Shown here: in pieces, positions 1 to 64,000 of the stretch
Position numbering within the stretch: the first letter of the stretch is position 1
Layout of the letters: each line of letters begins with the position of its first letter
Source: Sweltsa coloradensis
Lineage: Eukaryota; Arthropoda; Insecta; Plecoptera; Chloroperlidae
Direction of reading: 5' to 3'
DNA length: 64,000 bases
NCBI GenBank assembly: GCA_024449915.1
Contig: JAMZAV010006170.1
Location: 1 to 64,000, forward strand
Translations under genes and position numbers: made by a program
Notes under the pieces: model-generated
What the model saw: the letters and a program-made list of their open reading frames with translations, nothing else
Databases searched by the model: none
Told to the model about the DNA's origin: nothing

Positions 1-2400
1 CCAAAATCAAAAATTTGCAAAGGGGTTTGCCTTGTGAAATTTTTAAATTTAAAAAATGAAATGCCGTTTGGGTTATACTATTACTTGCTACATATTTCTA
101 TAAATAGGTGTGTTGATTGAGAGTGACAGTTTTTTGGTTTGGTCAAGTAATTGAGTAGAAACTCACAAACAATAGTTCGAGTCAGAGTCGATTACATTCT
201 GTAAATCACACATATTCTATCCAATTCACAATAAATGGTGTTTTGTCCAATAGAAAAACCCCTTATTAATATTCTAGAAGAAAATATTGATTTCGAGTCG
301 GACCCAAAATCAACAAAAATTTGCAAAGGGCCTTTGTGAAATTTTTAATGAAAAAATGAAATGCACGTTTAGGTTATACTATTTATTGCTACATGTTCTC
401 TATAAATAGGTGTGTTGATTGAGAGTGACAGTTCCCGGTTTGGTCAAGTAATTGAGTAAGAAACTCGCAAACAATTGTTCGACTCAAGAGTCAATAAACA
501 TTCTGTAAATCACACATTTTCTATCCAATTTCACAATTAATAGATTATTTGTCAATGGAATAACACCCTTATTAATATTCTAGAAGAAAATATTGATTTC
601 GAGTCGGACCCAAAATCAACAAATTTGCAAAGGGGTTAGCCTTTGTGAAATTTTTATTGAAAAAATGAAATGCCCGTTTGGGTTATACTATTACTTGCTA
701 CATATTCTCTATAAATAGGTGTGTTGATTGAGAGTGACAGTTCTTGGTATGGTCAAGTAATTGAGTAAGAAACTCACAAACAATAGTTCGAGTCAGAGTC
801 GATTTAACCCTTCTGTAAATCACACATATTCTAAACCAATTTCACAATAAATAGGTGTTTTGTCAATAGAAAAACTCCCTTATTAATATTCTAGAAGAAA
901 ATATTGATTTCGAGTCGGACCCAAAATCAACAAATTTGCAAAGGGGTTAGGCTTTGTGAAAATTTTTAGTGAAAAAAATTAAATGCACGTTGGTAATACT
1001 ATTACTTTTAACATGTTCTCTAAACCCTAGTCGTGTTGATTGAGAGTGATAGTTCCCAGTTTTGTCAAGTTATTTAGTAAGAAACTCGCAAACAATGTTC
1101 GACTCGAGTGATAACATTCTGTAATCAAAAATTCTATCCAATTTCACAATTAAAGGGTTATTTGTAAGGGAAAAACTCCCTATTAATATTCTAGAAAAAA
1201 TATTGATTTCGATGGGCCCCAAAAATCAAAAAATTTGCAAAAGGGGTTAGCCTTTGGAAATTTTTAATGAAAAAATGAAATGCACTTTTGAAATCCCTTT
1301 TTATTGCAATTTTTTTATAGATAGTCGGTTGTTTAGAGTGACATTTTTTTGTAGTAATGATAAAAAACTCGCAAAAAATAGTTCGATCAGGTCGATTAAA
1401 TTCGTAAACACACATTTCTACCCAAATTTCAAATAAATAGGTTTTGCAATAAAAAGAACCCCTTTTTTTTAATATTTTAGAAAAAAAAATTTTGTTTTCG
1501 AGTCGGCCCCAAAAATAAAACAAATTTGCCTTTGAAAAATTTTTTAATGAAAAAATGAAATCCCTTTGGGTAATCCATTTTTTGTTTATGTTCTTATAGA
1601 TAGTCGTGTTGATTGAGGTGACGTTCCCTTTTGGTCAAGTAATTGATAGAACTCGAAAAAATAGTTGCTCAAGTCGTTTAACTTCTGAAAATCAACAATT
1701 TATCAATTTCACAATAAATAGGTTTTTGTCAATGGTAACTCCCTTATTAATTTTTTAGAAGAAAAATAGGATTTGGGTGGCCCAAAAACAAAAAATATTG
1801 CCTTTGGAAATTTTAATGAAAAAAGAAATGCACTTTGGGTAATACTTTTAATTGCTCATTTCCTTAGAAGCGTGTTGATTGAGGGGACATTTTCCCGGGG
1901 TTTGGTCAATTAATTGAGAAGAAACTGCAAAAATTTTATTCAAAATCAGAGTCAAAAAATTCTGTAAACACCATATTTCTTTTTCCAAATTTTCACAAAA
2001 AAATTATTTTTAATAAAAAAAATTTATAAATTTAAAAAAATTTTATTGATTTCTCCCCAAAAAATAAAAATTTTTTTTTAATTTTTAATAAAAAAATTTA
2101 ATATTTTAATTTATAAATTGCTAGAGTTTCAAGAAGGTTTGGGATTGGGTGAACCCGGTTTTGGGCAAGTAATTGATAAAAAAACCCAAAAATATTTAAA
2201 GTATTAAAATTGTAATAAACATAATTCGTTTCCCATTGTAGGTTATATGTAAAGGAAATAACTCCGTATTAATATTCAAAAAGGAAATATTGTTTTCAAG
2301 TGCCCAAAAAAAAACAAATTTGCAAAGGGGTTTAGTTAGCTCTTTTGTAAATTTTAAGAAAAAAATGAAATGACTTTTGGGGTAAATTCCCTATATTGTA
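1..2400. repeat. Tandem satellite, ~300-bp unit, about 8 copies
   Basis: Units begin with a CCCAAAATCAACAAATTTGC-like phrase near 1, 305, 609, 920, 1215, 1506, 1780 and 2300, giving a period of about 275-310 bp. Each contains the blocks TATAAATAGGTGTGTTGATT, CAATTTCACAAT and ATATTGATTTCGAGTCGGAC. The first four to five units are well conserved and alternate between two variants (see findings). From about 1.2 kb rightward the units decay by extra homopolymer bases and deletions, at least partly poor consensus. The ORFs here are not coding. The array is cut by the window start, so its full length is unknown. Confidence 0.93.
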
Positions 2401-5400
2401 CAGGGCTCTTTAGCAGCCGGGTTGTTTTGAAGTGCACCCAACTTTAGGGATTTTGACAGCTTCAGGGCGTCTTCTTTCGTTCATATTCATTAAAATGTCA
2501 AACAGTCCAAAAATACATTTAATGGGAAGTATTCTTATGCCCAAAAAGGTCATTGGTAACTAGGCCTTAAGCCAGGCCCCTGGTTCGATCCCCATGTGCA
2601 TACTTTTTTAAAATTCTATAATTGAAACCAAAAACTAATAAAATAATAATAATAATAATACTAGAAAAAAATAACAACATTAATAATAATTAATATAATA
2701 ATAATAATTAATAAAAATAATAATAATAATAAAAATCATAATTTATAATAAAATAATTTTTAATAATAATCATAAATTATAATTATTATTGCATAGCAGT
2801 TTGTCGAAAAAGTTTCCCCGTTTCAACCCCTCGGGGCCCATGTCCTTTAAAAGCGGGTTACTTAAAAAACCATATATTTAATAATAATAAAAAAGTAATA
2901 ATAATAAAAAGGGTAATGAAACCCGCCATAATTGCGTGCTGCAGGGTCCTAAAACTCCACTAATAATTAAAGGAATTGCTTGGTTTGCTAACAGGCTTCT
3001 TAGGGGGTACCTTGATTTCCAAATTCACAAAAATAAAAAAAAAATTGGTGCAAAGGGTCTTAATTGCATAAAAAATTTTTAAAGTTCGGAGGCAGGGCCC
3101 CTATATTATAATTTTACGCCAGCCCAGGTGAAATAGCATAGAGCTTCTGCATAAAAATCCCGCGCGTTAATCTGGGGAGAACCCTGGAAAAAATCCCCAA
3201 TGGAAGGTTTTTGTGTTTTGAAATTCAATTTTAATTTAAATTAGATTTCCCTTCCTGGCCTTGGGCAAAAAAACGAAATTTTAAAATAAATTATTAGGGG
3301 AAACAAATAAATCAAATACAAAAAATCAATTTAAAGTGTTTTATGTATATAATTTTCAACACAACTTTATTTTTTAAGTGGTTCAAAAAATTACAATATT
3401 AAAATTTTACAAAGTTACAAAAACAATTTTCCTCAAAAATTTTTTGTATTAAAATTCGCCAAATTAAAATAAAAATTATGTAAATTTTAAAAACACAATT
3501 GTTAACCAAAATAAAAAAAATTCAATTTTTGATATAACGGAAATGCCTTTCCAAAAAAGCCCCCTAAAAGGGGTGGGTGAAAAAAAAAGCTTTTTAAAAT
3601 TTTTGGGTCCATTTTGGGAAAGGGTGGGGTACCGGAGGACTTCCTTAAATGACTTTCAACTATTTCCCGGGTTGAAGCAGGCCCGTTGACCACATACCCT
3701 AAAAAATTTTGTAAATACCCTTTCCAAAAACCTCTTAAAGATTAATAAAAAGAATTGTAAATAAAAATGTCTTTTTGCATTGAAAATTTTAATTTTTGAA
3801 AGTATGGGGAAGTTCACAAGGCTTTACGGCGCATTTCTTAACTTTGGGCCCGATTCAAAGAACAATTTAAGTTGGCTGTGGCAAGGGGAAGCACTTTTTT
3901 TTTTAATTACCGAAAAATGGTGCGAGCCAAAATGAATTATAATTAAAAAATTGCTAAGGTTTCCATAACAATAAAAATTTTTTTTGTCAGTCAAAACGGG
4001 GTCTTTTCAAAATGAAAATGGCTACTTGTATGCCCTTTTGGACCTCTTTTTTAAGTTTTCCAGAAAATTTAATTTTTTTTTGAAAAAAGGAAAACGGGTT
4101 CCTTTATTGTTTCCTTTCAAAAACTTAAAAAGTAAAAATGCTATTCATTTTTAAAAATGGTATGCAGCTTTAACTTAAATAAAATCCCCTTTTAGCATGG
4201 GTTTAGTTTATTGGGGCAAAGGGACCCTAAACTTACTCCTTAAATTTTTAAAGGGGAAAAAGTTTTTCCCTTACCAGGAAAAAATACTGTTTTTTTAAAA
4301 TTCCCCCAAAGGATCAAGAACAAAAAATCAAAATTTGATTCTTTCAAAAAGGTTTTTTTCCTTTTTTTTGCAGAAATAAATCCTACGGGGGCCAAAATCC
4401 CGGGGGCTCCCAAAAGGTTTTTTGTGTTTTTTAAACAAATTTCCCCGAATTTTTGCAAAAAAATCGTTCTTCACAGTTTTCTATTTAGAAGAAAAATGTC
4501 CAATTCAAAAAAAACCCCAAAAGCGTTTTGACAGGGCGAAGTATGAAAAACTCCCCGTTTAATTGTGAATTTTTGAAAGTTGGTGGAATTGGGCCCACTA
4601 CCCTTAAAAGGGTTTAGTGGCGGAAAACGTTTTTTTTCCCCACCTCGGCCAACAGCATGTGAGTTCGAAACCTTTCGTAATAAACAATATCGGTCTGGAG
4701 TTTAATTTAACCCAAGAGATGTTAAAATTCAAAAACTTCGTTGTTTAAATTTAGTTGAAAAACATGAATGTGAATCCTGAAAATTTTCCTTTGTCTTTTC
4801 AAAGCATATAGTTTTAGGGTTTGATCGCGGAAGGGGGCATACACCCGTGTAAAACATTTCCTTAAATTTGGCCAATATCCAGCAAACTCCCCGTGGCTTA
4901 GCGTACAGTTGGAAGGACACGTGGTTGGCACCAACCCCGCTTTGGTCGTAGGGTACGGGGGGGGGGGGTTGTCGGGAGGATAGCTAAGGGGAAAACAAAC
5001 CCTCCTTTTAAACTTTTTCGCTTCCCCGTTGACCCCAACCCCGGTTTTTAGATTTAAGAGGTACCCTATAGTATGGGGCCCAAACATTTTGGCATTGGGC
5101 ACAAAAAAAACCCGTTTAACATTTAACGATCAAAAATAAAATGTTTCAAGTCAATTTAAACTTTAAAATTTTTGTAGGTTTTAAAAAAATGACCCTGAGA
5201 AATACTTTTTACCACCAAACTGGTCAAAGGCTGTCAATTGAAAAAAAACTGGCCCTTCAGGAATTTTCCAGAAAAAAATAACGGGATTGCCAACCCTTCC
5301 CGTCTCAATAATGTAGGCAAATTCAGACAAAAGGTGTTAAAGGGATTAAGTAGAACAGAAGGGAGGGGGAAACCCAAACCCCTTTTAAACCCTATCCTTT

Positions 5401-5450
5401 CAAAAGTACCAAGGGGGCCAACGGCTTAACCCCCCCATCCAAAAAGGAGT
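2401..5450. other. AT-rich degraded intergenic DNA
   Basis: No gene is supported. It holds an AAT/ATA microsatellite near 2640-2790 with an echo near 2876-2915, a short piece near 2785-2815 that recurs as a hairpin arm near 28.15 kb, and a sequence at 2579-2600 (GGTTCGATCCCC) resembling a Pol III B box, perhaps an old tRNA-derived SINE. The small ORFs at 3502-5429 have no recognisable domain and lie in homopolymer-padded sequence. Confidence 0.6.
2640..2790. repeat. AAT/ATA microsatellite
   Basis: Interrupted AAT/ATA trinucleotide runs, directly visible. Confidence 0.85.
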
Positions 5451-5526
5451 TTAACCGACAGTCATAAAGTTCCCACTAACCCGCGGCCACGGGGACTGAG
5501 AGAAAAAAACCCTTACCAGTTGACCC

Positions 5527-5760
5527 CCTGTCGCTCAAACCCCAGCGGTATACGTGAGTTTCGGGAAAAGGGCTGATCCGCGGGAAAATTGGGGACAATT
5601 AACCTCCGTCTGCTCTAACCAGGGGTATACGGAGTTTCAGGACCAGGCATGATCGTGGAAGTTGGGGACAAAAACCCTCCGTCGCTTAACCAGGGGTTAC
5701 GTGATTTTCGGGAAGAGCGTGATCCGCGGAATTTGGGGCACAACAAACCTCAAAGTCCTA
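5527..5760 (-). repeat. Three tandem ~80-bp copies of a 5S-SINE-related segment
   Basis: Three phrases of the type CTCTAACCAGCGGTATACGTG, followed by GAGTTTC-GGG and TGATCCGCGG, begin near 5532, 5611 and 5692. Their reverse complement matches the region just after the 5S-like head of the SINE at 61660-62078 (about 61740-61805: GCTCTACCCTGAAACTCACG, then the GTATACCGCTGG and GATGGAGG blocks). The array is therefore related to part of that SINE or to a common ancestor. Local base quality is mediocre. Confidence 0.6.
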
Positions 5761-6179
5761 GATCGAATGTTAACATCCCCGTGTTTATGTTTTTATTTAC
5801 GCTTCCTATTCAGTTATAAAAACTGATTTTCAAGAAGATAACTAAATAAAAAAAATTACAAATAACATCAAAATAAACCATAGTAGTAAGTTTGAAATAG
5901 TAATTTTAAAACTAAAATATGTATACTAAAATAAAAATTATTTTAAATTGTTTTTGTCCCTATCAACAAAACAACCAGGCCCTGTCAATCATCACCTGAA
6001 AATAATAGGGGGGGCACTGGAAAAAAAATCCATGTGTTCATTCACCCCCTTTATCTGTCACCCGAAAACCACCATCCCAGTAAGGCATTTTGCCACGGAC
6101 ATTTTAAAGCATGGCGTAGGAACCGGGGGGGAGCAGAGGGGCAAACTAACTTAAGTTAAAGTAACCCCTGAATTACCGT

Positions 6180-9100
6180 GTAAAATATGACATAGTCCCC
6201 TATAAAACGAAATTTTTTTTTTTTTTTGTATTCATCAAATTAAGTTTAAATTTTCTAAAACCCCCCTTCATTTTTTTTTTTTGGGAAAATTCTTAAATTT
6301 TAAAACCGTTTAAACCCGGGGTCATTTAAAAAAAAAAAGGCAGAAAACAAAAAAAAAAATTATTAATATTTTTTAAAAAAAAATTTTTGGATTTTTTTTA
6401 AAAATTTAATTTTTTTTTTCCCCAAAAAAATCCCCCACCCCTCTCCCCACCCCCCCCCCTCCCCCCCAAATTTAAAACGAAAAGGCCAAGGGATTTAAAA
6501 CCGGGAAAAAGTGTTTTTCCTGTAGACAAACCCCCCTTGAAATTTTTTTCCCCCGGCCAAATTGGGGACATTTAAAAGAACAGGGGGGGACTCGGGGGTT
6601 TTTCCCAAAATTTATTTTTTTTGGGGACCCCCCCTTTAAATTTTTTTTTAATTAAAAAAAAAATTTTGAATCCCGAGGTAACCTTTATTTTTTAAAAAAA
6701 AATTTTAAAAAAATTATTTGTAAATTTCAATTTTGGTGTTTTGGTTTATTTAAGAAAAGTTTAAAAATATTTTTATTTTAAAAACCGGAATTTCTTCAGA
6801 GGAAAATATCAATTTTGGGGTTTTTTTTTTAAAAAATTTAAGGAAAAAAAAATTTCGGGGGCTTTTAGACCCTTCAAAGGAAACAACCAAACAAAAAAAC
6901 CCCGTCCCACGGTCACTAAAAACTGCCACTTGATCTTTAATAAAAAAATATTTAAAAAAAAAAATTAAAAAAACCCCAAAATGAAATAGTTCTACTGGGG
7001 GCAAATTTTTTCCAAAAAAGGGGAATAAAAAATTAACATTTTCCCCCCAAAATGGGACTTTTTTAATTAAAAATTTTTTTTTAAAAAACATGCCCATAAA
7101 TTTTTAATTTTAAATATTTTTTTCGGAAACGAAAAAGGAAAAAGCCTGGAATTTTTTTTCTAAATAAACGTTTGGGGGTAATTAAATTAAAATTTCCCTT
7201 TTTTCTTAAAGGGAAAAAAATTATTTTCTTTTAAAAGAAAAAATTTTTTTTTAAACCCCAAAAATTGTTACAGGTAAATTTCCTGAAATTCCAACAAAAG
7301 GGTTAAACCAAAAACCCCAAATTTTTTTTATAATTTAATTTTTTCAAATTAAAAATCTCGTAGTCCAAATTTTAATTAATATAAAAAACTTAAAAAAACC
7401 CCTTTTTTTTAAATTTACAAATGAATTTTTTTTATTTAATAAGTAAAGAAATTTTTAAAAAAAAAAATTTAAATACAAAAAATTTTTTAAAATTTTTACG
7501 TTTTATTCATTTTTTCTCCCCCAAAAAAAATTAAATCCTTAAAATTCCCAAAAACTTTTTAAATTAAGGGCCGAAAAAACCTGTTCACCCCCCTTTTTAA
7601 CTGGCCGTCAAATAAAATTTTTTGAAAAAAAAAAAAAATTTAAAAAATTTTTTAAAAAAAAAAAAATTTTTTTTTTTTTTTAAAAATTTTAAAAAAAAAA
7701 CCGGCGAAAAAAAAAGTTGGGTTAAAAACAAAAAGTTTTGCCTTAATCCAAAAACATCCTCAAAATTTTTTTTTAAAAGGCTAAAAACCAAAAAAATTAA
7801 AATTTTTTTTAATTTTTAAAATTTTTTTTTTTTAAAAAATTTTTAAAAAAATCCGCTATTTCCAACAAAATTTTTTTTATATTTGATCAATTTTGTGAAA
7901 AAATTAATTTTTTTTTATTTTTTCAAAAAAAAGTTTATTAGTTGTTTTAAAAGCAAGGGTTCAAAATATTCCACTTGGATTTAAAAAAATAAAAAACTTA
8001 AAATGAATTTTTTAAATTTCCCGAAATAAAATTTTTAAGTCGATATCAAAAACAAAAAAAAAAAATTCCCAAATTTACAAAACAAGGGGGGTTTTGGGCA
8101 TCAAACACCAAAGGATTTGGGAAAATAAAATTTTTTATTTAAAAAAAAAAAATTATTTAAAATTTTTTTGAAACCCCGGGGCCCTGGGGAAAATCAAATT
8201 TTTGGGGGCTAATTCCTCGGCCTTTTAAAAAAATTTAATTTTTTTTACGTAAAAGAAATTTTTTTTAACCGTAGGGGGGGTAAAATTTTCAAAATTTTTA
8301 TTTGTTTTGAGAATTTTTAGAGACAAAAAAATTTTCCCCAATTTAAAAAATTGAAATTTTTTTAACAAAAACCAAATTTAAAAATATTTGTTGCACCAAA
8401 TCTCATTTTTTTCCCCCCCATCAAAAATTTAAAAAATTTGGGGGTTTTTTTATTTAAAAAAAAAATACAAAATTTTTAAAAAAAAATTGTTAAAAAACCA
8501 AAAATTAAAAAAAACCCTTTAAAAACCCAAAAACCCTAAACTAAAAAAATTAAAAAAAAAAAATACTCCAAAAATTTTTTCTTTCCCGGCTCCCCAAAAA
8601 CCCCCCAATGGATTGTAAGGTTTTTTATTTTTTTCCCTCGTTTTTTAATAATTTTTTTATTTCTAAAAGAGAAGTTTCCAAGATTCCATTTTCCCTAGTT
8701 ATATTTAATTGCCCCCTTAAAGGGAAGTTTTTAATTTTAAAACGGGGAAAAAAGGGATTTTTAAAGAAAACCCCTTTTATTGGGTTAAAAAATTTTTTTT
8801 ATTTTTTCCCCAGAATGGACCCTTTTTAAGAAATTTGAAAATGAAAAAAAAAAATAAAAAATTTTTTGAAAAATTTTTAAATTTCTTAAATTCTTTTGAA
8901 CAAAAATCCAAAATAAAAAAATTAGTTTTTTGGGTTTTCCCCAAAATTTTTTTAAAAAATAACTTTTTTTTTAAAATTTTTAAAAATTTTTTAAAAACCT
9001 TAAAAAAAAATTTTTTATTAAAAAAAAAAAAAAAATTTTTTTTTCTTAAATTCTTTAAATTTTAAAAAAAAAACCTAAATTGGAAAAAAAAAAACCCAAT

Positions 9101-11600
9101 AAAATTTTCAATTTAAAAATTTTTTTTAAAACCCCCAATTAACTTTTGGGTTTGGTACCCGCCTGGGAGGTTTAAAATTTTTTAAAGCAACAGATGGGGG
9201 AAAATTTTTTAATTAAAAAAAATTTTTAGAGTTTCAAAAATCCCCAAAAAAAAAAAGGGGGAAAAATTAAAGAAAATTTAAAACAAGTTGTTAAATTTAT
9301 TTAAAAAAAATAAGTAGAATTCAGAAATAAAAAAGAAAACTATTTTTTTTCAGTTAAATTTTTCCAATTGGGTTTAATAGTTACTTTTTTAATTTAACTA
9401 ATTTTATTTATTTAAAATAAAATAATATTTTAAATTTCCCAAATTTTTTAAAATTTTAACCCAAAAAAAACCTAAAATTTTAAAAAAATTTTGAATAGTT
9501 TGCAAATTTTTTTAAAAAAAACTTTTTTATTTTTTCAATATAAAATTTTATTTTTGGGAAAAATTTTTTTTTTTTTTAAAATTTAAAAAATACAAAATGA
9601 CTTTTTCTAATTTTTTCATTTTTTTTAATTTTTTAAACCCCAAAAAAAAACACTCTTTCCCCAAAACCAATTTTTAAAACAAAAAAAAAAAATTGGGTTT
9701 TTAAAAAATATAATTTTTCCCCCCAAAAAAATTTTTTTAAAATTTTTTCCAAAGGCCCTTTTACGGAAAAAAAAAACAATTTTGACCCCAAAAAAAAATA
9801 ATGGTTTTAAAAAGTTTTTTTGGAAGAAAAATTCCAAGTCAAAGGAAAAAAAATTTATAAAAAAAAAAACTCATGAAATACAAGTTTTATTGAAAAATTT
9901 AAAAAAAGTTAGGACTTTTCCAAAAAAAGGGTTTTTTTTTTTGAAAATTATGACAAACCCAAAAAAAAAAATATTAAAATTTTTCCAAAAGGCCCCTTAA
10001 CTGACCCTACAAAAGTTCCAATTTTAACAAAGGGGGTTAAAAAATTTAAAAAAATAATTTAAAAAAAATAATAATTAAAAAAAAAGCAAAAAAATTGGTG
10101 GTTTAAACCGGGGGCTTTGAACCCCCTCGGGGAAACTTTTTTACAACGCAAAATTAAAAAGCCAAAGCGGGTATGCTTCAAAAAAATTTTAAAAAATTGG
10201 GGGAAAGTTATTAAAATTTCCTGGGAAATTTTAGTTTGAAGACCCTTTCTTTGGATTTTTTTTAAAAATCAAAGCAAAAAAAAAAAGGGGCCTAAAGGTT
10301 TTTTTTTTGGGGGGTTATTTTAACTTGGAGTAAGGGGTTTTTGGGGTTAACCCCCCGGGGAAATTTTTGAAAGTTCAACAAAAATTTTTTTTCGGTTTTT
10401 TTAAAAAAAAATAAATTTTTTTTTAAAAAAAAAAAAAAAAATAAAATAATAAATAAAAATTTCTTTTTAAATTAATAATATTAAAAATTAATAATTAATA
10501 ATCATTTTGGGGTTTACCCAAAATTTTTTTAAATTATTTTTTTTTATTTTTTTATTACTTGACTTGGGGACAAGATTTTATTAAAAAAAATTTATTTGTT
10601 TTAAAAAAATATCTTTTTCCTTTAAATGCTTTTTTAAAAAAGTTAAATTTTGGAAACGGTGTCATGGATTTTCCCCGATTTTCCCTTTACCCCCAAACGT
10701 TTCATACTTTGAACTCGTGTGTGGGGTCCGGGGGGGAGCCCCAGTGGAGGGGGGCATCAGGGTTCCCTTAAGGGAATAAAATAAAACAAATGCAAAAAAA
10801 AAAAAAATATTGTCAATGTTTTTTTCGCTGTTTTCCCCCCAAAAAAAAGAAATTTAAAAAAAAAACGTTAAAAAATATTATATAAAAATTAATTTTTTTA
10901 AAATCATCCTACAAGTGAACCCCTTTTTGGTTGGGAAAAAAAAAAAAAAACCCCCGGGAAAAAAAAAAAAAGGAAAGTCCAAACGCACTACGCCGTTCAG
11001 TTCAGTTTCTTTCATTCAGCTTCCGGCCAAATGAAAAACCCCAAAATTTCCCTGTTTTTGGTAATTTTGGTTTTTTTTCCCCCTTTCTCCGGGCCCCCAA
11101 AAAGGGGGGGCGGGGGGAAAAGGGAAAAAAGGGGGGGACCCCCAAAATTTGCCAAAAAAAAAAAGGGGCGGCGAACAAAAGGGGCCAAGAATTTCGGGTT
11201 TTGCATTTGTTGGAGATTTAGATAAATTAAGCTAACCAAAAAAAACCCCAAACCCAAAAAAACGTATACCATGAAAACAATGGCCAACCCGGGTGTTTAA
11301 AAGCTTGGTTTTAAAACAGCCAATTTTTTTAAAAAACCCCCCGGGAAGGAAAAAAAAAGCCATAAACCCCGAAGATTTTTGTTGGAACCAAACCAGGGCC
11401 TTTTATTTTATAAATTGTTTGGGTTTTAAAAACCCCGTTTGTTTTCCCAAAGGTTATTGGGAGGCAGGTTGGGGGAAAAAAAATTTAAAGCATGGTTAAC
11501 CCTTTTTTTTGGGTTTAAGTGGTTTTAAAAGGGAAAAAAAATTTTACCCTTTTTAATTTTAAAAGGGGAATTTTCCCCACTTAATTTTAAAAAAAAAAAG
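6180..11600. other. Homopolymer-padded AT-rich DNA, no gene
   Basis: Runs of A, T, C or G of 4-12 bases dominate, and ORFs translate to K/F/N/L-rich strings without domains. A few cleaner islands (10.64-10.77 kb, 10.97-11.03 kb, 11.18-11.30 kb) hold nothing recognised. Confidence 0.75.
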
Positions 11601-11639
11601 ATTTATTTTTTCTTTTAAAAAAAATTAAAATTGTGGAAT

Positions 11640-11999
11640 TTAGGTATGCGCAATGAGTGGGACGATCGGACCATAGGGCAGCGTCGGAAGTGCTAAGCAG
11701 ATTTCCATTCCCATCGTCCACCACAAGCATACAACGGCGGACGGCACTGCTCGGCTAGCGTACCGCCCGGGAAGCTCCACGCAAGTGAGTTGTGGAGTCG
11801 CGACACCGGCCGATACATGTTCCGACAGGAACTTCACCTCCACTCTTTTGAGCGTGGTCCCGTGTCCGTATCTCATCGGTAAATGTGCTGAAATCGAGCG
11901 CCCGTCTGGCAATGTGTGAAGAAAAGTGCGACTCGACGCGTTTGTGGTAATATTCGGGACGTACCGGGCAAGTGCGCGCCCTGCTAAGTGCAAACCCAT
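11640..11999 (-). CDS. Unidentified 119-codon ORF in a GC-rich island
   Basis: An uninterrupted 119-codon frame with an ATG start lies in a patch whose base quality and GC content are clearly better than the degraded DNA to its left. I recognise no domain. The predicted protein is rich in Leu, Pro, Ala, Thr and Ser, with no obvious signal peptide or transmembrane segment. It sits about 500 bp beyond the 3' end of the zinc-finger exon on the same strand. It could be an exon, a transposon fragment, or chance: open frames of this size are not rare in GC-rich DNA. Confidence 0.2.
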   Translation of the reverse strand: MGLHLAGRALARYVPNITTNASSRTFLHTLPDGRSISAHLPMRYGHGTTLKRVEVKFLSEHVSAGVATPQLTCVELPGRYASRAVPSAVVCLWWTMGMEICLALPTLPYGPIVPLIAHT

Positions 12000-12423
12000 A
12001 TATTCCGAAAGGAAATTAAATTTTGCTTCAAAATAACCGGGTCTCGGGTTTGTATCTCATACCAGACAGTATTAGCTCTTTGCGGTTAGTTTAAGGTTGC
12101 GATACACATATGCGTTACGTTCGGATCAACATACACAATATGCGAGGCATCGTATTCAAGAATGAACAGTGTAAAAAATAAACTCAGGTCCAAAATCACC
12201 TACAAGCACCTGCAAGACGTATAAAAGATTTCCTGTACCAATCGCGAGCCGAATTTGAAGAAATTGGCTAAAGAGAGAAGGTGTAATTTCTCGCACTAAC
12301 CAAATCACCAGACGCAAGATGACCTATGGCCCCTCAGATATCAAGCAGAACTGGTAAGTTACCCCATACACAATCTAATTGCTAACCCCTGGTTTATAAC
12401 ACATATCAACAACAAATCAGAAG

Positions 12424-12515
12424 GAAAGGCTCCTAGCCATCGTGTTGACTCTTGTGTATGGTAAGGTTGCTGTTCTGAGTAAACATTTGTTCACATAAAG
12501 AAAATAAGAAAATTA
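12424..12515 (-). pseudogene. Degenerate extra C2H2 finger after the exon's stop
   Basis: Downstream of the finger array stop (near 12520) a further finger-like unit can be read: SLCEQMFTQNSNLTIHKSQH, lacking the first zinc-binding Cys, followed by a stop. The same sequence, more decayed, recurs at about 48573-48640, which links this locus to the second zinc-finger copy. Confidence 0.6.
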
Positions 12516-12519
12516 ATAT

Positions 12520-12832
12520 CTAATCACCCTTGTGTGTTGATATGTGTCTGGTAAGGCTATTTTTCTGTGAAAATATTTTTTCACATAGAGGACATGAAAA
12601 CGGCTTTCGCCCGGTGTGTTTTCTTATGTGCATATTAAGGTAAGTGCTGCAAGTAAACGTTTTCTCACAGAAAGAACAAGCGAATAGCTTGTCGCCCGTG
12701 TGCGTTCTCTTGTGTACGGTAAGGTGGGCGTTCTGAGAAAATGTTTTTTTCACAAAGAGGACAAGAAAACGGCTTTTCGCCCGTGTGTGTTCGAATGTGC
12801 ATATTAAAGTTACTGCTCTGAGTAAACGTTTT
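12520..12832 (-). pseudogene. Fingers 8-11 of the zinc-finger exon, beyond a nonsense codon
   Basis: The array continues past a TAG at 12833-12835, where sister fingers have GAG (Glu of CEKTF). Finger 9 then has one surplus A in a run (plus-strand T run at 12744-12750) that shifts the frame. After that, fingers 10 and 11 are intact in one frame ([19 protein letters not shown]..., [19 protein letters not shown]...), ending HKGD-stop near 12520. The TAG is a substitution, not a run-length error, so it is less easily dismissed than the frameshift. Either the locus is a young pseudogene, or the protein is shortened to seven complete fingers, or the base call is wrong. Confidence 0.75.
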
Positions 12833-13695
12833 CTAACAGAAAGAACAAGAGAATAGCTTGTCGCTCGTGTGCGTTCTCTTGTGTGTGGTAAGGTACCTGC
12901 TCTGTGAAAATGTTTTGTCACATACAGCACAAGCGAATCGCTTGATGCCCGTGTGTGTTTTCATGTGCATGGCAAGGTTACTGCTATGTGAAAACGTTTT
13001 TTTACATAAAGAACAGGAGAATTGCTTTTCGACCACGACCACGACCATGTGTGTTCTCTTATGTGCGGTAAGATGAGCGTTCTGGGAAAACGATTTTTCA
13101 CATACAGAACAGGAGAATTGCTTCTCCCCTGTATGTATTCTCTTGTGCGTGATAAGGTTACTGCTTTGCGAAAACGTTTTATCACATACAGAACAGGAGA
13201 ATCGCTTCTCGCCCCTATGCGTTCGCTTGTGTTTCAACAATTGCGATATATCGAAAAACTTGGCTCTACATAGGCCTACGTTGCAGACAAATCGCCTCTC
13301 ACCTTTATGTGTTATCTGGTGAGCAAGAAGGTTAGATCTATCAGAAAATCTTGCTTTACACACACTACAACCGTATCTAGTATCTTCTTCATGCGATCTC
13401 TTGTGCGTCAGTAGGAGACTGAGGTCACTGAATGTATCATCACAAATCTTACAGCTAAATATCTTAGCGTGGCCGTGTTGTTCCTCGCGTCTTACAAGAC
13501 TAGGAGGATCGGTGAAGCTCTCCTCACGCGGCTCCACCGAGGAGTGGGGGCGCAAGTGCTGCTTCACGCGGGAACTACCACCGGGGTTTGAAGTGTTACT
13601 TGAATTGAATGATAGTTCTTCAGAACAGTCGTCAGTTGATACTTCTAACTTATGCCTGGAATGAAGGCTGTGACCGGAAGACGAAAGCAATTTAC
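12833..13695 (-). CDS. C2H2 zinc-finger protein, terminal exon (partial)
   Basis: This encodes a poly-C2H2 protein of the Kruppel-like type, expected to bind DNA in the nucleus; the target cannot be told. The frame opens at a 3' splice acceptor (TTCTTTGCAG, AG at 13696-13697) with no ATG, so the start lies in an unseen upstream exon. Residues 1-77 form a Ser/Glu-rich tail without KRAB or BTB features. Seven complete fingers follow at about residues 78-100, 106-128, 134-158, 164-186, 192-214, 224-246 and 252-274, with an eighth starting at 280. Linkers are TGEK-like (HTGEKQF, HRGEKRF). Finger 3 has an enlarged Cys-Cys spacing (C-X4-C). The linker between fingers 5 and 6 is replaced by HMVVVVVEKQF, encoded by a GTGGTC repeat. 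The exon ends at a TAG inside finger 8. A decayed paralogue lies at 50.77-51.98 kb. ORFs on the opposite strand are shadows. Confidence 0.85.
13024..13052 (-). repeat. In-frame GTGGTC expansion in a finger linker
   Basis: Three hexanucleotide repeats (plus strand GACCAC) encode five valines where the other linkers have TG. Confidence 0.85.
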
Positions 13696-13925
13696 CTGCA
13701 AAGAATACACATCTAAAATAAGGGTGGTGAACGGCTAGGTTATTAATGCTTACATAAACGGGTTCTGGATAGGGAATCCAACTGCTTTGGCCCTACAAGG
13801 TTGGTGACTGCAGGGTTTTCTAGATCTACATAGAAACAATTATAAGTAAACTATACATTTCGAAAAACGTCAAAACTGTTTTGGCTTGACGAGTGCAGAG
13901 GATCAAACTTGTAAAAGGTTGGTTT

Positions 13926-14215
13926 AACCTTGGGATGCACATCGATACTGTTTCATTATCGATTATCGATATAACCAATATAAAATTCAAGCCTGTTCTG
14001 ACATGGATGGAATCTTAATGTGGTAAATGAAATTCAAAATGAAACAACTTCATGCCACTTACTGTCTTGTCCTGTCTGTGTTGTCTTTGTTTTTGCCTCC
14101 CACTAAGTTTGCTCCCAAACATAAATCTCAATTTAGACAGCTGGAAATACGTATCACGTGTTTGGGGCCGTTTTCAACCAATTATTGATATTTTGATTAT
14201 CGATAATGACTATTG
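13926..14215. mobile_element. Possible TATCGAT-rich MITE (hAT-like end)
   Basis: It begins with TTGGGATGCACATCGATA and contains repeated TTATCGAT words and the phrase AAGCCTGTTCTGAC. Diverged versions of the same phrases occur in order at 43207-43600, whose two ends look like inverted repeats. It is a dispersed repeat upstream of, or in an intron of, the zinc-finger gene. Its right end is not clear. Confidence 0.35.
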
Positions 14216-14253
14216 ATTATCTTATGTGAATCAATCCAGAAATTAAAAAAAAC

Positions 14254-14323
14254 ATCTCAGCGGGGTATCGAACTCCGATCTCCTGATTGCCAGTCGAGTG
14301 CTTTACCTCAAAGCTACCGAGAC
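14254..14323 (-). tRNA. tRNA-like sequence (GGC anticodon position), possible SINE head or pseudogene
   Basis: The 70-nt minus-strand sequence folds as a cloverleaf. The acceptor stem GTCTCGG/CTGAGAT pairs throughout, with G-U wobbles. The D stem is GCTT/AAGC. The anticodon loop CTGGCAA has GGC at 34-36. The T arm is CGGAG-TTCGATA-CCCCG, with one A-C mismatch. An A8 run on the plus strand just beyond the 3' end (14244-14252) would be a Pol III T-run terminator. There is also a mismatch in the anticodon stem. Eukaryotic alanine tRNAs normally use AGC rather than GGC, so a pseudogene or SINE promoter is more likely than a working tRNA. Confidence 0.5.
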
Positions 14324-14619
14324 GAACTACATAACTGGCTGTGGAAGGAAGTGAAAAATAACATTTGTTGTGTTTGTTGTTGCATTGAAGATTGTTGATT
14401 GGATGCAAGTTGCCCAGTCTTAACCAGTTCTGATGCACTTATACCAGGTCCCATCAACAACTCAACATCAGATTTGGACTTAAGTCCATCAGTTCTTGTC
14501 TTAGGAGTTTGTAAACAGTGGCTTTGGAGCAGTCCAAGCAACGAAGCACATAATAAATTCAAAGTTGTTCTGAATCGGCCTTGTTGATTCTGGCGTTGAT
14601 TTGCGTGTGTTCCCACTGT

Positions 14620-15000
14620 CCATACCACTGATTGCTATATTTCCTATTTAAAAATCTTGATCTTTGGTTGGTTATCGCTCACTCGTCGATTGCGTCAGGG
14701 CCTACAGGTTTGGCTTAGTCGCTTTGATTTACTGTCCCCCACTGAAAATCAGTTAAATAACTGAGTGGGTAGACTCTAAATACAATTTATTATGTAATTA
14801 ATTATTTAAACAAATAACAATATTATCACGATATATTTTCGAAAAAATTGCTATTATCAATATGAATTTATGTTTCACAATGCAACTGTACTATTTACGA
14901 ACCCAAGCAAAAACCAGCTCTGTTAACAACAAAATCAGTTTGCATTTTCCATTTCAAACCCATTTAGTGGTCACTATCATTGCTGAAATAAATAGTACTA
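14620..15000. repeat. Upstream part of the zinc-finger segmental duplication (copy 1)
   Basis: This block (TTGGTTGGTTATCGCTCACT, CACTGAAAATCAGTTAAATA and so on) is matched in order and orientation at 52545-52885. The duplication thus covers non-coding DNA beside the finger exon, not just the exon. Confidence 0.85.
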
Positions 15001-15019
15001 GGAAAACGCTAAAGTCCCG

Positions 15020-15700
15020 CCGCGTTGATGGATAAGCGTTTTAAAGATTTTAGTTTGCGTGGGATCTTTACTTTTGCAAGTGCTTTGTTTTGCTGCCTAC
15101 GCATTGTAGGTGATTGTTGTGAAGTTTCTTTTGTTTCTTGTCAATTGGTATTATTTACCGTAAAAAACTTATATTAAAAGCTTTATTTCTATGGATTCTG
15201 GCTAACTTTTTCAACTTTTTCTTTCAAAAGGTACTACATCACCATAACCTTAATGTCCATGTATAATATGAACGTTGTAGCCCCACTCGTTTGGTCAGAA
15301 TTGGACCAAATGGCACGAAAATATCGCACAAAAAATCAAAAACCGTATATTAAAAGCATTATTTCTATAGATTCTGCCTAACTTTTTCAAATTTTCCTTT
15401 CAAAATGTACTACATCACCTATTACCTTAATATCCATGTGAAAAATGAACGTTGTAGCCCCACCCGTTTGGTCTGAATCGGCCCAAATGTCACGAAAATA
15501 TCGCACTCAAAATCGAAAAAAAATCGTAAAAGTACGATATTCATGAGAAACATTTCTCCGATTGTACCAAAAACGTAGCAAGTCTAAGTTCAGAGATTTC
15601 GAAGGTCCTGTCAAATTTTCATCAAGATCGCATATGCCGTTTGCCCGGTAGAGAGCAAACAGACAGAAAAAAAAAAAAAAAAAAAAAAAAACACCCGAGC
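15020..15700 (+). mobile_element. Dispersed repeat with internal 176-bp tandem duplication and A-rich tail
   Basis: Two tandem units (15172-15347 and 15348-15515) share TATTAAAAGC, TTTCTATGGATTCTG and GAACGTTGTAGCCCCAC blocks. They are followed by a unique part with GCATATGCCGTTTGCCCGG, AGCAAACAGACAG and a long A run. The same order, in worse sequence, occurs at 26690-27195, so this is a mobile or duplicated element. The A-rich end suggests a retroposed 3' tail. No coding region is visible. Confidence 0.6.
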
Positions 15701-15751
15701 TAAATTTTTTGGGTGGTCGGTGAAATAATTTGAAGTCTTCGCTTCGCTCAT

Positions 15752-15835
15752 CCAATAATATATAAACATGGCGGGGGCACGACCCGCGAGCGATAACACC
15801 GGGGCTTGACCACGAGTTATGTACAAATTGTATTC
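15752..15835. repeat. Single-copy version of the GAGCGATAACAGCGGGGC minisatellite
   Basis: TATATAAACATGGCGGGGGC and the following GAGCGATAAC and GGGGCTTGACCACGAG match 52880-53060, where the central ~26-bp unit is repeated five times. Confidence 0.75.
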
Positions 15836-16129
15836 GGATTTAAAAGCAAAGTGGCTGACATCTGGTGAGCGAAGTGCGAACCCGCCGGAATAGCATTAGG
15901 TTGAGATATGGCCGCTTATAAGTATGTTTTCCTATGGCACTTGCAACGGATCACGACTGAAATAAACACTCAATAAAGACAAAACTACACCACCAATTTA
16001 TGAAATTGAATTTGTAAGTCTAGTGGAATATCTGTAGCCATATCGTATACATCCTAGATAGGAAAATGTTAATGAAAATAAGCGTGAAAGTTGAACTTTG
16101 GGGACGATAACATTTGAAGTAACCCGGAG

Positions 16130-16530
16130 TAGGATAGGATGTTTTCGTCGGTTTAATCGGGAAAAAAAAATTGTAGGGGACGTTTAAATAGTATAAGATT
16201 ATATTTAAACTATCTATGAATGAAATAAAATGGTAAGATTGTTAAAAACACGTGATGATGGAGCATCAGCTTGTCATGAGTTCGTTCATTTTCTAGGCCT
16301 ACAAGTGGGCGTGTGTATAGGCCTACACACAGCTCTCAATGTAGGATGTTTTTGTCAGTGAAATCGTGAAAAAATACTGTAGGTGACGTTTAAATAGTGT
16401 AACATTATTTTTAAACTATCTATGAATGAAATAAAATTGCAAGATTGTTAAAAACATGCGATAATCGAGCATCAGCTAGTCATAAGGTCGTTCATTTCTA
16501 GGCCTATAAGTGGGCGTGTGTACACACACC
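16130..16530. repeat. Tandem duplication, ~205-bp unit
   Basis: Copies at about 16130-16339 and 16340-16530 share GTAGGATGTTTT, GACGTTTAAATAGT, AAACTATCTATGAATGAAAT and AAGTGGGCGTGTGT in the same order, with scattered substitutions. Non-coding. Confidence 0.85.
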
Positions 16531-17259
16531 ACATCAATCATTTGTTTGATATTTTCGAGCCTGCTCGGCAACTTATTTAATATAAACTAACGCTGGTCAA
16601 TACCAATAATATTACGCCCATGGAGAAAAGATTCTGATAGCAATTTTGTGCACGAAATTGTTTCTCAGAGAGATCTAGGCGTTCCGTAGGAGGGCCTGAT
16701 AGGCCCTAGCTGCGAGTTTCCGAGTTTAGCACCACCAACGACGTACGTTAGATTACGGGAAAAAGCTTTTTCCGAATAAATGGGTTAACGAAATGGCTGT
16801 AGGTCTAGTCTATTAGAAATTACACGGATGCAAGTAAAATAATGTCCTATAATTTTGTCACACATGGCCCAGAACTATCTGGTATTGTAGGAAATCAAAT
16901 CGGGACCGATCGGGAAAAGTAGGCCTAAATTGACTCTTCGGAAAAGGAAATAAATATATTTCAAAGAGTTACAGGATGACTTTGAACATCACAATAGGCT
17001 AACTAATGTCATAACATTAAATTACATCCTAATTGCATATCACAACATTCACCAAGGATTGATTATTGTCTATTGAGCATTCAAATCGTCATTTTATACA
17101 CAGCTGCTTAGGGAAGGACTACTCCTAATGCTACTCCGGCCGGCCATGATGCACATTACGCCCACCGACGGTGCTGCCCCTGGATTTCACTTTAAACGCG
17201 TATAAGATATTGGTTGCACTAGGCAGTAAGCCCAACACTTGAAGCTTTATACCAAAAAT

Positions 17260-20200
17260 TTTTTTTTAAAAAACGGTTAAATTTTTTTTTGAAAAAAAAA
17301 GGGGGTTTTTTGGGAAAAATTTTTTTAAATAAAAAAAAAATTGGGGGGTTTTTTTTTGGGGAAATCGGAAAAAAACCCTTTTTTTTTGGTTAAATTTTTT
17401 AAAAAAAAAAAAATTTTTTTAAATTTTTAAAATTAAATTTTTTTAAAATTGGTTCTTTTTTTTTTTGGGGGGGGGAAAAAAAATATTTTTTTTTTTTTTT
17501 TTTAAAAAAACCAAGGGAAAAATTTCCGGGAAAAAAATTTTTTTTTAAAAAAAATTTTTTTTCCCAAAAAATTTTTTGGGGGGGGGGGTTTGGGCCCCCC
17601 TTTAAAAAACCCCAAATTTTTTTAAAAAAATTTTTTGGGGGGGAAAAAACGGGGGGTTTTTTAAAAAAAAAAATTTTAAAAAAAGGTTTTTTTTTTTTAA
17701 AAAGGGGGGAAATTTGGGGGAAAAAAAATTTAAAAAAAAAATTCCTTTAAAAAAAAATTTTAAAAGGTTTTTGGTTTTTTTAAATTTTAAAACCTTAAAA
17801 TTTTTTCCCTTTTTCCCCCCCCCAAAAATTTTTTTCCCTTAATTTCCAAAAAAAAAGGGGGGGGGGGAAAAGAACCCCCCCTTTTTAAAAGGCCCCCGGG
17901 GGGTTTGGTTTTTCCCCCAAAAAAATTTTCCGGGGAAAAAAACCCCTTTTTTTTTTTTAAAACCTCTTTTTTTTTTTTTCCCCCATTTTTTAAAAAAAAA
18001 AAAACGGGGGGAAAAAAAAAATTTTTTTTTTTTTTCAAAAAAATTTTGGGAAACAAAAGGAAAAAAAAAATTTCCCCCTTTTTTTAAAAAAAAATTTTTT
18101 TAAAAAAAAAAATTTTTTAAAAAAAAATTTAAAAAAAAATTTTCCCCCTTTTTCCCCCCCCAAAATTTTAAAAACCAAAAAAAAAAAAAAAAATTTTCCC
18201 CCAAAACCCTTTTTTAAAAATTTTCAAACCCAAAACCCCTTTTTGGGGGGGGTTTGGGGGGTTTTTTGGGGAAAAAAGGGGGCCCCCCCCGGGGGGGGGT
18301 TTTTTTTTCCCCTTGGAACTTTTGGGGAAAGGGGGGGACCTTTTCCCTTTTTTTTTTTTTTTTTTGGGTTTTGGTTTTAAAAATTTTAAAATTTTTTTTT
18401 TTTTTCCCTTCCCCCCCAACCCCCCCCTTTAAATTGGGGGGAAAAAAAAATTTTTAAAAAAAATTTTTTTTTGGGGGTTTTAAAAAAAAAAAAAAAACCC
18501 CGGAAAACCAAAAAATTTCGGGGGGGTTTTTTTGTTAAAAAAAAACCCCCCCCAAAAAAAAGGGGGGGTTTCCAAACCCCCCTTTTTTTCCCCCTTTTAA
18601 AAAACCCCCTTTTTTTTCCCCCCAAAAAAAAAGGGGAAATTTTTCCCCCGGGTTCCCTTTTAAGGGGGGCCCCCCTTTTTTGGGGTTCCCCGGGGCCTTT
18701 TTTTTTTTTTTTCCCCCCGGGATTTAATTTGGGGAAAAGGGGGGTTTTGGGTTTCTTTTTTTTTTTTGGGGGGGGGGGGGTTTTTAAATTTTTTCCCCCC
18801 TTTTTTTTTGGGGGGAAAAGGGGGTTTTTTTTTTTTTTTTTCCCCTTAAGAGGGGGGGTTCCCCCCCCTTTTTTTTTTTTCCCCCTTTTTTTTGGGGCCG
18901 GAAAGGGGGGAAATTTTTTTAAAAAATTTTTTTTTTTAAAAAAAACCCCTTTTGGGGGGGTTTTTTTTGGGGGGGGGGGGGGGGTTTTTTTTTTTGGGGG
19001 GGGGAATTTTTTTCCCGGGTTTTTTTTTTTTTTTTGGGGGGCCCCGGGTTTTTGGGTTTTGGGGGGGAAAAAAGGTTTCCTTTTTCCCCCGGGGGTTGGG
19101 AAATTAATTTTTCCCCGGTTTTTTTTTTTGGGGGGGTTCCCCCGGCTTTTTTTTTTAAAAATTTTTTTTTTCCCCCCCCTTTTTTTGGGGGAAAAGGGAG
19201 AGGGGGTTTTTTTTGGGGGTTTTTTCCCCTTTTTTTTTTTTTTTTTTTTTTTCCCCCCTTTTTTTTCCCCCCTTTTCGGGGGGCCCCCCCGGGGGGGGGG
19301 GGAAAAATTTTTTTTTTTTTCCCCGGGTTTGGGGGGGGGGGCCCTTTTTTTTCCCCTTTTTTTTTTCCCCCAAATTCCCGGGTTTGGGTTTTTTGGGGGG
19401 GTTTTTTGGGTATTTTTTTCCCCCCGGCATTTTAAAAAAACAAAACCCCCCGGGCTACTGTCGGGTTTTTTCCCCTTTGGATTTCCCCCTTTGGCTTGAT
19501 GGGGTTGGGAGGGGGGTTTTTTGGGGGGGGCCCCCCCTTTCGCGGAAGTTAAAGGGTTTCCCGGTTTCCCCGGGCCTTTTTTTTGGGCCCCCCTTCGGGT
19601 TGGGTTTTTTTTGGGGGGGGGAAAAAAAAAGGTTTTTCCCAACCCCCCAAAAAAAAAGGGGGTTTCCTTTTTTCCCGGGGGGGGGGGGGTTTTTTCCGGG
19701 GGTTAAAAGGGGGTTTTTTTACTCGGGGGGGCCCCCCTTTGAAGTTGAAAAATTTCCCTTTTTTTGGGGGTTTTTTTTTTTTTTCCCCTTTTTTTTTGGG
19801 GGGGGGGGTTTTTTTTTCCCAAATTTTGGGCCCTTAAAAACCCAGCCCTTGGGGGCCCCTTTTTTTTTCCCCCGGGTTTGTTTGGGGGGGGCCCCCCGGG
19901 GGGGGGGGAAAAGGGGGGGAAAAATTTTTTTTCCCCCCCGGGGGGCCCCGGGAAATGCCCCCCTTTTTCCCTTCCGGGTTTTTTTTTAAAGGGGCCCCCC
20001 CAAAATTTTTTAAAAATTTTTTAACCCAAAAAAGGGGCCCCCGGGGGTTCCCCTTTTTTTTCCCTTTTTTTTTTTCCCCCCCCTTGGGGGGCCCCCCCGG
20101 GGGTTTGGGAAAGGGAAAAAAAAAGGGGGGGAATTTTTGGGGCGGGTTTTGGGGGACGGTTTTCCCGGGTTTTTTTTTTTTCCCTTTTCCCGGGTTTTGG

Positions 20201-23200
20201 GTTCCAAAAATTTTTTAAATTTTTTTTTAAATTTTTGGGGCCCCTTTGGGGGGGGTTTTGGGGCCCCCCCCTTTTTTTTTTTTTTGTCCCCTTGGGGGGG
20301 GGAGGGGGGGAAAATTTTGGGGAAAAACCCCCCCCATTTTTAAAAAACCCCCCGGGTTTTTTGGTTTTTTTGGGGAAAAGGGTTTGGGTTTTTTTGGGGG
20401 GGGGGGGGTTTTCAAAAACCCCCCCCCCAAAAAAGGGGGGAAAAAAAATTTTTTTTTTCCCTTTTTTTTTTTGGGGGCCCCCTTTTGGGTTTTTTTTTTT
20501 TCCCAAAAAGGGGTTTTTTTTTTTTAAAAAAAATAAAAAAAAAAAAAATTTTTTTTTTTTTTTTTTTTGGGGCCCCCTTTTTTTTGGGGAAATTTTTGGG
20601 TTTTAAAAAAAATTTTTTTTTTTGGGTTTTTTTTCCCCCTTTGAAAAGGGGGGGGGAAAAAACCCAAAAACAAAACCCCAAAAAAAAAGGGGGGGGCCCC
20701 CGGGCCCCCCCCGGGTTTCCCCTTTTTTTTTAAAATTTTTTAACAGTTTTTTTTTTTTGGGGTTTTGGGAAATTTTAGAAGAAAAAAAAAAAAAAGTTTA
20801 AAAGGGGGGGGGGGGGTTTTCCAAAAAAAAGGGGGGGGGGGGTTTTTTTTAAAAAAAGGGGGAAATTTTTAAATTTTTCCCCCAAATTTTTAAAAAAAAA
20901 AAAAAAAGGGGTTTTAAAAAAAGGGGGGGTTTTTTTTTTAAAAAAAAACCCGGGGGGGGTTTTTTTTTAAAAAGGGTTTTAAATTTTTTTTTTTTTTTAA
21001 AAAAAAACCCCCTTTTTAAAAGGGAAACGGGTTTTTTAAAAAAACCCGGGTTTTCCCTTTAAAACCAAAAAAAAAAAAAAACCCCCTTTTTTTTTAAAAA
21101 AAACAAAAAGGTTTTTTTTCCAAATTAAAAATTTTTTTTTTTTTAAAAAATTTTTTTTAAAAAAAAATTTCAAAAAATTTTAAAAAAAAGGAAAAAATTT
21201 TAAAAAAAAACAAAAAAAATTTTTAAAAAATTTAAAAAAAAAACCCTTTAACTTTAAAGTTTTTTTTTTTTTTAAAATTTTTTCCCCTTTAAAAAATTTT
21301 TTAAAAACCAAAACCCCCCTTAAAATTTTAAAAAGAAAATAAAAAAATTTTTTAAAAAACAAAATTTTTTTTTTAAAATTGAAAATTAAAATTTAAAAAA
21401 AAAAAAATTCCCCCCCCAAAATTTTTTTTAAAAAACCCTTTTTCCCAAAAAAAAAATTTTTTTAAAAATTTAAATTTAAAAAAATTTATTTTTTTTAATA
21501 AAAAAAAAATTTTGGGAAAAATTTTTTTTTTTAAAAAAAAAAAAATTTTAAAAAAAAATTTTAAAATTTTTTTTTTTTTAAAAATTTTTAAAAAAAATTT
21601 ATAAAAAAAAAAAATTTTTTTTTTTTTTTAAAAAATTTTTAAAAAAATTTTTTTTTGGGGGGCCCCCTTTTAAAACCTAAAAAAATTTGGGGGGTTTTTT
21701 TTTAAAAACCCCCCCCAAAACCCCCCCTTTTTAAAATTTCCCGGGGGAAAAAAAAACCCGGGGGGGTTTGGGCGGGAAAACCCCCAAACCCCGGGCCACT
21801 TAAAACCCCTTTTTTTTCCCCAAAACCCGGGTTTTTTTTGGGGGGGGAAAAATTTTTAAAAATTTTTTTTTTTAAAAAACCCCCCGGGTTTTTTTTTAAA
21901 AAGGGGTTTTTTTTCCCTTTTTTTTTTTTTTTAAAAAAGGGGGTTTTTAAATTTGAAAAATTTTTTTAAAATTAACATTTTTTTAAAAGGGCCCTTTTTT
22001 TTAAAATTTTTGGGGGGGGGGGTTTTTTAAAAAAATTTGTTTTTTTTTTTAAAATTTTTAAATTTAACCCCCCCCAAAAAAAGGGAAAATTTTGGGTTAA
22101 AAAAAAAAATTTAAAAGGGTTTTTTTTTTTTTTAAAAAAATTTTTTTTTTAAAAAAAAAATTTTAAAATTGGGGGTTTTTTTTGGGGGAAAAAAAAGGGG
22201 TTTTTTTTTTTGGGGGTTTTAATTTAAAAAAAAAAAAAAATTTTTAAAGGGGAAAGGGAAATTAAAAAGGGCCTTTAAATTTTTAAAATTTTTTGAAAAA
22301 TTTTAAGGGAAAAAAAAAAAAAACCCCCCTTTTTTTAAAAGGACTAATTTAAAAAAATTTTTTTTTTTTTTTTAAAAAAATTTTTTTTAAAAAAAAAAAA
22401 AAATTTTAAAAAAAAAAAGGGGGGGCCCCCCCCCCTTTTAAGGTTTTTTTAAAAAAAACCCCCAAACCCCGGGGGGGGAATTTTGGGCCCCTAAAAAAAT
22501 TTTTTTTCCCCGGGGGGGGTTTTTCCCGGTTCCCCCAAACCCTTTTGGGGGGGGGGGTTTGGGGGGGGGCCCCCCCCCCGGGGGGGTTTTTGGCCCGGGG
22601 GGGTTTTTAAAAAAAACCCTTCCCTTCCGGGTTTCCCTCCCCCTTTTTTTTTCCCCCCCCCTTTTTTAAAAATTTTCCCCCCCCCAAAGGGGAAAAAAAG
22701 GGGGGGGGGGAAAAATAAAATTTTTTTAAAAACCCCCCCCCTTTCCCCTTTTTTACCCCCCCCCCTTTTTCTTTTTTTTTAAAAAAATTTTAAAAAAAAT
22801 TTCCCCCAAAATTTAAATTTTTTTTTTTCCCCTTGGGAAAAAGGGAAAATTTTTTTTTTAAAAAAAAATTTTAAAAATTTTTTTTTGGTTTTAAAAAAAA
22901 ACCCCAAAAAAAGGGGTTTTTTTTTAAAACCCTTTTAAAAAAAAGGGAAAAATTTTTTTTTTTTAAAAAAAAACCAAAAATTTCAAAAAAAAAATTTTTT
23001 TAAAAAAAATTTTTTTAAAACCCCCCAAAAAAAAAAAATTTTTTAAAAAAAAATTTTTAAAATTTTTTTTAAAAAAAAAATTTTTTTTTTTAAAAAAAAA
23101 TTAAAATTTTTTTTTCCAAAAATTTAAAAAAGGGGTTTTTCCCCAATTTTTTAAAAATTGTTTAATTTTTTTTTAAATTTTTTTTTAAAAAAAAAAAAGG

Positions 23201-24053
23201 GGAAAAAAATTTTTTTTTTTAAAAATTTAAATTAAAATTTTTTTTTTAAAAATTTTTAAAAAAATTTGGGCCCCCCCCAAAAAAAAAAAATTTTTAAAAA
23301 AATTTTTAAAAAAAAACCTTTGTTTTAAAAAAAACCCTTTTCCCTTTTTTTTTTAAATTTTAAAATGTTTTTTTTAAAAAATTTTTTTTTAAAAACCCCC
23401 CCCCCCCCAAATTTTAAATATTTTTTTTTAAAAAAAAAAATTTTTTTTTCCCCCCTTTTCCCCTTTAATAAAAAAAAAAATTTTTTTTCCCCCTTTAAAA
23501 TTTTTTCCCTTCAAAAAAAAAAAGGGGGGGGGGCCCTTTTTTTTTTTTTGGGGGGGGGGAAAAATTTAAAAAAAAAAAGGGGGTTTTCCCCGGGGAAAAA
23601 AAATAAAATTTTCCAATTTTTAAAAAAAAGGGGGAAAAAAAAATTTTAAAAAACCCGGAAAAGGGTTTTAAAAAAAAAAAAAAGGGAAAAAAAAAAAAAA
23701 AAAAAAAAGGGGGGGGGGGTTTTTAAAAAGGGGATAAAAAAATTTTGGGTTAAAAAAAAATTACCCCCTTTTGGAAATTTTTTGGGGGGGGTTTTTTTTT
23801 TTAAAAAAAAAAACCTTTTTTTTTTCCCCCCAAAAAAAAATTTTTTAAAAAAAAAGGAAAAATTTTTTTAAACCAAAAAATTTTTTTTTTTAAAAAAAAA
23901 AAAGGGCTTTGGGTTTAAAACCCCAAAAAAAAATTTAAAACCCAAAAAAAAACCAAACCCCCCCAAAAAATTTTTAAAAAATTTTTTTGGGGAAAACCCA
24001 AAAAAAAAATTTCCTTTTTCCCCCGGGGAAAAAAAAAGGGAAAAAAAAAAAAA

Positions 24054-24120
<67 letters not shown>

Positions 24121-25500
24121 TTTAAAAAGAAAAAAAAAAATTTTTTTAAAAAAATTTTTTAAATAAAATTATTTTGGGGGGTTTTTTTTTGGGGTTTTAA
24201 AATTTTTTAAAAAAAATTTTTTTTTAAAAAAACTTTTTTTAAAAAATTTTTTTTTAATTGGAAAATTTTTAAAAAAAAAAATTTTTTTTTAAAAAAACCC
24301 CCGGGGGGAAAAAAAAATTTCCCAACCCCAAAAAAAATCCACCAAAAAAAATTTTTTTAAAAAAAATTTTCTTTTTTTTTAAAAAATTTTTTTTTTTTTG
24401 TTTTTTTTTTTTTTTTTTTCCCCAAAATTTTTTTTAAAAAAAAAAAATTTTTCCTTTTTTTTAAAAATTTTTTTTTTAAAAAAAATTTTTTAAAAAATTT
24501 TGGAAATTTTAAAAAAAGGGGCCCCCCCCAACCCCCGCTTTTGGGCCCCCCGGCCCAATTTTTCCCCAAAACCCAAAAAATTTCCCTTTTAAAAAACCAC
24601 AAAAAACACCCCCAAAAAAAAACCCCCAAATTTTTTTTTAAAAAATTTCCAAAACACCCCCCGGGTTTTGGGGGGGGGGGGGCCCCCCGGGGGAAAAAAA
24701 AAACCCTCCCGAATGGGGGGGAAAAGGGGAAGGGGGAGGGGGGGGGGTTTTTTAAAATTTTTAAAAAACCCCAAATTTTTTTTTTTTTTTTTTTTTTTTT
24801 TAAGGGTTTTTAAAAAAAAAAATTTTTTTTTTTTTTCCCCCCCAAAAATTCAGGGGGGCCCCAAAAAGGGGGGGGGGTTTAAAAAAAAAAAAAAATTTTT
24901 TTTTTTAAAAAAAGGGGGGTTTTAAATTTTTTTAAAAAAAAAGGGCCCCCAAAATTTTTTGTTTTTTTTTTTCCCCCCCCAAAAAAAACCCCAAAAAAAT
25001 TTTTTAAAAAAATTTTTTAAAAAAACCCCCCTAAAAACCAAAAAAAAATTTAAAAAAGGGGGGTTTTTTTTGGGGAAAAATTTTTTTTTTAAAGGGGGAA
25101 AAAAAAAAAAGGGTTTTTTTTTTAAAAAATTTTTAAAAATTTTTTTTTTAATTAAAAAATTTAATTGGGGTTTTTATTTTAATTTTTTTAAAAAATTTAA
25201 AAAAATTTTTCCTTTTAAAAACCCCCCCTTTTTTTTTTAAAAAAAATTTTTTTTAAAAAATTTTTTTTTTTTTAAAAAATTTTTTTTTTTAAAAACCTTT
25301 AATTTTTTTTTTTTTTTAAAAAAAACCCCAAAAAAAGGGAACCCCCCCCTTAATACAAACCCCGGGGAAAAAAAAAACCCCCCCCCCAAAAAAAAAAACC
25401 CCCAAAAAAAAAAAACCCCCCCAAAAAAAAAAAATTTAAAAAAAAAAAAAAAAAGCCCGGCCCTGGGCCCGGGGGGGAAAAAAAAAAAAAAACCCCCCTT
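17260..25500. other. Homopolymer-run block, probable assembly artefact
   Basis: About 8.2 kb composed almost wholly of single-base runs of 3-20 or more. Base order has lost ordinary complexity, and no word longer than a few non-repeated bases occurs. Long open frames on both strands (for example 18386-19642 and 18471-19499) translate to G/P/F/K strings and arise from GGG, CCC, TTT and AAA codons. Nothing here should be annotated as a gene. Confidence 0.93.
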
Positions 25501-26689
25501 TTGGTAAAGGTTTTTTTTTGGGGAAAATTACTAAAATTCTCCCCTTGACAACCCTAGGGTTAGCTTGCCAAAAACCCAACTTTGCACGTCCGTGTTTTTG
25601 ACACACATCCCGCACAAAAAACCCTTTCTTTGATGAATAATTTAAAACCCATTGTAATAAATTTAAAAGCATGATGTCCCAGGGTGTCACAGACGAAAAA
25701 GAAAAAGGAAAAAATTTTATGAAAATTTTACATCGTTTTTAAATGGCTCCCGGGTGTTGGGGTTGTGTTTGTTTGTTGAGAGGATGGGCGAGCACCCCGT
25801 CTGTGGGGGTAAAAAATTGGGAATTACAAATAAAGTACATTTTGTTTTCTAAATTTGGGCCTTTACTCAAAACAGTTATGACCTAGTACCGTCCCAAAAA
25901 AGGCCAAAAGCTTTTTTTGGCGGGGCAAACGGGGGCCAATTTACTTCTTGTTTAAAATTTCACAAAAAACTTTTTTTTTTTCCCAAAAAAAAAAAAAGTG
26001 CAGTGACTATTAAAACATATAAGAATTAAAAAAAAACTATAAAAAAAAAAGTGGGAAAAATTTCCCCATTGCTTGTTGTCACATTTTTTTTTAAACTTCC
26101 GGTAAAAGACCCCACTCCCTATTTTATTACCCAAATTTTTTTGTATAAAGTTGGGGTACTTTTTCTGTCCCCTTCAAAAATCTCAACAATTTTCCCTTTT
26201 TTTGACCAAGACTTTGGGAAACCCGGCCTTTAAAAAAGTAAATTTTCATGAACCCGTCATTGAAAACCCTTTTCGTTTGACTTTGATTTACGGTACCGGG
26301 ACCTAACTACATTGATTACTTTACTAAAGGGAGCTGTCTACTTGTGTATGACTTCAAACTCTTGATTGTCTGTTTTAAAACTAAGGGCTATTTTTTTGGC
26401 CCGTAGGCCCCTACTCCTAAAAATTTTCCTCATAAAGGCAGGGCCAATTTTTTTTTGGAAAAATGTAAATACTACCGGTAGGTCTAGTTATTTAACTTTC
26501 AAAAAAGCCCAAAATGTAGGGGGCCCGCTAGGTTTATTAGTTATTTGTTTTTTGTAGTCTGTTTTTTTTATTTTATCTCTCTGCTACTTTTTTTTTTTTC
26601 CAAACCATTAGGCCTTTCCCAAGTGGTAAAATATAACAAAAAATTAAAGAAATAGAAAGGCATAGTAGGGGCCCATGTTTTTAAAAAAA
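25501..26689. other. Degraded DNA, no gene recognised
   Basis: Sequence complexity returns here, but homopolymer padding persists. Small ORFs (25436-25690, 26366-26557) have no recognisable domains. Confidence 0.6.
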
Positions 26690-27195
26690 TAGGAAAAAAG
26701 CTCAAGTCCGCCGCTTTTAGATTAGCTTTTTTTTTAAGTTTTTTTGTTTGCGCGGGACCTTTTTTTCCCTTTGGCCCAAATGCTTTTTTAAAAGCATTGG
26801 GGGTGATTGTTGTCAAGTTTTTTATTGTTCCCTTTTTAAATTTTTTTAAAAAACCCCAAAAAAAAAATCCCTATTAAAAACTTTTTTCTATGGATTCTGG
26901 GCTAAATTTTTTAAATTTTTTTTTTCAAAAAGCAATACATGTAAAAAATTTTAAAGTTTTTAGCCCCCGCCCTTTGGTCAAAAAACGGGCCCCAAAAGTC
27001 TTTTAAAATTCGCAAAAAAACGTAAATTTTTTAAAATATTGATGAGAAAAATTTCTTCAGTTTTTCCCAAAAACTGGCAGTCTAATTTTAAAATTTTTAA
27101 GGGGGCCCCTCCCCCTTTTCATCAAAATCGATATGCCGTTTGCCCGGAATCGTGCAAAAAAACAGACAGAAAAAAAAAAAAAAAAAACATTGAGC
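26690..27195 (+). mobile_element. Second, corrupted copy of the 15.0-15.7 kb repeat
   Basis: It shares GGTGATTGTTGT, TTCTATGGATTCTG, ATATGCCGTTTGCCCGG, AACAGACAG and the terminal A run with 15020-15700, in the same order. It lacks one of the two internal tandem units and has many run-length changes. Confidence 0.65.
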
Positions 27196-30100
27196 TTACA
27201 TTACAAGGGGGTAAAAATGTGAAAATTGGGAAAAGGCTTGGCAAAAAAATGGAATAAGGGCCATCCATTTTTTTTTGGGCCCCCAAAGGGTTTTTAAATT
27301 TTCGGAAACAAAAGGGGATTTTTAAAATTTTAATATTAAATTAAACATTGTTAAAATACCTACCTACAAAAAAAGTATTTTCGAAATTTTTTAAAACCCT
27401 TTTGAGCTATTGAGCCCCAAAAATGCTGAAAAACACAATTTTTTTTTGACTTTTTCCCCTTTTTTGTTACAAAAAATGAGTGGGGTTTTTTCCCCACTAG
27501 CCACTTTTGGGAAAAATGGTAGGCCTATCCTACTAATGTTGTGTTCATAAAAAAATTTGTTTTTGGTTTCCCTTATTTTGAAGTCTCAAAATTTTAACAT
27601 GAATGCAAAACATTTAAAAGTCAACTGCGTCCCGGGGCAGGTTCGCCCGTCCGTAAGTTTTTAAAACGGTTTTTAGCTAAAAAAAAATAGTTTTTAAAAC
27701 AAAGGGGAAAAAAACTCATGTTTTATAGTTTTAAAATAATGAAAAAATTTGCAGGGAAAAAGTGTTGGTTTAAATTTTGGGGGGAAGACCCCGTTTTTTA
27801 AACCCCCAGGCCTTTCATAATAAAAAATCCGTTTCTCGAGTCTCGGCCCGGGAAAGACTCATCCTGGCCTAGGCGGGAGGGAACTAATGCCAAACCCAAA
27901 CCCCCAAAATCAGCTTGGGGCATATCGGCGGAATCTTCGGGGGTTTGACAAATTTTTATAAAATCCCCGGGGGGCCCTTTAACGTGTCCACAAACTTTTT
28001 TTCTTTTTTGATATCAAAGGGGGTCCCATGTTGCACTGCCTAGGTTCCTAACTGGGCTATCCCTTCCCCCAAACCCAAGTTAAAACAACACCCCCAAAAA
28101 TATTGAATATTTTTTTTAAAAATAAGCCCGCTTTAAAAGGGCATAGTTATTGTTCATAGCAGTTATCAAAAAGTTTTTTTTTGAAACTTTTTCGACAACT
28201 GCTATGAATCAATTCAAAAAGGGCCCAATATTGGGTAATTGTTATCTGTTTTTTGAAAATTGAAAATAAACTTTATTTTTTAGGCCCCATATCACCAAAT
28301 CAAAAATTTGGGCAAGCTAAAATTTTTTAAACTTTTAATTCATTTTATTTTTTCTATGTATTAGGGGCCCACAATTCATCACTTGGGGCCCAAAACCAAA
28401 AAACCTCTAGGTAGGGGGCCCAAGTAAACAAAATCAAACAAGGTTAAATTTTTTCACTTTTATTTTTTTAGGAAAACCAAAATTTAAATTTTAAGGGGTG
28501 CATAGAGGGGCCCGCGCTTTGGGTGAGAAGTGATTTAATAGTGCTACCCAAATATGACTATTCTTTTAGGATAATGCCAAAATAGGTTATAATAAAATTT
28601 TTATTTTAAAATGAAAAAATAAACCCTTTTTATTGTGGGGGTAGAAACCAAAAGACAAATATCCATCTCAATGTGTTTATAGTTAAGGTTAAAAATAAAA
28701 ATGGGCAAATGTAGGCCTACTACTTCCCATGTGAACCAAAAACCTACCTAAAAGATTGTTCAATTTTGAACGAAAATACAGGGGAAAAAGTGGGAAAATG
28801 ATACCGGGCACTTTAAATATGAAATTGACCCACAAAAAATTTCTTTTTTTTGAAAATTTTTATTGAAAACTTCACAAAAAAAAATTTATGAAAATTCCCC
28901 TCACTAAGCAGAAGAAGAAATGGAGGAGGCCCAAAAATTCCCAATTTCCCACCCAAAGCAGAGATGGACGCGGAAACAGATAAGATGTGATCATTGAGGG
29001 CAGGGGAAAAGGTCAAATAATTCACTAAATTTTTTTAGACTTTCTACTGTAGAGCTCTACAAAAAACTGGGTAGGGCCTGAAGACCATCCAGGAGGGGCG
29101 AGCCCCTTTAAGAAATTTGCCCCCAAAAGTTTTTTTTTCAAAAGTCATACTAGGCCATAGATAATTTAACAAATAAATTTTAGCTAGATTGCAGTCTCCT
29201 ATCCTCCGCACAGGCGCGAGCGAGGGAAAATTTAAGAAACAAACGGGCCCGATTCAAAATGGCGACTTGGGGTTTTTTAAAGTTTTTTTTTTTTAATGAA
29301 TAAAATATTTTTTCTGGATTGTTTATATGGGGTTTTTTGCTTGTGCAGCATGGAATTGAAAAAAACAGAAACAATACAAAGTTATTGCTTAAAGGGGAAT
29401 TTTTGTATTCATTTGGTGTTTTAGGTTATAGCTTAACCCGTCAAAACCCGGTTGGGGAAACTTGAGAACTTTTTTGCTACAAATCCCCCATTTACTTTTC
29501 ATGTAAACTGGAATTTCAGATGGGTTCTTATTTTCACGGAAGTGGAACCCCCGACTGCTAAACTAACCCAGGGTACAATAGGTGTTCCTTTTGGGGCCAG
29601 ACCACCTGGGAGAGTAGTGGGAATTTATCGTAGCGATTTTTAAAGACGTTTGATTTTTTTTTTTCTTCTGTTCTCTTTTCAAATTTTTTTATTTTAGGTC
29701 GTTCTCCAGATTTTGGGACAAAATTGGGGTTCCCCCTGCTAATTTTTATTCCCAAAATTAATTTTTTTTGAGTTTTATTTTTACTTTCCCTTTAAAAAAA
29801 TAATAAAGTAGGCCACTTGTAAAGGGCCCTTTTCCTTTGCACTGGGGGGGGGTCTTGATCAGTCAATAATTTAATTGACATTAAAATTTAGTTCATTTCC
29901 ATCCCATACAAAATTAAAAAAAAAAAGTTAAAAAGGGTTTTTTTAAAAACTAGGGCCCAGCTCGTCATTAGGCCTTTAAAACGGAAAATTTAAAATTAAA
30001 TTTTTAGGGTACTATAGGGGAAAACAGAAAGGGGCTAAACCTAAATGATGGGCATTACCCACCGGTACGTTTACGCCTAGGCTTTCCCAGTGTAGGGCTA

Positions 30101-31028
30101 GGTCTAGGCTAGGCCTAGCTAGGGTTTTCCCCTTCTCCCGTTTTCCCGGGGGAAAAGTCCCCATCCCAATTTTAAATCCCCGTCCCGCCAATGAAACCCC
30201 GGGGAAAAATTTTAACCCCTTTTGGGAGAAAAAAAATTTTTTAAAAGTCCATTTTTCAAAATTTGATATAGCAGTCCCCAAAAAGTGCAAAGCTATCAAA
30301 AGCAACCTATTTGGGCCCCGGGCGGCGTGTTTCGTCGCGAAAATACTTGCTTGGCTCGACAGTCCGCACTTTTTGGTTTTGTGGGGGATGATGGGGGCGG
30401 GGGGGTAGTGGGGTTTCATCGTGAAAACCCTTTGTCTAAATCATTTCCCTTTTTTTTTCAATTAAAACCCATTACTTTAAAAATGCCATTCGTGTTTCCC
30501 AAAATTTCCCAAAGCATTTTTGTTGGGTTTTCATTTTTTTTGGGACTACAAAAACCCACAATTTTTTCATGATTTCATTTTAGTCCAGCATTTTTTACTA
30601 AAACCCTTAAAAGGGACAAAACCCGGTTTAAAAGACGTACCCTTTGGACAAACTTTTTTTATTAAAAAAAACCAAATTAAAAATTGTTATCCCCTTCCCT
30701 TAAAAAGACATTTTAAGTATGTGGAGGGAAAAGGGAAAAAAGAAGCCCTTTCCATGGGATAAACATTTTTACTTTTACGACAAATTTTCTCGTACAGGGA
30801 TCGCAACCCAAACGGGAAAAGACGTCCCTTTTTTTTGGGCGCGGGTTTTTTTCAGTAGTTTTGAAATGATTAAAAAATCTTGATTTTTGCTGCAAAAAAA
30901 AAAACCCTTTTCATAAAAAAATAGCTACAAGATAGTACTTAATTTAGATTTACAATTTACTTTTATGTGTATTTTTTTAAATATGTTTTCCTACTATGCA
31001 AGAAGTAGGCCCGGGAACAGACGTCCAA
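27196..31028. other. Degraded intergenic DNA flanking the gypsy element
   Basis: No gene is recognised. It includes a hairpin at 28153-28208 and, at about 30610-31028, corrupted examples of the 15-mer GGTAACAGACGTACC, which suggests the DNA left of the gypsy element belongs with that right of it. Confidence 0.5.
28153..28208. repeat. Inverted repeat / small MITE hairpin
   Basis: Arms of about 25 bp (TTCATAGCAGTTATCAAAAA and its near complement TTTTTCGACAACTGCTATGAA) surround a T-run loop. A lone arm-like copy occurs near 2785-2812. Confidence 0.65.
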
Positions 31029-31303
31029 TGTTTTTGTATATTATTATGTTTAGGGTTTTTGTATTTCATTGAAACCCCGCGCACTGATATTTTTTCCCCC
31101 AAATATTTTCCGGTAAATAATTTTCACCAGCGACTGCCCGTTAAATGACAGTGGCAGTTGAACTTCTTCCGGAACCCAGCTACAGGTCCCGTTTTGCAAA
31201 GTTCTAATGTAATTGAAATGTCTTTTCTTAATAAAGCAACATGGTTATTTTGGGCGCGTGGGACTGAAAATTAGTTTCACCTTTATTCCTAAAAATAACC
31301 CTA
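31029..31303 (+). repeat. 5' LTR of the gypsy element
   Basis: It starts TGTTTTTGTATATTATTATG and contains CGCGCACTGATAT, GCGACTGCCCGT, TTTTGCAAAGTTCTAA and a polyadenylation-like AATAAA (within TTAATAAAGCAACATGG). It matches 35509-35778 throughout. Confidence 0.85.
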
Positions 31304-31439
31304 TGGCGACGACGTTTAAAAAGGGTTTCCCAACACTCTTATTACAAAAAAAGGGGGGTGGGCCCCCAACCGCCTCGACGACGCCCCCTTCCCTATGGCC
31401 AATAGGTGGGCCCACGTAAATAAAACATTTTTTGGGACT

Positions 31440-32095
31440 CTATAAAGGGAAAAGTTGAATGCCCATTTTGTGGGAAATAATTTTAGAGGACCAGAATAAA
31501 AAGAAGGCTATTTTCTACTCTTTTGTGGAACGAAACCTATAGGTCTTACGTTCATTGGGCCCCGCCCAAAAAGCCAAAGGGAAAAAAAAGTTTGACAATC
31601 CTTTTGGGCCTTTTAAATCAGCATTTCAATCCAAGCCAAACAAAAATGTACAAAAAGGTTTTAAAAATTTAACCCCTGGGATCAATTCCTATGGAAAAAC
31701 CTTTAGTTTTCCCACATACAGATTTACGTAAAATGGTGATTTTTGTGAATTCACTGACCGGGAAAAAATGCACTAGATAGATTAATATGCGGTATGAGAG
31801 ACCAATCCCTGCAAAAAAGACTACTTGCTGATCCTTGGGAAAACTAACTTTCCCCAAAAATCTATGCTGCTGCCCCTTTCCCAAGAAAAAGCTAGTAAGG
31901 ATGCAAAAGAATTACATGCTTCCATGGGAGGTCTAGAGCCTAGGGCCAAACTTTCGGTCAGTTCTAAGGTAGGGGCCCGAACGGGGGAAAGGGGGGGTTT
32001 ACCCCTAATAAGGGTCTTTCAAGGCCCCTCATAGTAATACAAATAGGCCTTGCTACCGTGTGGAAAGGGGGGAACACTTTGGGAAATCGTTGCCC
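31440..32095 (+). pseudogene. Gypsy gag remnant with zinc knuckle
   Basis: Broken frames show a gag-like segment (ERNLxVLRSL-type phrase near 31530, LLNQHFNPS near 31610-31640) and a stretch ending SQEKASKDAKELHAS near 31880-31920, typical of gypsy capsid C-termini. A CCHC-like CYR(C)GKG-EHFGKS piece lies near 32050-32095, with its second Cys lost to an indel. Gag would form the particle and the knuckle would bind RNA. Confidence 0.65.
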
Positions 32096-32339
32096 CCACT
32101 TCCATCCCCAAAGTAGGTTTTTTCAAAAGGGGGCCCCTTTGGAGAAAAGTGGTTTTTGGGCCAAAAAAAAGAGCCAGGGCCTACTCTTGACCTGATAAGA
32201 AGCCTAAACCTACTAATAAAAAAAATGCAACTTTATCCGATGTGGGTAAAAAATGAATTAGGCCTACTACTATGTCGATTTTCAAACCCCCCAAAATTTA
32301 TTCAAAATTACAAAATACTAAGCCCAACCAGGGAGAGCC

Positions 32340-32420
32340 TGATGTGTACAGCTAATGTTGGACGGTCAACCATTAAGTTTTTGAAGTCGACAGCGGGGCA
32401 TCTCGAACGCTGATTTTGGG
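32340..32420 (+). pseudogene. Gypsy aspartic protease remnant
   Basis: EVDSGASRTLI at about 32383-32415 carries the DSGA active-site motif of retroelement aspartic proteases. It is preceded by a KFL-type strand and followed by an ILGANTF-like stretch. Position between the zinc knuckle and RT fits. Confidence 0.75.
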
Positions 32421-32689
32421 GGCCAACACTTTTTGGGGAAATTAGGGCCCATAAGGGGGCGGCCATTGCTCAATCGTTACCCCCTTTACAGACTTGGGCC
32501 AAGGAGCGATTATCGATTCGAGGGGAATTTAAATAAAGAGTTTCTTTTTGGGCCCCGCTACAAAATTTCCTTTACTGGTTTTTTGGGAAGGTACGGCCTA
32601 GCTTGCTGGGACGGAAAATTTGGGTTTTTAACCTTCGGGTTAAAAATAAAGGGATTCACTGGACGTGTTCACCAAACCTGTTAAATTAC

Positions 32690-33650
32690 CCGTACAAAAA
32701 AAATTTCTCTGAGGTCTTTGAGGAGGGGCCGGGAAAATTCAAGGGCAAACCTGTGAAGCTCTTATTAAAAAAAAATCAAACCCTTTTTTTTAAAACATCG
32801 TAGTGTTTCCTTTCATTACGAGAATTTGTGTCGATGCCCAAATTTGACAGGTTTTGGCAAGGGGATTCTTGGAACCTGTCAGTAACTCAGAAAGGGCTAA
32901 AACCCATTGTTACATTTTAAAGAAAAAAGGGAAGGGCAGAATTTTTTGGGGGCTTAGGGCTACGGTAAATAAATCCGCTTGGGGGGGGTTCGAGTTTCCC
33001 GCTACCATCAAACGATGAAATAAATTTCAAAAATTTGCGGGGGGTTCTTCTTTACTAAAAAATTTTTAAACAAGCTATCCCCAAATTCCCGGGAGATCCA
33101 GAATCGGCTACGATTCTTACATTAAATACTACAGGGGACTCCTACGCCCGAGGGGTTTTACTTTTTGGGGTGGGCCCCTGCACCTTCTTACTTCCACGAA
33201 CCCATGGGCCATTGTACAGAACATTGACGGAGTTTTCAGTGTTTTCCCTTTACGACTTCCTAAATTTTAGGAAAGGGCTTACAAAATTAGGTCAAGAAAG
33301 CGTAGCGTGGTTTTCAACATTCAAGGAATTTTTTTCCTTTCGCGTCTCCTCCACAAATGTGCTTTTGCAGTAAGGTCCGTACAGTATGTGGGATTTTTCT
33401 TAGATCAGACGGGGTTGAGACCCAAATAAGATAAAGTCAAACAAATTTGGGAAGCAGAGCACCTTTCAAAAAAAGGAACTGCAATCATTCCTAGGGCTGC
33501 TGGGGGAAATTCTATGATCGTTTTAAATTTAGAATAAAGCTAGCCTCTTACACCCATTGTACCAAATTTCTATCGAAGGGTAAAAATTTTTCCATTGGGG
33601 TAAAGAACCCCCGAGAAAAGTTTCCAAAAAACTAAACTTGCTTTAACTCT
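32690..33650 (+). pseudogene. Gypsy reverse transcriptase remnant
   Basis: Recognisable pieces in order: FSEVFEEGPGKFKGKPVKL (about 32705-32760), a DEI...LRGVLLY strand (about 33010-33055), FPGDPESATILTLNTT (about 33080-33135), GVGP (about 33168) and LQSFLGLLGEIL with ASLLHPLYQ (33470-33570). The YxDD box expected near 33240-33260 is unreadable. All of it is frameshifted. Confidence 0.8.
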
Positions 33651-33689
33651 GATAACTGCTTAGTGCACACAACCTGATTTACCTTTACT

Positions 33690-33975
33690 GCTGTCGGGGG
33701 ACGCTTCTCCGTACGGGGTGGGAGCTGTTTCTTTGCCATAATCCAAACGGAATGAAGGGGCCCAATCGCTTTTTGGGTCACGAGTTCTTCAAAGCTGCAG
33801 AAAGAAATTTCTCGAGCTCGAAACGAGAAGCTTTTTTCTATTATGTACGGACTAAAAAATTCCCTAAATTTATCTGGGGACCCTTCTTTCTGATAATCAC
33901 AGACCACAAACCCATTAGGTTTTTCTGGGTCCTGGGAAAACCCATTCCTGCGTACTCTCACCAAGGATTTTGAGA
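33690..33975 (+). pseudogene. Gypsy RNase H remnant
   Basis: One open frame carries AAERNFSSSKREAFFYYV, then LIITDHKPIRFF, matching the tethered RNase H of Ty3/gypsy Pol (ERNYS-TEREAL and TDHKPL blocks). It lies directly after RT. Confidence 0.85.
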
Positions 33976-34379
33976 TGGGCTTTACTCCCTTAAAATAATT
34001 ACAATTACTCGCTGATGGGACCGTCCCCGGGCATAAACATGGTAATGCAGATTTTCCCGTAGTCCTTTTCCTATTTATGATTATGTGATTTTGGGGTTTC
34101 CTGAGCCTTTGGGGATGTCTTTATGTTCGAAGAAGCGCCCCGGGTGATTCACCCCAACTGCTACCAAAAGTAGCACAGGGTACGTCCAAGGACCGCTATT
34201 GGTAAGAAAAAATTGCGATTTGTCCAACAAAGGGTTGGGGCATGAGCGATTTGTCTGATGAAATTTAAAACCTTAAAGCTAGCGGAGAGAAGCATTAAAC
34301 TAATCATGGGAAATGCATACTTTGGGAAAACGAGTATGAAAACCCCGCTTTCTCTACGTAACAAGTTTTTTGAATTTCC

Positions 34380-35300
34380 CACATGCCTCTCACAGGCATG
34401 GGAAAGTGTAAAGCCCTTGCTCGTGCATACGCCTGGGGCCTGGGAAAGGACCAAGACATAGAGAATATGGTAGCCAATGCCCGACTGTCCAAGTTCATCG
34501 ACATTACCCTCCCCTGCTGTTACTCTACCCCGGGGCCCGTTCCCCTCACCGACCCTGGAAAAAGACTGCATTTGGATTTGCGGGGCCTTTTTAAGGGCCC
34601 TAAAATTTCCTAATTTGTTGTAGATGCACTGAAAAAATGGCCCAAAATACAAAAAAAGGCCCAATGGGTTTATTTTTAAACGACTACGTGGTAACATCTC
34701 TGATTGAATTTTTTTCACGTTTTTTATTGCCCGGGTACTTTTTTTCCGTAATGGATCTTTCTTTTTTATCTGAAGAATTTTTAAGATTCTGAGGAAAAAT
34801 GGAAAAAAACCATACGCAGTGCCCCCTACCACCCAGCCCTAAAGGGTTTTGGGGGAGCGAATGGTGGGCACCATCAAGGACCCTCTATCGAAATGGAAAC
34901 CCAAAAAATTTGGGATGAAAAACCCGCATAAATTGTTAGCTGATTCGCTCTAAAACCGGGGAAAGTCTGGTTTTTCCCAAACAGACAACCAAGTGGCGTC
35001 TACTTTTGGGGCGTAAAATCAAAATTTTTGACTTACTGCATCCAGTTCGAAAACCCGGATTGCAGAAAAGTTTGACCAGCCTGTCGAGCGTTCAACAAAA
35101 AAGTGTGAACGAACCCTTTTCTAAAAAAGATACCGTGTTTTTTCGGAAAATTTTTCTGCAGGCCCCCCTTTTGGGTTTCCTGGGATCCTTACTGGGCGCA
35201 GGGCCCAGAAATATTCCCAAAAACGAAATCCGGGTGGTTCCCGGTCCATCGACATCTTGACCACTTTCTGCGCGGCCTAGAGCGACACTTCCCGCACGAC
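34380..35300 (+). pseudogene. Gypsy integrase remnant
   Basis: ALARAYAWGLGKDQDIENMV (34410-34470) resembles the end of the integrase zinc-binding domain. RLHLDLRGLFKG (about 34565-34600) holds the first catalytic Asp region, and IRSAPYHPA (about 34815-34840) precedes the catalytic Glu region. RHFPHDW-type text near 35280-35310 fits the C-terminal domain. Frames are broken. Confidence 0.75.
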
Positions 35301-35508
35301 TGGGTCAAAACCCCAATTAGATGATCAAGAGACACGGTTTTGGTTTTAACCCGAATTAGATGATCAGAGAACCCGGGTTTTTTCAACCTGAAGTAGAAGG
35401 AACCATATTTCCTAGAGCCCCCAACAAGAATCCGGGAAACCTCCCCCCATCTTTATGATTTATGTATTTGGGAAAAAAAATTAAATGGGAGTTGGTCTTA
35501 AAGGGGGG

Positions 35509-35778
35509 TGTTGTGTATATTATTATTTTTTGTTTTTTGTTTTCATATGACCCCCGCGCACTGATATTTCCGCGCACTATTTTCCGCGGACTACTTTTTC
35601 ACGCAGCGACTGCCCGTGAAGTGACAGTGAGCAGTTTTTTCTTTTCCGGAAACCTAGCCCGACAGGTCCACGTTTTGCAAAGTTCTAAGTGTAATTGAAT
35701 ATGTCTTTTCTTAAAAGCAACCCGGTTATTTGGACGTCGGTACTGAATATTATTTCACCTTGATTCCTAAAAATAACA
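35509..35778 (+). repeat. 3' LTR of the gypsy element
   Basis: It begins TGTTGTGTATATTATTATTT directly after a purine tract and ends TAACA. It shares its body with the 5' LTR. Confidence 0.85.
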
Positions 35779-38018
35779 CCAAGTAAATTTAAAAGACGTA
35801 CCTTTTCCCGAATTAAAAATGGGATTTTATACTAAAAAATCATAGATCAGCTTCTTTTTTTTGGTTTCGTTTAAACAAAACTTCAAAAATAATTTCCTCT
35901 GTTCATTATTGGTCAGTTACATCCAATATTCTTTTTTTGACAAATGTTTTTGACATTACCCGGGAGGCCCCCCGTGAAATTGGGAAAATTTTTTGGGGGA
36001 TTGCCCAATGAATTTCAAAAGAAAAAAACTTTCCCCCCCATGAAACCCACAAAATAGGTCCCAAGGGTAGAGGGCTACCCTCATGCTTTTATACTAATCA
36101 CTTATTTTAAAATGAATTTATGAGGATATTGTCTAATCTTAAAGAAAAAGGCGGGAAACAGACGTAACCTTTGTAGGAAAAAAAATTGGGATTTTTTTTA
36201 AAACATTTCCTTTTCTACTGGTCAAAAACCCTGACAAAAATTTATTTTGCTCCATTACTTTTAAACAGTTAAATCCCTAGATATTAAACATCAAAATTTG
36301 TTTCCATCATTTAGTAAAATTGAAAAATTTTAAAGCAGTACGCAATGGGCTTCCCGTTATCCATCACGGGGGGGGAATTTCTACAATGGGGTCAATCCGT
36401 GTATAAAAAAGGCTCCTCCCCAAATGTAAAAATGTGGGCCCCCTAAAGGGTTATGGGTTTTGATTCTCAAATAAATTTTAAAATTTCCCCCCCAAACCCA
36501 GTTTTTTCCCAAAAAATCTGTAAAAAATTTTGGGTACCAAAAGTTTTTTTTAGGTCCCCCCCGTACAAGTTTTTTTTTTTGATTTAAATTTTACAGTTTC
36601 AAAAGGGACAAATCTAAATTTTTGGGTTTTCAATTCCCCTATATTTAAAATTTTCTACCAGGGTTTAAGATTCTTCTAGTGCAACATCTTGAAACCCAAA
36701 TTTTCCCCCCCCAATTTCCCCGTGGAATAATCCTTTTTTATAATTTTTGGGGTACCCCCCTTTAAAATTTGAAAATTTTAAATAATTAATAAAGTACCAT
36801 ACAAATGTACCCAAGGCCTACCTAAAAAAAGGCCCCGAAAAGGAAAACCCTTTTTTTTTTTAAGAAAAACTTTCCCACCTTCATTCCCCTTGGGATTTTT
36901 TTTTTAAACTTTTATGGGAAAAAAGATTTTTAAAAAATAATAAAACCATATAGAAAAAAACAGGGGTAAAAAGACGTTTCCATGGTACGTCTGTTTACCG
37001 GTTTTTAAAATTTCGTCTGGGTTTCCAAAAAATTTAAACACTTAATTTCATAAAAATTTAGAACCTTTGGAAAAAAATTACTTTTAAATTCACATCCATA
37101 AACTACCCTTTTAAAAACAAAATTTTTTAAAATTTTTTGAACTGTTTTGGGGTCACTCAGAACAAGAAAATTTAGGAACTTTTTTTTAACAGACCCTACC
37201 AATCCAATTTTCAAAAAAGATACAACCCCGCCATATTTTAATAGCAAATGAAGGGGTATATAGTAAAAGCTGGGGAATAAATTTTGTGAATATATGTAGA
37301 ACCCCAAATTTTTGGGAAAGCAATTTTTTCAGCAATCTTTTTTTTTCTTTAATCACTTTTCCTTTTGGCCTTTTAAATTTCCCATTATTAAAAAAAGTAA
37401 AAAAAAAAAAATTAAAAGAAATCATTGCCCCCCTTCCCCTTTTGTCATATTATAAAAAAATATAAAGCCATTCCATTGAACTTTGGCGATTCCCGGGGAA
37501 AAAATAAAACCCGTAAGCTTTAATTTGATGTAGACACATGTTGTAGCTTTAAAATTTTTAAAATTTTTGGCTATAGGTTTTTATGAAAAACATGTTTTTT
37601 TCCCAAAAAAGCATTCTTTAAAACCCCGTTTTTTTTTTTAAATTTTCCTTTGGGGCCCCCATAGTTTTTTGGGGTGGCCCCCCCCCCAAAAAACCCCCTG
37701 CTATTTTTTTCCCAAAAAAGATTTTTTCCCCCCGCCGGGCCTTGAGTTTTATTTAAAACCCAAACCCCAGGCCCACCCCCACCTACACCCCCAAGTTGCA
37801 GGAGCGAGACCAGCCTTCACTCTGCAAAAATAGCCTTTTTAAAGGCCCAGGCCTACAATAGCCTCAAAAGGCCCCAGAGTTAGGCCCCCCCAGGGTAGCT
37901 AGGGGGCCCAGACTAGGGCCCAAAGGGCCAGGACCAGGCCCCCCGCTAACCTAGGGCCCTTTGGAAACCCCCCCCCAGGGGCATAGGCCTAGGGCCCATG
38001 CTAAACCCGGGGCCAAGA
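35565..38018. repeat. Tandem duplication copy A (padded consensus)
   Basis: From inside the 3' LTR to GGGGCCAAG this stretch matches 38021-40222 along its entire length. Copy A is about 2.45 kb against 2.20 kb for copy B, and most differences are lengthened runs (for example CCC for C). That pattern points to one locus assembled twice, or to a true tandem duplication with one copy badly called. Confidence 0.85.
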
Positions 38019-38020
38019 CA

Positions 38021-40222
38021 TTTTTCCGCGCACTCGCGGAAAAGTGACGGGTGAGCAGTTGATCTTCTTCGGAACCTAGCTGACAGGTCCACGTTTTGCA
38101 ATGTTCTAAGTGTAATTGAATATGTCTTTACTTAATAAAGCAACATGGTATTTGGACGTCGTGTACTGAATATTAGTTTCACCTTGATTCCTAAACATAA
38201 CACCAAGTATGGTAACAGACGTACCTTGTCTGAATTAAAACTGGTATTTTATACTAAATATCATAGATCATGCTTCTTTTTGTGGTTACAGTTAATCAAA
38301 TCTTCAAATATAATTTCTCTGTTCATTATTGGTCAGTTACATCCAGATATTCTTTTTTTGACAACTGTTTAGACATTACCGGTAGGCCTACGTTAGAAAT
38401 TGGTAAATGTATGTGATTGCCTAATGAATACAACAGAACAAACTTTCTCATGACCTACAAAATAGGTACAAGATAGAGGACTACCTCATACTTATATACT
38501 AATCACTTCATTTCATATGAATTTATGAGGATATTGTCTAATCTTAAAGAAATAGGCGGTAACAGACGTACCTTGTAGGAATAAAAATTGCATTTTTTAA
38601 TACATTTCCTTTGCTACCTGGTCAAACCATGACATAAATTTATTCTGCTCCATTACGTTGATCAGTTAACATCCCTAGATATGAAACATCAAACTTTGTT
38701 ACCATCATTCAGTAAAATTGAATTTCTAAAGCAGTACAGCAATGACTTCTGTTATCCATCACGGGAGGGGGAGAATTTCTACAATGGTGTCAATATCCGT
38801 GTATGAAACTGGCTCCTCAACTGTAAATATGTAGGCCTACTATGATTATGGTATATGATTCTCAAGTAAATTGTAATTCACCTCAACTCTAGCTTCCAAA
38901 TAATCTGTAAAATTTTGGCTACCAACAGTTGTGTAGGTACCACCGTACAAGTTATTTTATGATAATTTGACAGTTACAAAGGCACAAATCTAATTATTGG
39001 TGCATCACTGATATTTAAATATCTACCAGGTGTTAAGATTCTTCTAGTGCAACATCTTGACCAACTTCACTTCAATTCCAGTGGAATAATCTTTGATATT
39101 GGGATACCCTTTAATTAGAAAATTTGAAATAATTAATAATGTACCATACACTGTACATAGGCCTACCTAAAACATGCTGATGGAAGCAATTTTTTACAAG
39201 AAAGCTTTCAACCTATCACTCCAGTGGTATTTTTACAAACTTTTATGGACAAAGAATTTAAACAATAATATCGGATATGAGAAATAACAGTGGTAACAGA
39301 CGTACCATGGTACGTCTGTTACCGTTTAAAGTACGTCTGTTACCACAATTTATCAACTAATCATAAAGTTAGACAATTGAAAAAATTACTTCAAATTCAC
39401 ATCCATAATCTAACTTATAAAACAAATTTTTGAAGTTATTGAACTGTTGAGTCACTCAGAACAAGAACTTTAGGAACTTTTAGTAACAGACGTACCAATC
39501 CAATTTTCAAAAAAGATACAGACCTGCCATATTTTAATAGCATATGATGGGATATATAGTATGCTGGTAATAAGTTTGTGAATATATGTAGAACCAAATT
39601 AGGAATGCATTTTGCAGCAATCTAATTTTCTTTAATCACTTTCCTTGGCTTTCAATTGCTATTGTAAAATGTAGAAAAAAAAATTAACAGAACATCATTG
39701 CACTTCTTGTGTCATATTATAAAATATATAAATGCCATTCCATTGAACTTTGGCGATTCTGAAAGAATAAGCTGTAAGCTTTAATTTGATGTATGACACA
39801 TGTATGTAGCTTTAAATTAATTTTTGGCTATAGGTTGATGAATCATTTTTTTTCCCCAAAAAACGCATTTTTAAACCCATTTTTTTTTTAATTTCCCCTT
39901 TGGGCCCGCATAGTTGGGGGCTGCCCCCCCCAAACCCCCGTGCTATTTTCCCAAGAGATTTGTCCCCCGCCCCTTGAGTTTTTTTTTATACAACCCTGGG
40001 CCCTACCCCTCCCTACACCTCAATTTGCAGGGGGAGACCACCCTTTCATCTGCAAAATACCCTTTGTTAGGCCTAGGCCTACAATAGCCTCATGGGCCCC
40101 TAGAGTTGGCCACCAGGGTAGCTGGGGGCCTAGATGGGCCTAGGCCAGGCCCAGGCCCTGCTAACCTAGGCGTTTGGAAACCCCCCCGGGGTCATAGGCC
40201 GGGCCTATGCTAGCTGGACCAA
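38021..40222. repeat. Tandem duplication copy B (clean consensus)
   Basis: It starts within the gypsy LTR (TTTCCGCGCACT, 38023-38034) and includes the LTR's AATAAA part, then AT-rich DNA with the recurring 15-mer, then an AGGCCT/GGCCC-rich end from about 39.95 kb. No coding region is recognised. Confidence 0.85.
38211..39496. repeat. Recurring 15-mer GGTAACAGACGTACC in both orientations
   Basis: Forward copies lie at 38211-38225, 38558-38572, 39292-39306 and 39483-39496 (14 of 15). Reverse copies lie at 39309-39323 and 39331-39344. The 39292-39323 pair makes a perfect 32-bp palindrome centred on CCATGG. Corrupted copies occur in duplicate A and left of the gypsy element. Possible meanings are subterminal transposase-binding repeats or another protein-binding array. 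Confidence 0.8.
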
Positions 40223-43200
40223 GTGTGTAGAACGGGGAAAACTGTGAGGCGGCGTGGACCTAGGCCAAATAAATTACTTCCTAAATAGAATTTCGAGTGT
40301 TAGAGGATTTTTTGGTGTGGGGCCTGGGCCTAGGGCGGCCCGAGTCCAAGGGGTTTTTTCCCCCTAGCGGGCCTAGGTTTATGGATCCCAAAGAACTAGG
40401 GACTGGGTTTTGGTTAGCTGGGCTTACCTAAAGAAAACTTTATGCCAAAACACCCAACCAGTTCCACGCGTGACTTCACCCCAAAAACAAGAACCTTTTT
40501 TTTAACATTCTAGCCTAGGCCTACACGTTTTTTTAAAATGGGATCTTTGGCCCTACCTCTGTACAAAACACACACCCTTAAATACACGCGATCCCCCTTG
40601 CCCACCCATCAAAAACACATAGGAAATAGAATATCAAAGGGGTACAAGGCCTACAAATACTTTGGAGCAATAAAATTTGATTTTATAAATTGAATTTCTT
40701 AAAAAAAAGATGCAAACTGAACTGCATAATAATAATAAAAAACTCAAGTTGATCCTGTTAAATTTTATTGTTTTATTTACTTATGTTGTAAAAACCAAAT
40801 TCGATGTATTTTCTTGATTTTAAAATCTTTTACCCCTTTATTTTAAAACTAGAATATTCGACAGTCAAGGGGCAGTTGCCCCCCAAAAACATTTCCCCGA
40901 TGTAGTTACTTGTTTTTACAATCATTACCCCTGATTTTAAAACAAAAATTATATCGACAGTCAAAGCAGCAAGTGAGACTGATTCGTGGGGCCCCACGTA
41001 CGGGGGTTTTTTTCCCAAACCCCAGGGGGCAATCCGACAAACATTATTACAAAATCAGGGATGGAGTCATCAAAACAGCCCTCGGACATTCCCTTCAAAA
41101 AATTTTATTTTTTCCCCGTAAATTAAGGATATGGTACATTTAAAAAAGGTACATACTTTACGTATTAAATTTAAAGTAAGATAGTAAAAAAAAATTTTAA
41201 TAAAAATAAGTAGTTAAAAGCATGTAACACAGATTGTTAGCTTTTTAAAAATAACTACATACTGGTAGGGTACTAGTTATAAATTTAGAATCAGACCTGA
41301 ATTAAAAATACACCAAAATTTGGTATTTTTAAGCAAAAAATTAAAAATTTCTTTATTTTTTTCTAAAAATTTTAGTTTTTTTTGTTAACTTTTCACTATT
41401 GGCAATTTTTTAAAAATATTTTTTTTTCAAAAAATTAAAGTAGATAGGATAAGGGGGTAGTTTTATAAACAAAAAATTTTTTTTTTCCCCCAAATTCCAG
41501 CATATTTTGGATTTTTGTACCGGATCCAAATAGCAGCAATACTAAAAATATTACATTTCGGGGAAAACTCAAAAAAATTTTTTTTGCCCCTTTCAAAAAA
41601 TTTTTCTTTTTTAAATCTTCTCTAAAAAAAGACAATGTTCCCTTTTATTGAAATGAAAAATAAACTTTTGGATTTTTAAAAGGGGAAAAATTAAAAAAAA
41701 ATTTTTTGCATTTCTGTAAATAAAAAATAAAAACGTCCTAAGGGAAACCCCTGGTCTGAACGGGTTAAAAAACCATTTTTTTGTGAATAATGTTAAAGGT
41801 ATTTAAAATTTAGGCAGAAAAGATTCGTGGAGTGAGTGTTTTCTTAATGTGAGGAAGTTTTTCAACTAAATTTTTTAAAGGGGGCCCACAATAAAGATTT
41901 TTTTAAATTGCGGGGTTTTATACTAAATGAAAGAGCTTAAGTGCGTAATGCAAACTATAATATTGTTTTACTTGTTTCTTTTTTTATGTATAATGAAATT
42001 TTTGCTTTTTTCACAAATATCAAAATGGAACAATACAAAGCCTATGACACCACAAAGTTAAAAATAAAATAATTCAACCTAAATGGTTCTGACATGAAAA
42101 ATTAAATTTAATAAATCACTAGAAAAACTCTAGTAAAAAAAAGAGCCAAGAAAGAACCAGAAGCCCGGAAAGGAACGATCAAGGCGGGAGAAACTTTTTT
42201 TACATGTGGTATGACTGTACTTTAATGGGAAATGATATAGAAAAACTTTTCAAAAAACAGGTGAAATCTCTAAAACATGTGGCCCCGGGCCCGAAGTATT
42301 CAATCACAAGCAAAAACGTTACGTGGAAAAAGGTTTTTTCCTGAAAATGAAAAGCGTTTTTTAAAAGTTGAACTTTTTACTATTATGGTGAAGTGATCGG
42401 AAAAAATTTTTAGGAGAAAGGGGGGCCCGTGTTAAATAAAAGCCGCAGAGATTTAATTCACTGGGAGCAAAGAGAGAATATCAAAGATTGACAAGTCGGA
42501 ACAAAAGAATGTAAAAAAACAAAGTATAGTTGACCAAACTTTGGAAGATAAAAGGGGGAGATGGTTTTGCAAAGTGAGAAGAATGGGCAAACAAAGAAAC
42601 AAAGTGCAGAATTTTGGGTGAGGGGAAAATAAGTATTTGCTGTAGGGTAGTCGTAAGTAGTACGGTAAATGGGAAAACTTTTTTTTAGAAGCGTTTTCTT
42701 TTTCAAAAAAAGAATGTTTCACAAAATTAATACATTGTACATTCATTCAAAATCAAACATTTTTTTTTTTTAAGCAATAAACATTTTTACCTTTAAATGA
42801 TGTATGTAATTGTATATTTTAATGGACAGGATGTAAAATCAAAAATAAATACTAATATCCTAAAAACAATAGCCCACATATGGCCAATACATTGATACAT
42901 ATTTTTTGTTTTGTTTTATCCAATACTTTTAATTTATCCAAAAACGCATGCAGAGCTGCAAGGGTAAAGGTCAAGATCGTTTCTTATCGGGGGGGACACT
43001 TTTGGCGATCTTGCTCCCCCCCCCTTTTGCCAAAAGCGCGTGGTGTTCCCAAGTGGGGCACCCACTCAAGTACTAACAATGCCCGATGTTTTCTTTTTAT
43101 CTATCGGGAAACCCGGGTATCAAAATGGCAAGGCCCCCTTGGCAACATTATATTAATTAATACTAACACTAGTCAAGTGGTATGTAATTGACAATTGAAT
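40223..43200. other. Degraded intergenic DNA, no gene
   Basis: AT-rich and partly homopolymer-padded. A short GGCCTA-rich part continues to about 40.4 kb. The ORFs at 42453-42746 and 42880-43191 have no recognisable domain. Confidence 0.6.
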
Positions 43201-43206
43201 TTTATA

Positions 43207-43600
43207 ATTTGGGATCCCTCCAACTTTTTTTTATTATCGATTTCTAAATGGTAAAGTCATTATCGAATCGATATCACCAAAAGCCTGTTCCGACCTTAAA
43301 ATGAAATCTCATGTTGGCAAAAGGCAAGTGTAAAATCTAAAAAATACATCAGTTCCCCTAAAACGCCTGGTGTCTTCGATGTCATGTTTTTGTTTTCCGT
43401 TAAACAGTAGGTCCCCTTTCCCAAAATAATCTCGGTGGACACCATAGCCCCCCCATGCATGACAAACGTAGATTATCTCCCTCTTATTAGAGTTTGGTTG
43501 GCACATTTTACGAATTTCTTGATATTTTTTATTATCGAAAAAAAAATCCATTATTTATTACGATCAAAAATATCGTTATCTTTTGCATCCCCCCAAATTT
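43207..43600. mobile_element. Possible MITE related to 13.93-14.2 kb
   Basis: It begins TTTGGGATCCC and ends with GATAACG-like then GCATCCCCCCAAA in complement, giving poor terminal inverted repeats of the type TTGGG(G)ATGCA. It shares TTATTATCGAT and AAGCCTGTTC with 13926-14215. Family unknown, possibly hAT-like. Confidence 0.35.
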
Positions 43601-43728
43601 TAATTTAATACTAACGGGTATAAATACAATAGTCCCATCAGGCCAATGCTTTCAAAACGTAACTACTAATTTAACATCATACAAAATTATACACTTCTTT
43701 AATTTTTATTTTTTTGTATATTACAAAA

Positions 43729-43852
43729 AGGAAAAGGCCAAACGGCTAGTTTTAGTATGATTGGAGAAGGGTTTTACAGGTTTTGAAAAGCATAGAGATC
43801 ATAAAAAAATGCTTTTTTCCAACCCTCAACCCTTCTCCAATCAAAATTTTTT
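43729..43852. mobile_element. Folded-back terminus of the hammerhead repeat family
   Basis: GGAAAAGGCCAAACGGCTAG is followed by GATTGGAGAAGGGTT, CATAGAGATCATAAA and then the inverse complement ending AACCCTTCTCCAATC. These are the terminal sequences of the repeat at 57.4-60.4 kb, here joined head to head with a short spacer and no internal part. Confidence 0.7.
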
Positions 43853-44003
43853 TTATATTAGTAATTAAAATTTAAACAAGACATATAATAATAGTATTTA
43901 AAGCAATTTTTCAACATCACATTAATTTTTTTTTTGGGAACGGTAAAAATTTATTGATATAATTTTTTTTTAGCTAAGAAACACAATGTATAAACATCAA
44001 TAA

Positions 44004-44625
44004 AAATTTTCCCAAAAATTAGTTTAACGAAACATCGGCCCCTGTTTATCAATTTTGATCATCTGACATTGCCAAAACATTGATTTTTTTTTTTCGCTGA
44101 GCGGTACGGCAATATAGACGATTATAGTGAAATTTTTTACATATACACGGCACAGCTTCACCTCAAAATTTTTTTTTTTTTTAGAAGGCTAATTTTTGTT
44201 TTTATTTGTAACACTCTTCTGGGTATAAAATCTATATGTTGGAAATTTTTTTCCCCCTTTTAAACTTGCACGGTTTTTTTTTTTTTTTTTTATTCCGCCG
44301 ATACAAATTAGTGTTTTGTACCCCGGGAGAAGTAAAAAATCGTACCGTTCAAGATATTAAAAAAAAACAAATTCCAACATGAACAGTTTATAGCCAGGAG
44401 TATGTGTTTACAAATAGAAACCAAAATTAGCCTTCTACCACAAAAATTATGAGCAGAAAGCTGTGCCGTGTATACGTCAAAAATTTTCAAAATATAATCG
44501 TCTATATTGGGCGTACCGCTCAACCGAAAAATGAATCAAAAATAGTTTTGCAATGTCAGAGATCATAATTTGATAAACTATGTCCAATGTTTTGAAAAAA
44601 CCTAATATTTAGAAAAATTTTAAAT
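44004..44625. mobile_element. Foldback element (long imperfect inverted repeat)
   Basis: The left arm (about 44004-44270) contains ATCTGACATTGCC, GAGCGGTACGGCAATATAGA and ACACGGCACAGCTT. Their complements occur in reverse order on the right (about 44330-44625): AAGCTGTGCCGTGTATAC, TCTATATTGGGCGTACCGCT and GCAATGTCAGAGATCATAAT. The loop is about 60 bp and T-rich. Arms of about 270 bp with no coding region fit a foldback-type or MITE palindrome. Confidence 0.8.
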
Positions 44626-45061
44626 TTGGGGGTCCATGGATCCCCCTGTGGGCCAATCTATTATTCACAGTTCAAACTTATAAAATCGGGTTTTAAAATA
44701 ATAAAGTATAATGTATAGTAAATAAACTACATGAAAATTGAAAAGCATAGTTTAGTAGCGTTGTGTTGAAAGAAATCATCTTTCTCATCCGACTAAGGTT
44801 GACACAGTACATCCCCCCTACTCAATCTTTTAACTAACATTGTGAAAATACACGAAAAATAATATTAAACATTTATGCGGCCCCCTGAAAGCCAAAGCTA
44901 CTTACTTTATAAATTATTTATTTTATTTATTTATTTGATTACCAGGTACTGTGCATTTATTATGGTGACATAGATTTTAAAATGACACAAATTATTAAAT
45001 TATTGTTTATCTATAACAAGCCCCCTTTGAGTGGGACATGAGACGTGAATATGTTAATTTA

Positions 45062-45170
45062 TGTGTGCTGGTGTGTGAGTATGTGTGTGACGCTGGTGTG
45101 ATTTATATGTGAGAGTGTGTGCATGAGGTGTGTGTTAAAAAATGTGTGCAGTGTGTGTGTGTGCATATCT
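45062..45170. repeat. TG-rich microsatellite
   Basis: Interrupted TGTG repeats on the plus strand, directly visible. Confidence 0.8.
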
Positions 45171-45214
45171 GATGCCTCACCTCAAACAAACTGAGAACCC
45201 ACATGACTGGCCAC

Positions 45215-45340
45215 AGTGAAATAGTTAACAGACGGATCCTCACAAACCCATATATGCAGGGAACAAGTTGATGAACTGGCTGCCAAGGGAAATAAAGGAG
45301 ACCAGAGTTTGATAAATAAAGAAGTTTCTAAAATATTTTC
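45215..45340 (+). pseudogene. Possible LINE C-terminal relic
   Basis: AGNKLMNWLPREIKETRV followed by IKKFLKYFL resembles the W-LP-EI...SFK..LK ending common to non-LTR retrotransposon proteins. It is short and decayed. Confidence 0.3.
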
Positions 45341-45670
45341 TGACGGGGAACATCCATATTATTATGAAATGGACGAGTTGTGAATGAATACAGGTACAAG
45401 TGAACATAACCATGTAAAGTGAAGACCATTGTAGAGTAAGTGGAGTTTTTATTGTATCTGTATTGTATTGGTTGATGTTATTTAAAACCTACTTTCAGGA
45501 GGTAAACAAGTGCCTTTACTCTAGTTTTGTTCCATTGACGTGGTTCATATATTTTGGGAATGTGCAAAGAAACACAAAAGAAAGAAATACATATATATAT
45601 TTTCGACTCCTGTTTCCCAACTTGAGTTAGGTCAGGGGGTGGCTTTTAGCCACCAATTTTCTAGGGCCTT

Positions 45671-46573
45671 TTATGAGTTGTTAACACCGGCTTGCCAGGC
45701 CTGTCCCTGTCCTCTTCAGGTTCACTCGCACTTCTTCCCACCAGCTCACGCCATCCACTTTTTGTCTTCCCACAGTTTCCCGTATATCATTTCTTATCTG
45801 ATCTTTCCACTTCTCTCTTGGTCTACCGACTCGTCTTTTAACTTTGTCCCCACTTCAAATTCCCGTCCTTGGAATTCTTTCTTCTCCCATTCTTCTGACA
45901 AAGTCCATACCATCTCAACCTTTCTCGTCCAATTTTGAATAATAGCTTCCCCAACTCCAACTTTTGTCCCTGATTTCTTGGCTTCTAATTTGTCCAACTT
46001 CGATATTCCGGCTATGCTTCTTACGAACTTCATTTCAGCTGCTTGAATCCTACTTGCATCTACGGCTTCTAGTGTCCAGGGCACTGAAGCATATGTAAGG
46101 ATGGGTAGATAGATACCTTGTACAATAACACCTTGCATTCATTAGGGAAATCCTCGTTCCAAAGTAACTTCCTTACTTGCTGATAGAAGGATTCTGCCTG
46201 GCCAACCTTTTACTGATCTCACTTCCATCTTTGCCTCCTTTGTGATAATGCTACCTACGTACGCAAACTCTTCTGCCTCTTCCAGTCCTCATCTCCAATT
46301 TTAATTTTCCTCTAGTTTCTTTACTTGTTCCTTTCTTTCTAGATTTTTCCATCACAATAGTTTTACTTTTCCTACACTGATCTTTAGTCCAAATTCTTCT
46401 GTTACAAGTTTTCACTTCTTCACTTTTGTCTGCACTTCTTCAGCTGTCTCTCCCCACACTAGGATGTCATCCGATAAATCATTGTCCTTGTGCCAGTTCC
46501 TGTCTCTGGTTCCACCTTATTAATATTTCGTCCATTACTATAGAGAATAGTAATGGGGATATACACTGCTTTG
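45671..46573 (-). pseudogene. RTE-like LINE reverse transcriptase, 3' part
   Basis: Minus-strand frames, broken by indels, run from CISPLLFSIVMDEI (about 46510-46560) through a KISRKEGTSK-type segment (about 46320-46360) and LPILTYAS.PWTLEAVDASRIQAAEMKFVRSIAGI (about 46000-46110) to VWTLSEEWEKK, RRVGRPREKWKDQIRND and a stop at 45671-45673. This is the thumb and C-terminal part of RTE-type or related LINE proteins. The frame is interrupted at 46574 by a hAT insertion and resumes at 47570. It is a dead 5'-truncated copy. Confidence 0.8.
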
Positions 46574-46580
46574 CCTTAGG

Positions 46581-47562
46581 TAGGGTGTCCATTCATCCCG
46601 TTTAAAACGGGACAGTCCCGTTTTTTAGGGGGCCTGTCCCGGTGTCCCGACAACTGTTCACGGGACGCTGTTTTTGTCCAGTTTTTTGTAAATATGCCGA
46701 TTTCACGTGTAGCTCGTGGCTCGTCTGCTGTAAATTAACGTACTCTTCGCGTATTCTGTATACACTTTTCTTGCTGGCATTGACTTTTGCACCGAATGAA
46801 TGCGTTATCAGCAGGCGGAGTGTAGAGGGGGGTGGGGTTGGTTGACGGCATCAGTAAACACGAATTGTCCCGAGCTCCAACAAAGTTGCTGTGGTTTTGC
46901 AGCCGAGCAACATGATACGCGAATCGTTTCCGTTCTTGTCGATCTCGATCGAGCGTCCAGCGATCAGAATGCCGAAACGTAAGTGTAAGTTTACAGACGC
47001 TATAAAAAACGAGTTTTTGTTCCTAAAACAGGCATTTTCGGGTGACAAAGTGGAATGCTGTTGTGAGGAAATAAATATAAAAAAAAAATAGTATGATTGC
47101 AAGCCTACTTCGCCTGCAATTCTATATTTAATTATTATTAGCAGCAATTAAATGTGGGGAAGCTAATTTTGATTTGAAAACATATTTTACTTCATAACCT
47201 CACTTTTACGAGATGGTTTTTTTCGTCCGTACGCGCGAGTGTGTAAAATGCCGCCGCCTGAACGTGTGTTTCAATGACGATGTTAAGAAGGACTTTCCTT
47301 ACCTTGTTTAAACACGAGACTGATAATGACAAAGTGTTTTGTACGATCTGCAAAGCAAGATTTTCTATAGTAATTATCCATTAATGTAATCCCCGAGTTG
47401 CCATTTTTTCAGTTAAAACATGACAAAAATAATTGTAGTATGGTGAAATTTTTTTTCGCCTTCGGCGAAAAAGCCTCCGGCGGCTGAGGCTTCGCCCCAG
47501 ACCCCAGCTACAACCACAGGAAATTTGTCCCGCTTTTTGAGTTTGAAAATATGGACACCCTA
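46581..47562 (+). mobile_element. hAT element (Zaphod-like ends) inserted in the LINE
   Basis: Terminal inverted repeats TAGGGTGTCCAT/ATGGACACCCTA (12 bp, perfect) are flanked by CCTTAGG on both sides (46574-46580 and 47563-47569), and the LINE frame resumes after the second copy. Cores such as CATCCCGTTTTAAAACGGGA and GTCCCGTTTTTTAGGG near the left end resemble Zaphod-type hAT termini. hAT elements usually make 8-bp duplications; 7 bp are visible. Only the start of a transposase-like protein remains inside. Confidence 0.8.
46969..47091 (+). pseudogene. hAT transposase N-terminal remnant (BED-finger region)
   Basis: MPKRKCKFTDAIKNEF, then LKQAFSGDKVECC, resembles the N-terminus of hAT-derived proteins just before a BED-type finger. 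A second related piece (KKDFPYLV, then DNDKVFCTICKARFSI) lies at about 47285-47375 in a broken frame. Both end early. Confidence 0.5.
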
Positions 47563-47569
47563 CCTTAGG

Positions 47570-47622
47570 CCAGAGTTAGTGTTGAACCACTCAGTATTTC
47601 CATGGTTAAATAAAAATAAAAA
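47570..47622 (-). pseudogene. RTE-like LINE RT, upstream piece beyond the hAT insertion
   Basis: Minus-strand EWFNTNSGLRQ continues directly into the SSVYP/SPLLF part at 46573 if the hAT element and one target duplication are removed, matching the GLRQGSVLSPLLF block of LINE RTs. A short AAAAT repeat (about 47608-47636) marks the 5' truncation. Confidence 0.75.
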
Positions 47623-47654
47623 TAAAAATAAAAATTACTTGAGGCTCATATTTA

Positions 47655-48100
47655 GTATATCTTCAAGTGCAGAGGTCTTTCAGCAATGAACAACAAGATC
47701 TTTGGATATATCAAGGGGATCCAAGTGATATTTGTTGACATTATTGTTGCCGGTGGTACACAAGAGTCTCATGATCAGGTGTTGAAATAGTCCTTGAAAC
47801 AGCGAGGAAGGCAGATGTGAAGTTTGATAGAGATAAGTTGCAGCAGGGAGTCAAGGGGTGAGATTCTAAGTCACTTCACTTCAGACAAGGGGTACGAGCT
47901 GATCCAGAGAGGATACGAGCTACCGGCAACATGGCAAATACAACATGTGTTTTAGATGTTTGGCCTTGGGATGTTGAATTATGTCCATCAATATATTCCA
48001 AACATGTCACAGTTGCGAGCCCACTTCCCCAGCTGTGAGGCTGTCAGGGGCTGGGCAAGGTTGCGACACTCGTCCGCTCACTTTGGAGATGTGAACCTGT
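47655..48100 (+). pseudogene. Ty3/gypsy reverse transcriptase relic
   Basis: AEVFQ, NNKIFGYIKGIQVIFVDII (the FVDD box with the second Asp lost), SHDQVLK, KADVKFDRDK and GMLNYVHQYIPNMSQL appear in order, as in gypsy Pol (palm to connection). It belongs to a different gypsy lineage from the 31-36 kb element and has no LTRs nearby. Confidence 0.75.
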
Positions 48101-48121
48101 CACGATCTAGTAAGTCACTAG

Positions 48122-48506
48122 TTAAATTATAGAGATTAATATCTTACCAAGAGGAGTAAACTCAATGTGCAACCGACAACATAATACGCTCATACCTATG
48201 TAAACAAGTGACACACAGGCATGTAAGGCGTTTGATGTTATTACAAACTACAAAGCCAAGTTCATTGGATTCTATCCACTGCCAGCAAGATACAGACCAG
48301 CAGTCAGCTAGACTGCTTCAAACCAAAGATCTTGTAAAATCTTGAGAGTACAACCAATGCCTTTGTGATGATGTGATAAAATTGCTTTAGATTCCATAAC
48401 AAGGGCCAAAATTGAGTAGCAATGTTTTGTCACAAAGGAACAGATTTTAGATGATAAGATGACTCTGAGCTACTTCTCGTGGTAAGGTATTAATCTCTAT
48501 GGTTAA
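48122..48506. mobile_element. TTAA-flanked MITE, ~385 bp
   Basis: Ends TTAAATTATAGAGATTAATA and, on the other strand, TTAACCATAGAGATTAATAC form inverted repeats of about 30 bp with few mismatches. TTAA at each end suggests a piggyBac- or Kolobok-type target. The inside is non-coding. Confidence 0.6.
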
Positions 48507-48572
48507 ACAAAGCATTATCTATTTATAATATTTGGAGTGTGTATTTAAAAAACATATTAACAACACATTAAA

Positions 48573-48640
48573 CGGATCCAAGCCATCGTGTTGACTCTTA
48601 TGTCTGGTTTTATTCTTCATGTGAACAGATTTACACCAAT
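48573..48640 (-). pseudogene. Zinc-finger fragment matching 12.42-12.5 kb
   Basis: AAGCCATCGTGTTGACTCTT and ATGTGAACAGATTT match the degenerate twelfth finger of the first locus. It marks the left end of the second zinc-finger locus, separated from the rest by a LINE and a microsatellite. Confidence 0.65.
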
Positions 48641-48767
48641 AAAACAAATGTATGATGCCATTTTGTGGTTGAATATTAGGGATAGGATCTTATTAAATAA
48701 ATGCTCTTACTTTTATATTAAGATTACATAATGGACTGGCACCAGAGTCCTCACTAATAAAATCTTC

Positions 48768-50082
48768 TTCTTCTTCTTCTTCTTCTTCTCATATGCCCAC
48801 ATTTGGCCTATGATGCCCATCATGCTTGATCTAGTCAACCAATAGAGACGAGCCTCCCTTTCCTCCTTCTTCATGCCGTTGGGCATTGCGTCACGCTCAT
48901 TTGCCAGACTGGCACAGGTATATAGATGTCGTCTGTCATGTTCACCATTTCCGCATAATCTGCAGGTACTGGTTTCAAACCCCGCCTATTCGGTGCAGAT
49001 GCTTCCCTAGAAGGTCATGTTGAGTCTTCAACCTGAACTGTGCTGTTTCTGTTCGTCTATCATATATTCTTTTGGGTTTACTTGGCTGCGTGGTGTACAC
49101 CTGCCATGGTTTGTCTTGTCCCTTTTTGACCCATTCTTGTCTAATTTTCTTAGAAACTGCAGCATTTACATGGGCTTTAACTGAGCTGTAAGTTATCGGT
49201 TTTGCTCCCTTTCTTAGCTAAGAAGTCCGCTTTATCATTGCCATATACATTGCAGTGTGATGGTATCCATTGTAGCTTAATTATCTTGTTTGCATTGTGC
49301 AGTCTTAGGATTTGTAATTTGCACTGCCTTACCGCAGAATCTGCCACTTCCTTGTTGACTATGGCTTGTATTGCTGCTTTTGAGTCTGTTAAAAATTACA
49401 ATTTTATCACTGCGGCAGTCTTTAACTTTGTACAGGGCTTTAAGAATAGCAGTCCAATTCTCCGTCAAAGCAGCTACCATTTTCCCCTGCAGGGTGAGAT
49501 TCCTCAAACTCTCTGCAATATATGCCGGGCCCCAGCTTGTCCCTCACCTGGGGTAGCCGATCCATCCGTGTAAATGTGTAGCCAATCCTTTTCCGGGTAG
49601 TTCTTGTGTATGTGAGTTATTGTTAGTTTTCTCAACTCCTCGTCTATGTAGGATGCCTTTGTCTTGCCCAGTCCATCCACTGTCCAATTCATGTAGTACG
49701 TCTAGTATGGCAATGTTTATATTTGGTAGGGGGATGTTTTCTTTTCCTCTGTGTGTTTCAATTGCCCGATGAGACCTTCCTTCACCTCTTTTACTGCTGT
49801 AATGAATGTTTTTTTGTCTTGAGATGTTCATAGGGTTCTCTGTCCCATTCAAGCCGGTCTAGTCTTATCAGCTTCTCATGCAGGCAACTGCTGAACTGTT
49901 TCTTCTGGCCTCCAGGGGTGGTATGTTAGTTTTGGCTTCCATGGCCCAACAATTGGGGTTGATTTAACACCTCCCGTGATTATTCTGAGAGCTTGATTTT
50001 GTATCCTGTCCAGTGCATCTGTGGCTCCTTTGGTTGACGTTATAAGTAGAGAACTGCCATACTCTAGGAGAGGTCGCACATA
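48768..50082 (-). mobile_element. LINE 3' part with RNase H (I-clade-like), 5' truncated
   Basis: Reading leftward on the minus strand: an RT C-terminus (RPLLEYGSSLL, LDRIQNQALRIITGG, about 49950-50079). Then an RNase H domain with DWLHIYTDGSA (about 49560-49600), VKDCRSDKIVIF (about 49400-49440) and IPSHCNVYGNDKADFLAKKG (about 49205-49270). Then a CRLCGNGEHDRRHLYTC knuckle (about 48910-48965). A GAA-repeat tail (plus strand CTT repeat at 48768-48789) marks the 3' end. RT plus RNase H plus a simple-repeat tail is typical of the I group. Several frameshifts make it non-functional. It separates the two parts of zinc-finger copy 2. Confidence 0.85.
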
Positions 50083-50580
50083 TGTTTATATGTAGTTTTT
50101 AGGGTATTTTAGGGTATTAAGCAATGTTACTCATTCACATAATACAAGAGGTACAAAGAAAAACAAAACTGTTGCAAAACAAACCTCAACTAAGTATGGA
50201 GATACATAACACTGTTTTCAATAAAGGTATGAAAATATATATAATAGTATTCCACAACCCATAAAAGACATGTCACGTGTCAAAGGGTTCCGGAGGGCTT
50301 GATGTAGGCTAATGAAAGAAAAAAGTTTGATCCCTTCGTCTTATGAAAGCCAGGGATTCTGGGACAATTAGTAGAATAGCATTTTTAAAGTTAAATAAAT
50401 TTGTTCAAGTCACCTATTTTAAGTATAGCCAACTGAATTGTTATAAAATTGTGAAGTTTTCATTGTTATCTAATAAGCCTAAATCTTGGTACGGTGAAAT
50501 GAAAATGTATTGGAATGTAATGTATACAAACAATTTACTTGTTAAAAAAAAAACTAATTTGTTTAATAAACTTACTAATA

Positions 50581-50712
50581 CAACCACTACCACTACCACT
50601 ACTACTTCTACTACTACTACTACTCCTACTCCTACTACTCCTACTACTCCTACTACTCCTCCTACTCCTCCTACTCCTCCTCCTCCCTCCTCCTCCTCCT
50701 CTCCTCCCACTC

Positions 50713-50763
<51 letters not shown>
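50581..50763. repeat. CTA/CTC trinucleotide microsatellite
   Basis: About 180 bp of CTA with CCT/CTC interruptions abuts the zinc-finger paralogue. Its frames give poly-Leu, poly-Thr or poly-Val ORFs, which are artefacts. Confidence 0.95.
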
Positions 50764-50765
50764 AG

Positions 50766-51975
50766 GTTAGAGATTCGAGAAAACGTTTTGTCACAAACAG
50801 TAGAAGAGAATGGCTTCTCGCCCGTGTGTGTTCTCTTGTGTCTGCTGAGGTAACGCTCGAAGGAAAGGTTTTTTCACATACAGAACAAGAGAATGGCTTT
50901 TTGCCCGTGTGTGATCTCTTGTGTCTGGGAAAGGTGACTGCAATGAAAATTTTTTTTACAAAAAGAACAACCCAAAAAGCTTCTAGCCTATGTGTGTTCT
51001 CTTGTGTGTGTTAAGGCTACGGTTCCGAGAAAAAAACGATTTTTCACAACAGAGCAAGGAAAATGGCTTCTCGCCCGTGTGTGTTCTCTTGTGCATGGTA
51101 AGGTCACCCTTCTGTAAAAACGTTTTTTCACATACAAAAACAAGAAAATGGCTCTCGCCCGGGGGTGTTCTTTGTGTGGTAAAGGTGACCGCTCCCAAAA
51201 AAAGGTTTTTTTAAACATACAGAACAAGGGGAATGGCTTTTGCCTGTGTGTGTTCTCTTGTGCATGGTAAGGTCACCCTTCTGTGAAAACGTTTTTCACA
51301 TACAGAACAAGAAAATGGCTTCTCGCCCGTGTGTGTTCTCTTGTGTGTGGTAAGGTACTGCTACGAGAAAACGTTTTTTACATACAGAACAAGAAAATGG
51401 CTTCTCGCCCGTGTGTGTTCTCTTGTGTATGGTAAGGCTATGATATCAAAGAACTTTTTTCACATAAAACACAAGAAATTCGCTTGCTGTCCATATGTTT
51501 TTTTGTGGTGCGAGAAGGCTAGATTTATCTGAACCCCTGGCTGTGCATAGGCCTACATTACAAGAATAGAGTTTCTTTTGTGTGGGCGACCTGATGTGAA
51601 TGATTAGACGATACCTTGTGGGAAACTTTCCCCACAGCATCACAACCATATTTTAGTATCTTCTTCATGTGATCTCTTGGGTAAAGGAGGAGACTGAGGT
51701 CACTGAATGTTCTTCACAAATCTTACATCTAAAATTTTAAAACGTAGCCGTTTTGTTCCTCGGTCTTGCATGAATAGGAGGATCGGTGAAGCTCTCCTTA
51801 CGGGGCCCCACTGAGGAGTGGGGGCGCAAAGTGCTGCTTCACGCGGGAAACTACCACCAGGGTTTGAAGTGTTACTTGAATTGAACGTTAGTTTTTCAGA
51901 ACAGTTTTTGTTGATACTTCAAATTTATGCCCGGAATGGAAGGCTGTGACCGGGGTGGCGAAAAACAATTTATCT
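50766..51975 (-). pseudogene. C2H2 zinc-finger exon, second broken copy
   Basis: This is the paralogue of the 12.5-13.7 kb exon. It has the same acceptor region (TTTTTTTCAG at about 51975-51984), the same Ser/Glu tail with GGxxRVKQHL-like text, finger 1 near 51650-51720, an enlarged C-X4-C finger near 51540-51570, then about eight or nine fingers at ~84-bp spacing down to 50770 (for example [11 protein letters not shown] units at 51060-51180). Frames change in nearly every finger through run-length differences, so no long ORF survives. It stops at the CTA repeat. It could be a real pseudogene, a badly called gene, or both. Confidence 0.85.
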
Positions 51976-52514
51976 GAAAAAAATAAAACATACCATTTTG
52001 ACTTGATTATAGGCAAACAATCGAGTAATGGCCGCTCAAATTTAAAAGATTGGATAACAATTCTTTTGGCAAATTGCTTCACATAATGGCCCACACCCCC
52101 TATTTTAATTTGATTATTTTTAAATGGATCCTAAGCCTTTATTGCATAAATACAGTTCAAACTGGGGAAAAAACTCAACAAGATTTACTCACTACTTGTA
52201 GCTGGTTTGTTTAGCCAAACCAAAGTAGTATTTTGCATAAAACTAGTACTTGGAACTAGGGATGGGACGTCAACACGTCGTGTCCATGAAATTATATTTT
52301 TTAAACCATCGACTTTTTTGTTCTGCCAATTCAAATTGTTCAGTCGTTGAGATTTCAATAATTCTTTTTGAAATACTTCTCTTTTAGTCGCTGCCGCATT
52401 TCCGCAAAACTGTAAGTTGATTGCGATTGCCGATACCTTCATGTTATCATGTATTTCGGCACAAAACTCGCATTTGTGTCAATTTGAATTGCGCAGTGAA
52501 GCAAGAGAGGAAAA

Positions 52515-52533
52515 GAGAGAGAGAGAGAGAGCG
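52515..52533. repeat. GA microsatellite
   Basis: GAGAGAGAGAGAGAGAG run, directly visible. Confidence 0.85.
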
Positions 52534-52544
52534 CGGAGCGGTGA

Positions 52545-52885
52545 CTGCTATATTTCCTATTAAAAATATTGATCTTTGGTTGGTTATCGCTCACTCGTCG
52601 ATTGCGTCGGGGCCTACAGGTTTGGCTTGGTCGCTTTGAGTTACTGTCCCCACTGAAAATCAGTTAAATAACTGAGTGGTAGACTTAAATACAATTTATT
52701 ATTTAATTTTATTTAAACAATAACAATTTTATTGCAATAATTTTCGAAAAAAAATTGTGACTATCGATATGAATTTTTTTATTATAAAAGCAATTGGACT
52801 ATTTACGCCACCAAATCAGTTGCATTTTCCATTTTCATCCAATTTGGTGGGCACTATCATGCTGAATTAAATAGTATAATATATA
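52545..52885. repeat. Upstream part of the zinc-finger segmental duplication (copy 2)
   Basis: Matches 14620-15000 in order and orientation with moderate divergence. Confidence 0.85.
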
Positions 52886-52905
52886 AACATGGCGGGGGCA
52901 CGCCC

Positions 52906-53041
52906 CACGAGCGATAACAGCGAGGCTTGACCACGAGCGATAAACAGCGGGGCTTGGAACCACGAGCGAAAAACAGCGGGGCCCTTGCCCACGAGCGATA
53001 ACAGCGGGGCTTGCCCACGAGCGATAACAGCGGGGCTTAAC
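52906..53041. repeat. ~26-bp minisatellite, five copies
   Basis: Unit CACGAGCGATAACAGCGGGG plus CTTGAC. It is present once in the paralogous locus (15.77-15.82 kb), so it expanded after duplication or contracted there. Confidence 0.85.
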
Positions 53042-53650
53042 CACGAGTTATGTACAAATTAGATACGATATTGGCTGCACGGGCAGAAAGCCCAACACTG
53101 AGACTTTAAAGGAAGGCCTCATATTGCAATTTGTTGTAGGCCAATATTTGACCTTACAAGCAAATATAAAAAAACTTGCGTTTCAAACTTTTAATTCAAG
53201 ATTTTTTTTTTCATCTGTTTAAAAAAATTCTTGTGGGCCCTATGAATAGTATGCAAAAAACAGAAATCTTGGAACTCTTTTGACAACATAAGTGACTTTT
53301 AAATGTTGATTTCAGTCCACGGTTATTATTTGGGGAAAAAAAATCGTGTTAAACCTGAACAATTTCCACACTTAAATTTTATTACAATCACAACATCCTT
53401 AAAAAAAGCTGTCACATACAGACCTGATAACACCAATGAAATAAACTACAAAATACAAAACATTTGTATCCTTTGCGATAGCAACTAGCATCAAGAAGTG
53501 AGTGCGAAGTTTGGCAGCTCTGTACGAGGCTAGCCCAACCACCATGTACGGAGACACCAATGTGGGCGTGTGATGAGCTACTACCATGGAACGACAGACC
53601 TACGAAACCACGTTGGACGAAGGCATGCTGATGCAACCAAGTCATTCGGA

Positions 53651-53945
53651 GGCTGGGTAATATGTATTGCTTACCTTGATAGCTCTGCACGTCAGCTTGA
53701 GAGAAGTGACAGACTTTCCCCCGGGCTACTGTCTGGCTCTTGTTTCACCTGTAAAGAGTGTACCTCCGCTTGGCTTTATGTGGTTCACAGGGAGAGGCTG
53801 AGTAAAATGTATTGCTTACCTAGATCACTCTGCAGGTCAGCTGTAGATAAATGCCAGACTTCCTCTAAGCTATCTCTGGCTCTTGTTTACCTGTACAGAG
53901 TGTTACCTCCTGCTTGGCTTGGGGGTTGTTCATAGGGAGAGGCTG
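53651..53945. repeat. 145-bp tandem duplication
   Basis: Units start at 53651 and 53796 (GGCTGGGTAA / GGCTGAGTAA), with a third start at 53941. Shared blocks include ATGTATTGCTTACCT and CTGGCTCTTGTTT. Non-coding. Confidence 0.85.
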
Positions 53946-54153
53946 GGTAGTCTGGTAAAATGTAGCGGGTCAACACCTACAACACGATTGGAGATAGAAT
54001 AAAGTGCAAAACTTTAAACCTACTTTCTAAATACTTTTCATTTTTTTATATAGGCCTACCAGTGTATCATTATTATCTTTTTGAGGTCTTTATTTACCTT
54101 ACATGCAAAAAAATCATTAAAAACATGTTTCTTTTATTTTGTTAGATATAGGT

Positions 54154-54440
54154 CAGTAGCAGGCCAGGAGCTTTGCAAGGAGGGTGATTGAGTTGGTGCA
54201 AGCAATGCGGCCCCAGTTTAGCACCGCAGGGAATTTTCTTAAGAAGATTTTCGTCTAAAACGTGTTAAAAATAAAAAGGTCGTTCAACATGTTTTTTTGC
54301 ATTTTCCACCCCAGGTTTCACATGATATCATCACGTTGCAGGATTGCTGTAATCATAGTAGAAAAAAATTTTAAAACCCTTTTAAAAATCAAGGGAGGGG
54401 GGGGGGATCTCTCCTGCCACACCCACTGGATCCGCCACTG
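54154..54440. mobile_element. hAT-type MITE, ~287 bp
   Basis: The right end CTGGATCCGCCACTG is the complement of the hAT-like terminus CAGTGGCGGATCCAG. The left end CAGTAGCAGGCCAGGAGC is a diverged version. Flanks ATATAGGT (54146-54153) and GCATAGGT (54441-54448) match at 6 of 8 positions, as for an old 8-bp target duplication. Confidence 0.55.
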
Positions 54441-54560
54441 GCATAGGTGTAACTGTATGTTGGTACAGTCTACGTGTAAGTTTTAGTATAGCCCTACTTG
54501 TTGACCACATATTTTTAGTAGACTATAGAATTGAAAAATCTAAAGGGTAGGTTTGGAAAG

Positions 54561-55459
54561 TACAGTAAGAACCCTCTTATCCGATCTCCTCTTATCCGAT
54601 GTTCCGTGTTAACCGAGCCGCCAAAAAAAAAAAAAAAAGTTTTAAATACGTAAATAAAACATAAAAATAATTTCAGACGCCGCGCCGCACTTTTTTAAAT
54701 GTACTCGCATACATTTGTAGGCATGCCTTACGAGTGAGTGCAAAGAAGATAGATCGGCGATATATCTCGACTTCGAGCCCGTGTGCATCAGTGTACTGAG
54801 CGTATAGAGTTCAGTGGTCAGTGTGCGTCGGGCGCCATCGTTGGTAAGCGGGCAGTGCCACCCACTGAGCATATAGAGGTCAGTGTGCGGGGCGCGCCTG
54901 CGCGGCGCATACGATCCAGCCATCTCACACACAGCTGTTCAAAGATGGGCGTGTGGAACTAGATGCAATCATGTTTCAACCGATTATGAAATTCGTAATC
55001 ACGACGCATTGAATTGTTATCCTGGGCTTATCTTATTTCTTCCCAGAACTATCTGCGTCGTGAGCTTCAGCGCGGGCCATAGTAGTGAGAGGTTTTCCCA
55101 CATGAGAAAAGAGAGCTAGGCCTAGGCCTATGTTTGGGATTGTAGGCCTAGGCCTACTGCGTCGAGTTTAGGCCTAGGCCTAGGCCTAGAATATGTTGTT
55201 ATTACGACATGTAGGCCTAATTGTGTACGTGTGTTTGTGAGCTTGAATTACCCAAACTATTAAATCATTCAGTATACCTGTATGAAGTGTATCGTGTGTA
55301 TTTATGTTTCCATTATCCATTTCATGTCTCATATATCATTTTACCACATCAGGCTATGCTACGAGAGCAAATAAACAATTGATCCGCGCCATCCGAGTTT
55401 TTCGCAAATCCGAGGTGCCCCCGGTCTCATCCAACTCGGATAAGAGAGATCTTACTGTA
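54561..55459. mobile_element. Pogo/Tc1-type non-autonomous DNA transposon
   Basis: Ends TACAGTAAGAACCCTCTTAT and, on the other strand, TACAGTAAGATCTCTCTTAT, both followed by CCGA, form inverted repeats of about 24 bp with three mismatches, flanked by a TA target. Text such as CTCTTATCCGAT and AACCGAGCCGCC followed by an A run is typical of pogo-like ends. No transposase remains. An AGGCCT-rich stretch lies at 55118-55192. Confidence 0.75.
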
Positions 55460-55861
55460 GTTTGTATCCTATTGAAAGAAGGTCAGGTGGGAGGGCTGGC
55501 GCGCTAAAGCCAAGAGTAAGGTACCCAGGTTTGCCATTATTACTCACATGACATATTAGAAAATTCCAATGGTTCAACACGATCTACGTCCATTTCCACA
55601 AAACCAAAGTCGAGATGATCTTCTGCAAGTAATCGGACTGCTGTTCTTGTTTGACTGGTGACATTTTCTGGGAGAAAGTTGATGATTGGGCCGAATAGCT
55701 TGATCGCGCGATCTCGTCATACCTTAAAACAGAACAAAAATGTGCTATGCTTAGCTAAGCTTAGCAGTTTTCGTTTAAATAAAATATCCAACTGAAAGCC
55801 TATCCTACATAAAAAACAAAAGGTCTACAAAGTCTTAAGAAAAAAAAAACACTGCAAAAAA

Positions 55862-56115
55862 TTTTAAAAATTGAAAAAATAATATAACAGGTAGTAACGT
55901 TACACATACAAATCATTAGACTTTTCACTGGTATTTACTCATTTTTATCTAAAAAAATGTGATATTTCGACTACTTTTCAGCAGTAAGGTATGGTTAGAT
56001 AAAAAGGGTGCCCGAAAAGTAGTCGAAATATCACATTTTAAAAATAATAATAAGTAAATAGCCCCTAACAGTGAAAAGTTTTAATGATTTGTATGTGTTT
56101 AAAATTTTTAACATT
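55862..56115. mobile_element. Palindromic MITE-like inverted repeat
   Basis: Arms 55903-55979 and 56014-56098 share ACATACAAATCATT, CTTTTCACTG and GTGATATTTCGACTACTTTTC in inverse order. The loop is about 34 bp. Confidence 0.7.
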
Positions 56116-56317
56116 GCCAGACTGCAATACGTCACATCTACAATTCCAAACACGTAAACCACATAACTCTACATGACCATTAACTATAGTGCCCTTAAAT
56201 AAGAGCCATTAACATCTTAGTTTTGTAGCATCATAAAAAATAATAACATTAGGCCTAGGTTTCAGTTTAGTGTTAAAATTTTTGTACCGTATATGGCCCA
56301 AATCCCACTAATGGTTT

Positions 56318-56420
56318 ATATATATATATATAGCCCCAGTAAAAAAAAAAAAATGTTTATATATATATTTATATATAATAATATATATTATATATATTTA
56401 TATATAAAATATATATATTT
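56318..56420. repeat. TA-rich microsatellite
   Basis: Interrupted TA repeats with an A run, directly visible. Confidence 0.85.
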
Positions 56421-56424
56421 AGTT

Positions 56425-57149
56425 TTAACCCCTTAGCCACCAGTTGATTTTGTTATTTTGCCCGTACGGATCCAGTTAAAAACCGTATTACGGGGGATGC
56501 CGGGATTTGGGGCCGCACCCTGCCTACGGGCCGAAATTGCGTGAAGCACAAAAATTGAAGGCCTAGGCCTATTTTTTAGTTCATATAATTTGCTTTTTAG
56601 TTTATTCTCGCCAGCCCTAGGCATAAACCCCACTTGTGTCATTTGTCTTATTTTATCTTGGTTAGAAGTACTCTTTAAGTCTTTATCCACATCATTATTT
56701 TCGCTTGCATCATTTGCAAGCTAATCAACAACACTTCCTGAATCTCGCAATATATCACCCCTCATGGGAAATTCAGCACAATCTCCTTTAGATTCGCCAT
56801 CTCGTAACATTCATGAGCTTTACGTCGTTTTACGAAGTAAACAAAAGCTGAGAAGCCTATTTCTGTTACGGCGCACAGTCTTGACAAAATTTGTAGGCCT
56901 TCATATTATTTTTAGTCGTCTGAGAAATGGCCGTGTTCGAGAATTTATCGGGGAAAAAACTCAACACGTCGGGTAAAAAGAGTCAGCCTCCACATAGTCT
57001 GCTATCTGTCTGAGATTGACTGAACTACGGTGTGTTTGGCGCGGAAAATAAATGATGAACGGAACGGAGACGGAACCGTTCCGTAAGTAAATTTTTGGGC
57101 CAGACTCGCATTTCCGGAACCGTTCCGTAAGTCTGCCCCAATGGGTTAA
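56425..57149 (-). mobile_element. TTAA-flanked element, possibly piggyBac-type
   Basis: TTAACCCCTTAGCCACCAG at one end and, on the other strand, TTAACCCATTGGGGCAG give short CCC-TT-start ends at TTAA sites. A minus-strand open stretch at 56433-56690 is Lys/Asn/Ser-rich with no domain I recognise. The inverted repeats are weak. Confidence 0.4.
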
Positions 57150-57167
57150 GACTTTCGTGGTTGGTAT

Positions 57168-57330
57168 ATGATGTCATTTTAAAATTTTACGGTAAAACCA
57201 CGTACCTTGTTAAAATTGGTCTGTTGTTTGCAACATTGGCGAAACGTTGCATTCACCCGACAACGTCCAACTAGGACTCCAATTTTAAAAAGGTACGTGG
57301 TTTTACCGTAAAATTTTAAAATGACATCAA
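57168..57330. mobile_element. 52-bp inverted repeat, MITE-like
   Basis: GATGTCATTTTAAAATTTTA, then CGGTAAAACCACGTACC, on the left pairs with its complement on the right (57279-57330) around a ~59-bp loop. A partial arm (TTTGATGTTATTTTAAAAT) recurs at about 60390-60410 beyond the hammerhead cluster. Confidence 0.75.
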
Positions 57331-57366
57331 ATATATATATATTTATATATATATATATAATATATT

Positions 57367-57398
<32 letters not shown>

Positions 57399-57416
57399 TA
57401 TATATATATATATATT
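57331..57416. repeat. TA microsatellite (left border of hammerhead cluster)
   Basis: TA repeats with short interruptions, directly abutting the cluster. Confidence 0.9.
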
Positions 57417-57417
57417 T

Positions 57418-58373
57418 AGTTTAGATTGGAGAAGGGTTGACAGGTTGGAAGAACATAGAGAACATAAAACCCAGCCTGAAGGGCTGGGGGCGACAAAAAC
57501 TTTTCACCTGCTGATGACAACTGTAGCTAATTTAAAGTTGTTACCTTAATCCACGACGCGTTTCGTCCTTCTGGGACTCTTCAGGCGGATGGTGGCCACT
57601 AAAAATCAGCTAACTACATGCAACCAAAACTCACAACACATAACCAAACCTGTGGTAGGGCCACGCAAGAAGTAAATTCTGCAAGCATGTTGTCATCATC
57701 AGCAAGGTTACTTCACACACCATTCATACTGGGGCACACAGTCAGCACAGACAGTAAGGGGGCTTCCCTCCCAACTCTGGTGCTCGGGAGACAAGAAATC
57801 CATGACTGAAACCAGGACCCTTGGCAACAAGAGAAAAGCTGCCCCTCCTGCTGTTGCTGGGCAAGGGTGCCTCTTCATTCATACAAAGAGAAAAGGTTAG
57901 AGATAGGAAGGGTGGAAAGTCACAACACAGCACAACCAGTGAGGGGGCTTCCCTCCTAGACTCTGGTGCTTGGGCGACAAAAGAACCATGTCTTACCCTG
58001 GATTTGAACCAAGACCCGTGGCAACGAGAGAGGCTGCCCTACTAATTGTGACTGGGATTCGAAAACGAAAGGAAACAAGACTACAAATTGCAAGCTCTTG
58101 GCTATAGCACAGGTACACGTGCTATATTAGCTCTTGGCTGCAGATGAAGAGGTTGAAGGAAAAGACGAGTAGGGTCTAACAGGTTCATCACCTGCTAGGC
58201 CCCCCCAACAGGACAAGGAATCACACTTGTTATGAACAAGGAAACACGGACCCACCAGAGGGTGTAGAGTAGGCTCGCCCATCTCGACCCCATAGGTGAA
58301 GAAAGATGGAAAGTGATAGGTGTCAAATGACTTGGTTGTTCAATTTGTTTGGAAAAGGCCAAATGGCTAGTTT
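57418..58373 (-). mobile_element. Hammerhead-bearing repeat, copy 1 (956 bp)
   Basis: First direct copy of a ~960-bp unit bounded by AGTTTAGATTGGAGAAGGGT. In the ribozyme sense it reads on the minus strand. It differs from copy 2 by scattered substitutions and by a 12-base deletion near 57805 that removes half of a tRNA-like T arm. No protein domain is encoded. The ORFs are shared by all copies and run through tRNA-like sequence. Confidence 0.9.
57549..57590 (-). ncRNA. Hammerhead ribozyme, copy 1
   Basis: Type I hammerhead layout. Stem I is ATCCGC/GTGGAT, the core CTGAAGA, stem II GTCC-CAGAA-GGAC, then GAAA, a minimal stem III (ACGCGT) and a GTC cleavage triplet. Predicted cleavage lies between 57555 and 57554. 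The core matches the consensus CUGANGA...GAAA with A at N7. Very short stem III is known from newt satellite and Penelope-associated hammerheads, where dimers are the active form. Confidence 0.88.
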
Positions 58374-59341
58374 AGTTTAGATTGGAGAAGGGTTGACAGG
58401 TTGGGAAAGCATAGAGAACATAAAGCCCAGCCTGAAGGGCTGGGGGCGACAAAACTTTTCACCTGCTGATGACAACTGTAGCTAAATTTAAAGTTGTTAC
58501 CTTAATCCACGACGCGTTTCGTCCTTCTGGGACTCTTCAGGCGGATGGTGGCCACTAAAAAATCAGCTATCTACATGCAACCAAAACTCACAACACATAA
58601 CCAAACCTGTGGTAGGGCCACGCAAGAAGTAAATTCTGCAAACATGTTGTCATCATCAGCAAGGTTACTTCACACACCATTCATACTAGGGCACACAGTC
58701 AGCACAGACAGTAAGGGGGCTTCCCTCCCAACTCTGATGCTCGGGAGACAAGAAATCCATGACTTACCCTGGATTCGAACCAGGACCCTTGGCAACAAGA
58801 GAAAAGCTGCCCCTCCTGCTGTTGCTGGGCAAGGGTGCCTCTTCATTCATACAAAGAGAAAAGGTTAGAGATAGGAAGGGTGGAAAGTCACAACACAGCA
58901 CAACCAGTGAGGGGGCTTCCCTCCTAGACTCTGGTGCTTGGGCGACAAAAGAACCATGTCTTACCCTGGATTTGAACCAAGACCCGTGGCAACGAGAGAG
59001 GCTGCCCTACTAATTGTGACTGGGATTCGAAAACGAAAGGAAACAAGACTACAAATTGCAAGCTCTTGGCTATAGCACAGGTACACGTGCTATATTAGCT
59101 CTTGGCTGCAGATGAAGAGGTTGAAGGAAAAGACGAGTAGGGTCTAACAGGTTCATCACCTGCTAGGCCCCCCCAGCAGGACAAGGAGTCACACTTGTTA
59201 TGAACAAGGAAACACGGACCCACCAGAGGGTGTAGAGTAGGCTCGCCCATCTCGACCCCATAGGTGAAGAAAGATGGAAAGTGATAGGTGTCAAATGACT
59301 TGGTTGTTCAATTTGTTTGGAAAAGGCCAAATGGCTAGTTT
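58374..59341 (-). mobile_element. Hammerhead-bearing repeat, copy 2 (968 bp)
   Basis: Direct repeat of copy 1, head to tail. It forms the left arm of a ~2-kb palindrome with copy 3. Confidence 0.92.
58505..58546 (-). ncRNA. Hammerhead ribozyme, copy 2
   Basis: Identical in sequence to copy 1 over the 42-nt motif. Predicted cleavage lies between 58511 and 58510, 956 nt from the copy 1 site, so a transcript through both would release one unit-length RNA. Confidence 0.88.
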
Positions 59342-59364
59342 AGTTTAGATTGGAGAAGGGTTGA

Positions 59365-59382
59365 CAGGTTGGGAAAGCATAG
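59365..59382. other. 18-bp spacer at the centre of the palindrome
   Basis: CAGGTTGGGAAAGCATAG lies between the left arm ending at 59364 and the right arm starting at 59383. It is part of the unit's own terminal sequence. Confidence 0.9.
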
Positions 59383-59738
59383 TCAACCCTTCTCCAATCT
59401 AAACTAAACTAGCCATTTGGCCTTTTCCAAACAAATTGAACAACCAAGTCATTTGACACCTATCACTTTCCATCTTTCTTCACCTATGGGGTCGAGATGG
59501 GCGAGCCTACTCTACACCCTCTGGTGGGTCCGTGTTTCCTTGTTCATAACAAGTGTGACTCCTTGTCCTGCTGGGGGGGCCTAGCAGGTGATGAACCTGT
59601 TAGACCCTACTCGTCTTTTCCTTCAACCTCTTCATCTGCAGCCAAGAGCTAATATAGCACGTGTACCTGTGCTATAGCCAAGAGCTTGCAATTTGTAGTC
59701 TTGTTTCCTTTCGTTTTCGAATCCCAGTCACAATTAGT

Positions 59739-59788
59739 AGGGCAGCCTCTCTCGTTGCCACGGGTCTTGGTTCAAATCCAGGGTAAGA
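59739..59788 (+). ncRNA. tRNA-like module 1 in the hammerhead repeat
   Basis: CTCG-TTGCCA-CGGG resembles an anticodon arm with a GCC loop, as in glycine tRNA. It is followed by the T arm CTTGG-TTCAAAT-CCAGG. No convincing acceptor or D arm. Equivalent modules occur in copies 1 and 2 on the minus strand. Confidence 0.5.
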
Positions 59789-59928
59789 CATGGTTCTTTT
59801 GTCGCCCAAGCACCAGAGTCTAGGAGGGAAGCCCCCTCACTGGTTGTGCTGTGTTGTGACTTTCCACCCTTCCTATCTCTAACCTTTTCTCTTTGTATGA
59901 ATGAAGAGGCACCCTTGCCCAGCAACAG

Positions 59929-59985
59929 CAGGAGGGGCAGCTTTTCTCTTGTTGCCAAGGGTCCTGGTTCGAATCCAGGGTAAGT
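59929..59985 (+). ncRNA. tRNA-like module 2 in the hammerhead repeat
   Basis: TTGTTGCCAAGGG is followed by a perfect T arm CCTGG-TTCGAAT-CCAGG (59963-59979), which includes a B-box-like GGTTCGAATCC. In copy 1 part of this arm is deleted. Confidence 0.55.
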
Positions 59986-60199
59986 CATGGATTTCTTGTC
60001 TCCCGAGCATCAGAGTTGGGAGGGAAGCCCCCTTACTGTCTGTGCTGACTGTGTGCCCTAGTATGAATGGTGTGTGAAGTAACCTTGCTGATGATGACAA
60101 CATGCTTGCAGAATTTACTTCTTGCGTGGCCCTACCACAGGTTTGGTTATGTGTTGTGAGTTTTGGTTGCATGTAGTTAGCTGATTTTTAGTGGCCACC

Positions 60200-60241
60200 A
60201 TCCGCCTGAAGAGTCCCAGAAGGACGAAACGCGTCGTGGAT
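60200..60241 (+). ncRNA. Hammerhead ribozyme, copy 3
   Basis: Stem I 60200-60205/60236-60241 (one G-T wobble), CTGAAGA 60206-60212, stem II 60213-60216/60222-60225, GAAA 60226-60229, cleavage expected after C60235. The sequence CTGA-GAGTCCCA--GGACGAAACGC closely resembles schistosome and newt hammerheads. Confidence 0.88.
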
Positions 60242-60370
60242 TAAGGTAACAACTTTAAATTAGCTACAGTTGTCATCAGCAGGTGAAAAGTTTTGTCGCC
60301 CCCAGCCCTTCAGGCTGGGCTTTATGTTCTCTATGCTTTCCCAACCTGTCAACCCTTCTCCAATCTAAAC

Positions 60371-60435
60371 TATATATAATATATATATATTTGATGTTAT
60401 TTTAAAATATATATAAATTATATAATTTTAATTTA

Positions 60436-60498
<63 letters not shown>

Positions 60499-60520
60499 AA
60501 TATATATATATATATATACG
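60371..60520. repeat. TA microsatellite (right border of hammerhead cluster)
   Basis: About 150 bp of interrupted TA repeats, with a partial MITE arm near 60390-60410. Confidence 0.9.
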
Positions 60521-60575
60521 TAGTAGTACGTAGTAGTATTGTAGGATAGCTTAAGAAAGTGACTTGTTTATTATT

Positions 60576-61307
60576 TTAACCCTTTCCAGTACAACAACGC
60601 CTCTGGGACGTGATAGATCGCCGTGGCGCTCCGTACAACGACGTCCTGGGGACGTCGTTGGTGCGCGAGTTCAAATAACCCGCCATATCTCCGGTACCAG
60701 CAGTCCTATCGAGTTCAAATCTTTACCGCTAGATAGCAGAAGGTTCCGCGCGTAAGAATATCGAGGCGACTGCATTACCGGCGTGAAACGCGCATTGATA
60801 CATCGATGAAAAACATCCGAGTTTGTTTTGTAAACACGCCGGCCGTCAATCGTTCCGTCATGGCTGCTAAGCGACCGAAGTTGACTGTTGATGTTGTTAA
60901 CAATATTCTTTTTGAGAGTGACTACAGCGATTCTGACAACGATGATAATGTTTCTATTTCTAATAATAGTTCTAGTTCAAGTGAAATGGGAGATTCTGAC
61001 AGTGATGATGTTGATTCAAGTGATTCAGGAGTTTCTAATCATGACGGCGCCGGTGTAGGCGTAGGCCTAGGCGTAAATAATGGCTGGGATTGGATTCGCG
61101 ATAATAATTATACAGACATGTTATATTTTTTTAATTGATAACTTCTTTATTGTAAACCTATCCTGAAAATTTTAAGTTAATTGGTTGATAACTTTCAAAG
61201 CTACAAGCACAAGTGTATATGGTTTCGCTTTACTTTTGACCGCTTGGAAATTAAATAGGTATTCCCAGGTAAAATAAATGGAAAATAACCATACTGGAAA
61301 GGGTTAA
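60576..61307 (+). mobile_element. Non-autonomous piggyBac-type transposon, 732 bp
   Basis: It is flanked by TTAA (60576-60579 and 61304-61307). The inverted repeats CCCTTTCCAGTA/TACTGGAAAGGG are 12 bp and perfect. A subterminal hairpin CAACGACGTCC-TGG-GGACGTCGTTG lies at about 60637-60660. TTAA targets and CCCTTTNN ends are diagnostic of piggyBac. It keeps only the start of the transposase, so it would need a full-length relative to move. Confidence 0.88.
60860..61138 (+). CDS. Truncated piggyBac transposase N-terminus
   Basis: The frame begins MAAKRPKLTVDVVNNILFES and continues into a Ser/Asp-rich acidic stretch (about residues 20-65), as at the N-terminus of piggyBac transposases. It then ends early (NYTDMLYFFN-stop) without the catalytic DDD domain. 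An in-frame ATG 54 bases upstream (60806) is possible, but the MAAKRPK start looks better for the family. It is an internal-deletion product, 92 codons against the usual 500-600. Confidence 0.65.
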   Translation: MAAKRPKLTVDVVNNILFESDYSDSDNDDNVSISNNSSSSSEMGDSDSDDVDSSDSGVSNHDGAGVGVGLGVNNGWDWIRDNNYTDMLYFFN

Positions 61308-61339
61308 TATTAGTGTAGGCCTAGTTAGTCAAAAGTTGA

Positions 61340-61527
61340 TAATGTAAATTGTGAACATTTTAATGCTTTGAATGATTAAATGTAAATGCCAGACGCACAG
61401 TCTGGTCCATTGAGGACTGAATTTAATGACTATGTAAAATATGTAAATTGTAAAATTATATGCTTGTGTATGTGTACATGTAAAAATAGCAAAATGCTAA
61501 ATAAAGATTTCTACTACTACATATAAG
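61340..61527 (+). mobile_element. Probable LINE 3' tail
   Basis: Non-coding text ending GCTAAATAAAGATTTCTACT with a short CTA repeat looks like a LINE 3' UTR with an AATAAA signal and simple-repeat tail. No ORF remains. Confidence 0.45.
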
Positions 61528-61646
61528 GGGATAGGACTAAGGTACCCTACCAACATGTTAAATTGTTTTTGTTTTAGTCTAACAAAAACATCATTCTCAC
61601 GATCAGTCGTCAATAATTCTTATGACGAGCAATCAAAAGGAGCACT

Positions 61647-62091
61647 AACTTTATTATGAGGGCCAGCGGTTTAGCCGAGCTCGTTTAACCGGTTCCCACT
61701 CGAACACCGAAGTTAAGCAGAATCGGGCGTGGTCATGGGTAGAGTGGGTGACCGCTCTACCCTGAAACTCACGTATACCGCTGGTTAGAGCCGATGGAGG
61801 GTTCGAAAGCTAGTGTAACGGCTTCGCTCTCCTTGACGTCTGCTCGGCAGTCCGGGTTAGTGGAGGAACCTACATGACTGTCAAAGTTACACCGTCCTGT
61901 CGGATGGGACGTTAAGCCGTTGGTCCCCTTGGTACTTTTCGAAAGGAGTAGGCTACGTGCCGGTACCGGGTTTCCCCTCCTCCCTTCTGTTCATACTTCA
62001 TCCTCATCTATCACCACTCATCGTCTCGATTAGCCAAAGTGCATAAATATGAGACGTTAAGCAATAATCAATCAATCAAACTTTATTATGA
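61647..62091 (+). mobile_element. 5S rRNA-headed SINE with perfect target duplication
   Basis: The element (61660-62078) is flanked by the 13-bp direct repeat AACTTTATTATGA (61647-61659 and 62079-62091). The head, about 61690-61770, resembles eukaryotic 5S rRNA (CACCGAAGTTAAGCAGAATCGGGC, written as two blocks CACCGAAGTTAAGC and AGAATCGGGCG, then GTGGTCATGGG and GTGACCGCTCT), which includes the internal Pol III promoter. The centre (GTCGGATGGGACGTTAAGCC at about 61898-61917) resembles the conserved core of Deu-type SINEs. The tail ends in AATCAATCAATC. This matches the SINE3 class. The perfect duplication implies a fairly recent insertion. Confidence 0.9.
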
Positions 62092-62242
62092 CAGGCTACT
62101 TAAACATAAGCTACTTAAACATTACTAACCCATCAGGATATCAGATTTCTTATAACTAGAACAATTTCTTAAGTTGAAAACATAGTTGTTGTAATAAGGC
62201 CTACGCCTTCCAACACATTTCACTTTTGACATGGATTATCTT

Positions 62243-62731
62243 TTAACCCTTCATAGGGCAAAAGACTGGGACCCAAAATTTTGCTTTCCACCATAACAAT
62301 GTACAAAGTTTGTGATTTATTTAAGGAATTTAAAAAAAAATTATCATTTAGGAATAAAATGCTGATTTTGGATTCCAAATTGACATCAAAGTTGAAAAAA
62401 AAATTAATTGCACTTATAAAAATTTGATTTTTTTGCAATTTTTCACTTTTTCCATTTTTTTCCATGTTCAAATTGAATCTTGTACAGGCAAACAAAATAT
62501 CCGGGAAAACCCGGAAATTTTATTTTTGAGTGTTTTATACTTGTATTTTTGAACCATTCCAAAAATCATTTTAATCATTCGAATTTAATATGGAAAAATT
62601 CTACGAATTTCAAACAAAACAAAGCAGCTTTTTACCCAGGTTAAAAGTATGATAAACTGGCAGATTTAAGTGTAGATTTTGAAAAGTGATGATAAACTAT
62701 TATATCTATACCCTACCCTATAAAAGGTTAA
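62243..62731. mobile_element. TTAA-flanked MITE, 489 bp, piggyBac-like
   Basis: TTAACCCTTCATAGGGCAAA at the left and, on the other strand at the right, TTAACCTTTTATAGGGTAGG. The inverted repeats share about 13 of 16 positions after TTAA. The inside is AT-rich with no transposase; the 62220-62495 minus-strand ORF has no domain. Confidence 0.6.
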
Positions 62732-63387
62732 AGTCAGCTAAATACATCCCAAATTCAATTATTAGAAATAGTTTTCTTTACAATCAAGATGAAATCAGCT
62801 CTTCGTGGAAAAACTTTAAAATAGTTGTGCTATTTTACCACAAATTAGCAAGAACTAGCATTTTTAGCATTATGCCTAACAAACAAGTTAATTCAGCATT
62901 AATTAACAAATATATAAATAATCAGATCAATCAGTTAGGCCTATGTGACTGAGTGGGTACCTACCTAGGCCTACTCTAGTTAGCCTATTTATTTAAAATT
63001 TATTTATTTACTTACAAATCTTAGACCTCTCAAAAGTTGGTTTTAAAAAATCTTTAAAACCAATTTAAACATATTTAACATTCATTGTAGTTAAAACTTA
63101 AAAACAAACTTTCGGGGCTCTACCAACAACCCATTAATATGTCAATCACTGAAAACAATTTTTAAATAAAATAATACCAGTAGTTCTGCAATCAAAGTCA
63201 CTGTGTGCCATCTTTAGTGATGGTATAATGGGATGTTGAAAATGTTCAATATTTTATTGTAGTTTATTTTATCAATGCCTGCCTGCCTGCCTGCCTACAT
63301 ACCTACAGTACAGATCATTATAATGGATTTTTCTCTTCAAGGAAGTAACATCAAAATTCTCTTTCAACCCCTTCAAATATGCGGAGA
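62732..63387. other. AT-rich intergenic DNA
   Basis: No gene recognised. A TGCC tetranucleotide repeat lies at 63277-63296. Confidence 0.7.
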
Positions 63388-63720
63388 TCATGGTGATAAT
63401 GCCCAATGCTGATTCCAACTTATTTTGATGATAAAGGTTTGAAATGTTTCAAAACAGTCATACTTGTGGTTTTTTATGTTTTTCTCCAACAACACAATTT
63501 TGTTTATGAAACCTTTTATTTTGTAGTGAACTGCAAACATATCGGCTGCTTCAGTTCCTTGTAAATACAAATTCAGCTCGTTTAATTTTGAAAATATATT
63601 GGCCAAATACGTGAGCTTCAGAACGAAATCTAGGCCTAGGCCTACATCGTGTAACGATTCCGCATAATCGCTTTTCTCGTCCAGAAACATCGCGTCTCCA
63701 TCATGAAGTACCACAACCAC
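63388..63720 (-). pseudogene. hAT transposase fragment (ZBED5/Buster-like)
   Basis: One open frame of about 110 codons includes MFLDEKSDYAESLHD, KLTYLANIFSKLNELNLYLQ, then DMFAVHYKIKGFINKIVL and DCFETFQTFI. This is the helical segment between the catalytic blocks in hAT proteins of the ZBED5/SCAND3-like group (LAYLADIF..LN.LN..LQG is characteristic). No start or C-terminal dimerisation region is present, and the frame does not continue into 63720-64000. It is most likely a transposon relic, less likely an exon of a domesticated gene. Confidence 0.7.
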
Positions 63721-64000
63721 TTATCCATGACACTGTCCTACGGGCAAAGAACATAAACACACACGGGTACACGAGGAACACTGATTTATTACTACAATAC
63801 ACCTTGATTTAGAACAATATCGCTTCAAAGTACACGCACACACTGCTGTACACGGACTGTACAAGCGGGCGTAGCGATAACGGGGGAGCGACCTTCAGAG
63901 CAACTGCCTGCAATGTCATGCAACGGTCTGTCAACTGGTAAGGGGAGGGGAGTGTGCGGGGTGACTTAATATCCTACTTCAAAAGGCACATCAGAGACGT
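63721..64000. other. Window end, nothing recognised
   Basis: Moderately GC-rich sequence with CACACAC words, no frame or repeat I can assign. Confidence 0.5.

Follow-up and report, generated by a model that had tools for sequence, protein, structure and literature searches.

Three repeat units of about 960 nt, which lie in a 64,000-nt stretch of the Sweltsa coloradensis genome (hereafter, the window) and each of which carries a hammerhead ribozyme motif, probably represent an ORF-less, non-autonomous Penelope-like retroelement that is mobilised in trans. Because the reverse transcriptase (RT) ORF that defines an autonomous Penelope was not seen, we call the element Penelope-like and non-autonomous and not Penelope proper.

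Repeat units and hammerhead motifs

The locus consists of a left arm with two units and a right arm with one, and the unit lengths were measured from CTCC to CTCC. Unit A (57432-58387, minus strand, 956 nt), which is the 3'-most unit of the left arm, and unit B (58388-59355, minus strand, 968 nt) are in tandem; as a sequence-only reading of this DNA had proposed for its first two copies, they abut on the minus strand, and their predicted cuts are 956 nt apart. Unit C (59392-60357, plus strand, 966 nt) is inverted and lies head-to-head with B, with which it forms an 808-nt inverted repeat that has 16 nt between its arms and a complementarity that rounds to 100%. At the palindromic junction, GGGTTGAC...GTCAACCC (59356-59391), the left arm runs from about 59381 on the minus strand and the right arm from about 59382 on the plus strand, and at the start of each is a short stretch from the end of a preceding unit. 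There is no gap between B and A, and the short end pieces that precede B and C likewise continue straight into the next unit. The GC content of unit C is 48.3%, and the criterion for animal retrozymes is a GC content below 45-50%. Matches to MIR807, MIR8706, mir-2567 and snR37 (E 1.1e-14 to 3e-4) were obtained on the centre of the palindrome; they were all below the curated cut-offs and were rejected, being taken as the score that any long hairpin reaches in hairpin models.

A type I hammerhead was detected by both Rfam and a core pattern at 57549-57590 in unit A (minus strand, predicted cut between 57555 and 57554), at 58505-58546 in unit B (minus strand, between 58511 and 58510) and at 60200-60241 in unit C (plus strand, between 60235 and 60236). 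The covariance-model scan of the 64 kb (Rfam release 15, cmscan at the gathering threshold) placed Hammerhead_1 (RF00163) exactly where the sequence-only reading had seen three identical hammerheads, and all three copies scored 42.2 bits against a cut-off of 34 (E 2e-7), which settles one of the checks that it had suggested. The core pattern, with up to three mismatches allowed, matched three times in the window and never in 100 shuffles. The description of a full core, a fully paired stem I and a very short stem III was also borne out: the core is complete in the unit of about 960 nt, stem I has six of six pairs including one G-U, stem II (GTCC/GGAC) is capped by the loop CAGAA, and the loopless stem III consists of the palindrome ACGCGU. 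In the Rfam alignments, the 42-nt motifs of the three units are identical, which is uninformative on selection because the units are only about 1% apart. Moreover, all three hits belong to copies of a single element and thus amount to one independent hammerhead. At the start of the window (1-1931), a 311-bp tandem repeat of 6.6 copies is of retrozyme size; no hammerhead was found in it at E up to 1.

Since stem III is ACGCGU without a loop, a single hammerhead copy would hardly be able to form it. The best predicted fold of one copy (51 nt) was an alternative structure at -12.4 kcal/mol compared with -11.3 for the hammerhead, while for two strands the double hammerhead was the minimum-energy fold (-31.1, compared with -24.8 when the two monomers fold separately). 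When the 956-nt unit was folded as a circle, the prediction contained stem I and lacked the hammerhead core. According to these models, a single copy is predicted to misfold and two copies to favour the double hammerhead. In the axolotl, hammerheads with a weak stem III cut better as dimers (PMC7229834, excerpt), and the hammerhead of PAc, a Penelope element of Anolis, cut only after its protein was added (PMC11167929).

Every unit contains two modules of about 113 nt, which in unit C (59740-59851 and 59935-60047, plus strand) are 83% identical. In unit C, each module contains a TTCRANY loop closed by a 5-bp stem, a structure that resembles a tRNA T-arm and its B-box: CTTGG TTCAAAT CCAGG at 59766-59782 and CCTGG TTCGAAT CCAGG, with GGTTCGAATCC, at 59963-59979, both on the plus strand. 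Two such motifs are present in B and in C and one in A, in which an 11-nt deletion takes most of the second; in the remaining window, two more were found on both strands taken together. A full tRNA or SINE head was considered and rejected: Rfam returned no tRNA at an E limit of 5 or of 10, and the cloverleaves that ARAGORN proposed once its thresholds were lowered were all poor. The recognisable tRNA-related head of a tRNA-derived SINE was thus not found in the unit despite the two T-arms, and because no tRNA model matched, we put forward a pol III promoter in the unit only as a possibility. Between the ribozyme and the 3' end, a hairpin, CCCAGCCCTTCAGGCTGGG (60301-60319, plus strand), is predicted, as judged from the folding of the corresponding stretch where B meets A. 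Elsewhere in the window, a 5S rRNA match (61662-61786, 41.0 bits against a cut-off of 38) is adjoined by a stretch at 61761-62003 that has a 72% inverted partner at 5343-5565, and the two are perhaps a 5S-derived SINE.

Ends, flanks and a decayed relative

The outer sense 3' ends of A and C lie at most 2 nt from the same site, and both consist of CTCCAATCTAAAC and two to four more shared letters followed by TA repeats. The left arm ends at 57415-57431 (minus strand) with CTCCAATCTAAAC, which is common to the tandem junction up to TAAA, and the right arm ends at 60358-60372 (plus strand) with CTCCAATCTAAACTA. Their flanks are (TA)n on the left (57331-57414) and (TA)n-rich sequence on the right (60373-60518), and because TA repeats are found on both sides, no target-site duplication could be called by eye. 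To the left of the element, at 57165-57333, is a palindromic MITE-like repeat whose terminus reads TTTGATGTCATTTTAAAA; a near-copy of its end, about 20 nt long, is found to the right at about 60390-60409 in mirror orientation, so that the palindrome continues beyond the element on either side.

A decayed relative was found by blastn at 43730-43846 (E 3.8e-10 plus weaker pieces). Its minus arm (43730-43805) comprises a unit end and a tail-like extension of about 29 nt to GGCCTTTTCC, which runs into what would be the next unit, and its inverted plus arm (43809-43846) ends at CTCCAATC; the junction is head-to-head and of the same kind as that of the main locus. Both loci in the window thus contain an inverted copy in head-to-head orientation and a palindromic junction, and all four ends adjoin TA repeats or A/T-rich sequence. 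In each of the four arms at the two loci, the 5' end is located some 10 to 37 nt upstream of CTCC; this clustering is suggestive only, as the two arms of one locus are possibly non-independent. The evidence for the tail-like extension is weak, as it occurs at one of the four ends, in a decayed remnant of about 117 bp within homopolymer-rich sequence. Tandem units in the manner of pseudo-LTR (pLTR) direct repeats are found as A-B at the main locus only and not independently in the 43.8 kb remnant. An imperfect palindrome of about 620 bp (73%) adjoins the decayed copy at 44003-44621.

Based on this anatomy, we propose the following route for the element. The distance from the predicted cut to CTCC is 123 nt, and the unit of about 956-968 nt would carry its minimal type I hammerhead about that far upstream of the putative start of reverse transcription (CTCCAATC...). 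Tandem units would be transcribed; in one transcript, the ACGCGU segments of neighbouring ribozymes would pair with each other, and the two would cleave as a double hammerhead, as the folding predicts. A Penelope reverse transcriptase/endonuclease supplied from elsewhere would bind the RNA and cut AT-rich DNA, and copying would begin within the RNA, either at CTCCAATC or, as an option that would leave a tail, some 30 nt further downstream. The head-to-head pair, whose anatomy is observed, may have arisen from copying at both DNA ends or from a snap-back of the 5' end. As mutants of the PAc hammerhead were unaffected in their insertion in vitro (PMC11167929), the ribozyme may be dispensable for mobility. 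It speaks against the Penelope-like reading that this anatomy is drawn from two loci, that the tail comes from one end of a decayed remnant, that the cut and the start of copying are further apart than in PAc, and that the 20 ORFs scanned with Pfam contained no RT or GIY-YIG domain.

Unit divergence and rival explanations

A comparison of the three units revealed 11 private events in A relative to the other two (nine substitutions, the 11-nt deletion and a 1-nt indel), four in B (two substitutions and two 1-nt indels) and none in C, and A and B are 15 events apart. Equal rates across the units were rejected (exact p 0.0014), also when only substitutions were counted (p 0.0023). Copies of one circle should differ about equally, and because these do not, an uncut multimeric transcript is the likelier template. 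Unit A probably differed already in the RNA, and the main locus was probably copied from an uncut multimer whose units were not identical. The closeness of C to B fits snap-back copying at the junction, although gene conversion between the palindromic arms could be an alternative source of it, and the outer end that A and C have in common fits copying that was primed from both DNA ends. The locus thus bears on whether circles or uncut multimers serve as the template, and the differences between its units favour the latter; the arrangement of the three copies hints at how hammerhead ribozyme elements spread.

These observations bear on the explanation that the units form an unusually long animal retrozyme, i.e., that self-cut units gave a 956-nt RNA which was circularised by tRNA ligase, copied in laps and inserted. 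Like the animal non-LTR retrozymes of corals, mussels and the axolotl (PMC7229834, excerpt), the units are tandem repeats that lack a long ORF and have type I hammerheads and a weak stem III, and for those elements movement via circles, possibly by Penelope enzymes, has been proposed. The circular fold of the 956-nt unit, at -297.9 against -280.8 for 30 shuffles (sd 8.3), was also about 2 sd more stable. We nevertheless consider a retrozyme unlikely. The described animal hammerhead repeats have 150-450 bp, so that the units, as the sequence-only reading had pointed out, are longer, by a factor of at least two, although the discussion of the same source mentions hammerhead-made circular RNAs in general of 150 to over 1000 nt (PMC7229834, excerpt). 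Moreover, A is far more distant from B and C than B is from C, which would not be expected of laps around one circular template, and the inserted arms have ends of the Penelope type, starting and stopping near CTCCAATC and not at the ribozyme cut. A further explanation is that the family is autonomous and the units are its pLTRs, the coding part of this Penelope-like element having disappeared from the locus through recombination or template jumping. The end features fit Penelope pLTRs, and the idea of a Penelope pseudo-LTR, which had been raised from the sequence alone, is supported by the tandem units, the inverted copy with its palindromic junction, the shared 3' ends, the tail-like extension and the AT-rich flanks, which agree with published Penelope structures (PMC11167929; PMC3846280, excerpt). 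However, the coding part is absent at the locus, the units and short unit ends run straight into the next unit, and the pLTRs described in PMC3846280 (excerpt) have about 180-220 bp compared with 956-968 bp here, which makes an autonomous family rather improbable.

Alternatively, the true structure might be a plain tandem array, and the palindrome an artefact of assembly or of read fold-back. The window has stretches of low-quality appearance (at about 6000-26000, the tandem-repeat table contains many short A/T and G/C homopolymer runs that look like low-quality assembly), and the near-perfect complementarity of the 808-nt arms would also be expected of a fold-back. An artefact is very improbable, however, as four differences, among them two substitutions, are specific to B and absent from both C and A, as the right arm contains one unit and the left arm two, and as the same kind of junction occurs in the 43.8 kb remnant.

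Coding content, related sequences and known systems

The locus is overlapped by 46 stop-to-stop ORFs of at least 40 aa; the longest has 120 aa and is antisense, and no unit has an ORF above this length. Five of the 46 were scanned with Pfam and gave no match. The full Pfam scan, which included these five, took 20 of the 313 stop-to-stop ORFs of at least 60 aa in the window and revealed no RT or GIY-YIG domain and one C2H2 zinc-finger protein. An ORF with both RT and GIY-YIG, which characterises autonomous Penelope-like elements, was thus not seen at the locus. The zinc-finger ORF, which points to an animal genome, and a second stretch that is about 74% alike in DNA lie at 12836-13792 and 50818-51985. 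The ORFs at 45797-46138 (minus strand), 48716-48985 (minus strand) and 60737-61135 (plus strand) had no Pfam match; by eye, they resemble pieces of LINE and piggyBac elements.

In searches for relatives, two strict hammerhead patterns had no match in the IMG/VR viral contigs, and one pattern had none in prokaryote genome contigs. A broad pattern gave 31 loci in the viral contigs, and the Rfam scan of four of these yielded one hammerhead match. Viral relatives of the unit were rejected: matches with E <0.1 span the ribozyme and at most a few adjacent bases, and nearly all of those elsewhere in the unit had E values of 0.77 or worse. Two viral contigs, L023 (9603-11436) and L030 (6624-8240), have four hammerhead-like core patterns each, none of which reached the Rfam cut-off. 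For the 120-aa antisense ORF, five stretches of the viral contigs fitted a pattern and none was a relative. Among 22 candidates, one metagenome protein (P0001, 98 aa, on a contig of 1065 bp) matched the frame at E 0.011. A second search with P0001 aligned returned only P0001 out of 109 candidates, and as this search contained P0001 itself, the low E-value that it gave is circular. Pieces of P0001 match adjacent parts of the unit, so that the protein probably stems from a related repeat elsewhere. The search with a 91-aa ORF had P0002 as its sole match, with 84 aa that all agree with the window's own ORF.

Hammerheads have already been published in Penelope pLTRs and in retrozymes (PMC7761336 and PMC7229834, excerpts), and short nonautonomous Penelope elements are also in print (PMC6685494, excerpt). 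Among the titles and abstract openings of a partial literature collection, we found no report of an ORF-less hammerhead unit of about 960 nt with Penelope ends. For the enzyme that moves animal retrozymes, Penelope elements have been called a strong candidate (PMC7229834, excerpt). An ORF-less hammerhead unit with Penelope end signatures makes this idea testable, as a PAc-type protein should begin to copy its RNA at or near CTCCAATC. It is possible, though less likely than not, that the ORF-less hammerhead RNA of about 960 nt is a missing link between Penelope and the retrozymes: it may have its own pol III B-boxes as a promoter and would cut as a double hammerhead, and a Penelope enzyme would insert it in trans, working from the two ends of a cut target that is AT-rich. 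If this were true, the locus would provide evidence, at the level of sequence, for the mobilisation of retrozyme-like RNAs by Penelope enzymes.

Among non-autonomous elements, the short Penelope elements of heliconiine butterflies are similar in kind and are likened here by description only; PMC6685494 nowhere uses the word hammerhead. Helenus TRIMs are also non-autonomous and have a possible internal pol III box; unlike the unit, which has T-arm motifs only, they have LTRs, a PBS, a PPT and a tRNA-like sequence (PMC10886601, excerpt). In PAc, the hammerhead cuts 26 nt into the ORF and copying starts 111-118 nt into it, i.e., 85-92 nt past the cut (PMC11167929), and the corresponding distance here, 123 nt to CTCC, is longer. 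The unit further differs from Penelope-like elements in that no RT/GIY-YIG ORF was seen and in that its 956-968 nt repeat has internal duplicated modules. PAc also leaves a tail of 30-40 bp, which lies between its two start sites, prefers AT-rich DNA, and has both strands cut and extended (PMC11167929). As in PAc of Anolis carolinensis and the Adineta vaga families (PMC11167929; PMC3846280, excerpt), the element described here combines tandem units, a head-to-head copy with a palindromic junction, a tail-like extension of about 30 nt, an AT-rich target and a minimal type I hammerhead shortly upstream of the putative start of copying.
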